Shown here piece by piece: positions 1-64,000 of a stretch of DNA of 64,000 bases. The notes beneath the pieces were generated by a model, which searched no databases, was not told where the DNA came from, and saw nothing but the letters and a program-made list of their open reading frames with translations. This stretch comes from Aquisalimonas lutea (GTDB taxonomy: Bacteria > Pseudomonadota > Gammaproteobacteria > Nitrococcales > Aquisalimonadaceae): assembly GCF_030409225.1 (NCBI RefSeq), contig NZ_JAUFPK010000005.1:310831-374830 (forward strand), written 5' to 3'. Made by a program: the position numbers and the translations under genes. Each line of letters opens with the position of its first letter. The stretch's first letter is position 1.

Positions 1-218
1 ATGCCCATGCCACCCTGGCCACCGCCATGCATGCCACCACCCATCATGCCCTGCATGCCGCCAGAGCCACTGCCCATCATGGGACAGTCCTGCATCATGC
101 CGCCCTGACCGCCGCCCATCATGCCTTGCATGCCTTGAGCGCCGGCAATTCCTACAGTGCCTGCTCCCAGGAGCAGGGCCATCCCGAGTGCTGCCTTGTA
201 ACCGCGATTCATCGTCAT
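1..218 (-). CDS. Met/Gly-rich small exported protein (partial)
   Basis: The gene is cut by the left window edge; about 72 codons are visible. The start is ATG at 218 behind a GGAGG seven bases upstream; a second in-frame ATG is at 212. The product opens with a short basic stretch and a hydrophobic signal peptide (AALGMALLLGAGTVGIAGA), then a low-complexity region of repeated QGMMGGG and GGMHGGG units with one Cys (QDCPMM). Met-rich periplasmic peptides of this kind are common in copper-resistance clusters and may bind Cu(I). That role is inferred from composition and from the other metal genes in the window. No catalytic domain is visible. Confidence 0.65.
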   Translation of the reverse strand, partial: MTMNRGYKAALGMALLLGAGTVGIAGAQGMQGMMGGGQGGMMQDCPMMGSGSGGMQGMMGGGMHGGGQGGMG

Positions 219-275
219 TTCGAAACCTCCTGAAGCGTGTGCTTCAACGCGTGATGTGGACGCCGAGTGGCGTCG

Positions 276-533
276 TCATGTCCTGGGTGAACGGAGATCC
301 AGCAGATCCTGCTGGCGCTTGAGAAACTCGTCCCGCTCGATGTCGCCGCGGGCATAGCGCTCGGCCAGGGCCTGGAGCGGTTCCTCGCCGTCGCCCTGTT
401 GCCGGCCGAGCAGTGCTGACAGCAGCAGGTACGTGCCGGCCAGGATTAGGGCGAGCACGGTGATCATGATGATCACCATCAGCGAGTGCCCGAGCCAGAA
501 GCCCGCACCGGTGTCATGAAGGATGGAATGCAT
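276..533 (-). CDS. SHOCT-domain small membrane protein
   Basis: This 85-residue protein has one strong transmembrane helix (about residues 15-42). Its C-terminal tail (LQALAERYARGDIERDEFLKR) is the SHOCT short helical module, whose hallmark is the AxRYARGEIxxxEYxxR pattern. SHOCT tails are thought to mediate oligomerisation or protein contacts; no enzymatic role is known. GGGAGG lies about twelve bases before the ATG. It is downstream of, and on the same strand as, the 140-residue secreted protein at 601-1023, and upstream of the Met-rich protein, so the three may form one metal-associated transcription unit. The exact function is unknown. Confidence 0.7.
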   Translation of the reverse strand: MHSILHDTGAGFWLGHSLMVIIMITVLALILAGTYLLLSALLGRQQGDGEEPLQALAERYARGDIERDEFLKRQQDLLDLRSPRT

Positions 534-600
534 GGGTTATCAACCTCCCGAAAGGGATTAACGGGCGCCGCTCGACGCGGCGTCGCAGGAGGTCGAAGGA

Positions 601-1023
601 TCAGACGCGCAGACGTCGGGTCAGCAGGTAGACCGGGCCGGTGTGCGGAGCATCGGCGGCAAGCAGGGCTTTGAGCACGGCTCCAGAGATCGGTGAGTCG
701 TCATGCACCGGGACCAGACGCGGAATCACCGCAACGTTGTCGTCGGGGGCCGGCAATTCCGTTTCACGGTTGTGACCCACGAGGAGATGCTCTTCCCCGT
801 CATGGCTGCGATGGTGGCAGACCGGCGTGTCCGACGGACCATGGGCGTGCACGCTCGGTTCATGTTCAGCGGTATCATCCGGTGTGGACCCGACCGGTTC
901 AGAGTTCGCCAGAGCCGCCGTGACCGGCAGCAGAACCAGCAGGATGAGCAGCAGCCACCTCCAGGGGCGTACTCGCCGCAGCGTGCCTCCTTCGGCAGTG
1001 ATGTTGGGTTGCTGCGTTCGCAT
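601..1023 (-). CDS. Secreted or membrane-anchored hypothetical protein, His-containing
   Basis: This 140-residue frame starts at ATG 1023. Residues 19-40 (RPWRWLLLILLVLLPVTAALA) form a signal peptide or membrane anchor. The rest is polar and periplasmic, with several His residues (HEPSVHAHG, CHHRSHDGEEH) and a single Cys that could bind metal. I do not recognise a family. It resembles in style the short His-bearing exported proteins found next to copper and CzcI-type genes. It is the first gene of the leftward group 1023 to 1. Function unknown; that it is a gene is supported by its codon use and its clean fit with its neighbours. Confidence 0.5.
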   Translation of the reverse strand: MRTQQPNITAEGGTLRRVRPWRWLLLILLVLLPVTAALANSEPVGSTPDDTAEHEPSVHAHGPSDTPVCHHRSHDGEEHLLVGHNRETELPAPDDNVAVIPRLVPVHDDSPISGAVLKALLAADAPHTGPVYLLTRRLRV

Positions 1024-1243
1024 TGAGCGTGTCCGTCGAGGATCTAGAACCAGATTAACAAATTAGCAAGCCTTGGTGGCGAGCGACTTGATCAGGGTCA
1101 AGGCTGTGGTGCAAAGGCAATGACCGCCCATTCCTCTGGACGCACTGGCCAGGCATTCGGCGGAAAACGAGCGGAGATGCGCGCTGGCGAAGCGCCGGGC
1201 GTAAACACCAATCTAGTGGCATGGGAAACGGGGAGACTGTGCG

Positions 1244-1447
1244 ATGATGAATGAAGGAATGTTTGGCGGCCACCTCATCTGGATGCTGATCATGGCGGCC
1301 ATTGTCGTCATCCCATTCTGGAGGATCTGCAGCAAGGCGGGTTACTCGGGCTGGCTGAGCCTGCTGATTCTGATCCCGTTGGCGAACCTCGTGTTTCTCT
1401 ACTTTCTGGCTTTCTCCGAGTGGCCATCACACCGCAAGTTCAGGTGA
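1244..1447 (+). CDS. Small two-helix membrane protein
   Basis: This 67-residue protein begins MMNEGMFGGHL, with two adjacent ATG codons (1244 and 1247) behind GGGGAG. Two hydrophobic helices cover about residues 10-26 and 35-58, separated by the conserved-looking loop RICSKAGYSGWLSLL, and the tail is basic. Short proteins with a KAGYSGWLSLL loop are widespread uncharacterised inner-membrane proteins in Proteobacteria. It is divergent from the 1023 gene, and the 220-bp gap probably carries both promoters. Immediately after its stop lies a decayed phospholipase D-like fragment. Function unknown. Confidence 0.6.
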   Translation: MMNEGMFGGHLIWMLIMAAIVVIPFWRICSKAGYSGWLSLLILIPLANLVFLYFLAFSEWPSHRKFR

Positions 1448-1449
1448 GC

Positions 1450-1650
1450 GCAGAATCCGAATTCGAGGTCTTCAGCGAAGGGCGCCGCTGCATGCGGGCA
1501 TGCTCGGCGATCTCGAAGCCGCACAGAAGCGGCTATGGATGGAAGACTGTATCCTCACCGCGGACCGCGTGGGCAAGGCGTTCATTACGGCGTTGCGCGC
1601 CTGCGCTCGACACGCACGGACTCATGGTCGACAAGCGTATTTGTCCGCGT
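1450..1650 (+). pseudogene. Decayed phospholipase D / cardiolipin synthase-like fragment
   Basis: Read in two frames, this stretch gives EFEVFSEGRRC followed by MLGDLEAAQKRLWMEDCILTA and DRVGKAFITALRACARHA. That is the layout of the N-terminal strand-helix of PLD-superfamily cardiolipin synthases (xxMLxDIxxAxxxIWLExYIxxDDxxGxxFxxAL). The match needs a frameshift near 1495. Nothing of the catalytic HKD motifs remains before the reading frame ends around 1730. It is a remnant of a larger gene. The family call rests on a short match, so confidence is moderate. Confidence 0.4.
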
Positions 1651-1729
1651 TGCTTTCTTCCTACATCGGAAGGGCGGGGGCAGGGTTAGCCGCGTATGAT
1701 GGCAGTGACACCCGGGGCTCGGTTCTGAT

Positions 1730-3028
1730 CTAGACGAATACGGATGCAAAGCCGCCACCTGGCGTGCGGAAGTTCGTGGTCTGCCCCTGGTACAGCCGGG
1801 CCGCGATAAGCTGAACGTCGCCGGCGTACACATAGTTGCGCAGATCGACCTTCAGTGTGGTTTGTTCCCCGTCCACCAGAACACCGCGTTCGCTCGGGGG
1901 GATGCGGGATTGGGCAACGTACGCATCCTCGCGAATGGCCGTCCAGACACGCTTGGTCAGCTTGTTGCCGCGGTAGGTGGCTTTGCTGCCGTACCCGCTG
2001 GCCGGCTTGAAGAAGAAGTGCCGGCGTTGTTGCCACAGGGCGTCGGCGTTCTCGGGTGTAACGGCGACGGTGTGCGGGATACCACGCAGCAGGGTCGATA
2101 TGGTGGGCTCCGGGATTCGCCACTGGCGCAGCAGCTTTTCGTCGGTCAATGCGGTGAGGTTGCGCTTGTCAGCATACATGGCGTAGGTGTGCGGGTTGGG
2201 CGTCACTACGACCGTGCCCGCCTCATAGGCATTCCGCAGGGCCACGTGATCGGGTGATTCCAGGGTGAAGTCGGTCAGGCGATTGTAGACGAGGTCGATG
2301 GGGGTGCCTTCATGCCACAATCTGCCCTCGGCATACCGTAGTGACCCAGCGTCCGCGATCACGGCTCTGACCCCGTGCCGCAGGAACATCCGGGCGGCGA
2401 GGCAGAACTCCGGGTACAGGTACTGCTCGGTCGGAGAGTCATCGACGATTGCCACCGTTTCGAGCGGTGTATCTCCCCGTTGCAGGGCCCATTCGTCACG
2501 AAACATGGCGAACAAGCGGTCCTCGAGAGAGGAAGGAGGTGGCTGCGCGGCTGAGTCCTCCAACAGATTGGCACAGCAGGGCATCTGCGCCCGCGCCAGG
2601 GCGGCATTGAGCCAGGCGCCGCCGGCGTTCGTGTTGATCTCAATGAGTTGCGGCCCATCCGGACCCAGATGGAAGTCGAATCCCATGCAGGCGCCCAATG
2701 GCCCGAATGGCCGCCTGGCAATCGGTCGCGCCCAGCCCATGATGTGTTGTTGATAAGCGGGTGTGGCCACGACCTGGTCCACAGCCTCGATCAGCGAACG
2801 CATTTCAACGGCATGTCGCTGGCTGAGGAAAACAGCCGTGTTGGAGAGAAGATGCGGGCGAGTCGCCAGGATATGCTCGTACAGGTCCGCATCCGGCTGT
2901 TCCGCTAAGAGCTGCTGGTGTAGCAGGGTCTGATCGACAGTGCGGCAGAAGCAGACGCGGTTCAACGTCTCTATTGCGCTGCCACAGCCGGGGCCGCAAG
3001 GAGGGCTTTCGGGCGAATCAGTTTGCAT
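1730..3028 (-). CDS. ATP-grasp-like protein, circularly permuted type
   Basis: The protein is 432 residues. The central segment MGFDFHLGPDGPQLIEINTNAGG (about 115-137) carries the acidic, Asn-containing ATP-grasp magnesium site (LIEINTNAG), and HFFFKPASGYGSKATYRGNK (about 340-360) looks like the nucleotide-binding lysine and glycine-rich loop. The segments appear in permuted order, as in glutathionylspermidine-synthase-like ATP-grasp proteins. The reaction is probably an ATP-dependent carboxylate-amine ligation; the substrate is unknown. The N-terminus has a Cys-rich patch (CGPGC, VCFCR). It is a lone gene with no obvious partner. The upstream region contains TTGACTTGC-like promoter sequence near 3040. 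The fold call is supported by motifs; the substrate is not. Confidence 0.6.
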   Translation of the reverse strand: MQTDSPESPPCGPGCGSAIETLNRVCFCRTVDQTLLHQQLLAEQPDADLYEHILATRPHLLSNTAVFLSQRHAVEMRSLIEAVDQVVATPAYQQHIMGWARPIARRPFGPLGACMGFDFHLGPDGPQLIEINTNAGGAWLNAALARAQMPCCANLLEDSAAQPPPSSLEDRLFAMFRDEWALQRGDTPLETVAIVDDSPTEQYLYPEFCLAARMFLRHGVRAVIADAGSLRYAEGRLWHEGTPIDLVYNRLTDFTLESPDHVALRNAYEAGTVVVTPNPHTYAMYADKRNLTALTDEKLLRQWRIPEPTISTLLRGIPHTVAVTPENADALWQQRRHFFFKPASGYGSKATYRGNKLTKRVWTAIREDAYVAQSRIPPSERGVLVDGEQTTLKVDLRNYVYAGDVQLIAARLYQGQTTNFRTPGGGFASVFV

Positions 3029-3583
3029 GCGCGTGCTAGACCCTTGACTTGCTTTGGCGGCTATCGAGTTACTGCATCGACAGAGTATTCAGTAGATGCC
3101 GTGACTGGTTCGGCACCGGGCGGTCGAACTCCAGAATCCCCTATTCGATTGAATCATGCCTTCGCATAGTCATGCGCTCAATCCGCCGCTTACACGCTCG
3201 CTCCGTTTAGCGCAACATCGAGAAGCTCGTGGACACTACGGAAAGCGGCCGTTGACATGCGGTTAAGCGACTACCGCTTTGGGTCGTGATGAGACGACGC
3301 GCGGGGCATCGAGCGATTCGAAGTTCTCCTGCGAATCCCCAAGGTTTGTTCTGGAGCTCCGGCATGGCAGGGCTCGCATGGGCTCGTAACAGGTATGTCA
3401 CGCCATCATGTGGCAAGCGGAGGGTGCGCAGGCGAGGATCGCGAGCACCTTTCAAGCCGGGCCTGAGGCGATGTGCGCTGAGTCAGCACACTATAAGCTT
3501 TGCTAGACACGCTCGGCAGCTACCATGCTACGAGGCGCGCAGGAATTCGCCAGCGGCATTCCAGTGCTGGTACTTGGAGGTCT
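3029..3583. other. Intergenic region, no supported gene
   Basis: About 555 bases between two divergent genes. Open frames on both strands (for example 3207-3455 minus and 3286-3654 plus) show no recognisable motif, membrane segment or plausible start. The left part should hold the promoter of the ATP-grasp gene. The right part leads into the RBS (GGAGG, 3576-3580) of the methyltransferase-HNH gene. No repeat or structured RNA was recognised. Confidence 0.5.
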
Positions 3584-5338
3584 ATGAACGGGGTGGGGCA
3601 CTCGCACAGTCGCGCTGTGGCTTGGTACGACGCGCACGCGGTAGCGGCGGCTGAGCGTTACGAGCAGTTAGAGGTCGGCGAGGTCCACGACTGGCTGATC
3701 CCCCGGCTACCACGCCGACCAGGTACGACGGTACTCGACGTCGGCGCCGGCTCGGGTCGTGATGCAGCCTGGTTTGCCGACGGCGGCTACGAGGTCGTTG
3801 CGGTTGAACCGTCGGCGGGACTGCGTACCGAGGGCAAGCGCCGCCACCCGGACCCGCGTATCCGATGGGTCAACGACCACCTTCCGGGTCTGGACAAGGT
3901 CACGCGCCTGGGCATGTCGTTCGAGCTTATCCTGCTGAGCGCGGTCTGGATGCACGTACCGCCGTTGGAGCGGTCGCGGGCGTTCCGCAAGCTGATCATG
4001 TTGCTTAAGCCTGGTGGGATGCTGGCGATCACGCTGCGCCAGGGACCGGCTGAAGCTGAGCGCGGCATGCACGAGGCGACGGCCGAGGAGGTGATGCGGC
4101 TCGGCCGTTCGCATGGCGCCTACGTCGAGCACGTCGACGAAAGTCCCGACGCGCAGGGGCGGGAGGGCATCAACTGGGCCCAGATCGCGATCCGGCTACC
4201 CGATGACGGCACCGGTGCCCTGCCGCTGCTGCGGCACATCATCCTCAACGACGACAAAAGCTCCACCTATAAGCTTGCGCTGTTGCGGTGCCTGTGCCGG
4301 ATCGCCGACTCCGCCGACGGGCTGGCAAGGCATGGGTCGGACGAGACCGTTGATCTGCCCTTCGGCCTCGTGGCGCTCACATGGATCCGTGCGTTCCAGC
4401 CCCTGATCGCCCGCCGGCTACCGCAGAGGCCGGGTCACGACGGCACGACTCGAGGTCTGGGTTTCGCGAAAGAGGGGTTTCTTCGCTTGCTCCAGCTGCA
4501 AGTTACGCCTTCTGATCTCCATGTTGGCATGCGGTTCACCGGGGATCGGGCCATGGCGCTCTCAATGGCCATTCGTGAGGCGACAGCCAACATCGCCATG
4601 ATGCCCGCGCAATACACGACCTATCCGAACGGCGGACCCGTGTTCCGCGTGCAGCGCCCGCGCACCATCCACCAACCGCAGGATGTTGTTGTAGACGCAC
4701 CGTTCCTCTGGCAATTCGGCACCTTTCGTGTGCCGCTCGATGTCTGGCGTGCGCTTCAGCGGTTCAGCGTATGGATTGAACCCTCGGTGGAGACTGAATG
4801 GAAGCGACTGATGGCGCAGTATCTCGAGCGCCAGATGAGGCATGTCGAGCCGGCCGAGATTGAGCAGGCCATGGTTTGGAGCGAGCCACAGCGCGACGTG
4901 CGCATCGCCCGTGACCGGGTGGAAGCCCTCCGGGCAGAGGGAGAACCGATATATTGCATCTGGAGCGGTAGGCGACTTCTAGACAATAGGTTCGACGTTG
5001 ACCACTGTTTCCCTTGGGCCGCCTGGCCCTGCGAAGATCTGTGGAATTTGCTCCCAGCCAGCCGGCCGGTGAACAGTCAAAAGGGTGCCCGCATCCCGGA
5101 CGCGCACACGCTGCAGGAGGCTCAGGATCACATCATGAACTGGTGGGAGCGGGCATGGTGCCGAACGGATCATCCCGGCCTATATGAGCGGTTCGGCCGC
5201 GAAGCCGCAGCGACGCTCGGCGGCCTGGATACACGGGAGTCCATCGAGCTTGAGGACGTGTTCTCCGCCGTCAGCCTCCGACGCATCCGACTGAAACATG
5301 ATCAGCAAGTACCCGAGTGGCAGTACCTCTCGAATTAG
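3584..5338 (+). CDS. SAM-dependent methyltransferase fused to HNH endonuclease
   Basis: The start is ATG 3584 with GGAGG just upstream; the frame extends to 3500 but lacks a sensible start there. The 584-residue product has a class I methyltransferase at residues about 10-215: motif I VLDVGAGSGRDAAWFA at about 50, acidic VAVEPSAG, and MLLKPGGMLAITLR. A helical middle domain of unknown type spans about 220-430. The C-terminal HNH nuclease at about 458-508 reads CIWSGRRLLDNRFDVDHCFP, with NLLPASRPVNSQKG completing the ββα-metal fold. One chain that can methylate one substrate and cut nucleic acid suggests a restriction or defence enzyme, or a toxin with a modifying arm. The target is unknown. 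It sits in an accessory slot next to the conjugation block, with a NERD gene nearby. Confidence 0.75.
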   Translation: MNGVGHSHSRAVAWYDAHAVAAAERYEQLEVGEVHDWLIPRLPRRPGTTVLDVGAGSGRDAAWFADGGYEVVAVEPSAGLRTEGKRRHPDPRIRWVNDHLPGLDKVTRLGMSFELILLSAVWMHVPPLERSRAFRKLIMLLKPGGMLAITLRQGPAEAERGMHEATAEEVMRLGRSHGAYVEHVDESPDAQGREGINWAQIAIRLPDDGTGALPLLRHIILNDDKSSTYKLALLRCLCRIADSADGLARHGSDETVDLPFGLVALTWIRAFQPLIARRLPQRPGHDGTTRGLGFAKEGFLRLLQLQVTPSDLHVGMRFTGDRAMALSMAIREATANIAMMPAQYTTYPNGGPVFRVQRPRTIHQPQDVVVDAPFLWQFGTFRVPLDVWRALQRFSVWIEPSVETEWKRLMAQYLERQMRHVEPAEIEQAMVWSEPQRDVRIARDRVEALRAEGEPIYCIWSGRRLLDNRFDVDHCFPWAAWPCEDLWNLLPASRPVNSQKGARIPDAHTLQEAQDHIMNWWERAWCRTDHPGLYERFGREAAATLGGLDTRESIELEDVFSAVSLRRIRLKHDQQVPEWQYLSN

Positions 5339-5355
5339 TGTGGAGGTTAGAGCAA

Positions 5356-5517
5356 GTGGCCGCGCGGAGTTTCCGCCTGATTCAGACGATTCGCTTCTCA
5401 AATAGGAGTTCCGGGTACGAGAACATCGTGTTTGAAGGCGCTCAACTGAATGAGTTTCAGGTTGTGGGGGAGTTCAGAAGGGTTACTGGGGAACCCACCC
5501 TGATACTCCAGCGCTGA
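5356..5517 (+). CDS. Possible small partner protein downstream of the methyltransferase-HNH gene
   Basis: This is a 53-codon frame opening with GTG 5356, placed nine bases after GGAGG (5342-5346), only 18 bases past the stop of the preceding gene. The product VAARSFRLIQTIRFSNRSSG and onward reads as alternating β-strand-like segments (YENIVFEG, NEFQVVGEFRR, EPTLILQR) and has no membrane helix or Cys. No family recognised. It could be a co-transcribed small partner or immunity-like protein, or a chance frame. The RBS spacing and the tight linkage are the only support. Confidence 0.35.
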   Translation: MAARSFRLIQTIRFSNRSSGYENIVFEGAQLNEFQVVGEFRRVTGEPTLILQR

Positions 5518-5587
5518 TGCAGGCTGCAACCTGGATCACCGTCTATTGCAGCCCTGCCGATTCCGTGATCGTCGGGGCTCTGCGGGG

Positions 5588-6312
5588 TCATCCAGCCTGG
5601 ACGGAGAACAGGTAGAACGCGCCGACAACGGCGCCTGCAGCGATCATGATCATCCCTACAGAGGTCGCCTTATCTACCCCGTGCTTCCGACCCAATGCTG
5701 TCCGGTGAGCTTTCCGTACGGGCGCATCGCTTCGCGTTGCCGCCCTGAGTTCTTGCCAGGCCGAATTCCATTCCGCGTGCGGTGGACCTTCGGCAGCGGC
5801 TTCGGCCCGGAACTCGGCGGCAAGTTCGCGAGGCCGTTGAACACCCTCCGGTATGCCCTTGGGGAATTCTGCGCGACCGCCGACAACAACGTGGCCGTGG
5901 ACTGGAACGCGGTCTCCCACAAGGGCATTCACCGCCTGAATGTGACCCCAGTTCTGGCGCAAAGGATTCTGAATCCGGATGGAGCGCCGACCAAGGCGCT
6001 GCGTCCAAGTGCTCTGCCTCGCGCTGCCAAAGATCCGGCCGCCGTAGTTCTTGGTCTCGATCACCCGGATACCTTTCCCGTCAGGTAGAGATGATCGATC
6101 TGGGTCATGCCGCCGCGACCATCCGGGAGAATGCAGTCATGGAGTTCGTCCGTGGCAAGACCCTTTAGTCGAGCACGGACGGCCCGCTCTCCGACTAGAC
6201 CTTTGGGCTTTGGCATAACCGCCAGTTTTAGACCATCCAGAACGAGCAGAGCGGGCACGACCCAGCCCGCCTTGTGCCAGAGGATTTCCAATACCTGTGA
6301 GCTACCGATCAC
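5588..6312 (-). pseudogene. NERD-domain protein, frameshifted
   Basis: Two consecutive minus-strand frames form one nuclease-related-domain (NERD) protein. The first (6312-6061) has a membrane helix and GERAVRARLKGL, then DGRGGMTQIDHLYLTG. The second continues IRVIETKNYGGRIFGSARQ with the QNPLRQNWGHIQAV segment typical of NERD proteins. Around 6052-6065 the sequence GGAAAGGT needs one extra base to keep LTGKGIRVIETK in frame, so a single-base deletion or a sequencing error separates the halves. The C-terminus has another hydrophobic helix (about 5600-5650). NERD proteins are predicted nucleases fused to membrane anchors and are frequent on mobile elements. An intact copy would be about 240 residues. 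Confidence 0.7.
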
Positions 6313-6476
6313 GTTATATGGTCCCTGTTTCGGATTCCGGCCAAGGCTGGCACAAGTTGGTCGGCGTATTCTCGGTCACGTTGCCTCACGCATCTCTACT
6401 CCACTCGATCGGTCCAGGGTGCCACAGCGAATCCGAAGCGACCGTGCGCGGTGACGCAGGAACACGATCGTCCAGA

Positions 6477-7217
6477 TTAGAGATACTTTTTGAACCGCGA
6501 CGCCGTGATCGCCACGGTCGTGGCGTTGAGCACGGAGAAGGGCAGGATCACCCAGTTGGGGTGGGTGGAGACGGGTAACGCCAGGTAGACCACCCAGGCC
6601 ATGGCGATCGAGGGCATCATGAGCCGCTTCGCGTGGTGGTAGACGAACGATGACTCCCGGCCACCTCCCCAGCGACGCAGCTCGCGCTGCACCAGGCCAT
6701 CGACGACGGCGACCAGGCCGAAGAGCACGAAGATGGGCATGGCCAGTGTCAGCACGCCGACGCGCAGGGCGAAGACCTGCATGATGGTCACCGCCGACAG
6801 GATATACGGTTCCGCGGCGGCATAGCTTGCCCGGGCAGCGTGCTGGAGATCACCGCCCTCGGGGTCCGGTGACCGGGCGAGCCATCGCAGTAGGGACTGG
6901 AGCCCGGAGGCTTCGACAACACCGTAATAGGTCCAGTCGGCGAAGGCTTTGGCATACATTGCCGAATTGTCGATTCCTGGGACGACGGAGCGCTCGAAGT
7001 CCTGATGCAGGTAGCCGAGCTCGCGCTGGAGCATCTGCCGGCTGTGCTCGACGCCTTGATCCGGCCAGATCCAGGTCTGGCCGATCCATTCCACGACGAT
7101 CGAGAACACAAGGGCGAGGAGCAGCCACACGATGGTCTGCCCCAGGTAGGCGCATGTCCTGCCGACAACACCGGTGGGTTGCCGGGCCTGCTGCCGGACC
7201 GTCTGCTGTGTCGCCAT
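6477..7217 (-). CDS. ICE membrane protein, TIGR03747/DUF4400-like
   Basis: The start ATG at 7217 shares its first two bases with the traD stop (TGATG), which argues against the longer frame opening at 7268. The product of about 246 residues has four hydrophobic segments: VWLLLALVFSIVVEWIG near 35, a helix around YILSAVTIMQVFALRVG, LAMPIFVLFGLVAVVDGLVQ, and WVVYLALPVSTHPNWVILP. It also has the WTYYGVVEASGLQ and RELRRWGGGRESSFVYHHAKR segments that I associate with the TIGR03747 family of integrating conjugative elements. It always follows TraD in these elements and is probably an inner-membrane partner of the coupling protein. It is the last recognised gene of the leftward conjugation block. 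Confidence 0.85.
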   Translation of the reverse strand: MATQQTVRQQARQPTGVVGRTCAYLGQTIVWLLLALVFSIVVEWIGQTWIWPDQGVEHSRQMLQRELGYLHQDFERSVVPGIDNSAMYAKAFADWTYYGVVEASGLQSLLRWLARSPDPEGGDLQHAARASYAAAEPYILSAVTIMQVFALRVGVLTLAMPIFVLFGLVAVVDGLVQRELRRWGGGRESSFVYHHAKRLMMPSIAMAWVVYLALPVSTHPNWVILPFSVLNATTVAITASRFKKYL

Positions 7218-9307
7218 CAGTCCGCCTCCCGGTCGGCGGGTGGCGTCGGTACGGGCGGTGCCTGCCACCAGGTGTCCCCGGTGGCGTAGATGCGCTCCAT
7301 GTCGTCGGCGATCTCGTTGAGCGAGGCCGGCATGTCGGGGTCTGCTTCGCCGCTTGGCAGCGGGATCCGGATCTTGTAGAGCTGGCCGCCCTCCATGAGC
7401 ACGAACGCCTGGCCCTTGGGCAGGCTGATGACGTCCGCCGGCGTGAGCAGCGAGGCCTCGGTAACCGAGATGCGGTCCTCGTTACGGCTGGAGAAGTGCT
7501 GGCTGGATTCGGTGTCCGAAGCGTCATTGGTTCCGGAGACCTGCATCAGGCTGAAGATCTCGACGTCGGGCAGCTGTGCAGTGAGCATCTCCGCGGTGGC
7601 GTACTCCTTCACCCGGAGCATGATGAGCGTGTTGAGGTTGCCGGCGATCTGTCCCGCCTTGGCCGCGTTGCCGATACGTGCCTCCACGTCCGACCAGGTC
7701 TGGGTATAGGCGGTGACCTGGAAACCGGCACCGCCGGCCTTGTTGAGCAGCGGGACGAACTCGTCACCGATGAGCTCGTTGAACTCGTCGGCATGCAGGT
7801 TGACGGTCGGCATCCGGGTCCGCCCGCCCGGCAGGCCCTTGTCCTGGCCGTACTTGTAGAGCTGGCCGGCCACTGAGCACAGATCCGCGAACATGGAATT
7901 GCCCACGGCCGCGGCCACGTCGGCATCGGCCTGGGCGTCGAGACCGACGTAGACGATCCCGCCCGCGCGGATCACGGAGCGCCAGTCGAAGATCGGCCGC
8001 GGATCGTCGGTGTCCAGGTAGTCCGGGGAGATGAGCTCGGCGGTCTTGCCGGTGGTGAGCTTCTCCATGAGCGGTAGCAGGCTCGCAACGATCTTGTCGA
8101 AGTACGTCTTGTCGTACTCCATCGCCGAGCGCAGCCCGTCGGCAACCGCGTCCGACAGGCCCTGTTCCTTGACGTAGAGCACCATGGCGATGGCGCGCTT
8201 GTCGCGGCCCTGGAGGTTGCGGGGGACCTGCCGCTCGTTCATGTTCGCTTCGCGCCGGTCGACTTCGTCACGCCAGTTCTCGGGTGCGACGCCCGGGAGC
8301 CAGTGCTCGTAGTACTCGATGAGCAGCGGCTCGATGTTCGTGACATCCCGGAGGATCCGGTCATAGTTGGGCCGGTAGCCCAGCGCCACCCGAGCCTGGG
8401 CGACGATGTTGACAAAACGCCATGCGAACTCCCGGAAGGCGGCGCTGTTGCCCTCGCTCGGCAGTTGCCGGGAGGTGCGGGTGGCCACCTCGGTGATACG
8501 CCCGAACGAGCCGACGGCGTTGTAGCGCGCCGAGTGCTCCGGATAGCCGAGATGGAACATGTAGAAGCGGTCGGTGCGCCCGGAGCGCCGTGCCTCCGCG
8601 TAGACGCGGCGCAGCAGCTCCGCATCGCCCTTGGGGTCGATGACGATGGTGACTTCCCCGCGGCGAATGTCCTGGGCGATGAGAAGCTCCGAGAGCCGCG
8701 TCTTGCCCACGCGCGTGGTACCGAGCACCAGGGTGTGCCCGACGCGCTCGGTGAGATCCAGGTAGGTATCCTCTTCCTCGTCGACACCGACCGCGTGGAG
8801 TATCGGCTTCCCGCCGATCGCCGGCAACGGCGCCACCGGGTTCCACCACGACCGCGTCGCCAGCATGGCGGCGAGCAACCGCAGGCCGGGCGTTGCCTCC
8901 CAGGCGATCTCCTTGCGCCGGGCCCAGTGGTACAGGGGGCCCGGCTCGACGTAGTGCTGGACCTCCGGGCGGATGGTGTCGCGCAAGCGCTGAGCGTGTT
9001 TCTGGCGCCACCGGAACCCCCGGCCCAGGTAGAGCTTGCGGCGCGAGACCGGGATCGCGTCCGAGCGCATGGTGAACGTCGGCAGCTGCTTCAGGCTGCG
9101 GTGGTAGCGGACGATCTGCCAGCCCTGCCGCGCCCGCCAGACGGCGAGCGTGGCGAGCAGGGCGCCGGCGGCCCAGGCGATGCCCAGCGTCATCATGAGC
9201 GCCCAGGGCGCGCTGACCGCGATGGTCGCGGCCATGGCAGCGACGCCGGCCGAGTAGAACTCCACGGGTGGACGCAACAACGCCTCCACGGGGTAGCGCG
9301 CCGTCAC
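7217..9307 (-). CDS. traD: Conjugative coupling protein TraD, SXT/TOL subfamily
   Basis: This 696-residue inner-membrane ATPase couples the DNA-relaxase complex to the secretion channel. Two hydrophobic helices lie near the N-terminus (about 20-60). The Walker A motif LVLGTTRVGKTRLSELLIA lies at about 195-213, with the following EVTIVIDPKGDAELLRRVY strand. The Walker B-like NLHADEFNELIGDEFVPLLNKAGG and the sensor segment FQVTAYTQTWSDVEARIGN are characteristic of VirD4/TraD proteins. It overlaps TIGR03765 by four bases at its start and TIGR03747 at its stop, so the three are translationally coupled. Length and motifs look intact. Confidence 0.93.
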   Translation of the reverse strand: MTARYPVEALLRPPVEFYSAGVAAMAATIAVSAPWALMMTLGIAWAAGALLATLAVWRARQGWQIVRYHRSLKQLPTFTMRSDAIPVSRRKLYLGRGFRWRQKHAQRLRDTIRPEVQHYVEPGPLYHWARRKEIAWEATPGLRLLAAMLATRSWWNPVAPLPAIGGKPILHAVGVDEEEDTYLDLTERVGHTLVLGTTRVGKTRLSELLIAQDIRRGEVTIVIDPKGDAELLRRVYAEARRSGRTDRFYMFHLGYPEHSARYNAVGSFGRITEVATRTSRQLPSEGNSAAFREFAWRFVNIVAQARVALGYRPNYDRILRDVTNIEPLLIEYYEHWLPGVAPENWRDEVDRREANMNERQVPRNLQGRDKRAIAMVLYVKEQGLSDAVADGLRSAMEYDKTYFDKIVASLLPLMEKLTTGKTAELISPDYLDTDDPRPIFDWRSVIRAGGIVYVGLDAQADADVAAAVGNSMFADLCSVAGQLYKYGQDKGLPGGRTRMPTVNLHADEFNELIGDEFVPLLNKAGGAGFQVTAYTQTWSDVEARIGNAAKAGQIAGNLNTLIMLRVKEYATAEMLTAQLPDVEIFSLMQVSGTNDASDTESSQHFSSRNEDRISVTEASLLTPADVISLPKGQAFVLMEGGQLYKIRIPLPSGEADPDMPASLNEIADDMERIYATGDTWWQAPPVPTPPADREAD

Positions 9308-9843
9308 TGCTCGAAGCCTCCTTCCGCGGAGAGCACCACGGGGTAGTGTGCGAGGCCCAGGGATTCGGCGAGCGCACTCCCGGGGGTCAGCTGGGCCGGC
9401 ACGGGCCCGGCGGCGACCTGGACCCGCTCCAAGTCGTCACGGGTCTCGGCGTCGACGAGCATGCACACCGCGGACGCCTTCACGAGGGCGTTGCGGTGCC
9501 TCTCGAGCCACGCGACCGAACGCTGGTCGGCACCGACGATGCAAAGCGGCCGTGGCAGGTTCTGCAGGCGCTCGCGCACGGCCGGACCGGGCCGGGCTTC
9601 CAGGTCCCCGGGCTCGAGTTCAGGGGTATCCACCGGGAGGAGGTCGACCGCGCGGCCTTGGATGGCCGGCGCTGCGCGCTCGACCTCCGCCGGCCCACCG
9701 GCGTCGCTGTCATCGCGCTCCAGGGCCCGGAGGTAGGGGGCAATGGGTTCGGTCTCGCCCGTATCCTCGAGGATCTCCAGAGCGCCGGCCGCCGGTGCGG
9801 TGACAGCGAGCAGGAAAGTGAGACAGACCGCCGTGGGCTTCAT
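9304..9843 (-). CDS. ICE protein, TIGR03765-like, exported
   Basis: This 179-residue protein starts with a signal peptide (MKPTAVCLTFLLAVTAPAAG) and then the mature start ALEILEDTGETEPIAPYLRAL, which I associate with the TIGR03765 (PFL_4695) family of integrating conjugative elements. The C-terminal half, RPLCIVGADQRSVAWLERHR and LTPGSALAESLGLAHYPVV, looks like a thiol-free thioredoxin-like fold, an impression from strand spacing only. It overlaps the neighbouring genes by four bases on each side (ATGA junctions). Its role in the mating apparatus is unknown, but it is a reliable backbone marker. Confidence 0.85.
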   Translation of the reverse strand: MKPTAVCLTFLLAVTAPAAGALEILEDTGETEPIAPYLRALERDDSDAGGPAEVERAAPAIQGRAVDLLPVDTPELEPGDLEARPGPAVRERLQNLPRPLCIVGADQRSVAWLERHRNALVKASAVCMLVDAETRDDLERVQVAAGPVPAQLTPGSALAESLGLAHYPVVLSAEGGFEQ

Positions 9844-10472
9844 GGGGACATCACCTCCAGATGGTCACGCACGCGCGCCCGGTGGGCCGCGGCCGCGTCG
9901 GCATCGGCCGGCGCGTGGTACAGGCCGGCGGCCTGCAGCCAGTCGGTTGCCGCGTCATGCTGCTCACGCAGGATCTGCGCACCTACGCGCAGGTTGGTGT
10001 AAGGGGCGAGGGCCTCGGCCGGACTGACGAAGCGGTGGCCGTGCCAGTGCCAGTTCACCTGCATCAGGCCGACATCGATGTTGGTCTGCCCGGCGTCGAG
10101 GTGAGCGCGAAGTGCTTCCAGGGCGGCCCTGGCCGTGCGGAATCGCCGGGGCGTGCCGGCGACGTTCAATGTCCACGGCCAGGGCCGATACCGACCCGAA
10201 GCCAGGCGCTGGCCGGACTCCGCCGCCGCGAGGGCATAGAGAATCGACGCGGGCACGTCCTGCTCGGCGGCAATGCGCTGGTAGCCGGCGGGCACCTCCG
10301 CGCCGCCGGGCGAGGCGAGGGCCAGCCCTACAACGAGACCCGCTGCCAGCGCAACCCGTTTCGGCGCAGCAGCGCCGGTGGCTCGAACGCGGCCAGGGTG
10401 CCGTCGTCGCGGTTCAGGGTGAGCCGTTGCGACTGGACGAGCTCGGGCGGGATCTCCAGTGCGGTTGCCCAT
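9840..10472 (-). CDS. Lytic transglycosylase (SLT-like) of the conjugation block
   Basis: The mature part reads AEVPAGYQRIAAEQDVPASI, LYALAAAESGQRL (E is the probable catalytic glutamate), then DVGLMQVNWHWHGHRF, YTNLRVGAQILREQ and AAGLYHAPAD. That is the order of goose-lysozyme-like transglycosylases that open the murein for the mating channel. The only ATG (10472) gives a basic 40-residue extension before the hydrophobic VALAAGLVVGLALASPGGA signal and overlaps the upstream gene by 145 bases. An unusual start nearer the signal peptide, such as CTG near 10360, is possible. It stands between TIGR03759 and TIGR03765, the usual order in this ICE family. Confidence 0.85.
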   Translation of the reverse strand: MGNRTGDPARARPVATAHPEPRRRHPGRVRATGAAAPKRVALAAGLVVGLALASPGGAEVPAGYQRIAAEQDVPASILYALAAAESGQRLASGRYRPWPWTLNVAGTPRRFRTARAALEALRAHLDAGQTNIDVGLMQVNWHWHGHRFVSPAEALAPYTNLRVGAQILREQHDAATDWLQAAGLYHAPADADAAAAHRARVRDHLEVMSP

Positions 10473-11164
10473 TGGCGGACCTCCTCGTCGGCAACGGCAT
10501 CAAGCAGGAACACGTCCAGCTCCCACTCGGCGCCGTTGTCCAGGGCAGAGACGAGCCGGGTCAGGACCCGACGGCAGCGGCGGCAGTCGAGGCCGGCGAC
10601 CAGGACGAGCCGATCGCCGGCGCCGACGGCGTCGAAGGAAACGCTCTGCATTCCGCCGTGCGTCGCGGGGCGGTTGCCGCTTGCAGGTTGCCCGCCGGAG
10701 TCCCGGGGATCGACGTCGACGATCTTGCGGTCGGGATAGAGCCGGTCCCATGCCTGGTCGTACGCGCGCTGGAAGGCCAGCTCCCGGGCCGCCCGGGCAC
10801 GCTCGCGCTCGACAGCCATCTCGGCATAGCGCCGTCGTTCCGCGTCACTGCGGGCATTGATGCCGAGTACCCAGACCGGATCGAGATTCGGGGTCCAAAG
10901 GCCCCGGGGGCCGTTCATGAGCGTCTCGAAGCGCTGCCATTCCTCGTCGTCGAGGTTCCACTGCCCGGACGAGCGCAGCCGCTCGATGTCCACTGGGCCG
11001 GTGTCGCGGGCACGAGAGCGCTCCACCTGGCTGCCGCGGGCCTGTCGGGGCTCGGACCGGGCCCGCTCCGCTCGGGCTGAATCAACGTCCTCGCCGCCTT
11101 GTGCTGCAGTGGTCCCGGGCAGGACGATCATCGTGCTCAGTGCGAGAAGAGCTAGCGTTCGCAT
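10328..11164 (-). CDS. ICE protein, TIGR03759-like, periplasmic
   Basis: The 278-residue product has a signal peptide (MRTLALLALSTMIVLPGTTAA), a charged middle, the conserved block QWNLDDEEWQRFETLMNGPR followed by GLWTPNLDPVWVLGINARS, and RRYAEMAVERERARAARELA. These mark the TIGR03759 (PFL_4693) family of integrating conjugative elements. The C-terminal third, LVLVAGLDCRRCRRVLTRLV with the DVFLLDAVADEEVRQWA strand-helix, resembles a thioredoxin-like fold with a CRRC pair. It may take part in disulfide handling or in assembly of the mating channel. It overlaps both neighbours. Confidence 0.85.
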   Translation of the reverse strand: MRTLALLALSTMIVLPGTTAAQGGEDVDSARAERARSEPRQARGSQVERSRARDTGPVDIERLRSSGQWNLDDEEWQRFETLMNGPRGLWTPNLDPVWVLGINARSDAERRRYAEMAVERERARAARELAFQRAYDQAWDRLYPDRKIVDVDPRDSGGQPASGNRPATHGGMQSVSFDAVGAGDRLVLVAGLDCRRCRRVLTRLVSALDNGAEWELDVFLLDAVADEEVRQWATALEIPPELVQSQRLTLNRDDGTLAAFEPPALLRRNGLRWQRVSL

Positions 11165-11427
11165 CGTTGGCCTCCGACGAAATAGGTGCGCTCGGGCCAG
11201 TCGTCGAGATGGGCTTCGACCTGGCGGCGCTGTTCAACCGCTTCCAGGCAGGAGTCTGGCCGTGGGTCCCGTTCCCGCGTTCGGTGGCTCGCGGTGTCCG
11301 GCGCGGTCGTCGCGACCTCCGCGGCGTCGGTTTCGTGTCCCGCGGGCTCGTTGGCACCGTTGCTTCCAACGCCCGGGGCGAACACCAACATCCCGGCAAA
11401 AATCAGCGCGAGCGCAGCCTCACCCAT
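11152..11427 (-). CDS. Small exported ICE protein
   Basis: This 91-residue protein starts at ATG 11427 with a hydrophobic N-terminus (EAALALIFAGMLVFAPGVG), then a polar region and the C-terminal segment SCLEAVEQRRQVEAHLDDWP with two Cys residues (SCLEA and QRCER) that could form a disulfide. Its stop overlaps the start of the TIGR03759-like gene by 13 bases and it begins nine bases after the coiled-coil gene, so it belongs to the same transcript. I do not recognise a named family. Its place in the block suggests a periplasmic accessory of the mating apparatus. Confidence 0.65.
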   Translation of the reverse strand: MGEAALALIFAGMLVFAPGVGSNGANEPAGHETDAAEVATTAPDTASHRTRERDPRPDSCLEAVEQRRQVEAHLDDWPERTYFVGGQRCER

Positions 11428-11436
11428 GGCGATGCC

Positions 11437-12231
11437 TCATTGCTCCGTGGCCAGGGCCCGGGTTGCACCGGCGGGGTGGCGGAGCACGGCCACGCCGGCC
11501 TCCGGATCCACACTGGTCAGCTGCCAGTCACCGATGGACTCACCACGGCGGTATTGCTCCCGGACTCCATTGTGCTCGATGACAGCCAGCGGCGTCCTGC
11601 CCCAGTGGTCGATGCCGATCAGCTGCCCATGGAACCGAGGCGCCCTGGAGCGCTGCTCCAGATGCTGGACGCGCTCGCCGAGGCGCGCGAGTCGCTGATC
11701 CAGATCCCCGTCCACCTCGCCGGCCAGCGACTCGACCCGCTCACCGAGATCCTCGACGGACTGTTCCAGCGTGTGGATCGCCTCGTTGGGTTCAATCTCG
11801 TCGACAGCGTCACTGAGCGTCTGCACCTCGGCCTGGAGCGAGCGAACGCGCTCGCGCAGGCTTTCCTGGTCGCCATCGAGGCGCCGTACGGTGGAATCGA
11901 GCGCAGCGAAATCGTGGGTGAGATCGCCGAGCCGCTCAGCGATCCTGGCAGCGTCAGGGGTTCGATCCCCTGATCCACCACGGCCACCGGCACCTGCTTC
12001 AGCCGCCGTACCTGCATCGTCCGGAGATACGGGTTGTTCAACGCCGTCTGCCTGCTTGCCGTCACGGGTGCCCTCGGTTTGAGCCGAGCCGGAGAAGGTG
12101 AACACGCCGATCACGCCCCCGAGGACGACAACGGCCCCGACGGGGGCGAGGATCCTCAGCGCCGGCGGGGTCGGCTTCGGCGATGCTCCGGTGGCGTCGC
12201 TCGCAGCGGTGTCATTGTCGTTGGTGCTCAT
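11437..12231 (-). CDS. Membrane-anchored coiled-coil protein with PilP-like C-terminus
   Basis: ATG 12231 is preferred over the longer frame from 12294 because TGGGAGGGAGACG lies just before it. The product of about 264 residues has one transmembrane helix (RILAPVGAVVVLGGVIGVFT, residues about 27-46), a Gly/Asp-rich linker, a long coiled coil of heptads (about 95-195, IAERLGDLTHDFAALDSTV to LAGEVDGDLDQRLARLGERV) and a small β-rich end (QLIGIDHWGRTPLAVIEHNG, GDWQLTSVDPEAGVAVL) like the C-terminal domain of pilus assembly protein PilP. It overlaps the end of pilL2 by 20 bases. It is probably a periplasm-spanning pilus or mating-channel component. Confidence 0.65.
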   Translation of the reverse strand: MSTNDNDTAASDATGASPKPTPPALRILAPVGAVVVLGGVIGVFTFSGSAQTEGTRDGKQADGVEQPVSPDDAGTAAEAGAGGRGGSGDRTPDAARIAERLGDLTHDFAALDSTVRRLDGDQESLRERVRSLQAEVQTLSDAVDEIEPNEAIHTLEQSVEDLGERVESLAGEVDGDLDQRLARLGERVQHLEQRSRAPRFHGQLIGIDHWGRTPLAVIEHNGVREQYRRGESIGDWQLTSVDPEAGVAVLRHPAGATRALATEQ

Positions 12232-12937
12232 CGTCTCCCTCCCATAGTGTCTGGCGGGCCGCAGCCGTATCCGTGGCCCGAACGGCCGGCTCATCCGGAA
12301 TCGCGAGCGTGGCGCCGACAGTCAGGCGGTGCGGACTGCCTTGCTCGAAGGCGCCCGGGTTGGCCTCGAACAGCGCCAGCGCCGTCCGCATTGGCCGATC
12401 CGGCGCGACGCGCTTCGCGATACCGAGGAGCGTCTCGCCCTCGTCAACAGGCCCGTAGGTGGCGGGCCCGGGCTGCGGTTCCCGGGGCTCGAAGGTCAGG
12501 CCGGCCGCCTTCTCACGGGCGCCCTCGGCATAGGGTGCCCGCGCCTCGAACGACACCAGCCGTGCGGTCGGGTCGACGACCAGGCGCCAGGGCGCCCCTG
12601 CAAGGGTCTTGAGGGCATCCTCCAGGGGGAGCGGCCCCAGATCCCGGTGGACGGCCGGTAGCGGCCGCGTGAGGAGAAGGCGCATCGCCGGGTCGGCGTT
12701 GCCGGGATCCTGAAGCCGGTAGCCGCTTCGATCCAGGAGGTGGATGACAGCGTCGCCGACCCGTTCGACGTACGGCGGGAACGTCAGATCCACTTGGACC
12801 TGCAGCGGATTCGCCTGGGCCGGCGTGGGCTCGGCCGCGACGGTCTGATACCGACCGACGCGCACCCCATCGGCCGCGCCCGCGGTTGTGGCAACCGCGA
12901 GCAGCGCAATCATCAGGCAGTTGTGTCTTCGCATCAC
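12212..12937 (-). CDS. pilL2: ICE type IV pilus protein PilL2-like, with LysM-like domain
   Basis: The 241-residue product has a signal peptide ending TTAGAADG, then the VRVGRYQTVAAEPTPAQANPL segment and FPPYVERVGDAVIHLLDRSG with PLPLEDALKTLAGAPWRLVV. That is the order seen in the PFGI-1-class PilL2 family, whose core resembles secretin or toxin-coregulated-pilus Q domains. The C-terminal part, GPVDEGETLLGIAKRVAPDR and RLTVGATLAIPDEPAV, is LysM/FimV-like and should bind peptidoglycan. It is the first gene of the leftward block, with a 13-bp perfect hairpin just upstream. The other pil genes usually found with pilL (pilN to pilV) are not in this window. Confidence 0.85.
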   Translation of the reverse strand: MMRRHNCLMIALLAVATTAGAADGVRVGRYQTVAAEPTPAQANPLQVQVDLTFPPYVERVGDAVIHLLDRSGYRLQDPGNADPAMRLLLTRPLPAVHRDLGPLPLEDALKTLAGAPWRLVVDPTARLVSFEARAPYAEGAREKAAGLTFEPREPQPGPATYGPVDEGETLLGIAKRVAPDRPMRTALALFEANPGAFEQGSPHRLTVGATLAIPDEPAVRATDTAAARQTLWEGDDEHQRQ

Positions 12938-12959
12938 CGACCCTCACAGCGTTGGTGAA

Positions 12960-12988
12960 GGTCCACGCCCGCGGAGCGGGCGTGGACC
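12960..12988. repeat. Perfect 13-bp hairpin upstream of pilL2
   Basis: The arms GGTCCACGCCCGC (12960-12972) and GCGGGCGTGGACC (12976-12988) are exact inverse complements with a GGA loop. The hairpin lies 22 bases upstream of the pilL2 start. No T-run follows on either strand, so a simple terminator is unlikely. Attenuation, a binding site or a REP-like element are possible. Confidence 0.7.
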
Positions 12989-13339
12989 GGCTCTGTGGAG
13001 GCGTCACTCCGCGTCAGCGGAAGTGACGGGGATAGTGTCCACAGCGCCGGCCGGGCCCGGTGGAAAAAGTCTCAGTGGATGCGCGGGAGTTTTCAGCGAC
13101 GGAAAAGGGAAACGGGGACAAGAGAGCAAAGGAGAGGAAGGGAAGGGCGGCCTACGGGCAAGGGGCGTATCCACAAAGGGCGAGGCATGAAGGGCCAAAG
13201 GGAAAGAGATCCGACGGGAAGCCCTGTCTCGCGGTCACGCGATGCCCCGTTTCGCTCCGGAAGTCGAAACATAAGGTTAACGAAGATCGTGAAAGGGCAA
13301 CCTATACGTTTACGGCATGGAGATCACAGGCGAACATCG
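12989..13339. other. Intergenic region with a purine-rich tract
   Basis: About 350 bases between the conjugation block and the Fic remnant. The plus strand from about 13,080 to 13,220 is strongly purine-rich (runs such as GGAAAAGGGAAACGGGGAC). Open frames here have no recognisable motifs. It should hold the promoter of the pilL2 operon. No tRNA, inverted repeat or att-like sequence was recognised. Confidence 0.5.
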
Positions 13340-13800
13340 ATGCAGTGAGCGCTGGATTACCGCCACCGCAAACCCAACGTCCTGGCTGATCTGTTCCCGA
13401 GGGACCTCCGCTGGCGCATGTTCAACCAGGTCTGGACATGGGCGGGCCGCTACCGGACATGGGAGACCCGTGCCGGAGTGGCGCCCGATGTCATCGGAGC
13501 CCGGGTGCGCGCCGCGGGCGCCTGGATCGTGCTCCAGTACGGCGAGCCCGTGGGGTGGCGGCCCGATCTCACCACCAACTGGTGGCCATCCACCTCTTCT
13601 CCAACGGCAACGGCCGCCACGCCCGGATCGCGGCGGATGCACTTGTCACCTTCCACTATGGAATGCCGCGGCTGGACTGGACTCGAGATGCCGATCTCGA
13701 CACGGTTACACCGCGACGGCAAGCTTATCTCCGCGCATTGTGAGACGTCGACGCCGGGGATATCGGGCTGCTGGTGTAGTTCCTCCCCGGCAGCCAGCTG
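13340..13800 (+). pseudogene. Fic-family (mobile mystery protein B-like) remnant
   Basis: One frame gives LDYRHRKPNVLADLFPRDLR and MFNQVWTWAGRYRTWETRAG, the start of a Fic domain. A frameshift near 13,560 moves to HHQLVAIHLFSNGNGRHARI, which keeps the catalytic HxFxxGNGR motif, then LVTFHYGMPRLDWTRD and PRRQAYLRAL. After this, stops TGA (13,741) and TAG interrupt the conserved end DVDAGDIGLLV. The pattern matches the mobile mystery protein B family, which is often paired with an HTH protein A on mobile elements. No partner is present. The gene is dead by one frameshift and two stops. Confidence 0.75.
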
Positions 13801-13962
13801 CAGGGCCTCAGTAGGTATTGGTGCCCACGCTCGACGTCAGTAGTTGGCATGTCGAAGCGCTCCATGCATTGACCGATGCCCTAGCCGATGCCGCTTGCCT
13901 CATCTCGAGGGCCCGGGGGCTCGCCTGCACCAGTAGCCTTCGAATGCCCGAGCGATGCAAGG

Positions 13963-14472
13963 CTACTGGCCTTTCGAGCGAGTGGATTCGGCGGAATCCT
14001 CAGGATATGCGCTGGCGGGGAAACCGCCTTGCTCCTGGGTTTCCTCCCATTGAAACTGCCTTTGCTCAGGGGTCCAGAGAGTCTTGAGGTACATGATGAC
14101 GGCCCGAATCTCTTGTGGCGAAAGCACGGCTTCGAAGGAAGGCATGGTGAGCCGATCGGTTTCGTTGAACGGGTGTCGCCAGCCGTCTCGGACCATACGA
14201 TAGAGCAGGGCATCGGAGTGCTTCCAGGTGTGACCGTCTTCATCATGTGGAGGCGCGGGCAGCTCACCAAGGGAATTCCGCTCCTGCCAGTTTGCAGCAC
14301 CTTCTCCATTTGCACCGTGGCAGGATGCGCAGCTCTCCTGATAAATCTCTTGTCCACGCTCGACGAGTTCATCGCTCAAAGAGGGTGGTTTGCTGTCATC
14401 AGCCACGGTAATGCCAGCGAAAGTGCCCAGTGTCACCATCCCCAACCGGGTGACAAGCGTGCTCACCTTCAC
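13963..14472 (-). CDS. Periplasmic class I c-type cytochrome
   Basis: GTG 14472 overlaps the stop of the upstream gene (GTGA) and has GGGAG before it; the frame also offers TTG at 14478. The product of about 169 residues has a signal peptide ending AGITVA, then the haem site CASCHGANGEGAANWQERNS (CxxCH, about residue 50) and the axial-Met region DRLTMPSFEAVLSPQEIRAV. This is a typical single-haem c-type cytochrome (Cytochrom_CBB3/C domain). It would need the Ccm system encoded at 23-30 kb for maturation. It is the last gene of the leftward operon SCO, DUF411, TlpA, BNR-repeat, cytochrome, and is probably an electron carrier or copper-linked redox protein. Confidence 0.85.
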   Translation of the reverse strand: MKVSTLVTRLGMVTLGTFAGITVADDSKPPSLSDELVERGQEIYQESCASCHGANGEGAANWQERNSLGELPAPPHDEDGHTWKHSDALLYRMVRDGWRHPFNETDRLTMPSFEAVLSPQEIRAVIMYLKTLWTPEQRQFQWEETQEQGGFPASAYPEDSAESTRSKGQ

Positions 14473-15338
14473 CGCCAATCACTCCCGTTCGTGCTCTGCA
14501 GAAGATTTCCGTCGATGAGCAAGGCATACAGCGTATCGCCGGAATGGCTTAAGGCACTCACTTCGCCGTTGACCTTGCCGACGTGTTCCCACGCCTCACC
14601 ACCACGTGCGCTCCGGAATATCTCCCCGCCGACCGCGGTATAGATCTCAGCCGGCGTCACGGGGTTGTGGGTGACGGCGGTCGCGCCGCCCGGCAGGCCA
14701 CTGGCCAGCTCGAACAAGCAGAAGCAGTCCATGGTGCGGTAGACGCCTTTATCGGTAGCAGCGAGAAGCCACCCTGTCTCCATGCTCCCTTCCATGTCGG
14801 TATGAGTGAGTGCGCTGATGGTGGCCGATGACAGGCCCGCGTGCATCAGACGCCAGCTCTCGCCGGCGTCCTGGCTGCGATAGATCCCCTCATCGGCCAT
14901 CACGATGTATAGGGTGTTTGCCTCGGTGGCGTGAGCGGTGAGGGCAAGCGCGTCGTTGTCCGGCAGCTCCCCGGTCACGTTGACCCATGTTTCGCCCGCG
15001 TCGGTGCTCCTGTACACCCCGAACCCTTTGCCGGCCACATGGACTTGATCCGCATTTTCCGTCGAAGCCGCCACCGCGGTGATTGCTTCGGATTCCCCGA
15101 GTGCCGGGAAAGAGACGTCTCGCCAGTTCTCGCCACCATCGTCGCTTCGGGACAACGACAGCCCGTCCGTCTTGTAGAGCCGGCCGTCACCGGCGTCGCT
15201 CAACCCGCCGATGGCCAAGTCCTCGGCCTGGGCGATCCCAAACGAAACGAAGATGGCCACTATGGCACCACCGGCATGGCGTGTCAGCTTCCCGATCCGC
15301 TGTTTCATTTTCCTCGCAATCCCCGTAAATCTTGCCAT
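14469..15338 (-). CDS. Exported BNR/Asp-box repeat β-propeller protein
   Basis: This frame of up to 289 residues has two possible starts (15338, or ATG 15305 giving MKQRIGKLTRHAGG), then a signal peptide. At least four Asp-box units follow: LSRSDDGGENW, YRSTDAGETW, YRSQDAGESW and FRSARGGEAW, spaced as in sortilin/YCF48-like propellers. No catalytic residues of sialidases are evident. It lies between a TlpA-like thioredoxin and a cytochrome c and overlaps the latter by four bases. It may be a scaffold for assembly of a periplasmic redox or metal centre. That is inferred from context alone. Confidence 0.75.
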   Translation of the reverse strand: MARFTGIARKMKQRIGKLTRHAGGAIVAIFVSFGIAQAEDLAIGGLSDAGDGRLYKTDGLSLSRSDDGGENWRDVSFPALGESEAITAVAASTENADQVHVAGKGFGVYRSTDAGETWVNVTGELPDNDALALTAHATEANTLYIVMADEGIYRSQDAGESWRLMHAGLSSATISALTHTDMEGSMETGWLLAATDKGVYRTMDCFCLFELASGLPGGATAVTHNPVTPAEIYTAVGGEIFRSARGGEAWEHVGKVNGEVSALSHSGDTLYALLIDGNLLQSTNGSDWR

Positions 15339-15404
15339 TCCCGAGCGGACTCTCAGTTATCCCGATCGTAGCTCGCGGCGGTTGATGTCTTCTGAGAGCC
15401 CGGC

Positions 15405-16016
15405 CTACTGTGTTTGTTGCACCACATTACTCAGGAACGCCACCATTTCCGGCGTATCCCATTCCGCTTCACCGACCAGGCGACCGATCTCTTCGCCCTC
15501 ACGGTTTAGCAGCAGAGTCGTTGGTACGCCGACAGCGTTGAGCGTTGCGGCGGCCTGTCCGGTATCGTCGATGTAGATGTCCAGGTGCTGGATATCGATC
15601 TCCGCAAAGAAGTCTTCGACGACGCCGACTCCGGCCTGGTCGATGGATAACGTCAGAACCTCGAAGTCCGGACCGCCCAGTTCGGCCTGCAACCGGTCGA
15701 GTGTGGGCATTTCCTTCCGGCACGGTGGACACCACGTCGCCCAGATATTGACCAGCACAACGCGCCCGGAAAAATCGTCGAATGTCAGCGGATTGCCAGC
15801 GGCATCCGTGAACGCAACATCCGGCACCCGCTGCGGCTCGGCGGATAACTTGAAACCTTGCGGGCCGGTATCGCGGGACTCGTTGCCGGAAACGCCGTTT
15901 TCCTGTTTGGACGGTTCGTCGCCCGGTGAGCACCCGGTTGTCGCCGCTGCCAAGGTCAACAAGAACAAAAGCCCGGTGCCAGCCAGGGGCACCTTCGGCA
16001 ACTTAATGCGTCGCAT
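15405..16016 (-). CDS. TlpA/ResA-type thiol-disulfide oxidoreductase, lipoprotein-like
   Basis: The product is 203 residues. The N-terminal hydrophobic segment LLFLLTLAAATTGCSPGD ends in a Cys that fits a lipoprotein site loosely. The thioredoxin domain holds LVNIWATWCPPCRKEMPTLD (CPPC, about residues 96-99) and GVPTTLLLNREGEEIGRLVG with the cis-Pro. Such proteins reduce apocytochrome c or copper-site cysteines in the periplasm. It overlaps the DUF411 gene by 14 bases. Its neighbours (SCO, DUF411, cytochrome c) fit copper or haem centre assembly. The Lgt encoded at 18.8 kb could attach its lipid. Confidence 0.9.
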   Translation of the reverse strand: MRRIKLPKVPLAGTGLLFLLTLAAATTGCSPGDEPSKQENGVSGNESRDTGPQGFKLSAEPQRVPDVAFTDAAGNPLTFDDFSGRVVLVNIWATWCPPCRKEMPTLDRLQAELGGPDFEVLTLSIDQAGVGVVEDFFAEIDIQHLDIYIDDTGQAAATLNAVGVPTTLLLNREGEEIGRLVGEAEWDTPEMVAFLSNVVQQTQ

Positions 16017-16443
16017 AGACTTCCGGGGGGTCGCTGTCTTTCAGGTAGAAGACCTCGATGGGTCCTCGCTGGCGACCCGGCATGCCGGGAGTGCCCACTG
16101 GCATGCCGGGAATCGCGAGCCCGCGGACCATCGGCTCGTGTTCCATGAAGCGTTTGATGTCCTCGGCGGGCACGTGTCCTTCGAACACCCGGTTCCCGAT
16201 TATCGTGGTGTGGCAGGCCAGCAGTTGCTTCGGGATGTTGTATCGCTCCTTGATCTCGCCAAGATCAGTGGTAACCACCATCTCGACGTCGAACCCGTTG
16301 GCTTCCAGATGCCTCGTATATTCCTCGCAGCAGCCGCAATTCGGGTTCTTATAGAGGGTCGCAGAAATTGAATCGGCGAAAGCGGGTGGGACAAGCCCGA
16401 GTAGCATCGCTGCGACCATCGGTTTTACGAATGTCCAGTCCAT
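16003..16443 (-). CDS. DUF411-family metal-binding protein
   Basis: ATG 16443 (MDWTFVKPM) is chosen because the upstream in-frame codon is only a TTG. The product of about 146 residues has a signal peptide (VAAMLLGLVPPAFA), then the DUF411 signature ATLYKNPNCGCCEEYTRHLE (CGCC), NIPKQLLACHTTIIGNRVFE with an extra conserved Cys-His, and GHVPAEDIKRFM. The C-terminal Met-rich tail (GLAIPGMPVGTPGMPG) is also characteristic. DUF411 proteins occur with copper-resistance genes and are thought to bind copper or another thiophilic metal in the periplasm. It is the second gene of the SCO operon. Confidence 0.9.
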   Translation of the reverse strand: MDWTFVKPMVAAMLLGLVPPAFADSISATLYKNPNCGCCEEYTRHLEANGFDVEMVVTTDLGEIKERYNIPKQLLACHTTIIGNRVFEGHVPAEDIKRFMEHEPMVRGLAIPGMPVGTPGMPGRQRGPIEVFYLKDSDPPEVYATH

Positions 16444-16479
16444 GATCAACGTATTCCTCTGTTGGTGTGCAGCGTGCGA

Positions 16480-17133
16480 TTAGTGGCGCGAATGGTCTTT
16501 GTCAATCAAGGCATTCACATACGACACCAAATTACCTGGTACATAGCCGAGGCCGTGGAAACGTGCACGCATCCGCCCCGTCTGGTCGATCACGTGGGTG
16601 ACCACGCCGTGCATTTGCACAGCTTCTTCCTCTATCGGCATGAATTTCAGACCGTATGCGTCAGCCAGCTTCACAGTCGTGTCAACGGGATCTCTTTCAG
16701 TCCGGAACAGGAATTGCCAATTGGACGGGTCAAGGCCGAATGACTCGCCATAGCCACGCATCAGCTCGCGTGTAGACTCGACACCCTCGGTGTCCGTGGC
16801 AATGGTGACGAACTGGACGCTCTCGGCCATTTCAGCGGCGTTGATCATGGACTGCAGTCGTCCAATGAGGACCATGTGCGTTGGGCAGTCGTCCGTGCAG
16901 CGCACGTAGATGAAGTTCAGCACCACGACCTTTCCGGCGAAATCGCTGAGGCTGGCCTCGTCTCCGTTCGCGCCCGCGAGGTGAAAGTCAGGTGCTTCCC
17001 GGTCCACGAATTGAGCGTAGCGCTCCTGCTCCTGTATCCCGCTCTCCACGTCATGCAGCGAGTGAGCGGCGAGCGGCAAGGACGCGAGGAGCAAGGTTGC
17101 TGTTGCCACTGCTGGGGCGATAAGGCGTTTCAT
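16480..17133 (-). CDS. SCO1/SenC-family protein
   Basis: The product is 217 residues with a signal peptide MKRLIAPAVATATLLLASLP. The thioredoxin-like fold shows VVVLNFIYVRCTDDCPTHMV with the metal-binding pair CxxxC (CTDDC) and the late conserved His in QMHGVVTHVIDQTGRMRARF. SCO proteins bind copper and deliver it to the CuA site of cytochrome oxidase or act as thiol reductases. It is the first gene of the leftward operon 17133-13963. The only upstream site of note is the RegA-type box at 17292-17310, 159 bases before the start. SenC next to RegA/RegB is the classical arrangement in purple bacteria. Two further SCO paralogues are at 44817 and 46495. Confidence 0.9.
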   Translation of the reverse strand: MKRLIAPAVATATLLLASLPLAAHSLHDVESGIQEQERYAQFVDREAPDFHLAGANGDEASLSDFAGKVVVLNFIYVRCTDDCPTHMVLIGRLQSMINAAEMAESVQFVTIATDTEGVESTRELMRGYGESFGLDPSNWQFLFRTERDPVDTTVKLADAYGLKFMPIEEEAVQMHGVVTHVIDQTGRMRARFHGLGYVPGNLVSYVNALIDKDHSRH

Positions 17134-17451
17134 GCCTGACTCTCCGGCTGATTCCTGGGCTTAAACAGGGCGTAAGGGACACACCGACCGTTCCATGAGG
17201 CAGCAGGACAGATCAGGCCCCACAAGGATCATGCTTTCGGCTTCGACCTCATTTGCCAATGGGGAAGATATCAAGGGGAGTACGAACCGTCCTGCGGCAA
17301 ATTGTCGCAGAGCGATCCTGCCCGAATAGGGGCACGGTAATGGATGCTTACTCGACCCCGGCGTGCGATGACCGGGGTGATGAGGAGCTCCGGGTTCGCG
17401 AAGAGCTGGAGTCGGGGGACGGGGCGCAGGCGTTGCTCCCGCGAGGTGCAA
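17134..17451. other. Promoter region of the SCO operon
   Basis: About 318 bases without a gene, between the SCO start (17133) and the stop of the VTT-domain gene. It holds the RegA-type palindrome at 17292-17310. It also holds CTTCGACCTCATTTGCCAA at 17241-17259, a near copy of a sequence at 33272-33289 in front of the copper promoter. No other feature seen. Confidence 0.55.
17292..17310. promoter_or_regulatory. RegA/PrrA-type box, SCO operon
   Basis: CTGCGGCAAATTGTCGCAG is a near-perfect palindrome matching GCGNC-N5-GNCGC, the site recognised by RegA/PrrA/ActR regulators. It lies 159 bases upstream of the SCO start. It differs by one base from the boxes at 19738 and 23397. A RegB/RegA pair is encoded at 31.4-33.2 kb. 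Confidence 0.65.
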
Positions 17452-18246
17452 TCAGTTCTGGTTGGTAGGCTGCCGGGACAGGTTGCCCGCGAGCCGACGC
17501 ACCACCAGCAAGATTGCTACAGCACCGAGCACGGCAGTCAACCAGACCCCGGGCGACCAGGTAAGCGCTCCGTGGCCGATCAGCACGCTCACAACCGTGA
17601 GCGGAAGAATGCCGAGCGCAGTCGTCCATAGGAAGATCCAGGGACGGACGCCGGCCAGGCCGGCACTATAGTTGAGCAGGGTAAACGAGATGACCGGAAT
17701 CAGGCGTACGACCAGAAGCTCACCCGACCCCACGCAACGCGTCCACTGGTCAAGCCTACTGCGAAACCGTACAGGCACTAGCCGCACTACGGCTGCCTTC
17801 CCTAGCCACCGGGCCACACCATAGGCAAGCACGGCACCGGCCATCGCCCCGATCCACGTGACGGTCGTCCCGACAACGGGCCCGAACAACATACCGTTGA
17901 CGAGCGCAATTGCCCCAGCCGGGAGTGGCAGGACCGAGTAGGCAACCATTAAAAGCACCGATGCGATCGGTGCCCATGGCTGCCAGCTTGCTACAAGGCT
18001 GCGGAGATCGGCAGGGGACAAGCTTGTGTCCAGTAGCCAGTGCTGGCCAAGCCGCCAAAGAATGATGCTAACCACGGAAACGCCAACGGCAGCAATGACA
18101 AGGCCGACGGCCTTTAACCACGCAGCGCGGGGAACGTGGGACTGATCCTCCCGGATATGGATGTCGGCCTCATCTTGGCGTTCCGTGGCGTATCGCAACG
18201 GACAGACTGTCTGTTGCCGTTGGGCGTTCGCCGCGCCTGAATACAT
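17452..18246 (-). CDS. VTT-domain (TVP38/DedA-like) membrane protein
   Basis: The core reads LLMVAYSVLPLPAGAIALVN, GMLFGPVVGTTVTWIGAMAG, YGVARWLGKAAVVRL, LLVVRLIPVISFTLLNYSAG and WTTALGILPLTVVSVLIGHG. That is the order of the VTT (SNARE-associated) domain, with its reentrant loop and the conserved R-x-IP motif. The start is uncertain: ATG 18246 (MYSGAANAQRQ) is given, but a start closer to the first helix near 18150 is possible. VTT proteins are inner-membrane proteins linked to lipid scrambling, membrane homeostasis or metal stress. The 140-residue gene and lgt lie upstream on the same strand. Confidence 0.8.
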   Translation of the reverse strand: MYSGAANAQRQQTVCPLRYATERQDEADIHIREDQSHVPRAAWLKAVGLVIAAVGVSVVSIILWRLGQHWLLDTSLSPADLRSLVASWQPWAPIASVLLMVAYSVLPLPAGAIALVNGMLFGPVVGTTVTWIGAMAGAVLAYGVARWLGKAAVVRLVPVRFRSRLDQWTRCVGSGELLVVRLIPVISFTLLNYSAGLAGVRPWIFLWTTALGILPLTVVSVLIGHGALTWSPGVWLTAVLGAVAILLVVRRLAGNLSRQPTNQN

Positions 18247-18359
18247 AGTGTATGAAATTGCGCCGCGCCGTAGGCACGGCATTGGCCTTGTAACAGAAGT
18301 CGGCGCGGTTCCCTGGCAAGGAATCATCCGCGGCAGCCAAGCTGGTTGCGCTACAGTGC

Positions 18360-18782
18360 TTATTGTCCGGAAGGGGGGTTCTCTTCCTTATCAAGCGTCC
18401 CTGCGGGCGGAGGTTGAGCCTCGGTATTTACTGTCACGCTCTGTGACTGCGCCGGTCGGTCACCATCCTGCGGATCCTGCGGCTGTGCCACTGACACGCT
18501 GCCCTGGACTCGCTGGTCTGGGGATGAGCACGATGTCCCACCCGACCCACGCATACAAACCCCCAGTGCGCACATCAGTGCGCAGGGAGCCAGTGCAACC
18601 AGCAATGGCGCAATACCAGCGGCGACCAGCCAGTCCCACTGGAACACCGCGCCTGCGACGAGAGCCACCCCGGCGAGCGCGATGAAACCCCGGCGACCGG
18701 TAAGGTAGTACCGGACGAGATTGATCAGGAGCCTGGTCAAGGACGGTTCGGTAGCCTTCGTCGTGTCAGTTGACTGAGTCAT
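18360..18782 (-). CDS. Small membrane protein with Cys-rich helix
   Basis: This 140-residue protein has a soluble N-terminus (MTQSTDTTKATEPSLTRLL), two adjacent membrane helices (GFIALAGVALVAGAVFQWDW and IAPLLVALAPCALMCALGVC) and a long Pro/Gln-rich tail. The second helix has the Cys spacing PCALMCALGVC, reminiscent of metal-handling membrane peptides in mer and copper clusters. I do not recognise a named family. It follows lgt closely (42 bases), so it is probably in the same operon. Role unknown. Confidence 0.6.
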   Translation of the reverse strand: MTQSTDTTKATEPSLTRLLINLVRYYLTGRRGFIALAGVALVAGAVFQWDWLVAAGIAPLLVALAPCALMCALGVCMRGSGGTSCSSPDQRVQGSVSVAQPQDPQDGDRPAQSQSVTVNTEAQPPPAGTLDKEENPPSGQ

Positions 18783-18824
18783 ACATGTTTCTCCGTGGAG
18801 CCCGTCCGGACAAAGATATTCCGG

Positions 18825-19622
18825 CTACTGGTAGGTCAGACGGTATGTGGCGCGATACGCCCACAGCAACAGGACGATACCGAGCGCGATCATTGGTATC
18901 GACAAGAGTTGGCCCATGGTGACCCAGCCGAATGCCAGGTAGCCGATATGGGCATCCGGCATGCGCACGAACTCCACCAGAAAGCGGAAGCCGCCGTACA
19001 GCGCGAGGAACAGCCCGGAGACGGCCATGGTCGGGCGTGGTTTGCGCGAGAACAACCACAGGGCAACGAACAGCAACACGCCTTCCAGAAGAAACTGATA
19101 AAGCTGGGAAGGATGGCGTGGGTCGGGGCCCATGGGCGGGTAGACCATGGCCCAGGGGACGTTGCTGACGCGTCCCCAGAGTTCGCCGTTGATGAAATTC
19201 CCGATGCGGCCAGCGCCCAGGCCGACAGGCACGAGAGGCGCCACAAAGTCCATGAGTCGGAGAAAATCCACGCCCGTTCTACGCACGAACAGCCAGGAGC
19301 CGATGATCACGCCGATCAGCCCGCCGTGGAAGCTCATGCCCCCTTCCCAGACCCGAAGCAGTCGTGCCGGATCGCCCGCGAGCGTGGCCGCGTCATAGAA
19401 CAGAATGTAGCCCAGACGACCACCGGCAATAACGCCGATCCCGCAGTAGAACAATAAGTCTTCAATCTGCGCTGGACGAAGCAAAGCGTTCGGTTGGCGT
19501 GCTCGATACCGTCCCAGCAACCAGGCCGCGAAAAAGCCAAGGATATACATCAGCCCATACCAGTGAATGCTCAGCGGTCCGAGTTCCAGAGCAACCGGGT
19601 TGATATCGGGATAGTTGAGCAT
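18825..19622 (-). CDS. lgt: Prolipoprotein diacylglyceryl transferase Lgt
   Basis: The product is a 265-residue inner-membrane enzyme that transfers diacylglycerol from phosphatidylglycerol to the lipobox Cys of prolipoproteins. The conserved blocks are visible: [47 protein letters not shown] (the H of the HGG motif), the Lgt signature [20 protein letters not shown], and [13 protein letters not shown] with its conserved His and Tyr. It looks intact. An lgt away from the usual thyA neighbourhood and on an ICE implies an extra copy. The gene is divergent from a duplicated ccmA promoter carrying a RegA-type box (19738), and lspA and lnt remnants follow the P-type ATPase. Confidence 0.93.
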
Positions 19623-19737
19623 CTACGGAATCCCGGGGGTAAGGGTATCGGTCGACTTGCCGCCAGATGAGCACAGAGAGAACACGGCGGGACATTGTAT
19701 ATGGTCATCGACTGTATCAACTCGGACGTGGACCGGC

Positions 19738-19756
19738 CTGCGGCAAATTGCCGCAG
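19738..19756. promoter_or_regulatory. RegA/PrrA-type box between lgt and the ccmA copy
   Basis: CTGCGGCAAATTGCCGCAG is a perfect palindrome matching GCGNC-N5-GNCGC. It stands 116 bases upstream of the lgt start. On the plus strand it precedes an extended -10 sequence (TGCTATGAT, about 19797-19805). It duplicates the ccmA box at 23397. Confidence 0.65.
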
Positions 19757-19839
19757 GAAGAAGCCATCTAGGGCGGACTGGCTTAAGCTCAACGGGTGCT
19801 ATGATCGGGGCCCCGATCTCCGAACCCATTTCAGGCCCT

Positions 19840-19896
19840 ATGCTGAACGTGAACGATGTTTTTCTGACTCGCGGCGAGTGTCCTTTGCTGTCCAAT
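19840..19896 (+). pseudogene. Truncated 5' end of a ccmA copy
   Basis: From ATG 19840 the first 19 codons (MLNVNDVFLTRGECPLLSN) repeat the start of intact ccmA (23497) with changes L3V and R14C. The copy stops where the 118-bp inverted-repeat element begins. Nothing of the Walker A region is present. Confidence 0.85.
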
Positions 19897-19897
19897 T

Positions 19898-20015
19898 GCG
19901 TATTCCGGTGAACGTGACCGCGGATTCCGGCGCCAGGGCCAAAATCGGTCACGCTCCGGCCGGAATCACCGGTCACGATGCACAGGAATCCGCGGTCACG
20001 TTCACCGGAATACGC
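19898..20015. mobile_element. 118-bp MITE-like element with perfect 31-bp inverted repeats
   Basis: The arm 19898-19928 (beginning GCGTATTCCGGTGAACGTGA) is the exact inverse complement of 19985-20015, and 56 bases lie between. The interior has further CGGTCACG repeats (about 19946, 19970, 19993). Multiple short terminal repeats of this kind are typical of IS21-family ends, so this may be the two ends of an IS21-like element left after loss of istAB, or a non-autonomous derivative. No clear target-site duplication was seen. Confidence 0.7.
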
Positions 20016-20147
20016 AAGTCACGCACACGCCAGGATTATCAGAGCGCGCTGTTCGAGGTTGGGCTCGTCCGCAAAAAGCCATCGGTACACCCGCTGCTTG
20101 CGATCTGGCGGCATTGAACAATCGATGAGCCGTCACGGGCGCAGGAG

Positions 20148-20606
20148 CTATCCCAGCTCGCGAGCGCCTCCATGGGCTTGTTCGCTGATACACAGCTGGT
20201 GATCGCTCAGCACTTCGATGATACGACAGCTCTCAACCTTGCCGCCGGCACACTGGCTCACCATACGCCTGAGCTCGTCACGCAATGCGGAGAGCCGCTG
20301 CAGCCGCGACTCCACCTCTTCCAGGTGATGCGTGGCAATGGCGTCAACCTCCTGACAGGGCATGTCGGGCTGGTCTGACATTGCTAGTAGTTCACGCACT
20401 GCATCCACCGAGAAGCCGAAGTCCCGGGCATGGCGAATGAAGGTCAGCCGCCTGACGACTTCCTCGCCGTAACGGCGCTGCCCACCCTCGGTACGCGACG
20501 CATCGCCCACGAGCCCGATTCGCTCGTAATATCTCACCGTTTCAGGCTTGCAGCCGGCGCGCCGCGCCAGCTCGCCGATACCGATTGTGGGGCTAGACTC
20601 CGACAT
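20148..20606 (-). CDS. MerR-family heavy-metal regulator (ZntR/CadR/PbrR-like)
   Basis: The start MSESSP at 20606 is chosen because it gives the standard MerR length (152 residues). The HTH is IGELARRAGCKPETVRYYER with IGLV, then the dimerisation helix, and the metal loop Cys residues in DMPCQEVDAIATHHLEEVES and SQCAGGKVESCRIIEVL. Three Cys plus a His-bearing C-terminus fit a divalent Zn/Cd/Pb sensor rather than a copper or mercury sensor. It is divergent from the P-type ATPase gene, and the shared gap carries a 19-bp-spacer promoter. It should activate the ATPase gene when metal is bound. Confidence 0.88.
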   Translation of the reverse strand: MSESSPTIGIGELARRAGCKPETVRYYERIGLVGDASRTEGGQRRYGEEVVRRLTFIRHARDFGFSVDAVRELLAMSDQPDMPCQEVDAIATHHLEEVESRLQRLSALRDELRRMVSQCAGGKVESCRIIEVLSDHQLCISEQAHGGARELG

Positions 20607-20628
20607 CCTGATGCGTCTCCCGAATGGC

Positions 20629-20659
20629 TTGAATCTATAGTCGCTACAAGTTTTATGCT
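20629..20659 (+). promoter_or_regulatory. MerR-type promoter of the Zn/Cd/Pb ATPase gene
   Basis: The -35 TTGAAT (20629-20634) and -10 TATGCT (20654-20659) are separated by exactly 19 bases, the lengthened spacer that MerR-family activators require. The spacer holds a dyad-like CTATAGTCGCTACAAG. It lies between the divergent regulator and the ATPase gene, 33 bases before the ATPase start. Confidence 0.85.
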
Positions 20660-20691
20660 GCAAACGATAACGCATCGGCAGGAGTGTCACC

Positions 20692-22887
20692 ATGGAAAAT
20701 TCGGCACCCACGGCAGCATCCGCGGTCTTGACGCTGCGGATCGAAGGTATGGACTGTGGCGGCTGCGAGCGCAAGGTAGAGGACGCTCTGGGCCGCCTGG
20801 AGGGCATCGAGGAGGTATCGGCCAGCTCGGTCACTGGTTCTGTGAGGATTCAGCCCCAGCCGCACACTTCCCCCTCTCACGAGACGATCGAGCGGACCCT
20901 TAACGAGCTCGGCTATCAGCTTGCGGCCAATGATGAGAAGGATGAGGCAGATGCCTCTCCGGCGCCCTGGTGGCGGACCGCCAAGGGACGTCTGGTGCTC
21001 GTCACGGGGGGGCTGCTGGCTCTGGCCTTCGTCCTCCGCTGGGCCTTGCCGTCCTTGGGCAACTGGCCCTTCGTCGCGGCCACCGTGGTGGGTCTGGTGC
21101 CCATCGCACAGGGCGTCTTGGCCGCGTTGAAGATGCGCAACCCCTTCACCATCGAGATGCTGATGAGCATCGCCGCCCTGGGCGCGTTGACCATCAATGC
21201 TGCTGCCGAGGCGGCGGTGGTGGTCTTCCTGTTCGCCGTCGGTGAACTGCTGGAGGGCGTGGCCGCCTCACGGGCGCGACGCAGCATCTCGGCCCTGGCG
21301 GATCTGACCCCGTCAACGGCCAGGCTGATGGAAGAGGGAGCCATTCGTGAGGTCTCGGCCTCCTCTCTCACGCCCGGACAGCGGGTAATGGTTCGGCCGG
21401 GCGACCGCGTCCCCTGCGACGGTCGCATCCTGGCCGGAGCATCCGACCTGGATGAGTCACCGGTGAACGGTGAATCCGTGCCCTGCTCGCGTGCACCGGG
21501 CGATGACGTCTTTGCCGGCACGGTGAACCTCAATGCCGCCCTGGAGGTGGAGGTGACACGCGGCGCCGAGGACAACACCATCGCACGGGTCATCCGCCTG
21601 GTGGAGGAGGCCCAGGCCGGCAAGGCACCCGTGGCACGCTTCATCGACCGCTTCGCTCGCTACTACACGCCTGCGGTAGTGGGACTCGCCCTGCTGATGG
21701 CAGTGGTGCCACCGCTGGTCTCGACCATGGCCTGGTCGGAATCGGTCTATCGTGCCCTGGCTCTGCTGTTGATCGCGTGCCCTTGCGCGCTGGTGATCTC
21801 AACCCCTGCGGCAATCGCCGCTGGTCTATCGGCGGGCGCTCGGCGGGGCCTGCTGATCAAGGGCGGTGCGGTGCTTGAACAACTGGGCAAGCTGCGCCTG
21901 ATCGCCGTGGACAAGACTGGCACGCTCACGGAAGGTGCCCCGACAGTCACCGATGTGGAAGACTGGGCCCCCGGTCAGGGTGGAAACGAGGTCCTGAGGC
22001 TGGCGGCGGCGCTGGAGCGTGACTCCAGCCACCCCATCGCTACGTCTATCTTCTCGCGTGCAGAGCAGCTTGGACTTTCTATCCCCCAGGCGAACGGCAA
22101 CCATGCTCTTTCGGGTCGTGGCGTCGCCGGCCAGGTCGAGGGACGTGAGCTGCGATTGGTCGCCCCCCGACATCTCGCGGGGCTGGCAGACATTGATCAA
22201 GGCCTGAGCACCCGGATTGCTGAACTGGAGGACGCTGGCAAGAGCCTCGCAGTACTGCTCGAAGGCGAGCGTCCGCTGGGCCTGATCGCCGTGCGCGATG
22301 AACCTCGCGTCGATGCCCAGGAGGGCCTGGCGACGCTGTCGCGTCTGGGCGTGCAGGCGGTCATGCTCAGCGGTGACAATGCACGCACGGCGGCGGCCAT
22401 CGGTGACAGCCTGGGTATTGAGGCTCATGGCGAGCTGATGCCCGAAGACAAGGCCCAGCGCGTTCGCGACTGGCAGGCCGCCGGCCGGGGCCCAATCGGC
22501 AAGGTGGGCGACGGCATCAACGATGCGCCGGCACTGGCCGCGGCAGAAGTGGGCATCGCCATGGGCGGCGGCACAGATGTAGCACTGGAAACGGCGGATG
22601 CGGCGCTGCTCAAGAACCGCGTCACCGGTATCGCCGAGCTGATTGACCTGTCCCGCGCCACCTTGCACAACGTCAAGACCAATGTCGCGCTGGCCCTGGG
22701 TTTCAAGGCCATCTTCCTGGTGACCACGGCGCTGGGCATTACCGGTATGTGGATCGCCGTCATGGCGGATACCGGCGCTACCGTGCTAGTGACTCTGAAC
22801 GCCATGCGGCTGCTGGGCTATCGCTTCTCGCTCGGAGCCGCCTCAAGCGGCTCGGCGAGTCCGTACTATAGGGAAGCCACGTCGTGA
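20692..22887 (+). CDS. zntA: Zn/Cd/Pb-translocating P1B-type ATPase
   Basis: The product is 731 residues. The N-terminal HMA metal-binding domain has GMDCGGC (Cys22, Cys25). Transmembrane helices surround the ion-path motif IACPCALVIS (CPC at about 363-365). The phosphorylation motif is AVDKTGTLTEG (Asp about 407), with the ATP-binding region HPIATSIF and GVAGQVEG, and the hinge GDGINDAPALAAAEVG. These features fit the ZntA/CadA group. The A-domain motif reads ESPVNGES in place of the usual TGES core, a variation known in P1B pumps. It is driven by the 19-bp-spacer promoter at 20629 under the divergent MerR regulator. lspA and lnt remnants follow. Confidence 0.93.
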   Translation: MENSAPTAASAVLTLRIEGMDCGGCERKVEDALGRLEGIEEVSASSVTGSVRIQPQPHTSPSHETIERTLNELGYQLAANDEKDEADASPAPWWRTAKGRLVLVTGGLLALAFVLRWALPSLGNWPFVAATVVGLVPIAQGVLAALKMRNPFTIEMLMSIAALGALTINAAAEAAVVVFLFAVGELLEGVAASRARRSISALADLTPSTARLMEEGAIREVSASSLTPGQRVMVRPGDRVPCDGRILAGASDLDESPVNGESVPCSRAPGDDVFAGTVNLNAALEVEVTRGAEDNTIARVIRLVEEAQAGKAPVARFIDRFARYYTPAVVGLALLMAVVPPLVSTMAWSESVYRALALLLIACPCALVISTPAAIAAGLSAGARRGLLIKGGAVLEQLGKLRLIAVDKTGTLTEGAPTVTDVEDWAPGQGGNEVLRLAAALERDSSHPIATSIFSRAEQLGLSIPQANGNHALSGRGVAGQVEGRELRLVAPRHLAGLADIDQGLSTRIAELEDAGKSLAVLLEGERPLGLIAVRDEPRVDAQEGLATLSRLGVQAVMLSGDNARTAAAIGDSLGIEAHGELMPEDKAQRVRDWQAAGRGPIGKVGDGINDAPALAAAEVGIAMGGGTDVALETADAALLKNRVTGIAELIDLSRATLHNVKTNVALALGFKAIFLVTTALGITGMWIAVMADTGATVLVTLNAMRLLGYRFSLGAASSGSASPYYREATS

Positions 22888-22927
22888 GAACGAAGCGGAT
22901 ACCGATAGCGCCGCGCCGCGCGGGGGG

Positions 22928-23075
22928 TACAGCTTGATGTTGGGTGCCGCCCTGGGTAATCGTATCGATCGGCTGGCACGAGGGTATGTGGTGGACTACT
23001 TGGACTTACTACTGGCGTGAGTGGCATTGGGCCGCCTTCGACTTGGCGGATATCACTCTGTTCCTGTGCAGATGG
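22928..23075 (+). pseudogene. lspA: lspA (signal peptidase II) C-terminal remnant
   Basis: MLGAALGNRIDRLARGYVVD followed by YLDL is the LspA catalytic block (GNxxDR and the second Asp in VVDYLD). A one-base insertion near 23012 shifts the frame. The other frame continues YYWREWHWAAFDLADITLFL, the second conserved LspA motif (xWHWxxFNxAD). No N-terminal half is present. It merges without a gap into an lnt remnant. Confidence 0.75.
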
Positions 23076-23368
23076 CAAGGCTGCGCGCTTTGGAGAACGG
23101 TCGTACCCTGATCTGCGCCACCAGCAACGGGGTGACGGGGATTATCGATCACCAGGGGCGGATTACCACACAGGCGCCCCAGTTCGAGCAAACCAGCCTT
23201 GTCGGTGAAGCGCTGCCCATGGTGGGTTATACACCGTTCACCCGTGTCGGTAGGTGGCCCACTTGGCTGTTGGCGGCGCTACTGTCGCTGCTTGGATGGA
23301 AACCCAACATAAATCGGTCGGCTGACAACGCACCAGGCGAAAAGGAAGAGAACACAGCGGGACCTTGA
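23069..23368 (+). pseudogene. lnt: lnt (apolipoprotein N-acyltransferase) C-terminal remnant
   Basis: The frame reads QMARLRALENGRTLICATSN, then GVTGIIDHQGRITTQAPQFE, VGEALPMVGYTPFTRVGRWP and a terminal hydrophobic helix (LLAALLSLLGW). That is the C-terminal end of the Lnt nitrilase domain and its last membrane helix. The catalytic Glu-Lys-Cys region and the seven N-terminal helices are missing. With lgt (18.8 kb) and the lspA remnant, all three lipoprotein-maturation genes are represented around the P-type ATPase. Confidence 0.8.
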
Positions 23369-23556
23369 ATCTGGTCCCCGCGTGTATCAACCCGGACTGC
23401 GGCAAATTGCCGCAGGAAGAAGCCGCGTAGGGCGGACTGACTCAAGTCAAGGGGTGCTATGATCGGGCCCCGATCTCCGAACGCATTTCAGGCACTATGC
23501 TGAACCTGAACGATGTTTTTCTGACTCGCGGCGAGCGTCCTTTGCTGTCCAATCTC
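23345..23556 (+). repeat. Direct-repeat copy B: functional ccmA promoter and 5' end
   Basis: This is the parental-looking copy of the repeat at 19677-19896, because it runs on into intact ccmA. It holds the RegA-type box (23397-23415), an extended -10 (TGCTATGAT, about 23455-23463) and the ccmA start. Divergence from copy A is roughly one base in eight by eye, so the duplication is not recent. Confidence 0.8.
23397..23415. promoter_or_regulatory. RegA/PrrA-type box of the ccmA promoter
   Basis: CTGCGGCAAATTGCCGCAG is a perfect palindrome 82 bases upstream of the ccmA ATG and about 40 bases before the extended -10 TGCTATGAT. The position suits activation by a bound response regulator. The same sequence is found near lgt, and shorter or one-base variants before regB and the SCO operon. 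Confidence 0.7.
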
Positions 23557-24111
23557 TCACTCGCATTGTCTGCCGGAGAGGCCCTTCACGTCCGGGGAGC
23601 TAACGGCAGTGGCAAGACGACGCTGCTGCGGGCGATCGCCGGGCTCACACCCCTTGAGCACGGGCGTATCGACTGGCGCGGCCGTGACATCCGGCGTAGC
23701 AGCGACATCTACCGTAGCGAAATGCTGTTCGTGGGCCATCAAAGCGGACTGAAGATGCGGATGACGCCCAAGGAAAATCTGGAGCATTATCGACGGATAC
23801 GTCCTGGGCGAGATATCTCGACCACGGAGGCGCTCGCAGCCATGGGGATCGGCGGGGCGGCGCAGCTACCGTGTGGTGTGCTTTCCGCCGGACAGTGCCG
23901 GCGGACCACGCTTGCGCGCCTGCTCTGCGAGCAGGCTGAACTCTGGATACTTGATGAACCCTTTACCGCTCTGGACACCGAAGGGGCAGGATGCCTCTCG
24001 CGGTTGATCGAGGCTCATGTTCGTACTGGCGGGATCGCAATACTAACCTCCCACCAGCTTGTACCGATGGATATATCGGCCTTTCGAACGCTCGATCTGC
24101 CCCATGCCTGA
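23497..24111 (+). CDS. ccmA: Haem exporter ATPase CcmA
   Basis: This 204-residue ABC ATPase of system I cytochrome c maturation uses ATP hydrolysis to release haem-charged CcmE from CcmC. Walker A is VRGANGSGKTTLLRAIAGLT, the signature is LSAGQ (within GVLSAGQCRRTTLARLLCEQ), Walker B is LWILDEPFTALD, and the switch His is in LTSHQ. It is complete. It overlaps ccmB by eight bases. Transcription should start from the RegA-boxed promoter at 23397-23463. Unusually, ccmAB face the rest of the ccm genes head-on. Confidence 0.95.
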   Translation: MLNLNDVFLTRGERPLLSNLSLALSAGEALHVRGANGSGKTTLLRAIAGLTPLEHGRIDWRGRDIRRSSDIYRSEMLFVGHQSGLKMRMTPKENLEHYRRIRPGRDISTTEALAAMGIGGAAQLPCGVLSAGQCRRTTLARLLCEQAELWILDEPFTALDTEGAGCLSRLIEAHVRTGGIAILTSHQLVPMDISAFRTLDLPHA

Positions 24112-24787
24112 TCACTCGCCCGGCTCAGCGTTTGCGGCCGTTCTGGTCCGTGATCTTCGTCTGCACGCCCGCTCACCGGGGGATGCTGCCAACCCCGTGC
24201 TGTTTCTCGTGATGGTCACAGCGCTGTTTCCCTTGGCTATCGGAGCATCTACCGAGGTTCTCGCTCGTATTGCGCCCGGTATCATCTGGGTGGCGGCATT
24301 GCTGTCGTCCATTCTGTCCATGGACACCGTGTTTCGGGCCGATTTCGAAGATGGGACGCTGGAGCAGCTTGCGTTAGCACCCTCCCCGCTGGCGTTGCTG
24401 ATACTTGCGAAGCTTGCCGCGCACTGGCTGGTCACGGCGTTGCCGCTGATCCTGGTGTCGCCGCTCCTCGCGCTCTGGATGCACTTTCCAGCCACCGCCA
24501 TACCGGCGTTGATGGCGACCCTTGCATTGGGTACCCCGGTGCTCTCCGGTGTTGGCGCTATTGCAGCGGCGCTGACGCTGGGAGTGGGGCGCGGAGGTGC
24601 CCTGCTCGCGCTGCTCGCATTGCCGCTTTACGTGCCCGTGCTCATCTTTGGCGCAGGAGCGGCCGACGCCGCCGCGAGTGGCCTGTCCGTATCCGGACCT
24701 CTCCAGCTATTGGGTGCAATGACGTTGTTCACGATCACATTGGCGCCGATCGCCGTTGCCGCCGGCTTACGGATCAGCCTTGACTGA
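24104..24787 (+). CDS. ccmB: Haem exporter membrane subunit CcmB
   Basis: ATG 24104 (MPDHSPGSAFAAVLVRDLRL) overlaps the ccmA stop and gives the standard CcmB length of about 227 residues. Six hydrophobic helices are visible, with the conserved LFPLAIGASTEVLARIAPGI, WVAALLSSILSMDTVFRADF, DGTLEQLALAPSPLALLILA and LPLYVPVLIFGAGAAD blocks. It pairs with CcmA and CcmC. Its 3' end is only 24 bases from the stop of ccmI on the other strand. Confidence 0.95.
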   Translation: MPDHSPGSAFAAVLVRDLRLHARSPGDAANPVLFLVMVTALFPLAIGASTEVLARIAPGIIWVAALLSSILSMDTVFRADFEDGTLEQLALAPSPLALLILAKLAAHWLVTALPLILVSPLLALWMHFPATAIPALMATLALGTPVLSGVGAIAAALTLGVGRGGALLALLALPLYVPVLIFGAGAADAAASGLSVSGPLQLLGAMTLFTITLAPIAVAAGLRISLD

Positions 24788-24811
24788 GGTGACTGCCCGC
24801 CGGGCGTCATG

Positions 24812-25663
24812 TCAACTGTCGGGAATTTCATCCAGAGCTTCGTCAATGCGTGCAGCAGTGGCATCGCTGTCGGGGAGTTGAGCGCGAAGCCGCTCCCAGA
24901 GAGCACGAGTTCGTTCCCAGTCACCGGCCTGCGCCGCCGCCAGCCCGCCGAAGAACAATGCATCCGGATGCGCCGGAGCGCGTACTAGCGCACGTTCAAC
25001 CAACCGGGTTGGCTTTCCGCTGAAACGACCTTGTTGCTCCGCCGCCAGCGCTCTCGCCCAGATCAGCAATAGATCGGGTATGTCTCCATTCGCCTCGACG
25101 GCGCGGCCCATGGCTTGCGCCGCTTCGTCCGGGCGCTCCAAGGCCAGGTAGGCACGCCCCAGCATTCCCCACGCTTGGATGTCGCCCGGACGTGTGGCGA
25201 CGTGATTCTCGAGTTCCGGCAGCCGCTCGGCCATTTCCGTGGGGTTGAACTCCTCGTTCGATGGCTGCTGGACAGAGGGCGTTCCAACCAGAAAGTCGGG
25301 GCGACCAATGCTGAGGTACAGACCCGCCGCGAGCGCCACAACCATCATCCCGCAAAACGCTGCCCTCCAACGGCCGGCCCCGGGGTTACCGCCCGCAGGG
25401 TTGTCCGCGGCATGTGCCTCATCAGTGCTACCGAGCAACTCGCGTTCGGCCTCGATACGCGCTTCACGGTACTCTTCATCACCGATCAGGCCGGCCTGCC
25501 ATTCACTTTCCATTTCGCGCAGTCGGGCGCGTCGTGCTATCAGGTCCGCTGCGGCCGTGCTTGGACGTTGCAGTCGGCGCTGCCTCCACAGGGGGACCAC
25601 GACAAAGGCGGCGGCCATCGCCGCGGCGCCGACAAGTGCGATCATCGCTATCAGCGTTTTCAT
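24812..25663 (-). CDS. ccmI: Cytochrome c maturation protein CcmI (TPR domain)
   Basis: The product is 283 residues with an N-terminal membrane helix (IAMIALVGAAAMAAAFVVVP), the linker RLREMESEWQAGLIGDEEYR with the CcmI N-terminal signature, a second helix (CGMMVVALAAGLYLSI), and then TPR-like repeats (WGMLGRAYLALERPDEAAQA and HPDALFFGGLAAAQAGDWER). CcmI chaperones apocytochrome c to the CcmF/H ligase. It starts four bases inside ccmH (ATGA) and is the last gene of the leftward ccmCDEFGHI operon. Confidence 0.93.
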   Translation of the reverse strand: MKTLIAMIALVGAAAMAAAFVVVPLWRQRRLQRPSTAAADLIARRARLREMESEWQAGLIGDEEYREARIEAERELLGSTDEAHAADNPAGGNPGAGRWRAAFCGMMVVALAAGLYLSIGRPDFLVGTPSVQQPSNEEFNPTEMAERLPELENHVATRPGDIQAWGMLGRAYLALERPDEAAQAMGRAVEANGDIPDLLLIWARALAAEQQGRFSGKPTRLVERALVRAPAHPDALFFGGLAAAQAGDWERTRALWERLRAQLPDSDATAARIDEALDEIPDS

Positions 25664-26130
25664 ATTTGATCGTTCTCGTCGTCGAGCAGGCGTCGCAGGC
25701 GGTCGTGTTCCTCAGGGCTGAGCACCTGCGGATGGCGGTCTGATCGGCGTCTTGCGATGACAAGCGCGACACCGACCGCCGTGATGCCAAGCAGTGCGGG
25801 AGCAAACCAGAGCACCCAGGTCGCCGGCTTCAATGGTGGGCGAAACAACACGAAGTCCCCGTAGCGTTCGGTCATGTAGCGCCGGATCGCCTCATCCGAG
25901 CGGCCCTCGCGCATGAGCTCGCGCACCTTGGCGCGCATGTCTTTCGCAAGGTCAGCGTTGGAGTCGAGGATGCTCTCGCCTTGGCAGACCAGGCAGCGGA
26001 GTTCCTGGGCAATGTGACGAAAGCGCGCCTCACGCTCGGGATCCGCGAAAGGATCGTCCCCCTTCCCGAAGGCGGTCGCCGCAACGGCGAGTATCAGAAG
26101 CGCGGTCATCAGCCAGCGGAGCGAAATCAT
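25660..26130 (-). CDS. ccmH: Apocytochrome c thiol reductase CcmH (CcmL type)
   Basis: ATG 26130 overlaps the ccmG stop, which settles the start; the frame runs further to 26274. The product of about 156 residues has a signal peptide and the invariant ELRCLVCQGESILDSNADLA (LRCxxCQ), the helix bundle DMRAKVRELMREGRSDEAIR, RYGDFVLFRPPLKPATW, and one C-terminal membrane helix. CcmH reduces the CxxCH cysteines and presents apocytochrome to CcmF. The CcmI part is a separate gene here. Confidence 0.95.
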   Translation of the reverse strand: MISLRWLMTALLILAVAATAFGKGDDPFADPEREARFRHIAQELRCLVCQGESILDSNADLAKDMRAKVRELMREGRSDEAIRRYMTERYGDFVLFRPPLKPATWVLWFAPALLGITAVGVALVIARRRSDRHPQVLSPEEHDRLRRLLDDENDQI

Positions 26131-26657
26131 GACTCGGCCTCCGCCTGCAGTTGGCGCACCAACGGCAGGATCTCCTCGCGCAGGGTGCGCTCGGTGATGG
26201 CACCGATGTGCTTCTTCCGGACCACGCCCTCGGCGTCCAGGATGTATGTCTCCGGCACGCCGTAGACGCCCCATTCCAGGCCTACTTTGCCGTCCGGGTC
26301 GTAGAGGCTGGCGGTGTAGTTGTCGCCCTGGCGGTCCAGCCAGGCGATGGCCTTGTCCCGCTCGTCCTTGTAGTTCAGGCCGTACACCGGTACTTCGTCG
26401 GCGAGGGCCATGACATATGGGTGCTCGTCCTCACAGGCGGCGCACCAGCTTGCCCAGACATTGATCACGGAAACCTCGCCGCGCAAGTCGCTCAGGGAGA
26501 CGCTCCGCTGCGGATTACGCAGGCTCTCGACGGTAAAATCCGGGGCCACACGGCCCACGAGGGGAGAGGGGATCTCGCCGGGGCGCAGCGTGAGTCCCAC
26601 CCCGAGCAGGACAGCGAGGGCCACGAACACCACCAGGGGCATCAGGAGGCGCTTCAT
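26127..26657 (-). CDS. ccmG: Thiol-disulfide reductase CcmG/DsbE
   Basis: The product is a 176-residue membrane-anchored thioredoxin-like protein. The N-terminal anchor is MPLVVFVALAVLLGVGLTLR. The active site reads SVINVWASWCAACEDEHPYV; CAAC is less common than the CPTC or CPSC of model CcmG proteins. The conserved GLNYKDERDKAIAWL and the cis-Pro loop GVYGVPETYILDAEG are present. It reduces CcmH or apocytochrome c with electrons from CcdA (30041). It overlaps ccmF and ccmH by four bases each. Confidence 0.95.
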   Translation of the reverse strand: MKRLLMPLVVFVALAVLLGVGLTLRPGEIPSPLVGRVAPDFTVESLRNPQRSVSLSDLRGEVSVINVWASWCAACEDEHPYVMALADEVPVYGLNYKDERDKAIAWLDRQGDNYTASLYDPDGKVGLEWGVYGVPETYILDAEGVVRKKHIGAITERTLREEILPLVRQLQAEAES

Positions 26658-28615
26658 GCCGGTGCCTCCGCCCCCAGTCGGGCGCGCTCGGTGAGCCGGC
26701 GATAGCGCGGATCTGTGATCGCCAGTCCGCCGCCGAGAGCCATGAACAGGGTACCGAGCCAGATCCAGCGCACCAGCGGCTTGAGCTGGATGCGCACTGT
26801 CCAGCTCCCGTCGGCGCGTCGCTCGCCAAGCGCTACGTAGAAGTCCCGGAAAAGGCCGGCATTGATGCCGGCCTCGGTCATCGGGTTGCTCTGCATCCGG
26901 TAGACGCGCTCCTCCGGGTAGAGCGTGGCCACCGTGCGCCCGTCTCGGTTTACCGTGATCTCACCACGTTCGGCGCTGTAGTTCGGTCCCTCCGTCGAGC
27001 GCACCGATTGCAGTGTCCAGGTATAGCCCGCCGCCTCGATGGACTCTCCCGGAGCCAGCCGCACGTCGCGCTCAAGGTCCAGTGTGCTTACCACGGTGAC
27101 ACCGGCGGCGAACACCGCGAGGCCGAAGTGGGCGAGCGCCATGCCCCAGACGCTCCGGGGCGTGGTGCGCAGAGCCTGCCAGCGCCGACGCCGCCCGCGT
27201 ACCCGATCAGCCACGGCCTGGACACTCGTCCACGCGATCCAGACCGACAGTGCGAGCCCCAGCGCGGCTAGCGGCGGTACCTCTCCGAGCCACCACAGGC
27301 TCGCCAACCCGGCGCAGAGCGTGGCGGTCGCCGCCGGCAAAAGGGTGCGTGCAAGCGGGCCGGCAGCGTGGCGCTTCCAGCGAACGAGACTACCGATGCC
27401 CATCATGGCCAGCAGCGGCAGCATCAGCGGAACGAATACGGCCTCGAAGTAGGGCGGCCCCACGGAGACCTTGCCGAGCCCGAAGGCATCCAGCGCAAGC
27501 GGGTAGAGCGTGCCGATGAGCACGGTCGCTGCGGCCACGCAGAGCAGCGCGTTGTTCAGTAGCAGCGCCATCTCGCGGGAGACGAGACCGAAGCTTCCAC
27601 CTGCGGCGAGGCGCGGTGCACGCCAGGCATAAAGTACCAGGGAGCCACCGACCACGAGTATCAGCAGGCCGAGAATGAAGGCACCGCGGGCAGGATCGGT
27701 GGCGAAGGAGTGCACCGAGGTCAGCACCCCGGAGCGTACGAGGAAGGTGCCAAGCAGGCTGAGGGAGAAGGTGACGATGGCAAGCAGCACCGTCCAGCCG
27801 CGGAAGGCGCCACGTTTCTCAGTTACCGAGAGCGAGTGTATCAGGGCGGTTCCCGTGAGCCACGGCATGAACGAGGCATTCTCCACCGGGTCCCAGAACC
27901 ACCAGCCGCCCCAGCCGAGTTCGTAGTAGGCCCACCAGCTGCCGATGGAAATGCCGAGCGTGAGAAACACCCAAGCGGCCGTGGTCCATGGCCGCGACCA
28001 GCGTGCCCAGGCAGCATCGAGCCGACCACCAAGCAGCGCGGCAATGGCGAAGGCGAAAGCCACCGAGAATCCCACGTAGCCCATGTAGAGCATCGGTGGA
28101 TGGGCGATCATCCCCGGATCCTGCAGCAGCGGATTGAGATCCCGCCCCTCTGCCGGCACCGGTGTCAGCCGCTCGAAGGGGTTCGATGTCAGCAAGGTGA
28201 AGGCCAGGAAGCCCACGCTCACCAGCCCCATGACACCCAGCACTCGGGCGACAAATATCTCCGGCAGTTGGCGGCTCCAGGCCGCAACCGCCACACTCCA
28301 ACTGCCAAGCACGACAGCCCAGAGCAGCAGACTGCCCTCGTGGGCGCCCCACACGGCGGTGAGCCGGTAGTACCACGGCAAGGCCGTGTTCGAGTTCTCG
28401 GCGACGTAGGCGAGCGAGAAGTCGTTCTGCAGGAATGCAGTCGCCAGCGCCGCCAGCGACAGGGCCAGCATCAGTAGCTGACCGACTGCCGCGGGCCGGG
28501 CCACCGCCATCCATTGACGCTGTCCGCGGTGCGCCCCGGCGAGGGGCAGCGCCGCTTGCATCAGCGCCAGTACCAATGCCAGCACGAGGGCGAAAAGCCC
28601 GAGCTCACCGATCAT
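26654..28615 (-). CDS. ccmF: Haem lyase subunit CcmF
   Basis: This 653-residue polytopic protein is the cytochrome c synthetase of system I. The tryptophan-rich WWD motif GWGGWWFWDPVENASFMPWL and haem-ligand histidines (WGAHEGSLLLW, IAHPPMLYMGYVG, and a later THE-like region) are visible among about 14 helices. A large periplasmic loop precedes the last helix (RMQSNPMTEAGINAGLFRDF), as is normal for CcmF. Length and motifs are complete. It is linked by four-base overlaps to ccmE and ccmG. Confidence 0.96.
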   Translation of the reverse strand: MIGELGLFALVLALVLALMQAALPLAGAHRGQRQWMAVARPAAVGQLLMLALSLAALATAFLQNDFSLAYVAENSNTALPWYYRLTAVWGAHEGSLLLWAVVLGSWSVAVAAWSRQLPEIFVARVLGVMGLVSVGFLAFTLLTSNPFERLTPVPAEGRDLNPLLQDPGMIAHPPMLYMGYVGFSVAFAFAIAALLGGRLDAAWARWSRPWTTAAWVFLTLGISIGSWWAYYELGWGGWWFWDPVENASFMPWLTGTALIHSLSVTEKRGAFRGWTVLLAIVTFSLSLLGTFLVRSGVLTSVHSFATDPARGAFILGLLILVVGGSLVLYAWRAPRLAAGGSFGLVSREMALLLNNALLCVAAATVLIGTLYPLALDAFGLGKVSVGPPYFEAVFVPLMLPLLAMMGIGSLVRWKRHAAGPLARTLLPAATATLCAGLASLWWLGEVPPLAALGLALSVWIAWTSVQAVADRVRGRRRRWQALRTTPRSVWGMALAHFGLAVFAAGVTVVSTLDLERDVRLAPGESIEAAGYTWTLQSVRSTEGPNYSAERGEITVNRDGRTVATLYPEERVYRMQSNPMTEAGINAGLFRDFYVALGERRADGSWTVRIQLKPLVRWIWLGTLFMALGGGLAITDPRYRRLTERARLGAEAPA

Positions 28616-29052
28616 CGGCGATCCTCCCCCGGCTTTGTGGTCCGTAGGCTGTCTGCTACCTCAGGCGGCATGTAGTTCTCGTCGTGCTTGGCGAGCACTT
28701 CCTCGGCGACGAACACGTCGTCCTCCCGCAGCGTGCCGCGCACCACCACACCCTGTCCCTCCCGGAAGAGGTCTGGCAGCACACCCTCGTAGGTGACGGG
28801 CACCTCCGAGGTACCGTCGGTCACCGAGAAGCGAACCATCAATCCCTCATCAACCTCCTCCAGACTTCCATCCCGGACCAGTCCGCCGAGGCGGAACGGG
28901 TAATTCGTGGGCGCCTCGCCGGCGACGACCTGTGATGGATCAAAGAAGAACAGCATGTTCTCGCGGAAGGCGGACAGCGCAAGCGCAGTCGCCACCATGA
29001 CGCCTCCCACGATGAGCAGAACGAACGTTGCCCGGCGTTGCCGCACCGTCAT
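28612..29052 (-). CDS. ccmE: Periplasmic haem chaperone CcmE
   Basis: The product is 146 residues. The N-terminal anchor is FVLLIVGGVMVATALALSAF, followed by the OB-fold blocks FRLGGLVRDGSLEEV, VTYEGVLPDLFREGQGVVVR and FVAEEVLAKHDENYMPPEV. The haem-binding His123 lies in the HxxxY motif (HDENY). CcmE binds haem covalently, receives it from CcmC, and hands it to CcmF. It is tightly overlapped by ccmD and ccmF. Confidence 0.96.
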   Translation of the reverse strand: MTVRQRRATFVLLIVGGVMVATALALSAFRENMLFFFDPSQVVAGEAPTNYPFRLGGLVRDGSLEEVDEGLMVRFSVTDGTSEVPVTYEGVLPDLFREGQGVVVRGTLREDDVFVAEEVLAKHDENYMPPEVADSLRTTKPGEDRR

Positions 29053-29198
29053 GACTGCTGCCCTCGATCCAGATCACGAATGAGCTGACGATGTCGGCGC
29101 ACGGGCAGAAGAATCTGCACCCCAAGGACCGCGAATACGATTGCATAGGCGGGCCATACGTACGCTGCATAACCACCCATGGCGAGAAATTCCATCAT
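29049..29198 (-). CDS. ccmD: Small haem exporter protein CcmD
   Basis: ATG 29198 (MMEFLAMGGYAAYVWPAYAI) overlaps the ccmC stop and gives the typical CcmD size (49 residues). The FLAMGGYAAYVWPAY start, one membrane helix and the basic cytoplasmic tail (RRHRQLIRDLDRG) are the CcmD pattern. CcmD holds CcmE in the CcmABC complex. It sits between ccmC and ccmE as usual. Confidence 0.94.
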   Translation of the reverse strand: MMEFLAMGGYAAYVWPAYAIVFAVLGVQILLPVRRHRQLIRDLDRGQQS

Positions 29199-29938
29199 GG
29201 TGACGCCTCCCTGACCGCACGCTTCGCCCACTCCGTGTGGCGCTCACGTGACAGCAGTTCGTAACGGGTCCGCAGCAGCAGGACGGCACAAAAGTACGTT
29301 GTGAACGCGAAAGCCATCAGCAGCAGCGGCACAAGCATCGAGAGGTGGATGGCCGGCGCATCCAGGCGCGTGATCGTCGGCCCCTGATGTAGCGTGCTCC
29401 ACCACTCCACCGAGTAATGAATGACGGGAATGTTGACCACGCCGACCAGTGCGAGAACGCCAGACGCCCTGGCGGCACGTCGTGGATCGTCGATGGCGCT
29501 GTTGAGCGCCATGTAACCCATATAGAGGAAGAGCAGCAGTAGCTCGGACGTCAGCCGGGCATCCCATACCCACCATGTTCCCCACATAGGCTTGCCCCAG
29601 AGCGAACCGGTTGCGAGAGTGAGGAAGGTGAAGCTTGCCCCCAACGGCGCCGCAGACCGAGCCAGGCACTCGGCTACCTTGATTCGCCAGATCAGCCCGA
29701 TCGCCGCCGTGGTCGCCATGAAGACGTATGCGAAAAGTGACATCCAAGCCGCAGGCACGTGGACGTAAATAATCCGATAGCTTTCACCCTGCTGATAGTC
29801 CGGCGGCGCAAGCACCAGGGCGCCAAACAACCCCACGATCATGGCAGCACCAGAGACCGCCCCGAGCCACCGGGCCCAGGGTTTGCAACGGGTGTAGAAA
29901 TACGGCGGCGAGCTCAGGCGATAAAACCAGACTGGCAT
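29195..29938 (-). CDS. ccmC: Haem handling protein CcmC
   Basis: The 247-residue protein has six helices and the WWD haem motif GTWWVWDARLTSELLLLFLY, with ligand histidines in IIYVHVPAAWMSLFAYV and NIPVIHYSVEWWSTLHQGPT. CcmC transfers haem to CcmE His123. It is the first gene of the leftward ccmCDEFGHI run. The 102-base gap to ccdA (30041) could hold a promoter or be read through. I saw no RegA-type box in front of it. Confidence 0.96.
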   Translation of the reverse strand: MPVWFYRLSSPPYFYTRCKPWARWLGAVSGAAMIVGLFGALVLAPPDYQQGESYRIIYVHVPAAWMSLFAYVFMATTAAIGLIWRIKVAECLARSAAPLGASFTFLTLATGSLWGKPMWGTWWVWDARLTSELLLLFLYMGYMALNSAIDDPRRAARASGVLALVGVVNIPVIHYSVEWWSTLHQGPTITRLDAPAIHLSMLVPLLLMAFAFTTYFCAVLLLRTRYELLSRERHTEWAKRAVREASP

Positions 29939-30040
29939 TGTCGATGCGTGCCTTTGTTACGAACGAGTTCCTGGACGGCTGCGGGGACGAACGGGCAGCG
30001 TTGCGTTCCCGTGCCCTGGCTGCTGCCGTGCGGAATGCAC

Positions 30041-30775
30041 TCAGCCAATCCGTTCAAGTGCCGGAAAGACCTCCAGCAACCAGTAGGAGAATCGTGTCAT
30101 CAGTCCAGTCATCATCAGCACCCCGATCGCGACCATGACCCCTCCGGCCACAAGGTGTAGCCATCGTCCGGCGAGGCGGAGCCGCGCCAGCATACCCACG
30201 AAGCGATCGGTGAACAACGCAGCAAGGATGAATGGTACCCCCAGGCCGAGCGAATAGGCGGACAGTAGGGCTGTGCCGTGGATATCTCCGCCGCTCGTCG
30301 CCGCAATTGTCAGAACTGCCCCCAGCACCGGCCCGATACACGGGGTCCAGCCAACGCCGAATGCAACGCCAAGCACCCCGGCGGCCATAGGCGTTCCACC
30401 ACCACCCACCCAGGTAACCGCCCGATAGTCGCCGAGCAGCCATCGAGGCCGAATAAGGCCGGTCATGAACAGCCCGAACAGCACCACCAGTCCGCCGCCG
30501 ATCAGGTTGGCTTCGTCACGGTAATAAAGCAGCGAACGACCCAGTGCCGTCGCGCCAGCGCCCATGGTGACGAAGATCAGCGAGAAGCCCACAACGAATG
30601 CCGTGGAGGTTGTCAGGCGTCGACCCACCGATGCCGCCCCGGCGCGTGTGGCCGTAATCGAATCCCCTGCCATAAAGGAAACATAGCCGGGGACGAGTGG
30701 CAGCACACACGGCGAGAGAAACGAGATCGCCCCGGCCAGCACTACGGTCGGATAACCGATCGCCCACTCACTCAA
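30041..30775 (-). CDS. ccdA: CcdA/DsbD-type transmembrane thiol transporter
   Basis: The product is 244 residues with six helices. The two redox Cys residues are in FLSPCVLPLVPGYVSFMAG and GVGWTPCIGPVLGAVLTIAA, the hallmark of CcdA-type proteins that move reducing equivalents from cytoplasmic thioredoxin to the periplasm. Here it should reduce CcmG, and possibly TlpA (15405). It is upstream of and codirectional with ccmC, so the leftward unit may be ccdA-ccmCDEFGHI. Confidence 0.95.
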   Translation of the reverse strand: MSEWAIGYPTVVLAGAISFLSPCVLPLVPGYVSFMAGDSITATRAGAASVGRRLTTSTAFVVGFSLIFVTMGAGATALGRSLLYYRDEANLIGGGLVVLFGLFMTGLIRPRWLLGDYRAVTWVGGGGTPMAAGVLGVAFGVGWTPCIGPVLGAVLTIAATSGGDIHGTALLSAYSLGLGVPFILAALFTDRFVGMLARLRLAGRWLHLVAGGVMVAIGVLMMTGLMTRFSYWLLEVFPALERIG

Positions 30776-31000
30776 GGTGTTCGGTCCTCACTGCGTTGTC
30801 ACCCTGATGGGCGTTCTCATGACGTCATCCGACCGGCATTGGCCGGTCTCAGGAAGACTGACGGGTCGACATGAGCGTTTAAGCCAGCCCTCCGTCATGT
30901 CTTAGCCTTCCGGTCGTGCAAGTAACGCCGCCCGTGGGGTCCGTGCGTAGCGCTTGTCACCTGGCTCTGCAACGATGACGCAGCCTGGCGACTCACGGGA

Positions 31001-31252
31001 TCAGGAGGCGTCTTCCGGTTCGGACTCCGGGCTCATCATGCCTTCGGCGTCTCCGTGTGCGCCCATCTGATCCATCATGGACTCGCACTGGGTCATCATG
31101 CTCTGCATTTGCGACATCATGCCCATCATGCTGTCGTCGCCCATCATTCCTTTACCGTTGCTGCCGCCATTGGCGATAGCAACACCGCCGACAGCCAGGG
31201 AGCTGGCAAGGGCCGCACCGGCGAGAAAACTGCCCATCGAGAATTTGTTCAT
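31001..31252 (-). CDS. Small Met-rich exported protein
   Basis: ATG 31252 (MNKFSMGSFLAGAALASSLA) gives a signal peptide followed by a mature part with many Met residues (KGMMGDDSMMGMMSQMQSMM) and one Cys, then an acidic tail. The longer frame from 31327 would put a charged stretch before the signal peptide and is less likely. Met clusters suggest periplasmic Cu(I) binding. It is divergent from regB, and the gap carries a RegA-type box 102 bases upstream of this start, so the gene may be under RegA control. No family name recognised. Confidence 0.65.
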   Translation of the reverse strand: MNKFSMGSFLAGAALASSLAVGGVAIANGGSNGKGMMGDDSMMGMMSQMQSMMTQCESMMDQMGAHGDAEGMMSPESEPEDAS

Positions 31253-31353
31253 CTTTATGCCTCCAACTAGGCTTGACCTTCGGTTGCGTCTCCCCAGAGA
31301 AGAGTTCTGACGGAAGACAACCGCCATTATCGGGAGCTATGACCGGGACGTCC

Positions 31354-31370
31354 TGCGGCAAATTGCCGCA
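31354..31370. promoter_or_regulatory. RegA/PrrA-type box between the Met-rich gene and regB
   Basis: TGCGGCAAATTGCCGCA is a perfect 17-base palindrome that fits GCGNC-N5-GNCGC. It is 66 bases upstream of the regB start and 102 bases from the divergent Met-rich gene, so it could serve autoregulation and the small gene. It shares CGTCCTGCGGCAAATTG with the SCO operon box. Confidence 0.7.
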
Positions 31371-31435
31371 CCCCCCTTTCGCCGCGCCCCATCGAACCCC
31401 CAGAATCCAGACTATTAGCCGCCCTCCTGGTAGCC

Positions 31436-32734
31436 ATGACAGACATCATCGAGACGACCCATCTGCGCCGGTTGATCCGCCTTCGATATTTGGTGATAGC
31501 GGGGCAGCTGGTAACGGTTCTGGGCGTACATGTAGGCCTTGAGCTCGCTCTCCCGATAACGCCGATGCTTGCGCTTATCGCCGCGTTGGCCGCGTTCAAT
31601 ATTGCAACTCAATGGCGTCTGGGCTCGGGCCGTCCGGTCACGCAACGGGAGTTCGCCGCACAGCTGATCATCGACATTGCGCAACTCAGCCTGCTGCTTT
31701 ACCTGAGTGGCGGCTATGCGAACCCCTTCATCTTCATGCTCCTGCCGCCGCTTGCCATTGCCGCCGCCGCTTTGTCGGGCTGGCATACGGGCTGGGTGGT
31801 AGCCGGCGCGGCCGTGTGCTACTCCGTGCTGCTGATGTTCCACGTCCCCCTTCCGGCACTGGAGGCGCTGCCAGTCGCCTCCCCGGTAGTCCTCCGGCAG
31901 ACGGGAATGTGGGTCTGCTTCATGGTCGCCGCCAGCGTTATCGTCTTTTTTGTATTGCGAACCCGTCAGACCCTGCGTGAAAAGGATCAGGCACTGGCCG
32001 AGGCGCGCGACCGGGCCCTGCGTAACGAGCATCTAGCGGTGGTGGGTAGCCTTGCTGCAGGTACCGCACATGAGCTTGGAACGCCTCTGGCAACCATGTC
32101 TTTTCTTACTGAAGAGATGCATGCCGACGTCGATACACCCCACCTGCGTGATCAGCTGAGCACCCTGCGTCGCCAGGTGTTGCGCTGTCGCGATGCTATT
32201 GATCAGCTCGCCGCATCCGCGGGGGAACTGCGAGCGAGTGCGGGATACTCCGGTGATCTGGAAGACTGGATTGTCCGGCTCGTGGGGCGCTGGCGTCGGG
32301 AAAGTCCGCAGACGCACATCGCACTGCATATTGATGATCATGCGCCGGCTGTAAGGCTGTTGCTGGATCGCGCGCTTGAACAGGCAGTATCGTCGTTGAT
32401 CTCCAACGCCGTGCGTGTCAGCACTGAAGTGGAGATTGTCGCCCGTTGGGACCACTCGGAGCTTGTGCTCGACGTGCTGGATCGCGGACCCGGGGTGCCC
32501 AGTGAACTCGCCTCGATTATTGGCCGCCAACCACTAGGCCAGCGGGAAGGGGTTCATGGCATGGGGCTCGGACTGTACCTGGCGACCGGCACGATCGAGC
32601 GGCTGGGCGGACGGCTGGAGTTGTCACCACGAGAGGGTGGTGGCACCCGAGCTCACCTCCTGTTCCCCATGAGCCGACTGAAATTTGATGATGGAATCGC
32701 AGAACAACAGGGTATATCGGCTTCTGCTGGTTGA
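31436..32734 (+). CDS. regB: RegB/PrrB/ActS-type redox sensor histidine kinase
   Basis: The product is 432 residues. Six hydrophobic segments occupy about 20-180. The strictly conserved quinone-sensing motif of the RegB family, GGxxNPF, is present (LSGGYANPFIFMLLPP, about residues 91-98). The H-box is AAGTAHELGTPLATMSF (His about 212), distinctive for RegB. The redox-active Cys equivalent stands in RRQVLRCRDAIDQL. The ATP-binding N and G boxes follow (SLISNAVRVS, DVLDRGPGVPSE, GMGLGLYLATGTIERLGG). RegB lowers its kinase activity when the quinone pool is oxidised. Its partner overlaps its 3' end. Confidence 0.92.
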   Translation: MTDIIETTHLRRLIRLRYLVIAGQLVTVLGVHVGLELALPITPMLALIAALAAFNIATQWRLGSGRPVTQREFAAQLIIDIAQLSLLLYLSGGYANPFIFMLLPPLAIAAAALSGWHTGWVVAGAAVCYSVLLMFHVPLPALEALPVASPVVLRQTGMWVCFMVAASVIVFFVLRTRQTLREKDQALAEARDRALRNEHLAVVGSLAAGTAHELGTPLATMSFLTEEMHADVDTPHLRDQLSTLRRQVLRCRDAIDQLAASAGELRASAGYSGDLEDWIVRLVGRWRRESPQTHIALHIDDHAPAVRLLLDRALEQAVSSLISNAVRVSTEVEIVARWDHSELVLDVLDRGPGVPSELASIIGRQPLGQREGVHGMGLGLYLATGTIERLGGRLELSPREGGGTRAHLLFPMSRLKFDDGIAEQQGISASAG

Positions 32735-33239
32735 AGATGACGAGGCCTTCTGTGCGGTGGCGGCAAGCGCCTTGCGCCGGCGCGGTTTTGATGTGCGGGT
32801 TGCGGCATCCGGCGATGTGGCACGCAGGATGGCGTCTGACTTCATACCGGAATATGCCGTACTCGATCTGCGTTTGGGGGAAGACTCCGGGCTCAGCCTG
32901 TTGCCAACGATTCTGGAGCATGCCCCTGACTGCCATGTCGTGGTGCTCACTGGCTACGCCAGTATCGCTACAGCCGTGGAAGCCATCAAGTTGGGGGCGG
33001 TCAACTACCTGACGAAGCCCGCCTCGATTGATGAACTCCTTGACGCGCTGTATCACCATGATCCCGATCCTGATCGCGAGGCTGCCAGCGAACCCATATC
33101 GGTCCGACGCGCAACCTGGGAGCACGTGCAGCGTGTCCTTCGGGAGGCCGGCGGGAATGTGTCGGAGGCTGCTCGACGGCTTGGCATGCACCGCCGAACC
33201 GTGCAGCGGATACTGAACAAGCGTCCACCCGCGCATTAG
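32688..33239 (+). CDS. regA: RegA/PrrA/ActR-type response regulator
   Basis: ATG 32688 or 32691 opens inside the last codons of regB. The receiver domain has LLLVEDDEAFCAV, the phospho-acceptor in YAVLDLRLGEDSGLSL (Asp about 60), VVVLTGYASIATAVEAIKLG and NYLTKPAS. A short Pro/Asp linker (HHDPDPDREA) replaces the four-proline hinge of model RegA. The Fis-type HTH is GGNVSEAARRLGMHRRTVQR with ILNKRPP, almost the RegA consensus. RegA binds GCGNC-N5-GNCGC sites and controls respiration, haem and cytochrome genes in purple bacteria. Four such sites are in this window. Confidence 0.92.
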   Translation: MMESQNNRVYRLLLVEDDEAFCAVAASALRRRGFDVRVAASGDVARRMASDFIPEYAVLDLRLGEDSGLSLLPTILEHAPDCHVVVLTGYASIATAVEAIKLGAVNYLTKPASIDELLDALYHHDPDPDREAASEPISVRRATWEHVQRVLREAGGNVSEAARRLGMHRRTVQRILNKRPPAH

Positions 33240-33326
33240 ATCTGCTTCGGTGGCTCGCCGGAGTCGTCCGACTTCGACCTATTTGCCAACTTCGCATAAA
33301 CCCTCAAACGGCTGGAATACTCCCGC

Positions 33327-33357
33327 TTGACCTTCCCACGATAGGAAGGTCTACCGT
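33327..33357 (+). promoter_or_regulatory. CueR-type copper-responsive promoter
   Basis: The -35 TTGACC (33327-33332) and -10 TACCGT (33352-33357) are 19 bases apart. The spacer carries the dyad ACCTTCC-N7-GGAAGGT (33330-33350), the CueR operator form found before copA and cueO. It controls the small membrane protein and the multicopper oxidase. No cueR gene is in the window, so the regulator must be encoded elsewhere. Confidence 0.9.
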
Positions 33358-33458
33358 TGCGCCTTTACGCCGTTTCAACCGGTAGCCGTTTCGACCGCGT
33401 AGCCTGGGTTTTGGCCGATATCGGGCCGAACAACAGTGACACTCTGGAGAATGCAATC

Positions 33459-33662
33459 ATGCGGACCTTCTTAATCATGCTGTCTTTGATGCTGTTGCCG
33501 AGTTGGAGCGGCTTGGTGCTGGCGCAGAGCGATTACGGACCCGGCGCCATGGGTGGTGGTGGAAGTGGCGGCATGATGATCATACCCATGTTGTTCGGCT
33601 TGCTGGTGCTTGCCATCCTGATCCTCGCGGTCATGGCCCTGGTCAAGTATCTGCGCCAGTGA
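33459..33662 (+). CDS. Small Gly/Met-rich exported membrane protein of the copper operon
   Basis: ATG 33459 (MRTFLIMLSLMLLPSWSGLV) with GGAGA nine bases before it is preferred over the frame opening at 33357, which would start inside the promoter. The product of 67 residues has a signal peptide, a Gly/Met stretch (GAMGGGGSGGMMIIP) and one C-terminal membrane helix (LFGLLVLAILILAVMALVKY). It lies between a CueR-type promoter and the multicopper oxidase. It is likely a copper-induced envelope peptide of unknown mechanism. Confidence 0.75.
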   Translation: MRTFLIMLSLMLLPSWSGLVLAQSDYGPGAMGGGGSGGMMIIPMLFGLLVLAILILAVMALVKYLRQ

Positions 33663-33694
33663 GGCGCACCTGAGCGCGGCAAGGGGCGAGCGTT

Positions 33695-35266
33695 ATGACC
33701 CATGTTGATCCGGGACGACGCGCCGTATTGCGATGGTTTGGCGGCCTTGCGACGGTCTCTGCCCTGGCGGGGACCGGGGTGTGGCTCGGAGGCTCCCGGC
33801 CCGGCTTGCCGTATGCGACCGCCATGGCATCCGGCCGCGAGGACGGAGCTTTCGATGTCGACCTGCGGTTGCGGGCGCATGCCGATGAGGTCCCCATCTT
33901 CTCCGGCCCGGCCAGCGAGGTCTGGCGATACACAGCCGAGCGGATCGCCGGGCCCGCGGATACACTCACCGCCCTGGGTGAGAGCTATCCGGGGCCCTTG
34001 ATTCGTCTTCGCCGGGGCCAGCGCCTGCGGGTCGAGCTCCGTAACGAGCTGCCGGAAGACACCACGGTGCACTGGCACGGCCTGCACGTGCCGTCCGAGG
34101 TGGACGGCCAGCCGCGCCTGCCCATCGCACCGGGTGCCAGGCAGGAGATCGCGTTCGATGTCCGGGATCGGGCAGGGCTTTACTGGTATCACCCCCATCC
34201 CCACGGCCCGCGCGGCGGGCGGGTCGGCTTCCAGGCCTATGCGGGCCTTGCCGGGCCGCTGATGATCACCGACGAGCAGGAACAGGCCCTGGAGCTTCCG
34301 GCCGGCGAGCAGGAGTTCGTGCTGTTGCTGCAGGATCGCTCGTTCACCCGCGACAACCAGCTTCAGTACATCGGCGATGGAATGGGGTCGATGATGACGC
34401 GCATGCGCGGCTTCCGGGGCAACCGGATGCTGGTGAACGGCCGCCCGGACGCCCGGCGCGACGTTGCCACTCAGCCGTACCGGCTGCGCATCCTCAACGG
34501 CTCCAACGCGCGCATCTACAAGCTCGCCTGGAGCGACGGACGCCCGGTCACCGTCATCGGCACGGACGGGGGATTACTCGCCGCGCCAGAGCAGCGTGCC
34601 TTCGTCACCCTGGCGCCCGCGCAACGCACTGATCTATGGGTCGATTTCGGTGGCGCGAAGCCCGGTGACTCCGTGCGCCTCGTGAGCGAGGCGTACGAGA
34701 TGAGCGGCATGGGCGGGGGCATGATGGGCGGCGGCATGATGGGCAGCCAGCGGGAATCGCTGGTCACGTTCCGGATCACTTCGCCGGAGACCGATCCCAG
34801 GGGGTTGCCGGAGCGTCTTGCCGAGGACTTGCCAGCGCCGTCCATCCGGCCGGATACGCCAGTGCGCCGCTTCACGCTGGGCATGCGGATGATGCGTGGC
34901 TTCACGATCAACGGCCGCCAGATGAACGGCACGAATGTGGCGGACGACGAGATCGTCACTCTCGGGGACACCGAAATCTGGGAGTTCGTCAACGATACGA
35001 TGATGCCCCACCCCATGCACGTGCACGGACTGCAGTTTCACGTCCACGAACGCATCGCCGAGGGCAGCAGGACGGAGCTTCATGACGGCCTTATCGACGC
35101 CGGCCTGCACGACACGGTGCTCGTGTTCCCCGGTGAGCGGGTTCGCCTTGCGATGACGTTCGAGCATTTCACGGGCTTGTACATGTACCACTGCCACAAC
35201 ATGGAGCACGAGGATGCTGGCATGATGCGGTACTTCCGGGTGGATCCATCGCGCATTAGTGCATGA
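33695..35266 (+). CDS. Tat-exported multicopper oxidase (CopA/CueO type)
   Basis: The product is 523 residues. The Tat signal is GRRAVLRWFGGLATVSALAG. The copper sites are TVHWHGLHVP (about 126), YWYHPHPHGPRGG (about 165), HPMHVHGLQFHVHE (about 438) and YHCHNMEHEDAGMM (about 498), giving T1, T2 and T3 ligands. A Met-rich patch (MSGMGGGMMGGGMMGSQ, about 335-350) resembles the CueO substrate-access region. The enzyme oxidises Cu(I) to Cu(II) in the periplasm. It is induced from the CueR-type promoter at 33327 and followed by a strong hairpin (35302). Confidence 0.93.
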   Translation: MTHVDPGRRAVLRWFGGLATVSALAGTGVWLGGSRPGLPYATAMASGREDGAFDVDLRLRAHADEVPIFSGPASEVWRYTAERIAGPADTLTALGESYPGPLIRLRRGQRLRVELRNELPEDTTVHWHGLHVPSEVDGQPRLPIAPGARQEIAFDVRDRAGLYWYHPHPHGPRGGRVGFQAYAGLAGPLMITDEQEQALELPAGEQEFVLLLQDRSFTRDNQLQYIGDGMGSMMTRMRGFRGNRMLVNGRPDARRDVATQPYRLRILNGSNARIYKLAWSDGRPVTVIGTDGGLLAAPEQRAFVTLAPAQRTDLWVDFGGAKPGDSVRLVSEAYEMSGMGGGMMGGGMMGSQRESLVTFRITSPETDPRGLPERLAEDLPAPSIRPDTPVRRFTLGMRMMRGFTINGRQMNGTNVADDEIVTLGDTEIWEFVNDTMMPHPMHVHGLQFHVHERIAEGSRTELHDGLIDAGLHDTVLVFPGERVRLAMTFEHFTGLYMYHCHNMEHEDAGMMRYFRVDPSRISA

Positions 35267-35301
35267 GGACAGATTCCGTTGTTTCCACGGTTTCTGGCCC
35301 A

Positions 35302-35335
35302 CCCCATCCCGGGAATCCGTACTGCCGGGATGGGG
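35302..35335. terminator. Strong 11-bp hairpin after the multicopper oxidase gene
   Basis: CCCCATCCCGG (35302-35312) pairs exactly with CCGGGATGGGG (35325-35335) across a 12-base loop. It lies 36 bases after the oxidase stop and just before the end of a minus-strand copper-ATPase remnant. No T-run follows, so it would be an atypical, perhaps bidirectional, terminator. Confidence 0.5.
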
Positions 35336-35354
35336 CAAAGGTGTCAGGGGTCCG

Positions 35355-35445
35355 TTAGAGCTTGGCCATGCGCAGGCGTAACGCATTGCCGATAACCGAA
35401 ACGGAGCTCAGACTCATGGCGGCTGCAGCGAACATCGGGCTGATA
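35355..35445 (-). pseudogene. copA: C-terminal remnant of a Cu(I) P-type ATPase
   Basis: Minus-strand reading gives ISPMFAAAAMSLSSVSVIGN followed by ALRLRMAKL and a stop. SPMxAAAAMSLSSVSVIxNALRLR is the last-helix motif of CopA-type Cu(I) pumps, including the Met and Ser that bind copper in the membrane. Upstream of the Ile the reading frame loses all similarity. The fragment is too short to have a start codon. It is evidence of a former copA gene next to the copper promoter. Confidence 0.85.
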
Positions 35446-35456
35446 TGCGAGCGTTG

Positions 35457-35938
35457 TTATTCCATCGGGCGGAGATCTCGGCCGCTGCGGCATCGGTGTG
35501 CCGTCTCGGCCAGTGGCGGTCCACGTTGCTCGGGTGGCAGAACACACAACGTGAAGCTGGACACAAAGGCGTCAAAGGTGCCCGACGGGGAGCTCGCGGT
35601 CGTGATGTAGGCCCGGTGCAGTTGCACCCTCATGCCGGCGGGGAGGGAACGGCTCTGTGCGCGGGCAAGCAGGGCAGAGTTCAAGTCGAACCCCGTGATC
35701 TGAACCCGTTCGGGTAATAGGCCAGGTTGCGTCCAGTGCCAACGCCTGCCTCAAAAACATCTTCCGTAAGGCCCGCGCGCAAGAGCCGTCGCAGCTGTCG
35801 AGGGGGTGCCCACTCGAATGGTAGGTCGGCCAGACTGTGAAGCGGGGCAACACGACTGTAATGGGCCTTCACATGCGAGATGCTGTCATCCCCCGTCAGG
35901 CGGCTCCCTCCCTTGAGCGGCGTCTCTATGTCGCACAT
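35457..35938 (-). pseudogene. Class I methyltransferase, frameshifted
   Basis: ATG 35938 overlaps the merC stop by 13 bases. The first frame gives VKAHYSRVAPLHSLADLPFE and LTEDVFEAGVGTGRNLAYYP (motif I EAGVGTGRN), then runs out near 35,690. A second frame continues ITGFDLNSALLARAQSRSLP, and TFDAFVSSFTLCVLPPEQ. Together they form the first two thirds of a small SAM-dependent methyltransferase often seen in metal-resistance clusters. The frameshift near 35,700 and the missing C-terminus make it a pseudogene. Confidence 0.75.
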
Positions 35939-36318
35939 TGCTTGTTGCGGCTGGAGAGCATGTCCCAGATGGATACGCCGAGTACCGCGGCAAGCCCTGG
36001 ATAGAAGAACAGCTCGCTCATGGTGATCGCACCGATGAGGATCAGGACAGGACCAGCGAGGCCGAGCGCCAGGCGGTGCCACTGCCGGTGCTTGAAGTAT
36101 CCCAGGACATTGATCACCACCAGCAGCACCGCGATCGCCGGAATCACCGCGTTGACCAGCGCACCCTCCAACGGACTGAGAAAGCCCAGGCCAAGGGCGA
36201 CCCCAACGCCGGCCAGCGCCGGGAAACACACCGAACAACCCGCTCCGGCAACCAACGTGGCCCCGAAGCCGAACCTGTCACCCAGACGGGTTACTGCGTC
36301 TAGCATGCTGCCTAGCAT
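35926..36318 (-). CDS. merC: Mercury uptake membrane protein MerC
   Basis: The product is 130 residues with four helices. The Cys pair of helix 1 in GFGATLVAGAGCSVCFPALA (CxxC) and GLGFLSPLEGALVNAVIPAI, then KHRQWHRLALGLAGPVLILI and VLGVSIWDMLSSRNKQC, are the MerC pattern. MerC takes Hg(II) into the cytoplasm for MerA. It lies 30 bases downstream of merA. merT and merP are not present, so MerC would be the sole importer of this mer operon. Confidence 0.9.
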   Translation of the reverse strand: MLGSMLDAVTRLGDRFGFGATLVAGAGCSVCFPALAGVGVALGLGFLSPLEGALVNAVIPAIAVLLVVINVLGYFKHRQWHRLALGLAGPVLILIGAITMSELFFYPGLAAVLGVSIWDMLSSRNKQCAT

Positions 36319-36348
36319 TGCGCTTTCCTCCGATAGATACCGATAAGC

Positions 36349-38425
<2,077 letters not shown>

Positions 38426-38478
38426 CCGTCCTCCCAGTGCATCCTGGACTTCCCCAGCACCGTGGACACTCCGACGCT

Positions 38479-38700
38479 ATGATTGGCTATTCCGCCTGGC
38501 GCACCCCCGCGCGCATCCTCACGTTTAGCTTTGGCACCCGCGACTCCTTCGTGGTGCTTGAAACTGCCGTAGCTCTTCCGGATGGCTGGGAGACGGCGGT
38601 TGTCGTGATTGTCTTTCAGACCCTGATGGAACTCTTCGGGATGGTCGTCTTCCTCTCCTGGCTGCCTCGCAAGCCCATGCCCAATCCCGGACCAATGTGA
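38479..38700 (+). pseudogene. C-terminal remnant of a bile acid:Na+ symporter/arsenite-type transporter
   Basis: The frame gives RILTFSFGTRDSFVVLETAV, ALPDGWETAVVVIVFQTLME and LFGMVVFLSWLPR. The pattern xxRNSFVVLPxALALPxGWExxVVVIVFQxLxELFGMV is the end of the BASS/ACR3-like transporter superfamily, where metal-cluster members export arsenite or related ions. Only the last two helices remain and there is no start codon of its own. No ars regulator is nearby. Confidence 0.6.
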
Positions 38701-38959
38701 CTTCCTATGGTTGTACCCAGAATCACAATGCGCGCAAGGTGGCCTCAACTGGGCGTATAAGGCCGGGCATGGAATCGGTGATATTCAACGGTATCGCGCC
38801 GACAAATATTACGACCTGTCGGCACAGAATGCCTGCCCGTTGCGTCATACTCCCAGCGGCCAGCGAGGCCCCGACAAGTAGTGGATAACAAATCTGCAAC
38901 GGCCCTACGCAGACGGAATCTTGCAGATGCAGCGCGGGCAGCGGGTGTCGCGGGGCGGC

Positions 38960-40120
38960 TTAGACTTGGACGAGGAACGCGGTCGCGTACATTACCGCCA
39001 CCCCCGCCGCAAATCCGCCCACGGAGGTCGCCGAAAGAACCGCTCCTCGGTCCGCGGCCATAGTAGTCCGGCGCAGATGATCTCCGACCTCGAATAGCAC
39101 CTGGAGAATTGCGCCAACGCCGAGACCAAGGAAAAGCGCCGACCAGTGTGGCGCAAAGGCGTATGCCCCAATCCAGACCCCGAGTACGGCTGGCAGACCG
39201 GCGACTGCCACGAGTCCGATCCATACCCACGCCGGCACCCGCTCGTTGGTCAGCGGCGCAGAAATGCCGATACCCTCGGTGAGATTGTGCAGGGTGAAGC
39301 CGATAACCAGGAAAGTTCCAAGGGCAGCCGCGCCTGCAGCGAACGAACCACCGATTGCGAGGCCCTCGCCCAGGTTGTGCAAGCCAATCCCAAGCGCGAT
39401 GTACCAAGCCAGTGCTCGCCCTTCAGGCGGTCTGCCGTGGCGCCGCCCCAACGCGACAAGGCCAAGGAATGCCACGAGTGCGGCAAGCCAAACCATGGCC
39501 GTGCCCTGGAACAGCGATGCAGCACGCTCTCCGAGTTTCAGCCCCTCTACCAGCGTGTCCACCAGCAGGAAGGTGAGCAGGCCCAGGGTCAACGCCAGCG
39601 CAAACTGAAAACCTCGCCGCCCGGCACGTTGTAGCGCCGGGCGAAAGCATACGCCGAGCGCTACCGGGAGCACACCCACGTAGAGACCGAGCAGGCCGTA
39701 GCCGAGCACCTGGCGCACTGTGCCCTGCGGGGTCGCCGTGGCCACTTCGATGGTATGGTTAAAGGTGATGCCGGTATTGGTGACGAAAGTAATTTCGTGG
39801 AGTTCGTCCTCAACCCAGGGATAAGGAATACGGATCCATGCACTTTCACCGCGGCCCATCGGGCCAGCGGGCTCCTGGGTGAACGTCCAGTAGGCGCCGT
39901 CCACCTGGACCTGTGCAATACGCATCGGGTCCGATCCTCCTGCGCGCACCTTGAGAGATATCCCCTCGTCGTTCAGCACGGTGCGCTCGACAGTGAGCGC
40001 TTCGGTGGGTGGTGGCGAAACGCCGAGTAGCGCGAGGGGATTGGTGGCAAGGAAGCCAGCAATGGCCCCGCCGAGAAGCAGCAGAGGCAACAGTAGGGAG
40101 GACCAGAAGCGCAGGCTCAT
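38960..40120 (-). CDS. ZIP-family metal transporter with periplasmic N-terminal domain
   Basis: ATG 40120 shares bases with the stop of the upstream multicopper oxidase gene (TGATG). The product of about 386 residues starts with a helix (LLLPLLLLGGAIAGFLATNP), a β-rich extracytoplasmic stretch of about 110 residues (VQVDGAYWTFTQEPAGPMGR, YPWVEDELHEITFVTN), then a ZIP core with the metal motifs LGIGLHNLGEGLAIGGSF and VIGFTLHNLTEGIGISAP. ZIP proteins carry divalent metals such as Zn, Fe or Mn into the cytoplasm. The N-terminal domain is unusual for the family and may receive metal from the oxidase encoded in the same transcript. Confidence 0.88.
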   Translation of the reverse strand: MSLRFWSSLLLPLLLLGGAIAGFLATNPLALLGVSPPPTEALTVERTVLNDEGISLKVRAGGSDPMRIAQVQVDGAYWTFTQEPAGPMGRGESAWIRIPYPWVEDELHEITFVTNTGITFNHTIEVATATPQGTVRQVLGYGLLGLYVGVLPVALGVCFRPALQRAGRRGFQFALALTLGLLTFLLVDTLVEGLKLGERAASLFQGTAMVWLAALVAFLGLVALGRRHGRPPEGRALAWYIALGIGLHNLGEGLAIGGSFAAGAAALGTFLVIGFTLHNLTEGIGISAPLTNERVPAWVWIGLVAVAGLPAVLGVWIGAYAFAPHWSALFLGLGVGAILQVLFEVGDHLRRTTMAADRGAVLSATSVGGFAAGVAVMYATAFLVQV

Positions 40121-41211
40121 CACACCACCTCGAAAAAGCTCATCCAACCAAGCTCCACGAACTCGCTCTGGTGGGCGTGGAACATGTACAACCCGGGCTC
40201 GTGATCGGAGAAGGAGAACTCCAGGATCCCGCGCTGCGCTTGGCACTGCATCACTGTGTCCACCGTCCTCAACGTGGGCGTCAGGGTGGTGCCATGGTCG
40301 TAGTAGTCGAAGAAGTTGGCGTGCAAGTGCAGCGAGTTCACCGGGTCGAACTCGGTGACATTGATTAGGTAGAGCCGCACAGGGCGACTCCGCTCGATAC
40401 GAATCGGTCGATTCGCATACGCATGGGCGATCGTGTTGACAGCGTAGACTTCGTTTTCTTCGTCGAAGTTCGTGTCAAAGCCATTCATAACCATGACGAA
40501 CTCCTGCCAGCGGCGGTTTTCCTCGCTGCCGAGCAACCGCGATTGCGCAACGTCCGCCTGCTCCGGATGGCGCTTCGGGTCCGGGTCGACGATGAAGGCA
40601 CCGTAGAGACCCTTGTGGATGTGGCGCTTTAGCGGGACCGAGTGGCAGTGATACAGGTGGCAGCCGAAGGGTTCGGCATCAAACTCGTATGTGAACGTTT
40701 CTCCCGGCGCGACCTGCCCCGCGCCCGGTACGCCGTCCATTCGTGCCGAGTGGATTCCGTGGAAGTGCATCGTATGCGAATGACTGCCGGCGTTGGTAAA
40801 GCGGACACGGATGCGGTCGCCTTCGGTGGCGCGCAGGGTGGGCCCCGGCACGCGACCTTCGTATGTCCAGGCCGGGAAGAAGATTCCGGGCGCGATCTCG
40901 ATTTCCTTGTCGACCGCCGTGATGGTGTACTCACGCAGATGCCGGCCGTCTGGCAGCTCGCTCACCTCGCCGATATCCCAGTCATTGAGAACCTCGCCCG
41001 GGTCAAAGCCGTTGCGCTCGTGGTTCACTTCACCCACGGTGGTCATTCCGTCGGTGCGGGAGTCTCCTGAACCGTGCTTCCCGCCCTGCTGAGTATGAGC
41101 CACACCCGCTAAGGAGCCGAAGCGCGCGCTCGAAAGGCCCAGCAGTGCAGCTGCTCCACTGCCGAGCCCGCCCCGCAGGAGAGCGCGGCGAGTGAGTGAT
41201 GGTATGTTCAT
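40120..41211 (-). CDS. Two-domain multicopper oxidase, Tat-exported
   Basis: ATG 41211 (MNIPSLTRRALLRGGLGSGA) gives a Tat signal with RRALLRGG. The 363-residue protein has copper sites HSHTMHFHGIHSARMDG, CHLYHCHSVPLKRHIHKGLY, LHLHANFFDYYDHG and MFHAHQSEFVELGWM. The size and site pattern fit two-cupredoxin-domain multicopper oxidases, related to copper nitrite reductases. The substrate may be a metal ion (Mn, Fe or Cu). It is coupled to a downstream ZIP transporter gene. A palindrome stands at 41251-41270, 40 bases upstream of the start. Confidence 0.9.
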   Translation of the reverse strand: MNIPSLTRRALLRGGLGSGAAALLGLSSARFGSLAGVAHTQQGGKHGSGDSRTDGMTTVGEVNHERNGFDPGEVLNDWDIGEVSELPDGRHLREYTITAVDKEIEIAPGIFFPAWTYEGRVPGPTLRATEGDRIRVRFTNAGSHSHTMHFHGIHSARMDGVPGAGQVAPGETFTYEFDAEPFGCHLYHCHSVPLKRHIHKGLYGAFIVDPDPKRHPEQADVAQSRLLGSEENRRWQEFVMVMNGFDTNFDEENEVYAVNTIAHAYANRPIRIERSRPVRLYLINVTEFDPVNSLHLHANFFDYYDHGTTLTPTLRTVDTVMQCQAQRGILEFSFSDHEPGLYMFHAHQSEFVELGWMSFFEVV

Positions 41212-41250
41212 GGACGTCCCCATCCACATTTGATCGTCATCTTGCTTTAT

Positions 41251-41270
41251 AGATTAGCAATAGCTAATCT
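41251..41270. promoter_or_regulatory. Palindromic operator upstream of the oxidase-ZIP operon
   Basis: AGATTAGCAATAGCTAATCT has 8-base perfect arms around AATA. It is AT-rich against GC-rich surroundings and lies 40 bases before the oxidase ATG and 48 bases from the divergent 41318 gene. The form resembles DtxR/MntR- or Fur-type metal-repressor sites. Which regulator binds is not known; none is adjacent. Confidence 0.6.
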
Positions 41271-41317
41271 AGATTGTCTACACTAACTCATCGATCACGA
41301 GTATCAGACGTAGGTGC

Positions 41318-41671
41318 ATGAGTAGACAAACACGCGCAATCGTCCTACTCTCCTGCTCTATGAAGGTCGCCGCTCGAATCCTGCTAGTCCTCATAGCGCT
41401 GTCAGTCACCGCTCATTCAGCGGTAGCCAGCATCGAGGTGGCTTCTCACAGTGATGGAGAAGCGAGCATGCAGACGCCGGAGGCCGGGGCTCAGCCATCG
41501 AGCCCCGAGTCAGCTGCGCACCTCTGCCACGCAACGTCGCACCTGTTTGCTCCGGTTTACACTTCCCTCGACTTTCAAGACCTTCTTGCTGGACAAGTAG
41601 TCTTCGCAATTTTTCGCCAGCGTCTGACAAGCCTCGACTCAGCCCCCAACACGCCGCCGCCCATCGCCTGA
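41318..41671 (+). CDS. Exported hypothetical protein, possibly CzcI-like
   Basis: This frame of 117 residues could start at ATG 41318 or better at ATG 41360 (MKVAARILLVLIALSVTAHS), which begins directly with a signal peptide. The mature part is polar with AAHLCHATSHLFAPVYTSLD, one Cys and two His, and ends LTSLDSAPNTPPPIA. Short exported proteins with a CHxxxH patch and a Pro-rich end are found before CDF and CzcCBA transporters (CzcI). Its place 63 bases before a CDF exporter supports that reading; sequence similarity is weak. Confidence 0.5.
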   Translation: MSRQTRAIVLLSCSMKVAARILLVLIALSVTAHSAVASIEVASHSDGEASMQTPEAGAQPSSPESAAHLCHATSHLFAPVYTSLDFQDLLAGQVVFAIFRQRLTSLDSAPNTPPPIA

Positions 41672-41734
41672 ACCCCTTTCATTGCCGGCTTCACGCCGGC
41701 GGTTGCTTTGTCGGATTGGGGAGTCATTTTCATC

Positions 41735-42697
41735 ATGACGCAGGCGCACTCTGGGCGCGAATACGGCGGCCATAGCCACGAGCATCATTCCCACCACCAG
41801 CACTCGGGCGGTCGGGCGCTCGTGACCGGCCTCGTCCTGACTGCCACCTTCGCGGTCGTCGAGATTATAGCGGGCTGGTTGTCTGGTTCGCTTGCATTGA
41901 TTGGCGACGCCGGGCACATGATTACCGATTCAATGGCGTTGGGCCTCGGTGCGCTCGCATATCGCCTGAGCCAACAACCTCCGACTAAGCGACATAGCTT
42001 CGGGCTACAACGAGCCGAGGTCATCGGAGCTTTGGTCAATGCCGGCTTCATGCTCGTGGTGGTTGCCTGGATCGGCTACGAGGCGGTTCAGCGCTTCATC
42101 GAACCTGTACCCGTGCAAGGCGAAACCGTACTGGTGGTCGGAGCCATTGGCCTTGCACTGAATTTCATTGTGCTCAAAGTGCTGCATGGTGGTGAGCAGA
42201 ACCTCAACACGCGTGGCGCAATCCTCCACGTGCTCGGAGACCTGCTGGGCTCCGTGGCTGCCTTGGCCAGCGGTGTCGTTATTGCCCTGACTGGTTGGAC
42301 ACCGATTGACCCCATCCTGTCGTTGCTGATTTCCGCTCTGATTCTCATCTCTACCTCGCGACTGCTACGCGACGCGGTCCATGTGGTTATGGAGGGCGTT
42401 CCACCGCACGTGGACCTCGATGAGGTCCGGGAGAGGATGGCTCGCGTAGAGGGCATTGACGGTGTGCACGATTTGCACATCTGGATCATCGCATCCGGCA
42501 GCTACGCGATTGCAGCCCATGTCCGCACACGCAGGCTTGCGGAGTGGCCCGAACAGCTCGACAAGATGAAGCGGTTGTTGCGGGAAGACTTCGGCATTGA
42601 GCACGTCACATTGCAGCCTGAACTCCCGTATGACGTGGCCACTATCCCTGTAGTCGCCGGCCATCAAAGGCGCGGACAGAGCGGAAATACCGGCTAA
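41735..42697 (+). CDS. CDF-family divalent metal cation exporter
   Basis: ATG 41735 (MTQAHSGREYGGHSHEHHSH) begins with a His-rich metal-binding tail. The 320-residue protein has six helices with the CDF signatures GSLALIGDAGHMITDSMALG and LHVLGDLLGSVAALASGVV (paired His and Asp transport-site residues), and a cytoplasmic C-terminal domain with GVPPHVDLDEVRERMARVEG and VHDLHIWIIASGSYAIAAHV. This is a CzcD/ZitB-type Zn (also Cd or Co) proton antiporter. It seems to be co-transcribed with the short exported protein upstream. Confidence 0.93.
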   Translation: MTQAHSGREYGGHSHEHHSHHQHSGGRALVTGLVLTATFAVVEIIAGWLSGSLALIGDAGHMITDSMALGLGALAYRLSQQPPTKRHSFGLQRAEVIGALVNAGFMLVVVAWIGYEAVQRFIEPVPVQGETVLVVGAIGLALNFIVLKVLHGGEQNLNTRGAILHVLGDLLGSVAALASGVVIALTGWTPIDPILSLLISALILISTSRLLRDAVHVVMEGVPPHVDLDEVRERMARVEGIDGVHDLHIWIIASGSYAIAAHVRTRRLAEWPEQLDKMKRLLREDFGIEHVTLQPELPYDVATIPVVAGHQRRGQSGNTG

Positions 42698-42977
42698 TGC
42701 ATCAACGAACACACCATCGTGCTTGCGTTCGCAGCGACTGGCCGGATTCTGCGCCACTTTGCCTTGGTGCATCGTGGTACCACTCTTTATACGGCTGCTG
42801 CAATCCTGTCTTCCGGCGGGGCAGCGGCCGTTGTCACGGAGGCAAGACTCGTGCTCCGGGATCTATGACCGGGGCTGTAGTATCCGAATGTCATATGCAT
42901 TTTCTCCCTTTCAGCGTTCCGCGTTCGCATCAGCTTCTCGCTGAAAACCCTACCTTGCCGAGAATGCCAAGCGACTT

Positions 42978-44366
42978 ATGATCCGATTGCCCATAGTTTT
43001 CTTCTCGTTGGCTGCTCTGCTCGCGGTGCTGGCTGGTGCGGCAGTCATTACTCAGGCGAACCAAGCAGCACCAGCGCCGCAGCCTCCCTCCGTGGTCGCT
43101 GGGGGTTCATTGTGGCTAACGCTTGCCAGTGCGGGGGACTTGTCGAGCACGCCATTCTCATGGCCACGGTCTGCCGGCGGAACTAACGATCTTCCGTCTC
43201 GTCCAAGCGAGCTGACTACGGTTACTGTGCAATCTGGCGATACACTTACGGGGCTTCTCACGGGCAAAGCCGGTCTGTCGGCCGGTGAGGCACTGCGCAT
43301 CGTGGATGCACTTGCCAGTGTTATGGATCCTGAAAATCTGCATCCTGGGCAGACACTCGCTTATGCAGTGTCAAGCTCAGCGGAAACGACAGATTCTCCT
43401 AGCCTTGAACGCCTGCACATAAGGCGAACCGTTGATACCCGCGTGATCGCCTCACGCTCAGCCGAGGGCACCTTGGACGTTCAGGAGACATCCGTACCAC
43501 ATCAACGCACAGTCGAAAGCGTGCGATTTCGCGTTGAGGATGGCGTTTATGAAAGCGCGATGGCTGCGGGCGTACCCACTCAAATTCTCATCGAAGCGTA
43601 CAGGCAATTGCGTAACCGCGTGGATTTCCAGCGCGACATCCGCTTGGGAGATGAGCTTAGCTTCGTCTTCGAAATGTTCCGACACGAAAGAAATGAAATA
43701 AGGCACGCTGGCCAGCTGCTTGCTGCGTCTATCGACCAACAGGCTGAGCGCATAGCAATCTACCGCTTCGCCCCCGGCGGAGGCAACTCCGCCTTTTACA
43801 ATTCCGCGGGTGTGAGCGTGGAGACGGTCTTATCACGAACCCCCGTCGAGGGCGCTCGACTGTCGTCATTGTTCGGCGAGCGTGACCATCCAATTCTCGG
43901 GTATACCCGCATGCATGAAGGACTCGACTTCGCCGCTCGCCATGGCACTCCCGTCGTCGCGGCCGGTAGCGGTCGCGTCGTTCGAGCGAGCCGCTACGGG
44001 AGTTTCGGCAAGTACGTACGTATACGCCATGATCCCGAATTCGAGACTGCGTACGCCCACCTCTCCAGGTACGCGAACGGACTCACCGCGGGAGATCAAG
44101 TCCGTCAGGGGCAAGTGATCGGCTATGTCGGTGCGAGCGGCACCGCCACTGGACCAAACCTTCACTATGAGGTTCTGCGCGACGGCGCCCCCGTTAATCC
44201 CCGCACCCTTGATCTCCCTCCCAGTCAGAAGTTGACCGGCGAGACCCTCGATGAATTTCGAAACCATGTACGGAACCTTGAACCCGTCCTGAACGGTGCC
44301 GCCAAATCGACCTACGCCAATCTAGACGCCCACTCAGAAACTCCGACTACCACGGGAGATCTCTAG
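42978..44366 (+). CDS. M23-family peptidoglycan endopeptidase (MepM-like)
   Basis: The product is 462 residues with one N-terminal membrane helix (LPIVFFSLAALLAVLAGAAV). A LysM/OapA-like segment follows (LTTVTVQSGDTLTGLLTGKA, ENLHPGQTLAYAV), then the MepM middle domain (FRVEDGVYESAMAAGVPTQI). The zinc peptidase core has MHEGLDFAARHGTPVVAAGS (HxxxD), YGSFGKYVRIRHD, TAYAHLSRYANGLTAGDQVR and GPNLHYEVLRDGAPVNP (HxH). It cleaves D-Ala-mDAP cross-links. It may aid cell-wall opening during envelope stress. It lies between metal-export and copper-delivery genes. Confidence 0.92.
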   Translation: MIRLPIVFFSLAALLAVLAGAAVITQANQAAPAPQPPSVVAGGSLWLTLASAGDLSSTPFSWPRSAGGTNDLPSRPSELTTVTVQSGDTLTGLLTGKAGLSAGEALRIVDALASVMDPENLHPGQTLAYAVSSSAETTDSPSLERLHIRRTVDTRVIASRSAEGTLDVQETSVPHQRTVESVRFRVEDGVYESAMAAGVPTQILIEAYRQLRNRVDFQRDIRLGDELSFVFEMFRHERNEIRHAGQLLAASIDQQAERIAIYRFAPGGGNSAFYNSAGVSVETVLSRTPVEGARLSSLFGERDHPILGYTRMHEGLDFAARHGTPVVAAGSGRVVRASRYGSFGKYVRIRHDPEFETAYAHLSRYANGLTAGDQVRQGQVIGYVGASGTATGPNLHYEVLRDGAPVNPRTLDLPPSQKLTGETLDEFRNHVRNLEPVLNGAAKSTYANLDAHSETPTTTGDL

Positions 44367-44371
44367 CAGAT

Positions 44372-44824
44372 ATGCGTTATCTACTTATTGCGCTAACCTT
44401 CGCCGCCACTTGTACTATAGCCATAGCCGGAGCCCAATTACAGTTTCGTGATGCATGGATCCGTTGACTGCCGGCCAGCGTTCCAATGAACGGATACTTT
44501 CATGCAGTCAACAGTGGCAACAAGCCATTAAATTTTTCTGAAGCCCGCAGCTCGGCATTCGGCTCCGTTTCAATTTACAGAACCATCCAAAAGAACGACG
44601 GCTCGATTTCGATGATACCAGTTGACATGCCACTGGAAATTCAGACCAACGAAACGACAACGTTCGCGCCCGGTGGGTATCACCTGATGCTTAGAAGCTC
44701 GCAAAAAGATATCGAGCCTGGTGGAGAAGTAGAACTAACGTTTGCCACAGAATCCGGTGCGAACTACACCGTTTCATTCGTAGTACGAAACGCAACAACA
44801 GGCCGTGGAGGACTGGATGATTAA
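44372..44824 (+). pseudogene. PCu(A)C copper chaperone interrupted by an in-frame stop
   Basis: The frame opens with MRYLLIALTFAATCTIAIAG and QLQFRDAWIR, the signal peptide and first strand of a PCuAC protein, then hits TGA at 44465-44467. It resumes in the same frame as LPASVPMNGYFHAVNSGNKP and ends with the conserved FAPGGYHLMLRSS and FVVRNATTG. Of the usual copper ligands (HxnM and HxM), the C-terminal GYHLML is present, but the first His is replaced by Tyr (SVSIYRT). An ATG at 44486 could restart translation but would lack the signal. It looks like a recently inactivated copper chaperone for cytochrome oxidase. Confidence 0.8.
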
Positions 44825-45437
44825 AGTTAGGCGGTTTGCACCTTTTTATTTTTCTCTGATCTTCTTCCTAATCCTTCTTCTGCTCGGATGCGATGAGCAA
44901 CCCGAATGGGAAACTTCTGATGTAACTGGACAATTTCCTGATCTTCAGTTTGAACTTACTGCCGAGACCGGGAAAACTGTTACCGAAGAAGATTTTTCGG
45001 GGAAAGTTAATCTATTATTTTTTGGGTTTACGTCATGTCCGGACGTATGCCCCAACACCCTCGGTCGCCTAAGCCAAGTCCTGAGAGAGCTCTCGCCTTC
45101 GCAGCGCGGGAACGTGCGCATACTGTTCGTAAGCGTTGATCCACAGCGGGATAACCCCAGTCGCCTAGCGGAATATACTGACGCGTTTGGCGAGCAGTTC
45201 GTGGGCATGACTGCCGATCAATCGACACTCCGGGAACTCACGGGTCGTTACTACACGACTTTTTCCTATGGAGAGTCCGACCGTGAAGGTAACTATACCG
45301 TCCAACATAATGGCTCGGTATTTGTGTTCGATCGCGACGACAGGGCCCGTTTAAAAATTACGGCCAGTGGAGTCGGTGGAATCCCGAGTGACTCGGTCAA
45401 TGCCATCGTTGCCGATATTAGGAGATTAATAGAATGA
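44817..45437 (+). CDS. SCO1-family copper chaperone, lipoprotein
   Basis: ATG 44817 overlaps the end of the PCuAC frame. The 206-residue protein has a hydrophobic lipoprotein signal (FYFSLIFFLILLLLGC), then VNLLFFGFTSCPDVCPNTLG (CxxxC), VRILFVSVDPQRDNPSRLAE and the late His in YTVQHNGSVFVFDRDD. SCO proteins insert copper into the CuA centre of cytochrome c oxidase or act as a thiol reductase for it. This copy is distinctly AT-richer than the paralogue at 46495, so it has a different origin. With PCuAC and CtaG it forms an oxidase copper-assembly set. Confidence 0.92.
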   Translation: MIKVRRFAPFYFSLIFFLILLLLGCDEQPEWETSDVTGQFPDLQFELTAETGKTVTEEDFSGKVNLLFFGFTSCPDVCPNTLGRLSQVLRELSPSQRGNVRILFVSVDPQRDNPSRLAEYTDAFGEQFVGMTADQSTLRELTGRYYTTFSYGESDREGNYTVQHNGSVFVFDRDDRARLKITASGVGGIPSDSVNAIVADIRRLIE

Positions 45438-45628
45438 CATCAAATCAAGTAAAGACTGCCTATGTTTTATCCCTCATACTTTCTTATGAGGTTCGTGGTC
45501 CCGCGTTATTTTCTGACAAGACTTCATCTTAAAATGGTTGGAAAATAAGAAATCAGCATTAGTCATAGTGCAAACGGTAGACTGCTAACGTGGCACATTA
45601 ACTTCATCAACTCACAGCCTAACCCTAT

Positions 45629-46498
45629 ATGCCCGAACCCAGCGATATTGTTCATGCGCTCACCCCTTACCAGTGGCAGCCTATGGTTACGCTGGTCTGC
45701 GGGCTGGTTTTTCTTCTTTATTTGAGAGGCCTTGGTCGCGGCGGCGGGCCGGGTTTCTGGAGAAATACGGCGTTTTTCGTAGGTTTGGGTCTGATGTACG
45801 GAGTCAGCCAGACCCAATTCGACTATTTCTCCCAGTACGTGTTCTTCATCCATCGCATCCAACACCTGGCGCTACACCACGTGGCGGCGATGCTGCTGGT
45901 GCTTGCCAACCCGTTGCCGGTGCTGGCCCAAGGGGCGCCGGCATGGCTGCGCGACAATCTGATTACGCCCGTGTGGCGCAGCGGACCGGTGCGCGGCGCT
46001 TACGGTGCCGTGCAGCAGCCAGTGGTCGCCGCTTTTCTCTTTGTCGGCTTGATTTACTTGTGGCTCACGCCTAGCATCCACTTCGATGCTATGCTCAGCG
46101 GCTGGCTGTACAGCATCATGAACTGGAGCATGGCCCTGGACGGGCTGCTGTTCTGGTGGCTGGTGCTCAACCCATATCCTCCGGATCCCGCACAGCACCG
46201 CATTGGGTACGGCAAACGCTGTATTGTGGTGGCGGTGGTGGCGTTCCCTCAGATCGTCCTGGGCGCCTATATCTTCTTCTACGGCACCGGGGTCTACGAG
46301 TACTACGAGGTCTGCGGGAGTCCCTGGCCCATCGATACCGACACAGACCGCATGCTGGGCGGCCTGATTACCTGGATTCCCTCGGCGATGATGAGCGTGC
46401 TGGGTTTGCTTATCGTCCTGTCCCAGATGTTCAGGCAGGAGAAGCGGGAAGCCGAGCGCATGGGGCGGGATGCCGCCGCGTCGGGTTCGACGGCATGA
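45629..46498 (+). CDS. CtaG (caa3-type) cytochrome oxidase assembly membrane protein
   Basis: The 289-residue protein has about seven helices. The start MPEPSDIVHALTPYQWQPMV, IHRIQHLALHHVAAMLLVLA (His-rich helix), LTPSIHFDAMLSGWLYSIMN and FPQIVLGAYIFFYGTGVY form the caa3_CtaG (DUF1404-like) pattern. Such proteins help to insert copper or assemble heme-copper oxidases. Its ATGA junction with the next SCO gene means translational coupling. The AT-rich gap of about 190 bases upstream (45,438-45,628) may contain its promoter. Confidence 0.88.
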   Translation: MPEPSDIVHALTPYQWQPMVTLVCGLVFLLYLRGLGRGGGPGFWRNTAFFVGLGLMYGVSQTQFDYFSQYVFFIHRIQHLALHHVAAMLLVLANPLPVLAQGAPAWLRDNLITPVWRSGPVRGAYGAVQQPVVAAFLFVGLIYLWLTPSIHFDAMLSGWLYSIMNWSMALDGLLFWWLVLNPYPPDPAQHRIGYGKRCIVVAVVAFPQIVLGAYIFFYGTGVYEYYEVCGSPWPIDTDTDRMLGGLITWIPSAMMSVLGLLIVLSQMFRQEKREAERMGRDAAASGSTA

Positions 46499-47121
46499 AG
46501 CCAAGGTCCATGTTATTCGCGAAGAAACGCATGCCACGCTGGATTCTCACCCTGGTGCTGCTGAGCGGGCTCACTGTTGCCGGTTGCGGCGGCGGGCAGG
46601 ACTGGCAGACCAAGGACATCTCGCGGCTGATGCCGGAGCTGCAGTTCACCCTGACCGACGAGCACGGCCGGGAGGTCACGGCCGACGCGTACGAAGGCAA
46701 GGCCGTGCTGATGTTCTTCGGCTTCACCCACTGCCCGGATGTCTGCCCGGCGACCATGGCGCGTATCGCCGGCTGGCTCGGGCAGCTGCCCGAGGCCGAC
46801 CGCGAGCGGATCCGGGTACTGTTCGTCAGCGTCGACCCGGATCGGGACGACGCGGAGCGGCTGCGCAGCTACACGGCGCACTTCCACGAGGCGATTACGG
46901 GCCTAACGGGCACCCAGGAGCAGCTGCGCCGCCTGAGCAAGCGCTATCGCGTCACCTACGGCTACGGCGACAAGGACGAAAACGGCGACTACGACGTCTC
47001 CCACAGCGCGGGGATCTACGGTTTCGCCGCCAACGGCGAGGCACGGGTGCTGATCCGCCAGAGCGATGACCGGGAAGCGGTTTTGGCCGATCTCGAGCGT
47101 CTAGCGAAAACGGTCGATTGA
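46495..47121 (+). CDS. SCO1-family copper chaperone, second adjacent copy
   Basis: ATG 46495 overlaps the CtaG stop by four bases. The 208-residue protein has a lipobox (LLSGLTVAGC), the metal-binding VLMFFGFTHCPDVCPATMAR (CxxxC), IRVLFVSVDPDRDDAERLRS and the conserved His in YDVSHSAGIYGFAANG. It is GC-rich, unlike the copy at 44817. It should deliver copper to an oxidase in cooperation with CtaG. The two genes form a two-gene unit that ends before the inverted-repeat element at 47204. Confidence 0.93.
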   Translation: MKPRSMLFAKKRMPRWILTLVLLSGLTVAGCGGGQDWQTKDISRLMPELQFTLTDEHGREVTADAYEGKAVLMFFGFTHCPDVCPATMARIAGWLGQLPEADRERIRVLFVSVDPDRDDAERLRSYTAHFHEAITGLTGTQEQLRRLSKRYRVTYGYGDKDENGDYDVSHSAGIYGFAANGEARVLIRQSDDREAVLADLERLAKTVD

Positions 47122-47203
47122 CCGAATCAAGCGTTCAAGAGTCAAGCAGGTCATGCTGATTGTTCCTTCACTATCACGCGCGAGACGGAGCAGAGTCCGT
47201 AAG

Positions 47204-47510
47204 CGATCCACGAACCCCATCTGTTGAGCGGATTGTGGTTCCGTGACACTAAGCCTTGCAGATGAGTGGGAGGCTTGGAGGAGGACAAAGGCATACGGGA
47301 TCGGATCGAGCGCGCCGACGCCGTTCTCTACGAGGGCAAGGAAAGCGGTCGCAACCGCGTGGTGACTGCGGCTCCTTTCCCGAAAACGCCCCGGTCGGAA
47401 TCACCCCTGCAGTAGCCCGCCTGGACGATGGACAGGCACGAACAGCTTGTCTACCGCCCGCTCAGCGTCCCGGAACCACAATCCGCTCAACAGATGGGGT
47501 TCGTGGATCG
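47204..47510. mobile_element. 307-bp element with perfect 40-bp terminal inverted repeats
   Basis: The left arm 47204-47243 (begins CGATCCACGAACCCCATCTG) and the right arm 47471-47510 (ends GGGTTCGTGGATCG) are exact inverse complements over 40 bases. The 227 bases between them encode no transposase, only a GGDEF-domain remnant. The outer bases next to the arms (GTAAG and GTTAC) give no clean duplication. It looks like a MITE or the collapsed ends of a transposon. Family unknown. Confidence 0.8.
47281..47415 (+). pseudogene. C-terminal remnant of a GGDEF (diguanylate cyclase) domain
   Basis: The frame reads EDKGIRDRIERADAVLYEGK then ESGRNRVV and ends at TAG 47413-47415. LIERADxALYxAKExGRNRV is the last helix of GGDEF domains. 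No catalytic motif or start is present. It lies between the 40-bp inverted repeats. Confidence 0.75.
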
Positions 47511-47521
47511 GTTACCAGAGT

Positions 47522-47585
47522 CCCCATGAATGTGTAACTCGGTGTCCGGGAGGGTTGCCGGATGCCGAGATACACACTCATGGGG
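47522..47585. repeat. Imperfect 28-bp inverted repeat abutting the IS66 element
   Basis: The arm 47522-47549 (CCCCATGAATGTGT start) pairs with 47558-47585 (CACACTCATGGGG end) with about four mismatches and an 8-base loop. It is 14 bases outside the left end of the IS66 element. It could be a terminator-like stem, another mobile-element end, or the target structure of the insertion. Confidence 0.6.
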
Positions 47586-47703
47586 GCGCTATTGCATGTG
47601 TAAGCGTCCGGTGAGTACCGGCTTCCCGTCAGATTCGTGATGACCGATGATCGCGCCTCCATGGGTGAAGTGGGCACCGGATAGGTGTCGACCTGGAGGC
47701 GAA

Positions 47704-48102
47704 GTGGACACCAACGAAGAACACACTCGCGCCACCGTAGGCGACAGGCGCCAGCGTTTCACGGTCGGCTACAAGCGGCGGGTGGTCGAGGAGACGCTGG
47801 CCGAGGGCGCCTCGGTATCGGTGGTCGCCCGCCGCCACGACGTCAACGCCAACCAGCTCTTCAAGTGGCGCAAGCTCTATCGTGAAGGTCTGCTGGAGGA
47901 GACGACGGGCACAAGCGCGGCGGCACTTGTGCCCATCCGCGTGGCCGACACGCACGTCGCTGCGGCGGCCGAGCCGCAGCGTTCCCCGAGGCCGGGTGAT
48001 GGCGAGCTGGAGATCACCTTGAGCGGCGGCCATCGAGTGCTCGTGCGCGGCGACGCCGACGGGGAGGCACTGCGTGTGGCGCTGGAGGTCTTGGGCCGAT
48101 GA
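47704..48102 (+). CDS. tnpA: IS66 TnpA-like protein
   Basis: GTG 47704 follows GGAGG by five bases; the frame is open from 47647 but without an RBS. The 132-residue protein has an HTH (RVVEETLAEGASVSVVARRH followed by DVNANQLFKWRKLYREGLL), typical of the Orf1 protein of IS66 elements, which is needed for transposition though its exact task is unclear. The stop overlaps the tnpB start (ATGA). Confidence 0.9.
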   Translation: MDTNEEHTRATVGDRRQRFTVGYKRRVVEETLAEGASVSVVARRHDVNANQLFKWRKLYREGLLEETTGTSAAALVPIRVADTHVAAAAEPQRSPRPGDGELEITLSGGHRVLVRGDADGEALRVALEVLGR

Positions 48103-48446
48103 TGGCGCCACCGACTGGCACGCGCATCTATCTGGTTGCGGGGGTGACCGATATGCGCAAGGGCTTCGATGGCCTGGCTGCGATGGTCGCTCACCGGTTA
48201 AGCAAGGATCCGTTCTCGGGGCAAATCTTCGTGTTCCGTGGCCGGCGCGGGGACCGCATTAAGGTGCTGTGGTGGGACGGCCAAGGACTGTGCCTGTATG
48301 CCAAGCGCTTGGAGCGGGGCCGGTTCGTCTGGCCGCGCCTCAAGCACGGGGCCGTTTACCTCACCGCGGCACAGTTGGCGATGCTCCTGGAGGGCATCGA
48401 CTGGCGCATCCCGATGCGCACGTTCGACCCGCAACACGCCGCCTGA
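48099..48446 (+). CDS. tnpB: IS66 TnpB (Orf2)
   Basis: The 115-residue product has the invariant IS66 Orf2 core: GTRIYLVAGVTDMRKGFDGL, FSGQIFVFRGRRGDRIKVLW, DGQGLCLYAKRLERGRFVWP. It is required together with TnpA and TnpC, and the mechanism is not well understood. It starts within the end of tnpA and ends 38 bases before tnpC. Confidence 0.95.
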   Translation: MMAPPTGTRIYLVAGVTDMRKGFDGLAAMVAHRLSKDPFSGQIFVFRGRRGDRIKVLWWDGQGLCLYAKRLERGRFVWPRLKHGAVYLTAAQLAMLLEGIDWRIPMRTFDPQHAA

Positions 48447-48484
48447 GAGATGCCCCGCGGGGCGGTCGTCGGTATAATGCGCGC

Positions 48485-50062
48485 ATGCCGACGACGCCCG
48501 CCAACACCCCGGAACCGCCCGAGGACGTCGCCGCCCTGCGGGCGGAACTGGCAGCCAGCCGTGCGGAGTTGGCGGAGCTGCGCAGCCGGCTCCATCACCG
48601 TGACTGCGAGCTGGAGAAGCTCAAGCTCGAGCTCGCCCGGCTCAAGCGCAAGCAGTTCGGCCGCTCCTCGGAGCGGCTGGATGCGCAGATCGCCCAGCTC
48701 GAACTCACCATCGAGGAGATGGAGGCCGCGCAGGCCGAGGCGGCTGCCCAGCAGCCCAGGCCATCGGCATCGCCAAAGCCCTCACCCAGTGCCCGCCCGG
48801 CGCGCCAGGCGTTGCCGGACGATCTCCCCCGCGAAGACCGCCTCCACGCGGCGGCCTGCACCTGCCCGGACTGCGGCGGCGCGCTGACCTATCTCGGTGA
48901 GGACGTCAGCGAGGTGCTGGAGTACGTCCCGGCATCGTTCAAGGTCATCCGCCACATCCGCCCCAAGCACCGGTGCGGGCAGTGCGGCACGATCAACCAG
49001 GCCCCGGCCGCCGAGCGGCCCATCGAGCGCGGGCTCGCCGGCCCCGGGCTGCTCGCCCAGGTGCTGGTGGCGAAGTACTGCGACCATCTGCCGCTGTACC
49101 GCCAGTCGGCGATCTGTGCCCGCGAGGGCGTGGAGCTCACGCGCTCCACGCTGGCCGACTGGGTGGGCGCGAGCAGCACACTGCTCGCCCCAATCGGTGA
49201 GGCGCTTCAGCGCCACATCCTCGCCGGCGCCACGGTCCATGCCGATGACACGCCGGAGCCCGTGCTCGCCCCGGGCCGCGGGCAGACGCGTACCGCTCGG
49301 CTATGGACCTACGTGCGCGACGAGCGCGCCGCGGGCGGCGAGACGCCGCCCGCGGTGGTGTTCCGCTACTCACCGGATCGCAAGGGGGTGCATCCTCAGC
49401 GTCACCTGCACTCGTTCACCGGTGTCCTCCAGGCCGACGGCTATGCCGGCTTCCGGCCGCTGTACGACACGGGTCGTGTCCAGGAGGCAGCCTGCTGGGC
49501 GCACGTGCGCCGCAAGTTCCACGACATCGACCAGGGCAACGGCTCGCCCCTCGCCCGCGAGGCGCTGGAGCGCATCGGGACGCTCTACGCGATCGAGGCC
49601 GACATCCGGGGCAAGGCACCGGATGTCCGCCGGGCCGAGCGCCAGGCCCGGGCGGGACCCGTGCTGGATGCCCTGTATACCTGGTTCACCGACAAACTCC
49701 AGCGCGTCTCTGCGAAGTCCGCCTTCGCGGTGGCGGTGCGCTATGCGCTCGAGCGCTGGTCGGCACTGACACGCCACCGCCATGACGACGGGGTGGAGAT
49801 AGACAACGCCGCCGAGCGCGCATTGCGTACCGTCGCCCTCGGCCGCAAGAACTACCTCTTCGCCGGCTCCGACCGGGGCGGGGACAGTGCGGCGCTGATC
49901 TACAGCCTCATCGGAACCGCCCGGCTGAACGGCGTCGATCCCTACGCCTACCTCCGGGCCGTGCTCGAGCGCATCGGCACGCACCCGATCAACCGCATCG
50001 ACGAGCTGCTGCCCTGGAACATCGCGCTGGATACCGAGCACGAGTACGCCCGGGCGGCCTGA
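48485..50062 (+). CDS. tnpC: IS66 transposase TnpC
   Basis: ATG 48485 (MPTTPANTPEPPEDVAALRA) is chosen over the longer open frame from 48269, which runs through tnpB. The 525-residue transposase has a coiled-coil/leucine-zipper start, KRKQFGRSSERLDAQ, a zinc-binding CTCPDCGGAL with HRCGQCGTI, and a DDE core: HADDTPEPVLAPGRG, LQADGYAGFRPLYD, AACWAHVRRKFHDI, DNAAERALRTVALGRKNYLF. All IS66 landmarks are intact. Confidence 0.95.
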   Translation: MPTTPANTPEPPEDVAALRAELAASRAELAELRSRLHHRDCELEKLKLELARLKRKQFGRSSERLDAQIAQLELTIEEMEAAQAEAAAQQPRPSASPKPSPSARPARQALPDDLPREDRLHAAACTCPDCGGALTYLGEDVSEVLEYVPASFKVIRHIRPKHRCGQCGTINQAPAAERPIERGLAGPGLLAQVLVAKYCDHLPLYRQSAICAREGVELTRSTLADWVGASSTLLAPIGEALQRHILAGATVHADDTPEPVLAPGRGQTRTARLWTYVRDERAAGGETPPAVVFRYSPDRKGVHPQRHLHSFTGVLQADGYAGFRPLYDTGRVQEAACWAHVRRKFHDIDQGNGSPLAREALERIGTLYAIEADIRGKAPDVRRAERQARAGPVLDALYTWFTDKLQRVSAKSAFAVAVRYALERWSALTRHRHDDGVEIDNAAERALRTVALGRKNYLFAGSDRGGDSAALIYSLIGTARLNGVDPYAYLRAVLERIGTHPINRIDELLPWNIALDTEHEYARAA

Positions 50063-50078
50063 TCCGCCAGGAGGGTCG

Positions 50079-50321
50079 ATGGCGCACATCACCGAGCTTG
50101 ATCTGCCGAACATCGACGCGCTGCTTGCCGACGATGGCGACATCAACATCGGCTACCTGCATCCGGTCGGCCAGGTGGCCGTCGCCAGCGACCCCCACAA
50201 CGCCCTCGCCATGCTCCGCCGCCGTCCGGACGAGTCCCTCGCTGACGTCCTGCTGCGGCTCGACGCGGCGGTCGCAACCGCGATCGAGCACGGCGAGTTC
50301 ACCGACGAGATCAACGCGTAA
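50079..50321 (+). CDS. IS66-associated accessory protein
   Basis: The 80-residue protein starts ATG 50079, with AGGAGGG just before it, 17 bases after tnpC. It reads as a small acidic α/β protein (NIDALLADDGDINIGYLHPV, LADVLLRLDAAVATAIEHGE) with no catalytic motif. Short genes of this sort occur downstream of tnpC in some IS66 elements and are inside the inverted repeats here. Function unknown. Confidence 0.75.
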   Translation: MAHITELDLPNIDALLADDGDINIGYLHPVGQVAVASDPHNALAMLRRRPDESLADVLLRLDAAVATAIEHGEFTDEINA

Positions 50322-50467
50322 GCATCGTCGAGGCCCGGCGACAAGACGGTGCTCAGCGGACGCTTACCTGCATGTTGTGTTGAATCCGACAACCCACCAT
50401 TGGCTAAAGGCCACAGACTGGTTCGTCGTCAGAGAGCATCTGGAAGGTGTCTGCCCATGTTGAAAGG

Positions 50468-51220
50468 CTACGCTTGCGGTTCCTCTTCCCGCGTGCCAGA
50501 GTTGGTTGATGGCTTGCGGATGGAAGGAGCAATGGGCGCACGCGTGATCTTGTCGACGACCTCTTGCGGTGGCCAGCCCATGATCTGAGCGACTTCCACG
50601 GCCTTGGGGGGTTGTCGGCGAACACTGTCCCTCGTGAGGGCCCGGTAACGCCAGCCAGCGGGTATATGGAAGGTGCTACGAACGAGGTGCCCGCCTTGGT
50701 GGAGTTGGCGTTCGGCGTCATCACGGCCGAGAAGCCCTACGTGGCGGGCGGTCAGGACAGCGCGCGCATAGTTGTCGTAGTCCGCCACGAGGTAGGCGCC
50801 TAAGAACCCGTAAGGTGTGGAGAAGTTCAACGGGATCTCCAGTGGTTCCAGGCTCTCCGCGACGGCAATCTCGACGTTCGACATCGCTGATAGGCGCTCT
50901 TCGATTTGCCGTTGCAGGACAGCCAGCGAATCGCGATTCTCCGTGATCGTGTCATGGACACGAATCAGCAACCAGTCGGCCCACGGATCGTCGAACTCGG
51001 CGGCACGCCACGCCCAGCGCATCAGGGTGGCGAACCGCGTGAGCCCGATGATCGCCGGCTTGTTGCTGTTGTCGCGACGCGTGCGCCCGCGCATGAGCTT
51101 TTGGGCTTGGCGCGTCTGCAACGTCATGGTTGCCTGGCCGCGCAATCCGCCGGGGTGGCGTTTGCCAGCATGGTTCGGATCGGAGGCGCCGTTGTTCGTC
51201 TCGACTTCTTGGTTGTTCAT
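50468..51220 (-). CDS. ICE protein, TIGR03761-like
   Basis: The 250-residue product shows MTLQTRQAQKLMRGRTRRDN, IIGLTRFATLMRWAWRAAEF, DDPWADWLLIRVHDTI, NFSTPYGFLGAYLVADYDNY and HIPAGWRYRALTRDSVRR. I associate these blocks with the TIGR03761 (PFL_4669) family of integrating conjugative elements. It has no known enzymatic motif and is likely to work with DNA replication or transfer genes. It follows the PH-domain gene on the same strand. The IS66 insertion and the metal cargo separate it from pilL2 at 12.9 kb. Confidence 0.85.
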   Translation of the reverse strand: MNNQEVETNNGASDPNHAGKRHPGGLRGQATMTLQTRQAQKLMRGRTRRDNSNKPAIIGLTRFATLMRWAWRAAEFDDPWADWLLIRVHDTITENRDSLAVLQRQIEERLSAMSNVEIAVAESLEPLEIPLNFSTPYGFLGAYLVADYDNYARAVLTARHVGLLGRDDAERQLHQGGHLVRSTFHIPAGWRYRALTRDSVRRQPPKAVEVAQIMGWPPQEVVDKITRAPIAPSIRKPSTNSGTREEEPQA

Positions 51221-51238
51221 CAGTGCCCTCCGGTGGAC

Positions 51239-51970
51239 TCATCCGACCGCCTGTTCGATGCGACGCTGGATCTCGTCTTTGACCCTGGCTGGATGGCGAA
51301 TGGTGGCGAGATCGATCTCACCCGTGTCGCCACCTCCTGCCGAGGAGAGCGTGACCGTACCGACACCAAGGAGCCGTTCGGCAAGGTTCTGTTTGAGGGT
51401 CGGAATTCGCGCGTTCCGGTAGTACATGTGCCGAACGGAACGGGCGACGATGCCTTCATGGACGGTGACGACGTGTCTTCCCAGCTCAAAACGGTAGTAG
51501 TACACGGCGATCAGGAGCCGTAGGAGCGAGATAAGCGCGACCCCGGATGCGGCGGTTGCGATGGCCGCTTCGACACCGTTGATGGGCCCCAGTGGTGGTG
51601 AATCGAGTGACCAGCTTCCAGCGGCCGGACCGAGCGGTTCCGGAAGCGCAGCAGCCTGATCGGTGATGACCGGGGCAGTCGCCAGGCCGAGCAAGCCCAT
51701 GAGCACCTGCATGACAAGGCCGATATGGCCGCGTACGGCTGGTCGCAGAACAACCGTTTCCGGATGCGTGTCGGCCGTGCCGCCCGAGGCCGCCGTGCCG
51801 GTGGGCATCTCCGCTGCGCCCTGGGAGTATTGCTCGACGATGTAACCGCCTTCCACCGCGACTACCCGAAACCGCAAACCGGTCTCGCGCACCAGCGCAT
51901 CGCGGACCAGCTCGGCCCGTTCTTCACTGTGAAAGGGTTCGCCAGTGTCTTCCCGGATTGCCTGGGACAT
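51239..51970 (-). CDS. Membrane protein with PH-like (YdbS-type) C-terminus
   Basis: ATG 51970 (MSQAIREDTGEPFHSEERAE) is preferred over the frame from 52099. The 243-residue protein has an N-terminal soluble part, then a helix (HIGLVMQVLMGLLGLATAPV), a second one (AAIATAASGVALISLLRLLI), and the β-rich YYYRFELGRHVVTVHEGIVA, YYRNARIPTLKQNLAERLLG, GTVTLSSAGG. That last part looks like a bacterial PH (YdbS/DUF304) domain. It lies between TIGR03761 and the STY4528-like gene. Its job in the element is unknown. Confidence 0.65.
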   Translation of the reverse strand: MSQAIREDTGEPFHSEERAELVRDALVRETGLRFRVVAVEGGYIVEQYSQGAAEMPTGTAASGGTADTHPETVVLRPAVRGHIGLVMQVLMGLLGLATAPVITDQAAALPEPLGPAAGSWSLDSPPLGPINGVEAAIATAASGVALISLLRLLIAVYYYRFELGRHVVTVHEGIVARSVRHMYYRNARIPTLKQNLAERLLGVGTVTLSSAGGGDTGEIDLATIRHPARVKDEIQRRIEQAVG

Positions 51971-52099
51971 GGTGCTCACTCCGCGATGGCAAGCTTGGGT
52001 CGGGGATCGTGGAATCGCTTGCCGAAGTATTGGCGGAGAAATGCTTTCCGGGATCGCGTGGTTTTCGTCCCTTGATGGGACAGACCACCATTCCAGCAT

Positions 52100-53446
52100 C
52101 TATGAATCCTCCGGAAGCTGCGCAGCGAGTTCCGGGGGAACGGGTCTGCCGGCGGCCTTGAGCATCTGAACCAGGTCCTCCGCTCCCCTGGCGCGGCTCA
52201 ACTGCGACCGCGTGCTTCCCGTCGATCCACGTTCCTGAGCCGAGCAGGCCTCGCGCTGTCCCGTCGCCTGGAAATTGGCTGCGTACGTAGGGATGAAGGC
52301 TCCTTCCCGGGCACGCCGGGCCAGTCCTGTCAGATACCGGATAGGGTTCCGGATGGGCTCCCTTGACCTGTCTTTGAGACATCCGTCGAGTTCGTCGAAC
52401 ACTTGCTGTGCGAGCTCCGGCTCCAAGCCCTCAACGCACAAGCGGGCCAGTCGCTGCTGTTCACCGCTGAGGCCGGTGGGGTAGCGAAGAGGTGGCTCGT
52501 CACCGGGTTCGCCGCGTTCGCGAGCGGTTTGATTCGACGTTGTTGTGTTGTTGTAACTACTACTACCACTACTACTCCGCGCGCGCGAGGGGTAAAGCTG
52601 TTTAACCTGGCTGTAAGATTCTGAATAAAAAGAATTGTCCTCCGAGTTAACGTGTTTAACCTGGCTATTTTCGTCCAGGTTAAACTGCTTAACCTGGGCT
52701 GCATCCCCTTCCGGGTTAACTGGGTTAACCCGGTGCTGAGCCTCGGCTCCGCTGTCGCCGGAGAGATTGTTCTGGTGCTCGCGGAATAGCTCACCGTACG
52801 CACCGGTCGCGAACGCCCCAGCGTGGCCGCGGATGCCGGCAAGCCGTGTCTCGAAGCGGGTCTTCGCTCCACGATCGTCGGTTATGTCACTGCCCGCGAT
52901 CAGCTCTGCCTGGATGGTCGCTAAAACGGCCTGGGCGGTGCGGCGGACGCGGCGATGATTGTGTCGGCACATGCTCTCGAGAAAGGCCACATACCCTTCG
53001 TCGAGCTCCATGGCCTCCGCCACGCTGACGGGCTCGTCGTGGAGCGCGTAGACGTTGCCCCGGTAGCGACCCTTCTCGTCCCGCACGCGCTCGTAGAGAC
53101 AAAGCCAGCGGGTAATGCGCAGCATGGCGACGGAAACGGCGATGGTGGGTTTGCTTCCCACACCGGCGGCGCCAAAGTCGTCATAGCTGGGAAATCTACG
53201 TGGGGACTGTGGGTCCGTGTGGGCCTTGATCACCATCCATGCGATCTTGTCGCGGGCATCGAGAGCGGGATCGTAGAGCAGGCGTCGGGGGTGGCTGTCC
53301 TGCCAGTTGCCGCTGTATAGAACCGTGTTGCGTTCGTCGGCCTGGATGTCCTCGGTGGCCGTCATTGCACGCGCCTGGCGAGCGGCCTCGGAGAGGTGGC
53401 CGTCGAGGTAGTTCAACGGGGAAGCATTCCGGTTGCTCGTTGTCAT
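52100..53446 (-). CDS. STY4528-like pathogenicity-island replication protein
   Basis: The 448-residue protein has the conserved N-terminal region RRLLYDPALDARDKIAWMVI, FPSYDDFGAAGVGSKPTIAV, MLRITRWLCLYERVRDEKGR, a winged-helix-like arrangement as in STY4528-family island replication proteins. A Ser/Thr/Asn-rich linker follows, with three imperfect QVKQF/QVKHV/QVKQL-NxDEN-type repeats (about 265-310), and then a C-terminal helical end. The repeats correspond to the direct repeats TTAACCTGG around 52,600-52,740. It probably initiates replication of the excised element. The stop TAG-side tail reads AGRPVPPELAAQLPEDS. Confidence 0.8.
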   Translation of the reverse strand: MTTSNRNASPLNYLDGHLSEAARQARAMTATEDIQADERNTVLYSGNWQDSHPRRLLYDPALDARDKIAWMVIKAHTDPQSPRRFPSYDDFGAAGVGSKPTIAVSVAMLRITRWLCLYERVRDEKGRYRGNVYALHDEPVSVAEAMELDEGYVAFLESMCRHNHRRVRRTAQAVLATIQAELIAGSDITDDRGAKTRFETRLAGIRGHAGAFATGAYGELFREHQNNLSGDSGAEAQHRVNPVNPEGDAAQVKQFNLDENSQVKHVNSEDNSFYSESYSQVKQLYPSRARSSSGSSSYNNTTTSNQTARERGEPGDEPPLRYPTGLSGEQQRLARLCVEGLEPELAQQVFDELDGCLKDRSREPIRNPIRYLTGLARRAREGAFIPTYAANFQATGQREACSAQERGSTGSTRSQLSRARGAEDLVQMLKAAGRPVPPELAAQLPEDS

Positions 53447-53449
53447 GGC

Positions 53450-54052
53450 CTATCCCTCCGAGCCGTCGTAGCGGGTCACAAGGGAAACGACCGCGCTCGG
53501 GGATGCGCTGGCGCCGCCGACCGTGTCCTGGATGGCCTGAGCCTCCTGAACGAGGCGCCATACGGCCTGTGCCGACACCTGGCACTCCCGGGCGACCTCG
53601 AGATAGCGCTCCGGTTCCGGAAGATCTCCGCGGGCGCACCACGTGCGCCAGATGCGATCCTGTGTCGGCGGCCGGGGCCGCTGGGGACGGCCGCGCGGCG
53701 TTTGCGCACCCAGAAGCCGCCTCCGGCGGCAGACTTCGCCGGGCGTAAGCCCGTAGAGCGCCTGGAGCATTTCTGCGCTGGCGCCATTGCGGATCAGATT
53801 ATCCTGCGTGGATTCGTTTTCTGCTTCGTTGCGGGCGTGGGCGAGGGCGTTTTGCAGGCATCGGTGGTCGACCGCGATATCCAGGAAGTGGGTCCCCATC
53901 CGGGCCAGGTGATGCAGCTCGCCGACGGTCATTTGTTCCATGGCCCTGATTTCTTCCGGATCGAAGCCCAGATCCGCGACCGCGTTCTCGTCGGATGCCT
54001 TGAGCTTCTCAACCGCGTAGCAAACGATCTGGTAAGCGAGTTCCTTGCTCAT
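53450..54052 (-). CDS. DUF2857-family ICE protein
   Basis: ATG 54052 (MSKELAYQIVCYAVEKLKAS) overlaps the parB stop by four bases. The 200-residue protein has DPEEIRAMEQMTVGELHHLA, FLDIAVDHRCLQNALAHARN, NGASAEMLQALYGLTPGEVC and a C-terminal HTH-like AQAVWRLVQEAQAI. That is the DUF2857 pattern found between parB and the STY4528 gene in this ICE family. Its role is unknown, possibly as a regulator or flagellar-master-like activator. Confidence 0.82.
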   Translation of the reverse strand: MSKELAYQIVCYAVEKLKASDENAVADLGFDPEEIRAMEQMTVGELHHLARMGTHFLDIAVDHRCLQNALAHARNEAENESTQDNLIRNGASAEMLQALYGLTPGEVCRRRRLLGAQTPRGRPQRPRPPTQDRIWRTWCARGDLPEPERYLEVARECQVSAQAVWRLVQEAQAIQDTVGGASASPSAVVSLVTRYDGSEG

Positions 54053-55716
54053 GATTCGTCCCTCCAAAGCGCCTCACCGCTGGCCGCGGCGCATTGGGCG
54101 AGGCGGCGACACGTGCGCATCAGCTGCAATAAGTCCTCGAAGTCGTCTTCCGGGGTGTTCGGGCAGGACCACCAATCGGCGGCTGCTATGGCCCACATGG
54201 GGGAGCCGACGCGGTAGTGCAGCGCTTGGTCGTTGCCGTGGTTGATGACCCGGCCCAGTTCGAAGCGCTCGGGGAATGGCGCATGGGCCGCCTTGGATTC
54301 TTCCAGGGCTTCCGACCAGACCGTCAGCAGCCACCACACCCACTGGCGACGGGTGCTCTGCGGCGTTGACGGATCTCGAAGGACGTCTTCCGGCGGAGGG
54401 AGATCCATGAGAAAACCCATGCCGTAGTCCCAGCGTTTGAGATAGATGTCGAGCTTGTACCGACGCGCGAGTTGCTCGGCGCACAGGAAAGCGTCCCGCC
54501 GGAGCGAGCTGACGGTCGCGTCCTCGCCGGGTGTGGTCGACGGTTCGCCCGCGTCGCCATGCCCGGGTGACTCTTCGTCACTCCATTCACTGCCGTAAGT
54601 GGATGGGTCGGCGAGTTCCGGCTCGTTCGGTGCGTCACGCGCGTCTTCGGTGATGGTGGCCGAGGCTGAAGCCGGCTCCGCGTTCGCGTGCTCGCCGGGG
54701 CCGGCGGGCGTTGCATCGATATGCTCGGTGCCTGCGGTCGCTGGTGGCGTACCAGATGATGGAGTCTGTTGCGGTACGGGTTCCTGCTCAGGGGACTCCG
54801 AGGCGGGTGCGGATGGTGCCACCGTCTGTCGCGCCGAATTGGGACCACCTTGTTGCCGCAGCCGGGTATCGAGTTCCAGCCGGATCTCGCGCAGGGGCAC
54901 ATCGAGGGTTTCTGCGAGGTCGCGCTCCAGCTGTTGTCGCCCGACCTCCAGATCCCAGTCCGGTGCATCCGTGGCGGCAAGGGCCTGCTCCCAGACGATC
55001 TGGAGTTGATCCTCTGGTTGCTCGTGGGCCGTCCAGAGCTCGGCTGCCGCTGTATGGAGCTGGCGGATTTGCTCAACGGTACTGCCGCCGAGGCCACCTT
55101 CCAGCGCCTGCGGAATCGCGGGGAGGAGCGTTGCGGCTGCGTACTCGAACCGCCGGAGCAGGGGACGAGACACGGTATACCCGACGTCTTGCAGGCGGCG
55201 TTGGAAGGCCGATCGTGACAGTTCCCCGCCGGCCTCGGCCTCGAACTCGCTGCGCAGTTGCTGGAGGGCAACGGCTTTGTCGATGAGCGTCATCTCACCG
55301 CGTAGCTCGTTCTCGACTAGGTGCGCCGTCAGGACGTGGGCATCGTCGTCCCATGGGTGATACAGGCAGTGGACCGTCCGGAAGGTCGGGTCGCTGGTCT
55401 CCTCGGCCAGCTCACGCAGTGCCTTGAGCCGCGTGTTGCCGCCGGCGCGCACCATGTAGACCTCATCGCCCGGCCGGCGTGTCACCTCAAGCGCGTTGTT
55501 GAGCCCACGCTGCGCGCGAATCGAAGCCTTGATTTCGTCGTAGCGTGGGTTGGGTGCCTTGCGCGGGTTGCGGTCGTAGGCCTTGATCTGGTCGATGTCC
55601 AGGATCATCTGGGTCACGGTTACCGGTTCACCCGGTGACAGTTCCTGTCCCGGCTGAGCGAAGTGGCCTTGATAAAGCGTTTGCCGGAGCTTGTCGCGAT
55701 CGATTTCCTTAGCCAT
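54049..55716 (-). CDS. parB: ICE ParB-family partition protein
   Basis: ATG 55716 (MAKEIDRDKLRQTLYQGHFA) gives a 555-residue protein. The ParB/Srx N-terminal domain reads DIDQIKAYDRNPRKAPNPRY, VYMVRAGGNTRLKALRELAE (the RxGxxR CTP-binding box is MVRAGGNTR), HLVENELRGEMTLIDKAVAL, followed by the HTH (LSRSAFQRRLQDVGYTVSR). A Pro/Glu/Thr-rich linker (about 320-420) leads to a C-terminal domain rich in Trp (QWVWWLLTVWSEAL). It overlaps parA by eight bases. It should bind centromere-like sites for maintenance of the element. Confidence 0.88.
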   Translation of the reverse strand: MAKEIDRDKLRQTLYQGHFAQPGQELSPGEPVTVTQMILDIDQIKAYDRNPRKAPNPRYDEIKASIRAQRGLNNALEVTRRPGDEVYMVRAGGNTRLKALRELAEETSDPTFRTVHCLYHPWDDDAHVLTAHLVENELRGEMTLIDKAVALQQLRSEFEAEAGGELSRSAFQRRLQDVGYTVSRPLLRRFEYAAATLLPAIPQALEGGLGGSTVEQIRQLHTAAAELWTAHEQPEDQLQIVWEQALAATDAPDWDLEVGRQQLERDLAETLDVPLREIRLELDTRLRQQGGPNSARQTVAPSAPASESPEQEPVPQQTPSSGTPPATAGTEHIDATPAGPGEHANAEPASASATITEDARDAPNEPELADPSTYGSEWSDEESPGHGDAGEPSTTPGEDATVSSLRRDAFLCAEQLARRYKLDIYLKRWDYGMGFLMDLPPPEDVLRDPSTPQSTRRQWVWWLLTVWSEALEESKAAHAPFPERFELGRVINHGNDQALHYRVGSPMWAIAAADWWSCPNTPEDDFEDLLQLMRTCRRLAQCAAASGEALWRDES

Positions 55717-56551
55717 GGCCCTCGACCTCCCTGTGATCGTCGACCAGGTGGGGGAGGCACTCGGCGGCAAGCGCGCGCATGGTCTCCGCTGCCGCCGGTG
55801 TGGGTCCGGAGCGCCGTGTCTCCCAGCGATGCACGGGGACTTGGTGGGTTGCTGCCTCCCGGTATGCGACCGTTGCAGGGACCGCCGTATCCATGACGGT
55901 TATTTGCCCGCGGCTTGGCCCGTACGACTCCCGGCGGAGCTCGTCGGCGATGACGCGTGCGTCCGCTGTCCGGTCCATGCGGTAGAGCATGCCGCGGAGT
56001 GGACCGACGGGTGCCCCCATGGCAGCCATCGGCCGCAGGCGCTCGAGCATGGTTACAGTCCCGCGGGCGAATTCCCGGGCTGACAGGATCTCGGGCGGGA
56101 TCGGTGAAAGGAGGAGGTCTGCGGCGAGCACGGCCGCGTCCTGGAGAGGGCCCACCGCACCCTGGGTGTCGATCAGGATCGCGTCATAGATTTCATCGTA
56201 ATCCGAGAGGATGTGCCGGAGCCGAACCCGACCATCCGGGGTATGGAGAATCCAGTTCTGTAATGCCCCATCGGGATCGTTGGATACGATGACGTCCAGA
56301 GTGCCGCCATCGCGAGCGGCCAGGGTGGTGGTGCTCACCGTGGATCCAGTTTCACCGGCGGTGATGAGTTGAGTGAGCCCGTAGTCCGCCTGTTGCGCGA
56401 GGGGGAAATAGCTGGATAGCGTTGGTTGGATGTCGGCGTCGATCAAGAGAACCCGGTAGCCGAGGTCTGCGATGTAGGCGCCGAGGTTGGCCGTGACGGT
56501 CGTCTTCCCGACCCCGCCCTTGGTTGAGGTGACGGTTAGCTTGATTGCCAT
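55709..56551 (-). CDS. parA: ICE ParA-family partition ATPase
   Basis: The 280-residue protein starts at ATG 56551 with GGAGG in front. The deviant Walker A is STKGGVGKTTVTANLGAYIA, Walker A' is LLIDADIQPTLSSYF, and Walker B is DAILIDTQGAVGPLQDAAVL. The C-terminal region, VMDTAVPATVAYREAATHQV, fits Soj/ParA proteins of the PFGI-1/pKLC102 group. It stabilises the excised form of the element. It is the gene closest to the tRNA-Thr fragment that marks the element end, as expected for this family. Confidence 0.93.
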   Translation of the reverse strand: MAIKLTVTSTKGGVGKTTVTANLGAYIADLGYRVLLIDADIQPTLSSYFPLAQQADYGLTQLITAGETGSTVSTTTLAARDGGTLDVIVSNDPDGALQNWILHTPDGRVRLRHILSDYDEIYDAILIDTQGAVGPLQDAAVLAADLLLSPIPPEILSAREFARGTVTMLERLRPMAAMGAPVGPLRGMLYRMDRTADARVIADELRRESYGPSRGQITVMDTAVPATVAYREAATHQVPVHRWETRRSGPTPAAAETMRALAAECLPHLVDDHREVEGHG

Positions 56552-56640
56552 ATCAGCCTCCGCAGAGCTAGATGGTTCCTAGCTCCGGGAGCCCGATTCA
56601 GCTTTGTCGCCTTAAGATCGCCCGTAACTACCTGATTGCG

Positions 56641-56686
56641 CTTCGTAATCAGTAGGTCGGCGGTTCGATTCCGTCCACCGGCACCA
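56641..56686 (+). other. ICE attachment site: 3' half of tRNA-Thr(CGT)
   Basis: The 46 bases from CTTCGTAATC to GCACCA contain the CGT anticodon loop, the variable loop, the T-arm GGCGGTTCGATTCCGTCCAC with the TTCGATTC loop, and the acceptor end CCGGCACCA. No matching 5' half (GCCGGTG, D-arm) lies upstream, so this is a partial copy created by site-specific integration. It marks one end of the ICE next to parA. The intact tRNA and integrase should lie at the other end, left of the window. Confidence 0.85.
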
Positions 56687-56877
56687 TAAAAACAGTAAGT
56701 TATGGCGACTCCACTTAAGTTAGCTGTCTCGTGTAGACGCCATGTAGACGCTGCGGCGTGGTCTTAAACTGCATGTAGCGACGATATCTTCTCGCGCATG
56801 TCTTTCCCCTGACCATTCGTTCCTCTACTCTCGGGACCGTGCGGTACCGCTTTTGGTCCTTTGATGGGTAGAGGTCG
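56687..56877. other. Junction region beyond the att site
   Basis: About 190 bases, with GTGTAGACGCCATGTAGACGCTGCGG as a short GTAGACGC tandem (56,733-56,755). No gene or tRNA was recognised. It should represent flanking chromosome or an older island. Confidence 0.4.
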
Positions 56878-57699
56878 TTGGTTCAGCCGGGCGCGAGATT
56901 GAACAACAACGAAGTGATGCAACAGTTCGGTGTGGGGCTTCAAGGCGGGATGCGCCGCTCCCACGCCAACAACTGTCTAGTGCTTGTTTCGGACCACACA
57001 AAATCGCTATACCAAGACCGCTGGGAAGGCGATGTCCCGCACTACACGGGCATGGGGCCGACTGGCCACCAAGAGCTGGATCGGCAGAACCGGGTGCTTG
57101 GGGAGTCTCACGAAATCGGCCTTACGGTCCATCTACTTGAAGTGTTTACGCCCGGCCAATACGTCTATGCAGGCGAGGTAGAGCTTGCGGGGGAGCCGTA
57201 CCAGGAGGAGCAGCCGGGCACCTCCCAGAAGAGGCGAAAGGTCTACATGTTCCCCGTTCGCCTAAAGTCCGGCGGAACAAAGCCGCTCCCTACGGCCAAT
57301 GAGGCGCGAGAAAATGAGCAACGACTCGAAGCGCGGTTGCTAAAGTCGGAGAGCAGCTTAGAGGGGCTCCGCAGCCTTGCCGAGAGCGCCAAACGCAGCC
57401 CAGAGAAACGCCCGTCTGCGAGCGAGCCACGTCATCATAAGGAATCCGGCTGTCTCCGCGTATGTGAAGCGCGCTGCAAACGGTTACTGTGATCTTTGCC
57501 AATCACCAGCGCCCTTCTACACGAAGGCTGGCGAACCCTACCTTGAGTGCCACCATATACTTTGGCTCGCGAGGGCGGGGAGGACGTGATTGGTAACGCA
57601 GTCGCGCTGTGCCCAAACTGCTACCGGAAAATGCACGCACTGAATAGGAAAAGCGACAGACAGTGGTTGAAGATGCGCGTTGACCAACGAAGTTCATAA
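56878..57699 (+). pseudogene. HNH endonuclease with ScoMcrA-like SRA domain, frameshifted
   Basis: The first frame, from about TTG 56878, gives NNNEVMQQFGVGLQGGMRRS, LVLVSDHTKSLYQDRW, GDVPHYTGMGPTGHQELDRQ and AGEVELAGEPYQEEQPG, the SRA-like domain of ScoMcrA-type restriction enzymes that recognise phosphorothioated or methylated DNA. A frameshift near 57,390 leads to NPAVSAYVKRAANGYCDLCQ, APFYTKAGEPYLECHHILWL (HNH). A second near 57,575 leads to GEDVIGNAVALCPNCYRKMH. With both shifts it is a pseudogene of about 270 codons. It stands just outside the ICE end, at the start of a defence-like region. Confidence 0.8.
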
Positions 57700-57991
57700 C
57701 CTCATGATCGCTGCTCCGGTTCCTGTTGGGTGTTCTATTTTTTACGAGTTATAGGTACAACTTTCATGCTGCCCGCGTTCGCATTAGATCGACTTTTCGA
57801 CTTGGCCCACTGGCACCACACAAATGAAAAGAGCCAGAGATTGGCTATGCGTCTAGGTAATGCACGAGGGCTCGTATAGGCCTTATGACGCTTGATGAGG
57901 TGTCTACGCCCGCGGTACACGTTTCCACATCTACCGAGCTGACGTGAAATGGCGTCGTCGAAGTTGAGCTCTGGCACTGGCAGGCAAGTCT
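57700..57991. other. Intergenic region before the defence operon
   Basis: Nearly 300 bases. AT-rich stretches around 57,735-57,770 (TTTTTTACGAGTTATAGG) could carry the promoter of the downstream operon. No convincing gene is seen on either strand. Confidence 0.45.
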
Positions 57992-59230
57992 ATGACACAA
58001 ACCATCAACCGCGAAGCGCATGAAGGAGCCAAGGGGTTCAGGCTCCAGCGCCTCCGGGCGGCCCACCTGATGCTGCAGCGCATTGAGGCGAGTAACGAGA
58101 CGCACTTCTACTCAGCGGTTGAAGACACCGAGGACGTATCCCTCCAAAATGCAAGCAAAGAAGGGACAGAAGAATACTACGAAGAGGACAAGAACTACGA
58201 TCCATCAACTAGCTTCACGCTGAATAGCAACCCGGTTAAGAACACACTGGTAAGCTTCCTCGATATTTTTTTAGGGAAATGGAGGTCTAGCGATAAAATA
58301 AGCTTCGGCTTTTATACTACTGCAGAAATTGGTAAAGAAAATAAGAAAAATTTCGAAGATAAATATGGGCTCACGCCTCCTGAGTCACCCATCTTGAAGT
58401 TGCTTCAAGATAAGGACTTTTCTGACGCAAATACCGTAAAATGCGTTCGGGCCGTTCTCCTCGATGAGTACCAGTCGCAATATGCGAAATCCTCTTCCAA
58501 GGGATATGTGGACGAAATCGAGAAAATGTCTGACAGTCATATTAGGGATTTCTTGGGTCGAATTGAGTGGTTTTTTGGAACCGAAGACGAGAAGTTACTG
58601 TACCAGGCAGTAATAGAGCAGGTGCGAAATAGCTCGTGGTTCAATTATCGAACGGAAGGAAAAGAAGAGACCATCTGTAGAGAATTGTTGGATACTTTTG
58701 ACGAGCGGCAGTCTTACAAAGATCATGCTGAGCGGTTTGTTTATAAATCGGACATCCAAGTGCTTTTCCTTAAGGCCGCATCCGAGGCAGAAGACGGCCT
58801 GTCCGACCCTGCCTGGAAACATTGGGAGGATATCCCTGAGCCATCGGATTCTCGGAATCTGGGCGAGAAAATACAGGCCGTTTATCCGGACTTCGACCCT
58901 CAGGCTCTCAGTGTGCTCGCCAGAAGGGCGAGTATCGCCCAAATGGAAGCGGCCATAGGCCACCATAGTGTGAAAGCAATGTGGTGCCGAGTGCTTATAG
59001 CGTGCGAGCGCTCAATCGGAAATGGTGCGATCCAGCGACCATTTACCGAAACCTCAGACGTGAATGCCGCCATTGAAATCCTCTTTGAGTGTGCCAAGGA
59101 AGAGGTGGAGGAGTTGAAGGGCGACTACCAATATAAGCTCAGTAATCCACAAACTCTGGAGGGAGTTGTTCTCAACCTAATGGACACGTGTTTTATATCT
59201 CTAGACCAGGTTCCTTCCGATGGAAACTGA
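57992..59230 (+). CDS. Putative nuclease effector of a Lamassu/ABC-3C-like system (DUF4297/Cap4-like)
   Basis: The 412-residue protein begins MTQTINREAHEGAKGFRLQR and has LRAAHLMLQRIEASNETHFY, then EDTEDVSLQN (about 42-52) and YYEEDKNYDPSTSFTLNSNP (about 62). This looks like the D and ExK positions of a PD-(D/E)xK-type nuclease as in DUF4297/Cap4 effectors. VKNTLVSFLDIFLGKW and ISFGFYTTAEIGKE follow. The C-terminal two thirds are α-helical with no known motif. It is the first of three overlapping genes; the others encode a small middle protein and an SMC-like ATPase. It probably cuts DNA or kills the cell when activated. The nuclease assignment is inferred. Confidence 0.6.
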   Translation: MTQTINREAHEGAKGFRLQRLRAAHLMLQRIEASNETHFYSAVEDTEDVSLQNASKEGTEEYYEEDKNYDPSTSFTLNSNPVKNTLVSFLDIFLGKWRSSDKISFGFYTTAEIGKENKKNFEDKYGLTPPESPILKLLQDKDFSDANTVKCVRAVLLDEYQSQYAKSSSKGYVDEIEKMSDSHIRDFLGRIEWFFGTEDEKLLYQAVIEQVRNSSWFNYRTEGKEETICRELLDTFDERQSYKDHAERFVYKSDIQVLFLKAASEAEDGLSDPAWKHWEDIPEPSDSRNLGEKIQAVYPDFDPQALSVLARRASIAQMEAAIGHHSVKAMWCRVLIACERSIGNGAIQRPFTETSDVNAAIEILFECAKEEVEELKGDYQYKLSNPQTLEGVVLNLMDTCFISLDQVPSDGN

Positions 59231-59753
59231 GCGTCGAGAACAAAAGAAGCGCTTGATGTTCACGTCTGGTGAGGATTTTTATTTCTTTACCTATACGGCC
59301 TTTGTTCTTCTTGACTCACTGGGTTGCCGTAACGGAATTTTTCTGAGAGATCACCGGAAGATCGCATATCTCATCCCTTTTGTATCCGACAAAGTATTGA
59401 TTGGGATAATCGATCGGGCGAAGCGCCAACCTATCAAGAACGCCGTAGATCGTGAATACCTCTTTAGCGCCTTTTCAAGCGGCCCTATGCATGAGTTGGA
59501 GTTAGGGAAGCTTATGATAACACTTGGGAAAAGAGGTTACGTGGAGACTCGGCCCGGAAAGTCAGGCGAAATGGATGTGACGCTGATCAAGGAAAATCTG
59601 CCAGCGGATTTTTTGAAGAGGAGCAATTTTTCTAAAGAATACGAAAACACAAAGCGCCTCAAGGAGCTTGTCCCCAGGATAAATATCCTCACGAAAGAAA
59701 AATTGATGCGGCGCCTATACGATGATCATGGAGTAACACGATGGTCGCTCTAA
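59220..59753 (+). CDS. Small middle component of a Lamassu/ABC-3C-like system (LmuC-like)
   Basis: ATG 59220 lies inside the end of the effector gene. The 177-residue protein has FYFFTYTAFVLLDSLGCRNG, DHRKIAYLIPFVSDKVLIGI, YLFSAFSSGPMHELELGKLM and ITLGKRGYVETRPGKSGEMD, a winged-helix-like α/β pattern. ABC-3C middle components of this size always stand between effector and ATPase and share the DHxKIxxLIxFxxD segment, as far as I recall. It should bridge the ATPase and the effector. It overlaps the ATPase gene by 13 bases. Confidence 0.6.
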   Translation: METERREQKKRLMFTSGEDFYFFTYTAFVLLDSLGCRNGIFLRDHRKIAYLIPFVSDKVLIGIIDRAKRQPIKNAVDREYLFSAFSSGPMHELELGKLMITLGKRGYVETRPGKSGEMDVTLIKENLPADFLKRSNFSKEYENTKRLKELVPRINILTKEKLMRRLYDDHGVTRWSL

Positions 59754-61702
59754 GAATAAACAAAGTCTTTTATGAGGGTGATCAATACTACTTTGAGTCG
59801 CCAGATTTCGGTTCAGGCCTCAACATAATTGAGGGTGACAACGGAACTGGAAAGACCACGTTCTTTAATCTTCTTTATTATGGAATAGGCGGAGTTGCCG
59901 GGGAATTTGAGATTGGTAGCAAGTCTCAAAAGCATCAAGAGATAACCTCCGATAAGAACAACTGGGTTCTGGTGGATCTTACGATTGGAGAATCGCGCTA
60001 TGTTCTGCGCCGATGGATTGGCGATAACGAGATTCTTGTTACGCGGTTCGAAGAAGACGAGTCGGGCAATGTGCGACAGGGATCATCGGAAATATATCCA
60101 CTGTATAGGAATTCTGCTGAAGCCGGCGTGATATTTTCTGACTGGTTGCTTGAGAATCTTGGAGTGCCAGCCGTTGAATTATCCCTTGGATCAAAAGAGT
60201 TTATAATCAAAAGTAATGATCTATTTCGACTGGTTTACCATGATCAGGCGGCAGATCCGGATAGGATTTACAAGACTCCTGATCAGCAAGGGTTTGTGGC
60301 AGACTCTAATTTATTGAGGCAGGTCATATTTCAGCTTTGGATGGGTAAGGCATTCGCAGAATATTACCAGGCGATTAGTGAGGAAAAACGTCGCGATCGG
60401 GAGCGACAGGTGGCTCTCTCCGTTTATCAAGAGTACGAACGGCTAGCTAGTGAGTTGCTTGGTAGAAAGGATGTCGTCAATTTAGAGCACCTAAGGGATG
60501 AGCTTTGGCAGGAGGAGGCGAGGCTTGAAGGGCTGCGTTTTAGTCGGCGCGCTGTGCGCGAGAAGGCGAACAGCTCGGTTGAAAATTTTCAATACTTGAC
60601 GGAAGTAAGAAACGATCTATATAGCATCGAACTCAATCTATCTACTTTGAGGCAAACACTGATAGCGGCGTATGAGGAGCAGGCGAAGCTTTTGGAGCTT
60701 AGAAAGAAGCTCGTGGAGGAGGTTGATAGAATTGATAAGATTTTGCTTACACACACGCAAATGAATCTGTTCTCTTCAGATACCTGTCCCTACTGTCTTA
60801 GCTCTGTTGAGAGAGCTACAGGACATTGCGTCTGTGGGGCTCCAATCGAAGAAGAGCAATATGAACGCTTTTTCTACACCTCGCACGAGTATAAGGAGCT
60901 TTTGAAGTCGAAGAGGAAGGCTCTGGAGACAGTGGAGATCGCGCGAGATGGCGTGCGGAATGAGATTGAGGGCTCCGAAGCGGGGATGAGGAAATTGGAA
61001 GCGGATAGGCACGAGATCCGCAGTAAGTTGATGGAAGATACGAGTGTCACGCCAGATCTATCGAATGCTGACGAAATCGAGGAGATGGATGATGCAGTAT
61101 TGGCTGCGAAGGAGCGTATAGAAAGTATTAAAAAAGCCATTGACGTCGAAAAGCAGCTAGAGGAAAGGCAGGCTGAGTTAGATCGAGCGATGGGTGAGTT
61201 AGAAAGAGCGAGGCGCAATCTTAATCGTAAAGAAACTGAGGTAAGCGAGGCGATATCAGAACGCATAGATCAGTTTAGTTATTATTACAGCAGTTTCATG
61301 CGTAATGCTCTTCCCGATTGCCGAACGGCGCGAATTGATAAGGACAATTATATGCCGGTTATCAATAACGGGGAGTATCGGGAGGCGAGCGCGAGTGTTC
61401 CGAAGCGGCTGATGTATTTCATGACTCTGATGCAAATGAGTTTAACAACGCCAGGCGTGCAGTATCCGAGGTTTAATATGATTGATACCCCAGAGACGAT
61501 GGGGATCGAATCACAGTGGCTGAAACAGGCCGTATTGCAGTTTATGTCCCTGGAGAACCCGGAGGATCTGGGATGGCAGGTAATCCTTTCAACTGGACTC
61601 GGGAAGTACCCTGAGGAGTTCGAGGATTATGTAGTTCTAAGGCTTCGCAAGGAACGTCGGCTACTTGGTGTGCGGGGAGAGGCGAACACCTCGGACGAAT
61701 AG
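59741..61702 (+). CDS. SMC/Rad50-like ATPase with zinc hook (LmuB-like)
   Basis: The 653-residue protein has Walker A IIEGDNGTGKTTFFNLLYYG (about 29-48), then a region with VLVDLTIGESRYVLRRWIGD. Two long coiled-coil arms (about 210-345 and 380-530) flank a hook with CPYC (about 347) and CVCG (about 363), a likely tetra-Cys zinc site. The C-terminal ATPase half has ASASVPKRLMYFMTLMQMSL in place of the canonical LSGGQ, and Walker B RFNMIDTPETMGIESQW (about 577). This domain order is that of Lamassu LmuB or an ABC-3C ATPase, a DNA-end or structure sensor. The three-gene unit is clearly AT-richer than the ICE. Confidence 0.78.
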   Translation: MVALRINKVFYEGDQYYFESPDFGSGLNIIEGDNGTGKTTFFNLLYYGIGGVAGEFEIGSKSQKHQEITSDKNNWVLVDLTIGESRYVLRRWIGDNEILVTRFEEDESGNVRQGSSEIYPLYRNSAEAGVIFSDWLLENLGVPAVELSLGSKEFIIKSNDLFRLVYHDQAADPDRIYKTPDQQGFVADSNLLRQVIFQLWMGKAFAEYYQAISEEKRRDRERQVALSVYQEYERLASELLGRKDVVNLEHLRDELWQEEARLEGLRFSRRAVREKANSSVENFQYLTEVRNDLYSIELNLSTLRQTLIAAYEEQAKLLELRKKLVEEVDRIDKILLTHTQMNLFSSDTCPYCLSSVERATGHCVCGAPIEEEQYERFFYTSHEYKELLKSKRKALETVEIARDGVRNEIEGSEAGMRKLEADRHEIRSKLMEDTSVTPDLSNADEIEEMDDAVLAAKERIESIKKAIDVEKQLEERQAELDRAMGELERARRNLNRKETEVSEAISERIDQFSYYYSSFMRNALPDCRTARIDKDNYMPVINNGEYREASASVPKRLMYFMTLMQMSLTTPGVQYPRFNMIDTPETMGIESQWLKQAVLQFMSLENPEDLGWQVILSTGLGKYPEEFEDYVVLRLRKERRLLGVRGEANTSDE

Positions 61703-62096
61703 ACGTATAGTTATTGACAGAACTCCAAAGGACGTAATCCCCGCTCGCCGGCCCTCGATGTAGTCACCACGTGGCTACCCGCTGATGGCTATCACCTGGC
61801 GGCAGCCCCGAGCCTTGTTCCACCTGAGGGCGGCGCGAGCAGGCAGCGCGGCGAGGAACGCCCCCGTGCCGCGTCAGAGTGGCGGTATAATGCAGTGCCC
61901 CTGTTGCCCCGTCGTGGACGGCATATGCGCCACAGCGGCGGTCGCTGCGCCTGTCTCGCACGGCGTTTCCCGCAGGCGCGTTTGCCATCGATGGAAGCGG
62001 GTCAGAACCTCGCTGCGGCCGTCCGATACGCCGGTGATCCGCCACGCTTTCGTTCCTGGTAGCGGTTCGGCTAATTCGATCAGACGCGGAACGGCT
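61703..62096. other. Region without an intact gene, decayed coding sequence
   Basis: About 394 bases. A minus-strand frame (about 62,107 to 61,890) reads EAVPRLIELAEPLPGTKAWR, ITGVSDGRSEVLTRFHRWQT and on to a stop, which looks like codon-biased sequence but belongs to no family I recognise. It is in place of the orfB expected after the IS3-type orfA. No terminal inverted repeat was recognised. Confidence 0.4.
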
Positions 62097-62483
62097 TCAC
62101 CGGGAATCGTCCGGCGGCAACAAGGGTATGCGCGAGATCAACTTTTTCGCCTGAGCCACCTCCAGGGCTTCCTTGAGAATCTCGGTCTCCATGGTCTTGC
62201 GCCCCAGCAGGCGCTCGAGCTCACGCACCTGGCGCTTCAACGCCTTCACCTCGGCGGCGCTGACCACCTCGTCGCCCGAACCCACTGCCGTCATGCCACC
62301 GTCGTCCATCAGCTTCTTCCACCGGAACAGGAGACTCGGGGACATACCATGGGGCCGCGCCACAAGCGATACCGATATGCCGGGCTGCTCGCACAGCGCC
62401 ACCAGATCCGCCTTCTCCCGCGGCGAGTACCGACGCCGCCGCTGCACCCCTGCTACGACTTCGATGCGTTCCACCTTGGTCAC
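62097..62483 (-). CDS. IS3-family (IS2 group) OrfA, element truncated
   Basis: The 128-residue protein has MTKVERIEVVAGVQRRRRYS, a LPS-type HTH (QPGISVSLVARPHGMSPSLL, FRWKKLMDDGG), and the coiled-coil end ALKRQVRELERLLGRKTMET, EILKEALEVAQAKKLISRIP. That is IS2-group OrfA. The orfB with its DDE core should follow on the minus strand, but the sequence beyond 62,097 has no similarity to it. So this is a partial element and cannot transpose on its own. Confidence 0.85.
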   Translation of the reverse strand: MTKVERIEVVAGVQRRRRYSPREKADLVALCEQPGISVSLVARPHGMSPSLLFRWKKLMDDGGMTAVGSGDEVVSAAEVKALKRQVRELERLLGRKTMETEILKEALEVAQAKKLISRIPLLPPDDSR

Positions 62484-62554
62484 TCCTTTGCACTAGGGCT
62501 ATGCCTAGGCCTTCAGGTCAACGAACAAGGTGTCCGGTCGAAACGGGAGCTGCT

Positions 62555-62830
62555 TCAGTCGATGCCCTTGGCGACGTACTTGGCGACATAGCCGGTTGCC
62601 GTCCCACGCTGCGGGTCGATCCGCTCAACCTGGAAGCGGTGACGGCTCGCGCCTGGCTCGTCGGGCGTGTCCTCCAACGCATAGCGCTGCATGGTGTCGA
62701 TCACCGCTTGGGCCGTTTGGCGCGACGAACACCACGAGATGCCAGTGCGGTGTCCCGTCTCGCTGGGGTTCGACCACCCGTAGGTCCATCGGGGCGACGC
62801 ATTGCCGGTGGAGAGCTGCACGCACGCGCG
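62555..62830 (-). pseudogene. Phage replication gene A (GPA) fragment, frameshifted
   Basis: One frame gives MDLRVVEPQRDGTPHWHLVV, the HxH metal site of rolling-circle replication endonucleases of P2-like phages. A shift near 62,715 leads to VIDTMQRYALEDTPDEPGAS, RHRFQVERIDPQRGTATGYV and AKYVAKGID with the YxxKYVxK active-site-like region. The gene is cut off on both sides. It is evidence of a P2-like prophage or satellite remnant. Confidence 0.75.
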
Positions 62831-62896
62831 TGACCTCCCCCGCACGACCTCGCCCCCGCAGCGCGCTACCGCTTCACTCTCTGATAGAGCCAGGTG

Positions 62897-63448
62897 TTAC
62901 TCCACTTGGGCGTATCCATAGCGCTCGAGCGCTTCGTCCAACACGTAGGGCGAGACGCACAGCCTCGGATCGCTAATGTAAACCCGCTCAAAGCGACCGA
63001 CGCCGAGCTCGAAGAGCCGCCCGCAGTATTCGTATCCATTCTGGGCGCGAACATACGACTCCGCGGTGATACCCGCGACAATGGGGACGACGCCCACAAG
63101 TACAACGCCGCCCCAGATCCACACGGAAAGCCATTTCGATACTGTCCGCTTCACGCTGTCGCCAATCCGGATGTAGTGCAAAAGCACCACGTAGCCGGTG
63201 AGGAGAGGGGCGCCGATGCCCACCCAGACGAGTCCGGCAGCAGCAAAGTTGGCATAGTTGACCCGCACCACCGGCCCCGAATTGGCGAGGGGTTGGTAGT
63301 AATCCTGTACGAATGCCTCGTACATGAATTGCGGCGCAAACCATGCAAGCAACAACATCGCCACACCGACGCCGAGCACAGCGAGCTGTTTACCCTGCTC
63401 CATGGGGCCGCCGAAGGGTTCTTCAGTTTTCTTCTGCTCGCGCCTCAT
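62897..63448 (-). CDS. Multi-helix membrane protein, possible immunity partner
   Basis: ATG 63448 (MRREQKKTEEPFGGPMEQGK) starts one base after the stop of the upstream gene. The 183-residue protein has helices at LAVLGVGVAMLLLAWFAPQF, FAAAGLVWVGIGAPLLTGYV and WLSVWIWGGVVLVGVVPIVA, then an extracytoplasmic tail with three Cys residues (YEYCGRLFELGVGRFERVYI, RLCVSPYVL). No family recognised. Tight coupling to a glycine-zipper-like protein suggests a pair, maybe toxin and immunity. That is a guess from layout. Confidence 0.6.
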   Translation of the reverse strand: MRREQKKTEEPFGGPMEQGKQLAVLGVGVAMLLLAWFAPQFMYEAFVQDYYQPLANSGPVVRVNYANFAAAGLVWVGIGAPLLTGYVVLLHYIRIGDSVKRTVSKWLSVWIWGGVVLVGVVPIVAGITAESYVRAQNGYEYCGRLFELGVGRFERVYISDPRLCVSPYVLDEALERYGYAQVE

Positions 63449-63449
63449 G

Positions 63450-63980
63450 TCAGCGAAGCACCGGCATGTGTATCCACCCCCTGTAGAGGTGGGGTCCGGT
63501 CCAATGGCGCAGGGCCTGCTCACCGCGGCGCCGTATCGTCTCAAGAATCTCCTCGGTCACTGCGTCAGCCAGATCGACCAGTGTGTTTTCGGCCGCTACG
63601 CGCGCTCGGCAGCCCCACGTATCGATGCGGCCAAGCTCGCGCAAGAGGTTTTCCAGCTGCCAGCAGAGCCTGTCGGTCAGCTGCAGCCGACTATCGAGCG
63701 CATCCAGACCCACGCTCGTCGCGCCACCGACGATGATCGCCAACACCAGCGGGCCGACAACCGTCGCCCCCGCAGTTGCAGCAGTCCCGCCAATCAATGC
63801 TGCGAATGCTGCACTGGCCGAGATCTTGAGGATGTCCGTCGTCAACGTACCCACGAGGCGCGTCAGCGTGAACTTGTCGTCGAGTAGGTACTGAAGTACG
63901 CGATAAGCACCAATTAGGACGAATGTCAGGCGCGCGCCGGCCTTCGCCGCGTCCTTCACGCCGAGACGACCAATACCCAT
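63450..63980 (-). CDS. Membrane protein with glycine-zipper-like segment
   Basis: The 176-residue protein has ISASAAFAALIGGTAATAGA followed by TVVGPLVLAIIVGGATSVGL, a Gly/Ala-rich hydrophobic hairpin of the type seen in pore-forming toxin domains. It then has a soluble region (DRLCWQLENLLRELGRIDTW, EEILETIRRRGEQALRHWTG). The start MGIGRLGVKDAAKAGARLTF has no signal peptide. No family recognised; it could be a stand-alone toxin-like domain or a phage-satellite protein. It precedes the 62897 gene by one base, so the two are co-translated. Confidence 0.6.
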   Translation of the reverse strand: MGIGRLGVKDAAKAGARLTFVLIGAYRVLQYLLDDKFTLTRLVGTLTTDILKISASAAFAALIGGTAATAGATVVGPLVLAIIVGGATSVGLDALDSRLQLTDRLCWQLENLLRELGRIDTWGCRARVAAENTLVDLADAVTEEILETIRRRGEQALRHWTGPHLYRGWIHMPVLR

Positions 63981-64000
63981 TGAGACTATCTTCGGATTGT

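Follow-up and report, generated by a model that had tools for sequence, protein, structure and literature searches.

We identified, in the window (the whole stretch of 64,000 nucleotides of Aquisalimonas lutea DNA that was analysed), a short segment, here termed P, that is present twice as direct repeats, each time with the first 19 codons of ccmA, and that may be a control region driving two divergent neighbour genes. The copies lie on either side of a metal and lipoprotein cassette, for which we consider it an even chance that an ancestral two-way promoter, lgt<-P->ccmA, was split by the cassette, each gene keeping P. The genes, repeats and junction elements concerned are the following.

18825-19622, minus strand: lgt, prolipoprotein diacylglyceryl transferase, intact, 265 aa (Pfam LGT 6.9e-82; NCBIfam TIGR00544 above cut-off)
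19677-19896, plus strand: repeat copy 1, P and ccmA codons 1-19 (self-BLAST, alignment)
19840-19911, plus strand: truncated ccmA, 19 codons extended by four of the miniature element before a stop
19897-20016: IS21-type miniature (MITE-like) element, 120 bp, 38-nt inverted arms (95%), no transposase
20017-20147: 131 bp between the miniature element and merR, which do not continue ccmA
20148-20606, minus strand: merR-family regulator (ZntR/CadR/CueR-like), full-length (Pfam; NCBIfam equivalogs all below cut-offs)
20692-22887, plus strand: heavy-metal P1B ATPase, best match Zn/Cd/Hg/Pb type, full-length, 731 aa
~22927-23062, plus strand: lspA remnant, frameshifted, about residues 101-146 of Halomonas LspA
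~23066-23346, plus strand: lnt remnant, last part including the C-terminus (NCBIfam lnt 8.2e-7, below cut-off)
23347-23553, plus strand: repeat copy 2, P followed by codons 1-19 of intact ccmA (self-BLAST, alignment)
23497-24111, plus strand: ccmA, intact, 204 aa (NCBIfam NF010061 and TIGR01189 above cut-offs)
24128-24787, plus strand: ccmB (Pfam CcmB 6.8e-73)

Self-BLAST of the window (E <= 1e-3) aligned 19677-19896 with 23347-23553 at 85.5% over 220 columns (E 5.8e-67), giving copies of 220 and 207 bp; the remaining self-matches were two, one of 56 bp (inverted) and one of 32 bp. The limits given for copy 1 in a preliminary description of this DNA are thus retained, and those of copy 2, there placed at 23345-23556, are corrected by the self-BLAST. 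Its account of the contents agrees with ours: the RegA-like box, the extended -10 and the 19 ccmA codons are all present in both copies, and the repeats enclose intact merR and P-type ATPase genes plus lspA and lnt remnants (Pfam/NCBIfam, comparison with pHAL1). Without gaps the copies differ by 19 substitutions in 207 columns (9.2%), with three indels of 11, 1 and 1 bp, and the ccmA codons at 19840-19896 and 23497-23553 differ in two amino acids. The substitutions cluster towards lgt only weakly (p 0.02-0.27 across windows that were picked post hoc; p 0.03-0.13 for one half of the repeat against the other, depending on the cut). Searching the own genome with 19640-20030 gave four matches and no third repeat copy: two were the repeat copies, the third the inverted repeat read on the opposite strand, and the fourth 41 bp of the miniature element on another contig. 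An assembly artefact was ruled out, since the copies are 9% apart and sit within one 525-kb contig. Divergence was rejected as a means of dating, because it cannot be tied to a rate and the two copies might be alleles.

Both limits of the repeat fall on foreign DNA. The right limit of copy 1 lies exactly at the miniature element, with no clear similarity beyond it (miniature element against ccmA, p 0.67), and the left limit of copy 2 is the end of the lnt tail. On the left, too, the similarity does not clearly continue, the sequence beside copy 1 resembling the lnt tail weakly (p ~0.03 anchored, 0.08-0.21 unanchored); if real, this resemblance would argue for lnt having formerly stood to the left of copy 1. 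No target duplication of 4-8 bp was found around the miniature element with each limit shifted by one base, and such a duplication could have been lost upon later recombination. Its ends are IS21-like, similar ends being found on a Marinobacter pMAQU01 element with istA and istB, and bounding a Polaromonas plasmid element with an annotated istB. A single further copy, related but imperfect, was seen in the genome, on contig C14; the genome scan for such copies covered exact ends 60-90 bp apart only, and so misses the window's own element. For the 131 bp at 20017-20147, the search for a source gave a single weak 31-bp plasmid match and no Pfam match in two frames, and comparison with ccmA gave no resemblance (p 0.75), ccmA not being resumed past the miniature element. 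The preliminary description omitted both the miniature element and this 131-bp stretch.

The miniature element lacking a target duplication, together with the junction of lnt and P, supports the proposed entry of the cassette by recombination. A simple tandem duplication in place, suggested as the other route, is not borne out, the copies having diverged to this extent and their similarity not clearly extending beyond the limits. The same divergence, in both substitutions and indels, would also fit the joining of two related ICEs, the one carrying lgt-P-ccmA whose ccmA held a miniature element and the other miniature element-merR-ATPase-lspA-lnt-P-ccmA, recombining at their miniature elements, such that the copies would never have been identical within the present lineage. 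The missing target duplication would then mean that the flanks of the element derive from two places. The end segment of another contig, 94.5% identical to positions 1-3286 of the window (3288 columns), may be from a second ICE, and the imperfect element on contig C14 also fits. However, neither parent ICE was found, and the genome gave no second ccmA (E 1e-28) or ccmF (1e-230) among the first-look candidates that were scored (8 of 123 for ccmA, 3 of 8 for ccmF). We consider this joining possible, though doubtful; it is a variant of the origin proposed in our favoured explanation and overlaps with it.

The cassette resembles DNA of Halomonas plasmids. On pHAL1 and KO116 unnamed1, merR, ATPase, lspA and lnt have the same order and strands as here, with ~73% DNA identity in merR and the ATPase (73.6% for pHAL1); in contrast to the remnants here, their lspA and lnt are intact. 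Neither ccmA, lgt nor P was found within 12 kb of the cassette on these two plasmids. A third Halomonas plasmid, whose annotation is fragmentary, matches the merR-ATPase DNA and lspA/lnt. The ATPase scores 776 bits against NCBIfam PRK11033, under its cut-off of 1005, and exceeds the cut-offs of TIGR01525 and TIGR01512 (cadmium subfamily), and just exceeds that of TIGR01511 (copper). Compared with pHAL1, the cassette shows evident deletions, ~345 bp there corresponding to 95 bp here and 1316 bp to only 6. Such deletions would be in keeping with a larger ccm segment having been duplicated in tandem in place and then eroded until nothing of the first copy remained but P and 19 codons. We regard this as improbable, as it leaves the arrival of the cassette unexplained, and the self-BLAST of the window held no other duplicated ccm sequence.

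The motifs within P, and the regulatory genes of the same island, are these.

19694-19720, minus strand: lgt-facing promoter-like pair, copy 1 (TTGATA 19715-19720, 15-nt spacer, TACAAT 19694-19699)
19739-19755: RegA-like box, copy 1, 17-bp palindrome
19800-19805, plus strand: extended -10 TGcTATGAT, copy 1, towards truncated ccmA
23398-23414: RegA-like box, copy 2, 17-bp palindrome
23458-23463, plus strand: extended -10 TGcTATGAT of ccmA, copy 2
31354-31370: RegA-like box outside the repeat (the third), 65 bp upstream of the regB-like gene
31436-32734, plus strand: regB-like redox sensor kinase (ActS/PrrB/RegB type; best NCBIfam 262.6 bits, below cut-off 350)
32688-33239, plus strand: regA-like response regulator (ActR/PrrA/RegA type; best NCBIfam 185 bits, below cut-off 250)

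The box is the palindrome TGCGGCAAATTGCCGCA in both copies. The 4.2-Mb genome has three instances of its 15-bp core, all within one 12-kb portion of the island; four other genomes of the genus together yielded one, which by our reading of the sequence lies between hrcA-like and grpE-like genes. Box and flank with <=2 mismatches were found, among 398 genomes, in the own genome and one other, where the box adjoins no ccm gene so far as the listed ORFs could be read. RegB and RegA are the best hits of the two regulatory genes even though both fall short of the equivalog cut-offs, and the island's RegA-like regulator is predicted to bind the boxes.

The promoter motifs around the box differ between the copies. 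At a background of 3.25% (4000 random 70-mers nearby, -10 with >=5/6 matches), copy 1 has one such -10 on each side of the box, at 50.5 and 55.5 bp, and copy 2 has one on the ccmA side only, at 54.5 bp. The regB box departs from this spacing, its expected distance (53.5 bp) holding merely a 4/6 hexamer and a 5/6 hexamer lying on the opposite side at 33.5 bp, so that the geometry of box and -10 is not uniform. The lgt-facing pair of copy 1 has 10/12 consensus matches (p 0.0025; 2000 shuffles, spacers 15-19), and its counterpart in copy 2 only 8/12; a scan restricted to spacers of 16-18 nt found nothing, the actual spacer being 15 nt. A -35/-10 pair facing lgt, with the box upstream of that gene, is present only in copy 1. 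The two copies share the -35-like TTGATA, indicating that this motif predates the split.

The age of TTGATA counts against the opposite polarity, in which P was ccmA's alone, a partial P-ccmA copy was set beside lgt when the cassette arrived, and the lgt-facing motifs arose later. That order of events would also need an extra lgt-P junction at almost the base at which lnt meets copy 2, unless the weak resemblance between the sequence on the lgt side and the lnt tail is real, in which case this resemblance speaks in its favour. So do the three Halomonas plasmids examined, which carry lgt in a separate module with no ccmA near, and the ccm loci searched: the empty site that had been proposed, with lgt directly beside ccmA, was sought with tblastn (Lgt, Lnt, LspA), which gave no match in any of 31 loci, 29 of them extending only ~1.5 kb to either side of ccmA and the other two ~20 kb. 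On balance we think it unlikely. The suggestion that lgt gained its RegA box is a possible one, but retention of the box by lgt suits the data no less well, P resembling a two-way promoter of lgt and ccmA whose half towards lgt survives in copy 1 and has gone from copy 2.

The two nearest ccm clusters have different upstream neighbours and no box near ccmA, and a loose box-like match lay within 400 bp in only 2 of 29 CcmA loci; a contig scan with CcmA gave eight loci of 25-34% identity, of no help for the empty site. P-ccmA DNA had some match in 34 of 54 genomes of the order; among the non-own matches listed none fell in P, all being at query position 255 or later, mostly in the part with the ABC motif. 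CcmA matched 240 of 369 genomes of the class at E 1e-28, the best besides the own genome at 49%, and at E 1e-50 only the own genome among 398 of the phylum. The search of 274 class genomes with P-ccmA DNA (1e-12) gave none, an uninformative answer since this set excludes the own genome; the samples of order, class and phylum overlap. Against plasmids, P alone had no match and every CcmA match was below 60%. P-ccmA had no match in E. coli genomes or viral contigs, and three of 38-45 bp, in the ABC-motif part, in phages. Regions upstream of other lgt copies, in the own genome and relatives, gave no match >23 bp to the lgt-P region. We infer the order and polarity of events, neither an empty site nor a close ccmA relative having been found.

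In the favoured explanation, whose repeat, junctions, remnants, boxes and -10 asymmetry are direct observations, P would have lain between the divergently transcribed genes lgt (left) and ccmA (right) and controlled both, with a single palindromic RegA-like box midway and, to each side, a -10 at ~50-55 bp from the centre of that box. A merR-ATPase-lspA-lnt cassette of the Halomonas-plasmid kind would then have been joined between the two genes, by a rearrangement that ran through an IS21-type miniature element at its left end and through the end of lnt at its right, leaving one copy of P with each gene, the copies having probably been either duplicated in place or derived from two related ICEs. 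Copy 1 would now serve lgt, its ccmA half being a 19-codon stub, and copy 2 would serve ccmA, its lgt-facing half now lacking a -10; the cassette would later have lost most of lspA and lnt and retained merR and the ATPase. As both limits of the repeat are junctions with foreign DNA, this lgt<-P->ccmA ancestry, which we infer, needs no second junction beside lgt, and as both genes kept P, lgt would have retained the box rather than gained it.

More tentatively, and with the chances against it, the insertion may have copied the two-way promoter in such a way that both divergent genes remained under one redox regulator, with copy 1 later specialised for lgt and copy 2 for ccmA; the box would define an ICE-private regulon (regBA, ccmA, lgt) coupling lipoprotein lipidation to cytochrome c maturation. 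If this is right, the locus shows how cargo can come between divergent ICE genes while each stays attached to its control region; the box also offers a testable site, its core having been found nowhere else in the genome. Otherwise, this is the ordinary mosaic evolution of a metal-resistance ICE; the arrangement is neat, yet a fairly ordinary mobile-element rearrangement.

Several elements of the arrangement have known counterparts. The first half-site of the box fits the RegA-type consensus of Mao et al. (2005), as quoted in the available part of PMC5435760, and its second, GCCGC, matches 4/5. The RoxR consensus GCGGCAATTTAGAGC, in the accessible text of PMC9104464, has ten bases in common with the box on the opposite strand. 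The box here differs from RegA/PrrA/RegR/RoxR boxes as a perfect palindrome. For the cassette, the cadR-cadA-lspA transposon of Tn6018 type in Acinetobacter, as far as described in the part of PMC6863613 available, links a regulator, a metal ATPase and lspA as here, and Module_J of TnAbaR does likewise in the available text of PMC8225882. The cadR-, cadA- and lspA-like genes are adjacent here, with lspA a remnant and the regulator below the CadR-PbrR cut-off. By that partial description (PMC6863613), Tn6018 has tnpA downstream of lspA, whereas here an own transposase is absent from that position, which is taken by the lnt remnant and then ccmA. The miniature element resembles in its ends the IS21-family miniatures, including a 138-bp double-ended form on Cupriavidus pMTS2 with no IS21 gene annotated nearby, but differs in having no target duplication.

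The island in the window encodes TIGR03754 conj_TOL_TraD, TIGR03761 ICE_PFL4669 and NF040582 STY4528 proteins, all above NCBIfam cut-offs, which we take to be markers of the PAGI-2/ICEclc-like ICE family; no tRNA gene was found in the window. PAGI-2 of Pseudomonas aeruginosa and CMGI-1 of Cupriavidus metallidurans are ICEclc-like islands. A duplicated ccmA promoter is not mentioned for either in the available parts of PMC7685784 and PMC2864759, on whose descriptions the likeness is based. According to the same partial sources, CMGI-1 carries cdfX-pbrR2-cadA-pbrC2, likewise a heavy-metal cargo (PMC2864759), and PAGI-2, as the island here, combines cytochrome c biogenesis with heavy-metal cargo (PMC7685784).

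We identified two copies in the window of a repeat that runs from ~150-163 bp upstream of the ccmA start through codon 19, at 19677-19896 (copy 1) and 23347-23553 (copy 2). In a BLAST comparison of the window against itself this pair outscored the two other self-matches (E 5.8e-67; 85.5% identity, gaps included), and end-to-end alignment, the check proposed in the preliminary description, gave 19 substitutions and three indels (11, 1 and 1 bp) over 207 columns, confirming the claimed duplication of the ccmA promoter region. Both copies contain the palindromic RegA-like box, the extended -10 and the 19 ccmA codons that had been ascribed to them; the end coordinates first proposed were wrong by two or three bases. 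No third copy was found in the same assembly (4.2 Mb, 16 contigs).

The copies enclose the genes originally reported, merR, a P-type ATPase and remnants of lspA and lnt. From left to right, the interval comprises a 120-bp element, a 131-bp stretch, merR (minus strand), the P1B ATPase (plus strand), the lspA remnant and the lnt remnant. The merR and ATPase frames are both full-length; the nearest model for the ATPase is the Zn/Cd/Hg/Pb type, with a score under that model's cut-off, and a cadmium subfamily model was passed. The merR-ATPase pair has 73% DNA identity to Halomonas plasmids. In pHAL1 and the KO116 plasmid intact lspA and lnt come after the pair, whereas the window retains only remnants, having lost, relative to pHAL1, ~250 bp between the ATPase and lspA and ~1.3 kb between lspA and lnt. 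A third Halomonas plasmid gave the same DNA matches, with fragmentary annotation. Neither lgt nor ccmA is annotated within 12 kb of merR-ATPase-lspA-lnt in pHAL1 or the KO116 plasmid.

Copy 1 ends at 19896, and the adjoining element (19897-20016), which has 38-nt inverted arms, opens with TGCGTATTCCGG. Similar DNA was present in 25 plasmid records, of which we inspected five. An element-like repeat flanks IS21 genes annotated istB or istA/istB in three, in one of which an annotated tyrosine recombinase gene overlaps it as well; in another it lies beside tyrosine recombinase genes only, and in the last it makes up a double-ended unit of 138 bp that has no annotated IS21 gene within 4 kb. Because the plasmid repeats bound istB or istA/istB, or form a double-ended unit, the window's element is most plausibly a miniature element of the IS21 type. 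A related, imperfect element of this type, with ends GTATTCCGG...CCGGAATACG, is present on another contig of the genome (C14, 188229-188321).

No target duplication of 4-8 bp surrounds the element, and the 131 bp to its right do not resemble ccmA beyond codon 19 (local alignment, p 0.75), which argues that its two flanks were joined by recombination or deletion. The lnt remnant keeps its C-terminus to ~23346, lacks its own stop and reads on into copy 2, whose left limit is the end of lnt. Since copy 1 ends at the element and copy 2 begins at the end of lnt, each limit of the repeat is accounted for by foreign DNA on one side, and what lies to the left of copy 1 may be native lgt leader. The evidence that similarity extends into this DNA is equivocal: without anchoring, three different stretches gave p 0.21, 0.08 and 0.11, and with anchoring p was 0.033 and 0.028.

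Searches for CcmA gave no close relative among genomes of the class (369 searched, best 49%) or the phylum (398), in plasmids (all matches below 60%) or in viral contigs, and we found no match to the P-ccmA DNA (P being the control region upstream of ccmA) in E. coli or, outside the ABC motif, in phages. The window's ccmA and ccmF were the only ones found in its own genome at E 1e-28 and 1e-230. The nearest relatives of CcmF, at 68% and 67%, are from two genomes within the same order; both share the convergent ccmAB> <ccmC-I order (window 23497-29938) and have no lgt, lnt or box upstream of ccmA. Lgt, Halomonas Lnt and LspA, and the ATPase of the window served as tblastn queries in 31 ccm loci, 29 with ~1.5 kb flanks; the single match was to the ATPase (41%) and lay close to ccmC in one of the two genomes just mentioned. 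With no match to Lgt, Lnt or LspA, the empty site anticipated earlier, with lgt directly beside ccmA, which would fix the order of events, is therefore absent from these data. The end of another contig (C15, locus positions 13586-16872) is 94.5% identical to window 1-3286, and may belong to another, related ICE of this genome; were that so, this host would bring related ICEs together, and a junction between two alleles would compete seriously with duplication in place as an explanation.

The window has the box, TGCGGCAAATTGCCGCA, at 19739, 23398 and 31354, and the 15-bp core of the box has three occurrences in the genome, all in this region. Among four other genomes of the genus the core occurs once, in an unrelated place between genes that read as hrcA-like and grpE-like. 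The third box (31354-31370) lies 26 bp from the start of a leftward ORF (31001-31327) and 65 bp upstream of a gene with best family ActS/PrrB/RegB, followed by one with best family ActR/PrrA/RegA, both below the curated family cut-offs; its position suggests that the regulator may control its own gene. PMC5435760 quotes a RegA/PrrA consensus that matches the first half of the box, and the box shares ten bases with the RoxR consensus given in PMC9104464. The label "RegA box" is a fair guess and no more.

Measured from the centre of the box, the ccmA side of P has TATGAT at 55.5 bp in copy 1 and at 54.5 bp in copy 2. Towards lgt, a TACAAT lies at 50.5 bp in copy 1, preceded by TTGATA with a 15-nt spacer; copy 2 keeps TTGATA, with no hexamer of at least four matches to TATAAT within 70 bp. 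With spacers of 15-19 allowed, the lgt-facing pair of copy 1 reaches p 0.0025 in comparison with shuffles; a standard scan with spacers of 16-18 does not recover it. Hexamers with at least five matches occur in 3.25% of 4000 random 70-mers drawn from 18-32 kb. The 19 columns surrounding the lgt-facing -10 hold seven of the 19 substitutions (p 0.02; four other choices of columns gave 0.05-0.27), and comparing the upstream with the downstream half gave p 0.03, 0.05 or 0.13, according to where the alignment was cut. The -10 layout, the lgt-facing pair and the distribution of substitutions, noticed after the fact, are at most suggestive of a two-way promoter of which each copy now serves one gene. 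The third box gives a less clean picture than the two P copies, with a 4-of-6 hexamer (TATTAG) at 53.5 bp towards regB and a 5-of-6 hexamer (GATAAT) at 33.5 bp on the other side. Both copies of P also have a further palindrome, GATCGGGGCCCCGATC, that overlaps the -10 end (19803-19818 and 23461-23475; 15 bp long in copy 2), occurs nowhere else in the window, and is a possible operator. A terminator-like hairpin on the minus strand (23359-23378), in the former lgt-facing promoter, was reported for copy 2 and not for copy 1; 0.4 such hairpins are expected in shuffles.

The structure is a mosaic made by recombination through the miniature element, including a duplicated, possibly two-way, promoter, and it is of modest interest. 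The preliminary observation was right, and its interpretation, entry by recombination or tandem duplication with gain of a RegA box by lgt, half right, entry by recombination being the supported part.

Two sets of features bear on the wider setting:

7217-9307, TraD of the TOL type
50.5-53.4 kb, PFL_4669 and STY4528 proteins

From these, the ccm, metal and regBA genes lie in what is presumably a PAGI-2/ICEclc-like element. A 32-bp direct repeat (7907-7938 and 9885-9916, 91% identical) has one copy inside traD and the other beyond it, and a 56-bp inverted repeat (47199-47254 and 47460-47515, 93% identical) lies near an IS66 transposase gene (48269-50062). Left of the window, another lgt (C12, 304606-305387) is apparently broken into two overlapping frames, beside ORFs that read as DUF411, cation-efflux and copper-ATPase genes. 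A search of an open-access library gave no report of a ccmA/lgt direct repeat in a heavy-metal ICE, which is no proof that it is unpublished. The cargo described for PAGI-2 itself comprises cytochrome c biogenesis and heavy-metal genes (PMC7685784), and the near-identical CMGI-1 carries pbrR2-cadA-pbrC2 (PMC2864759).
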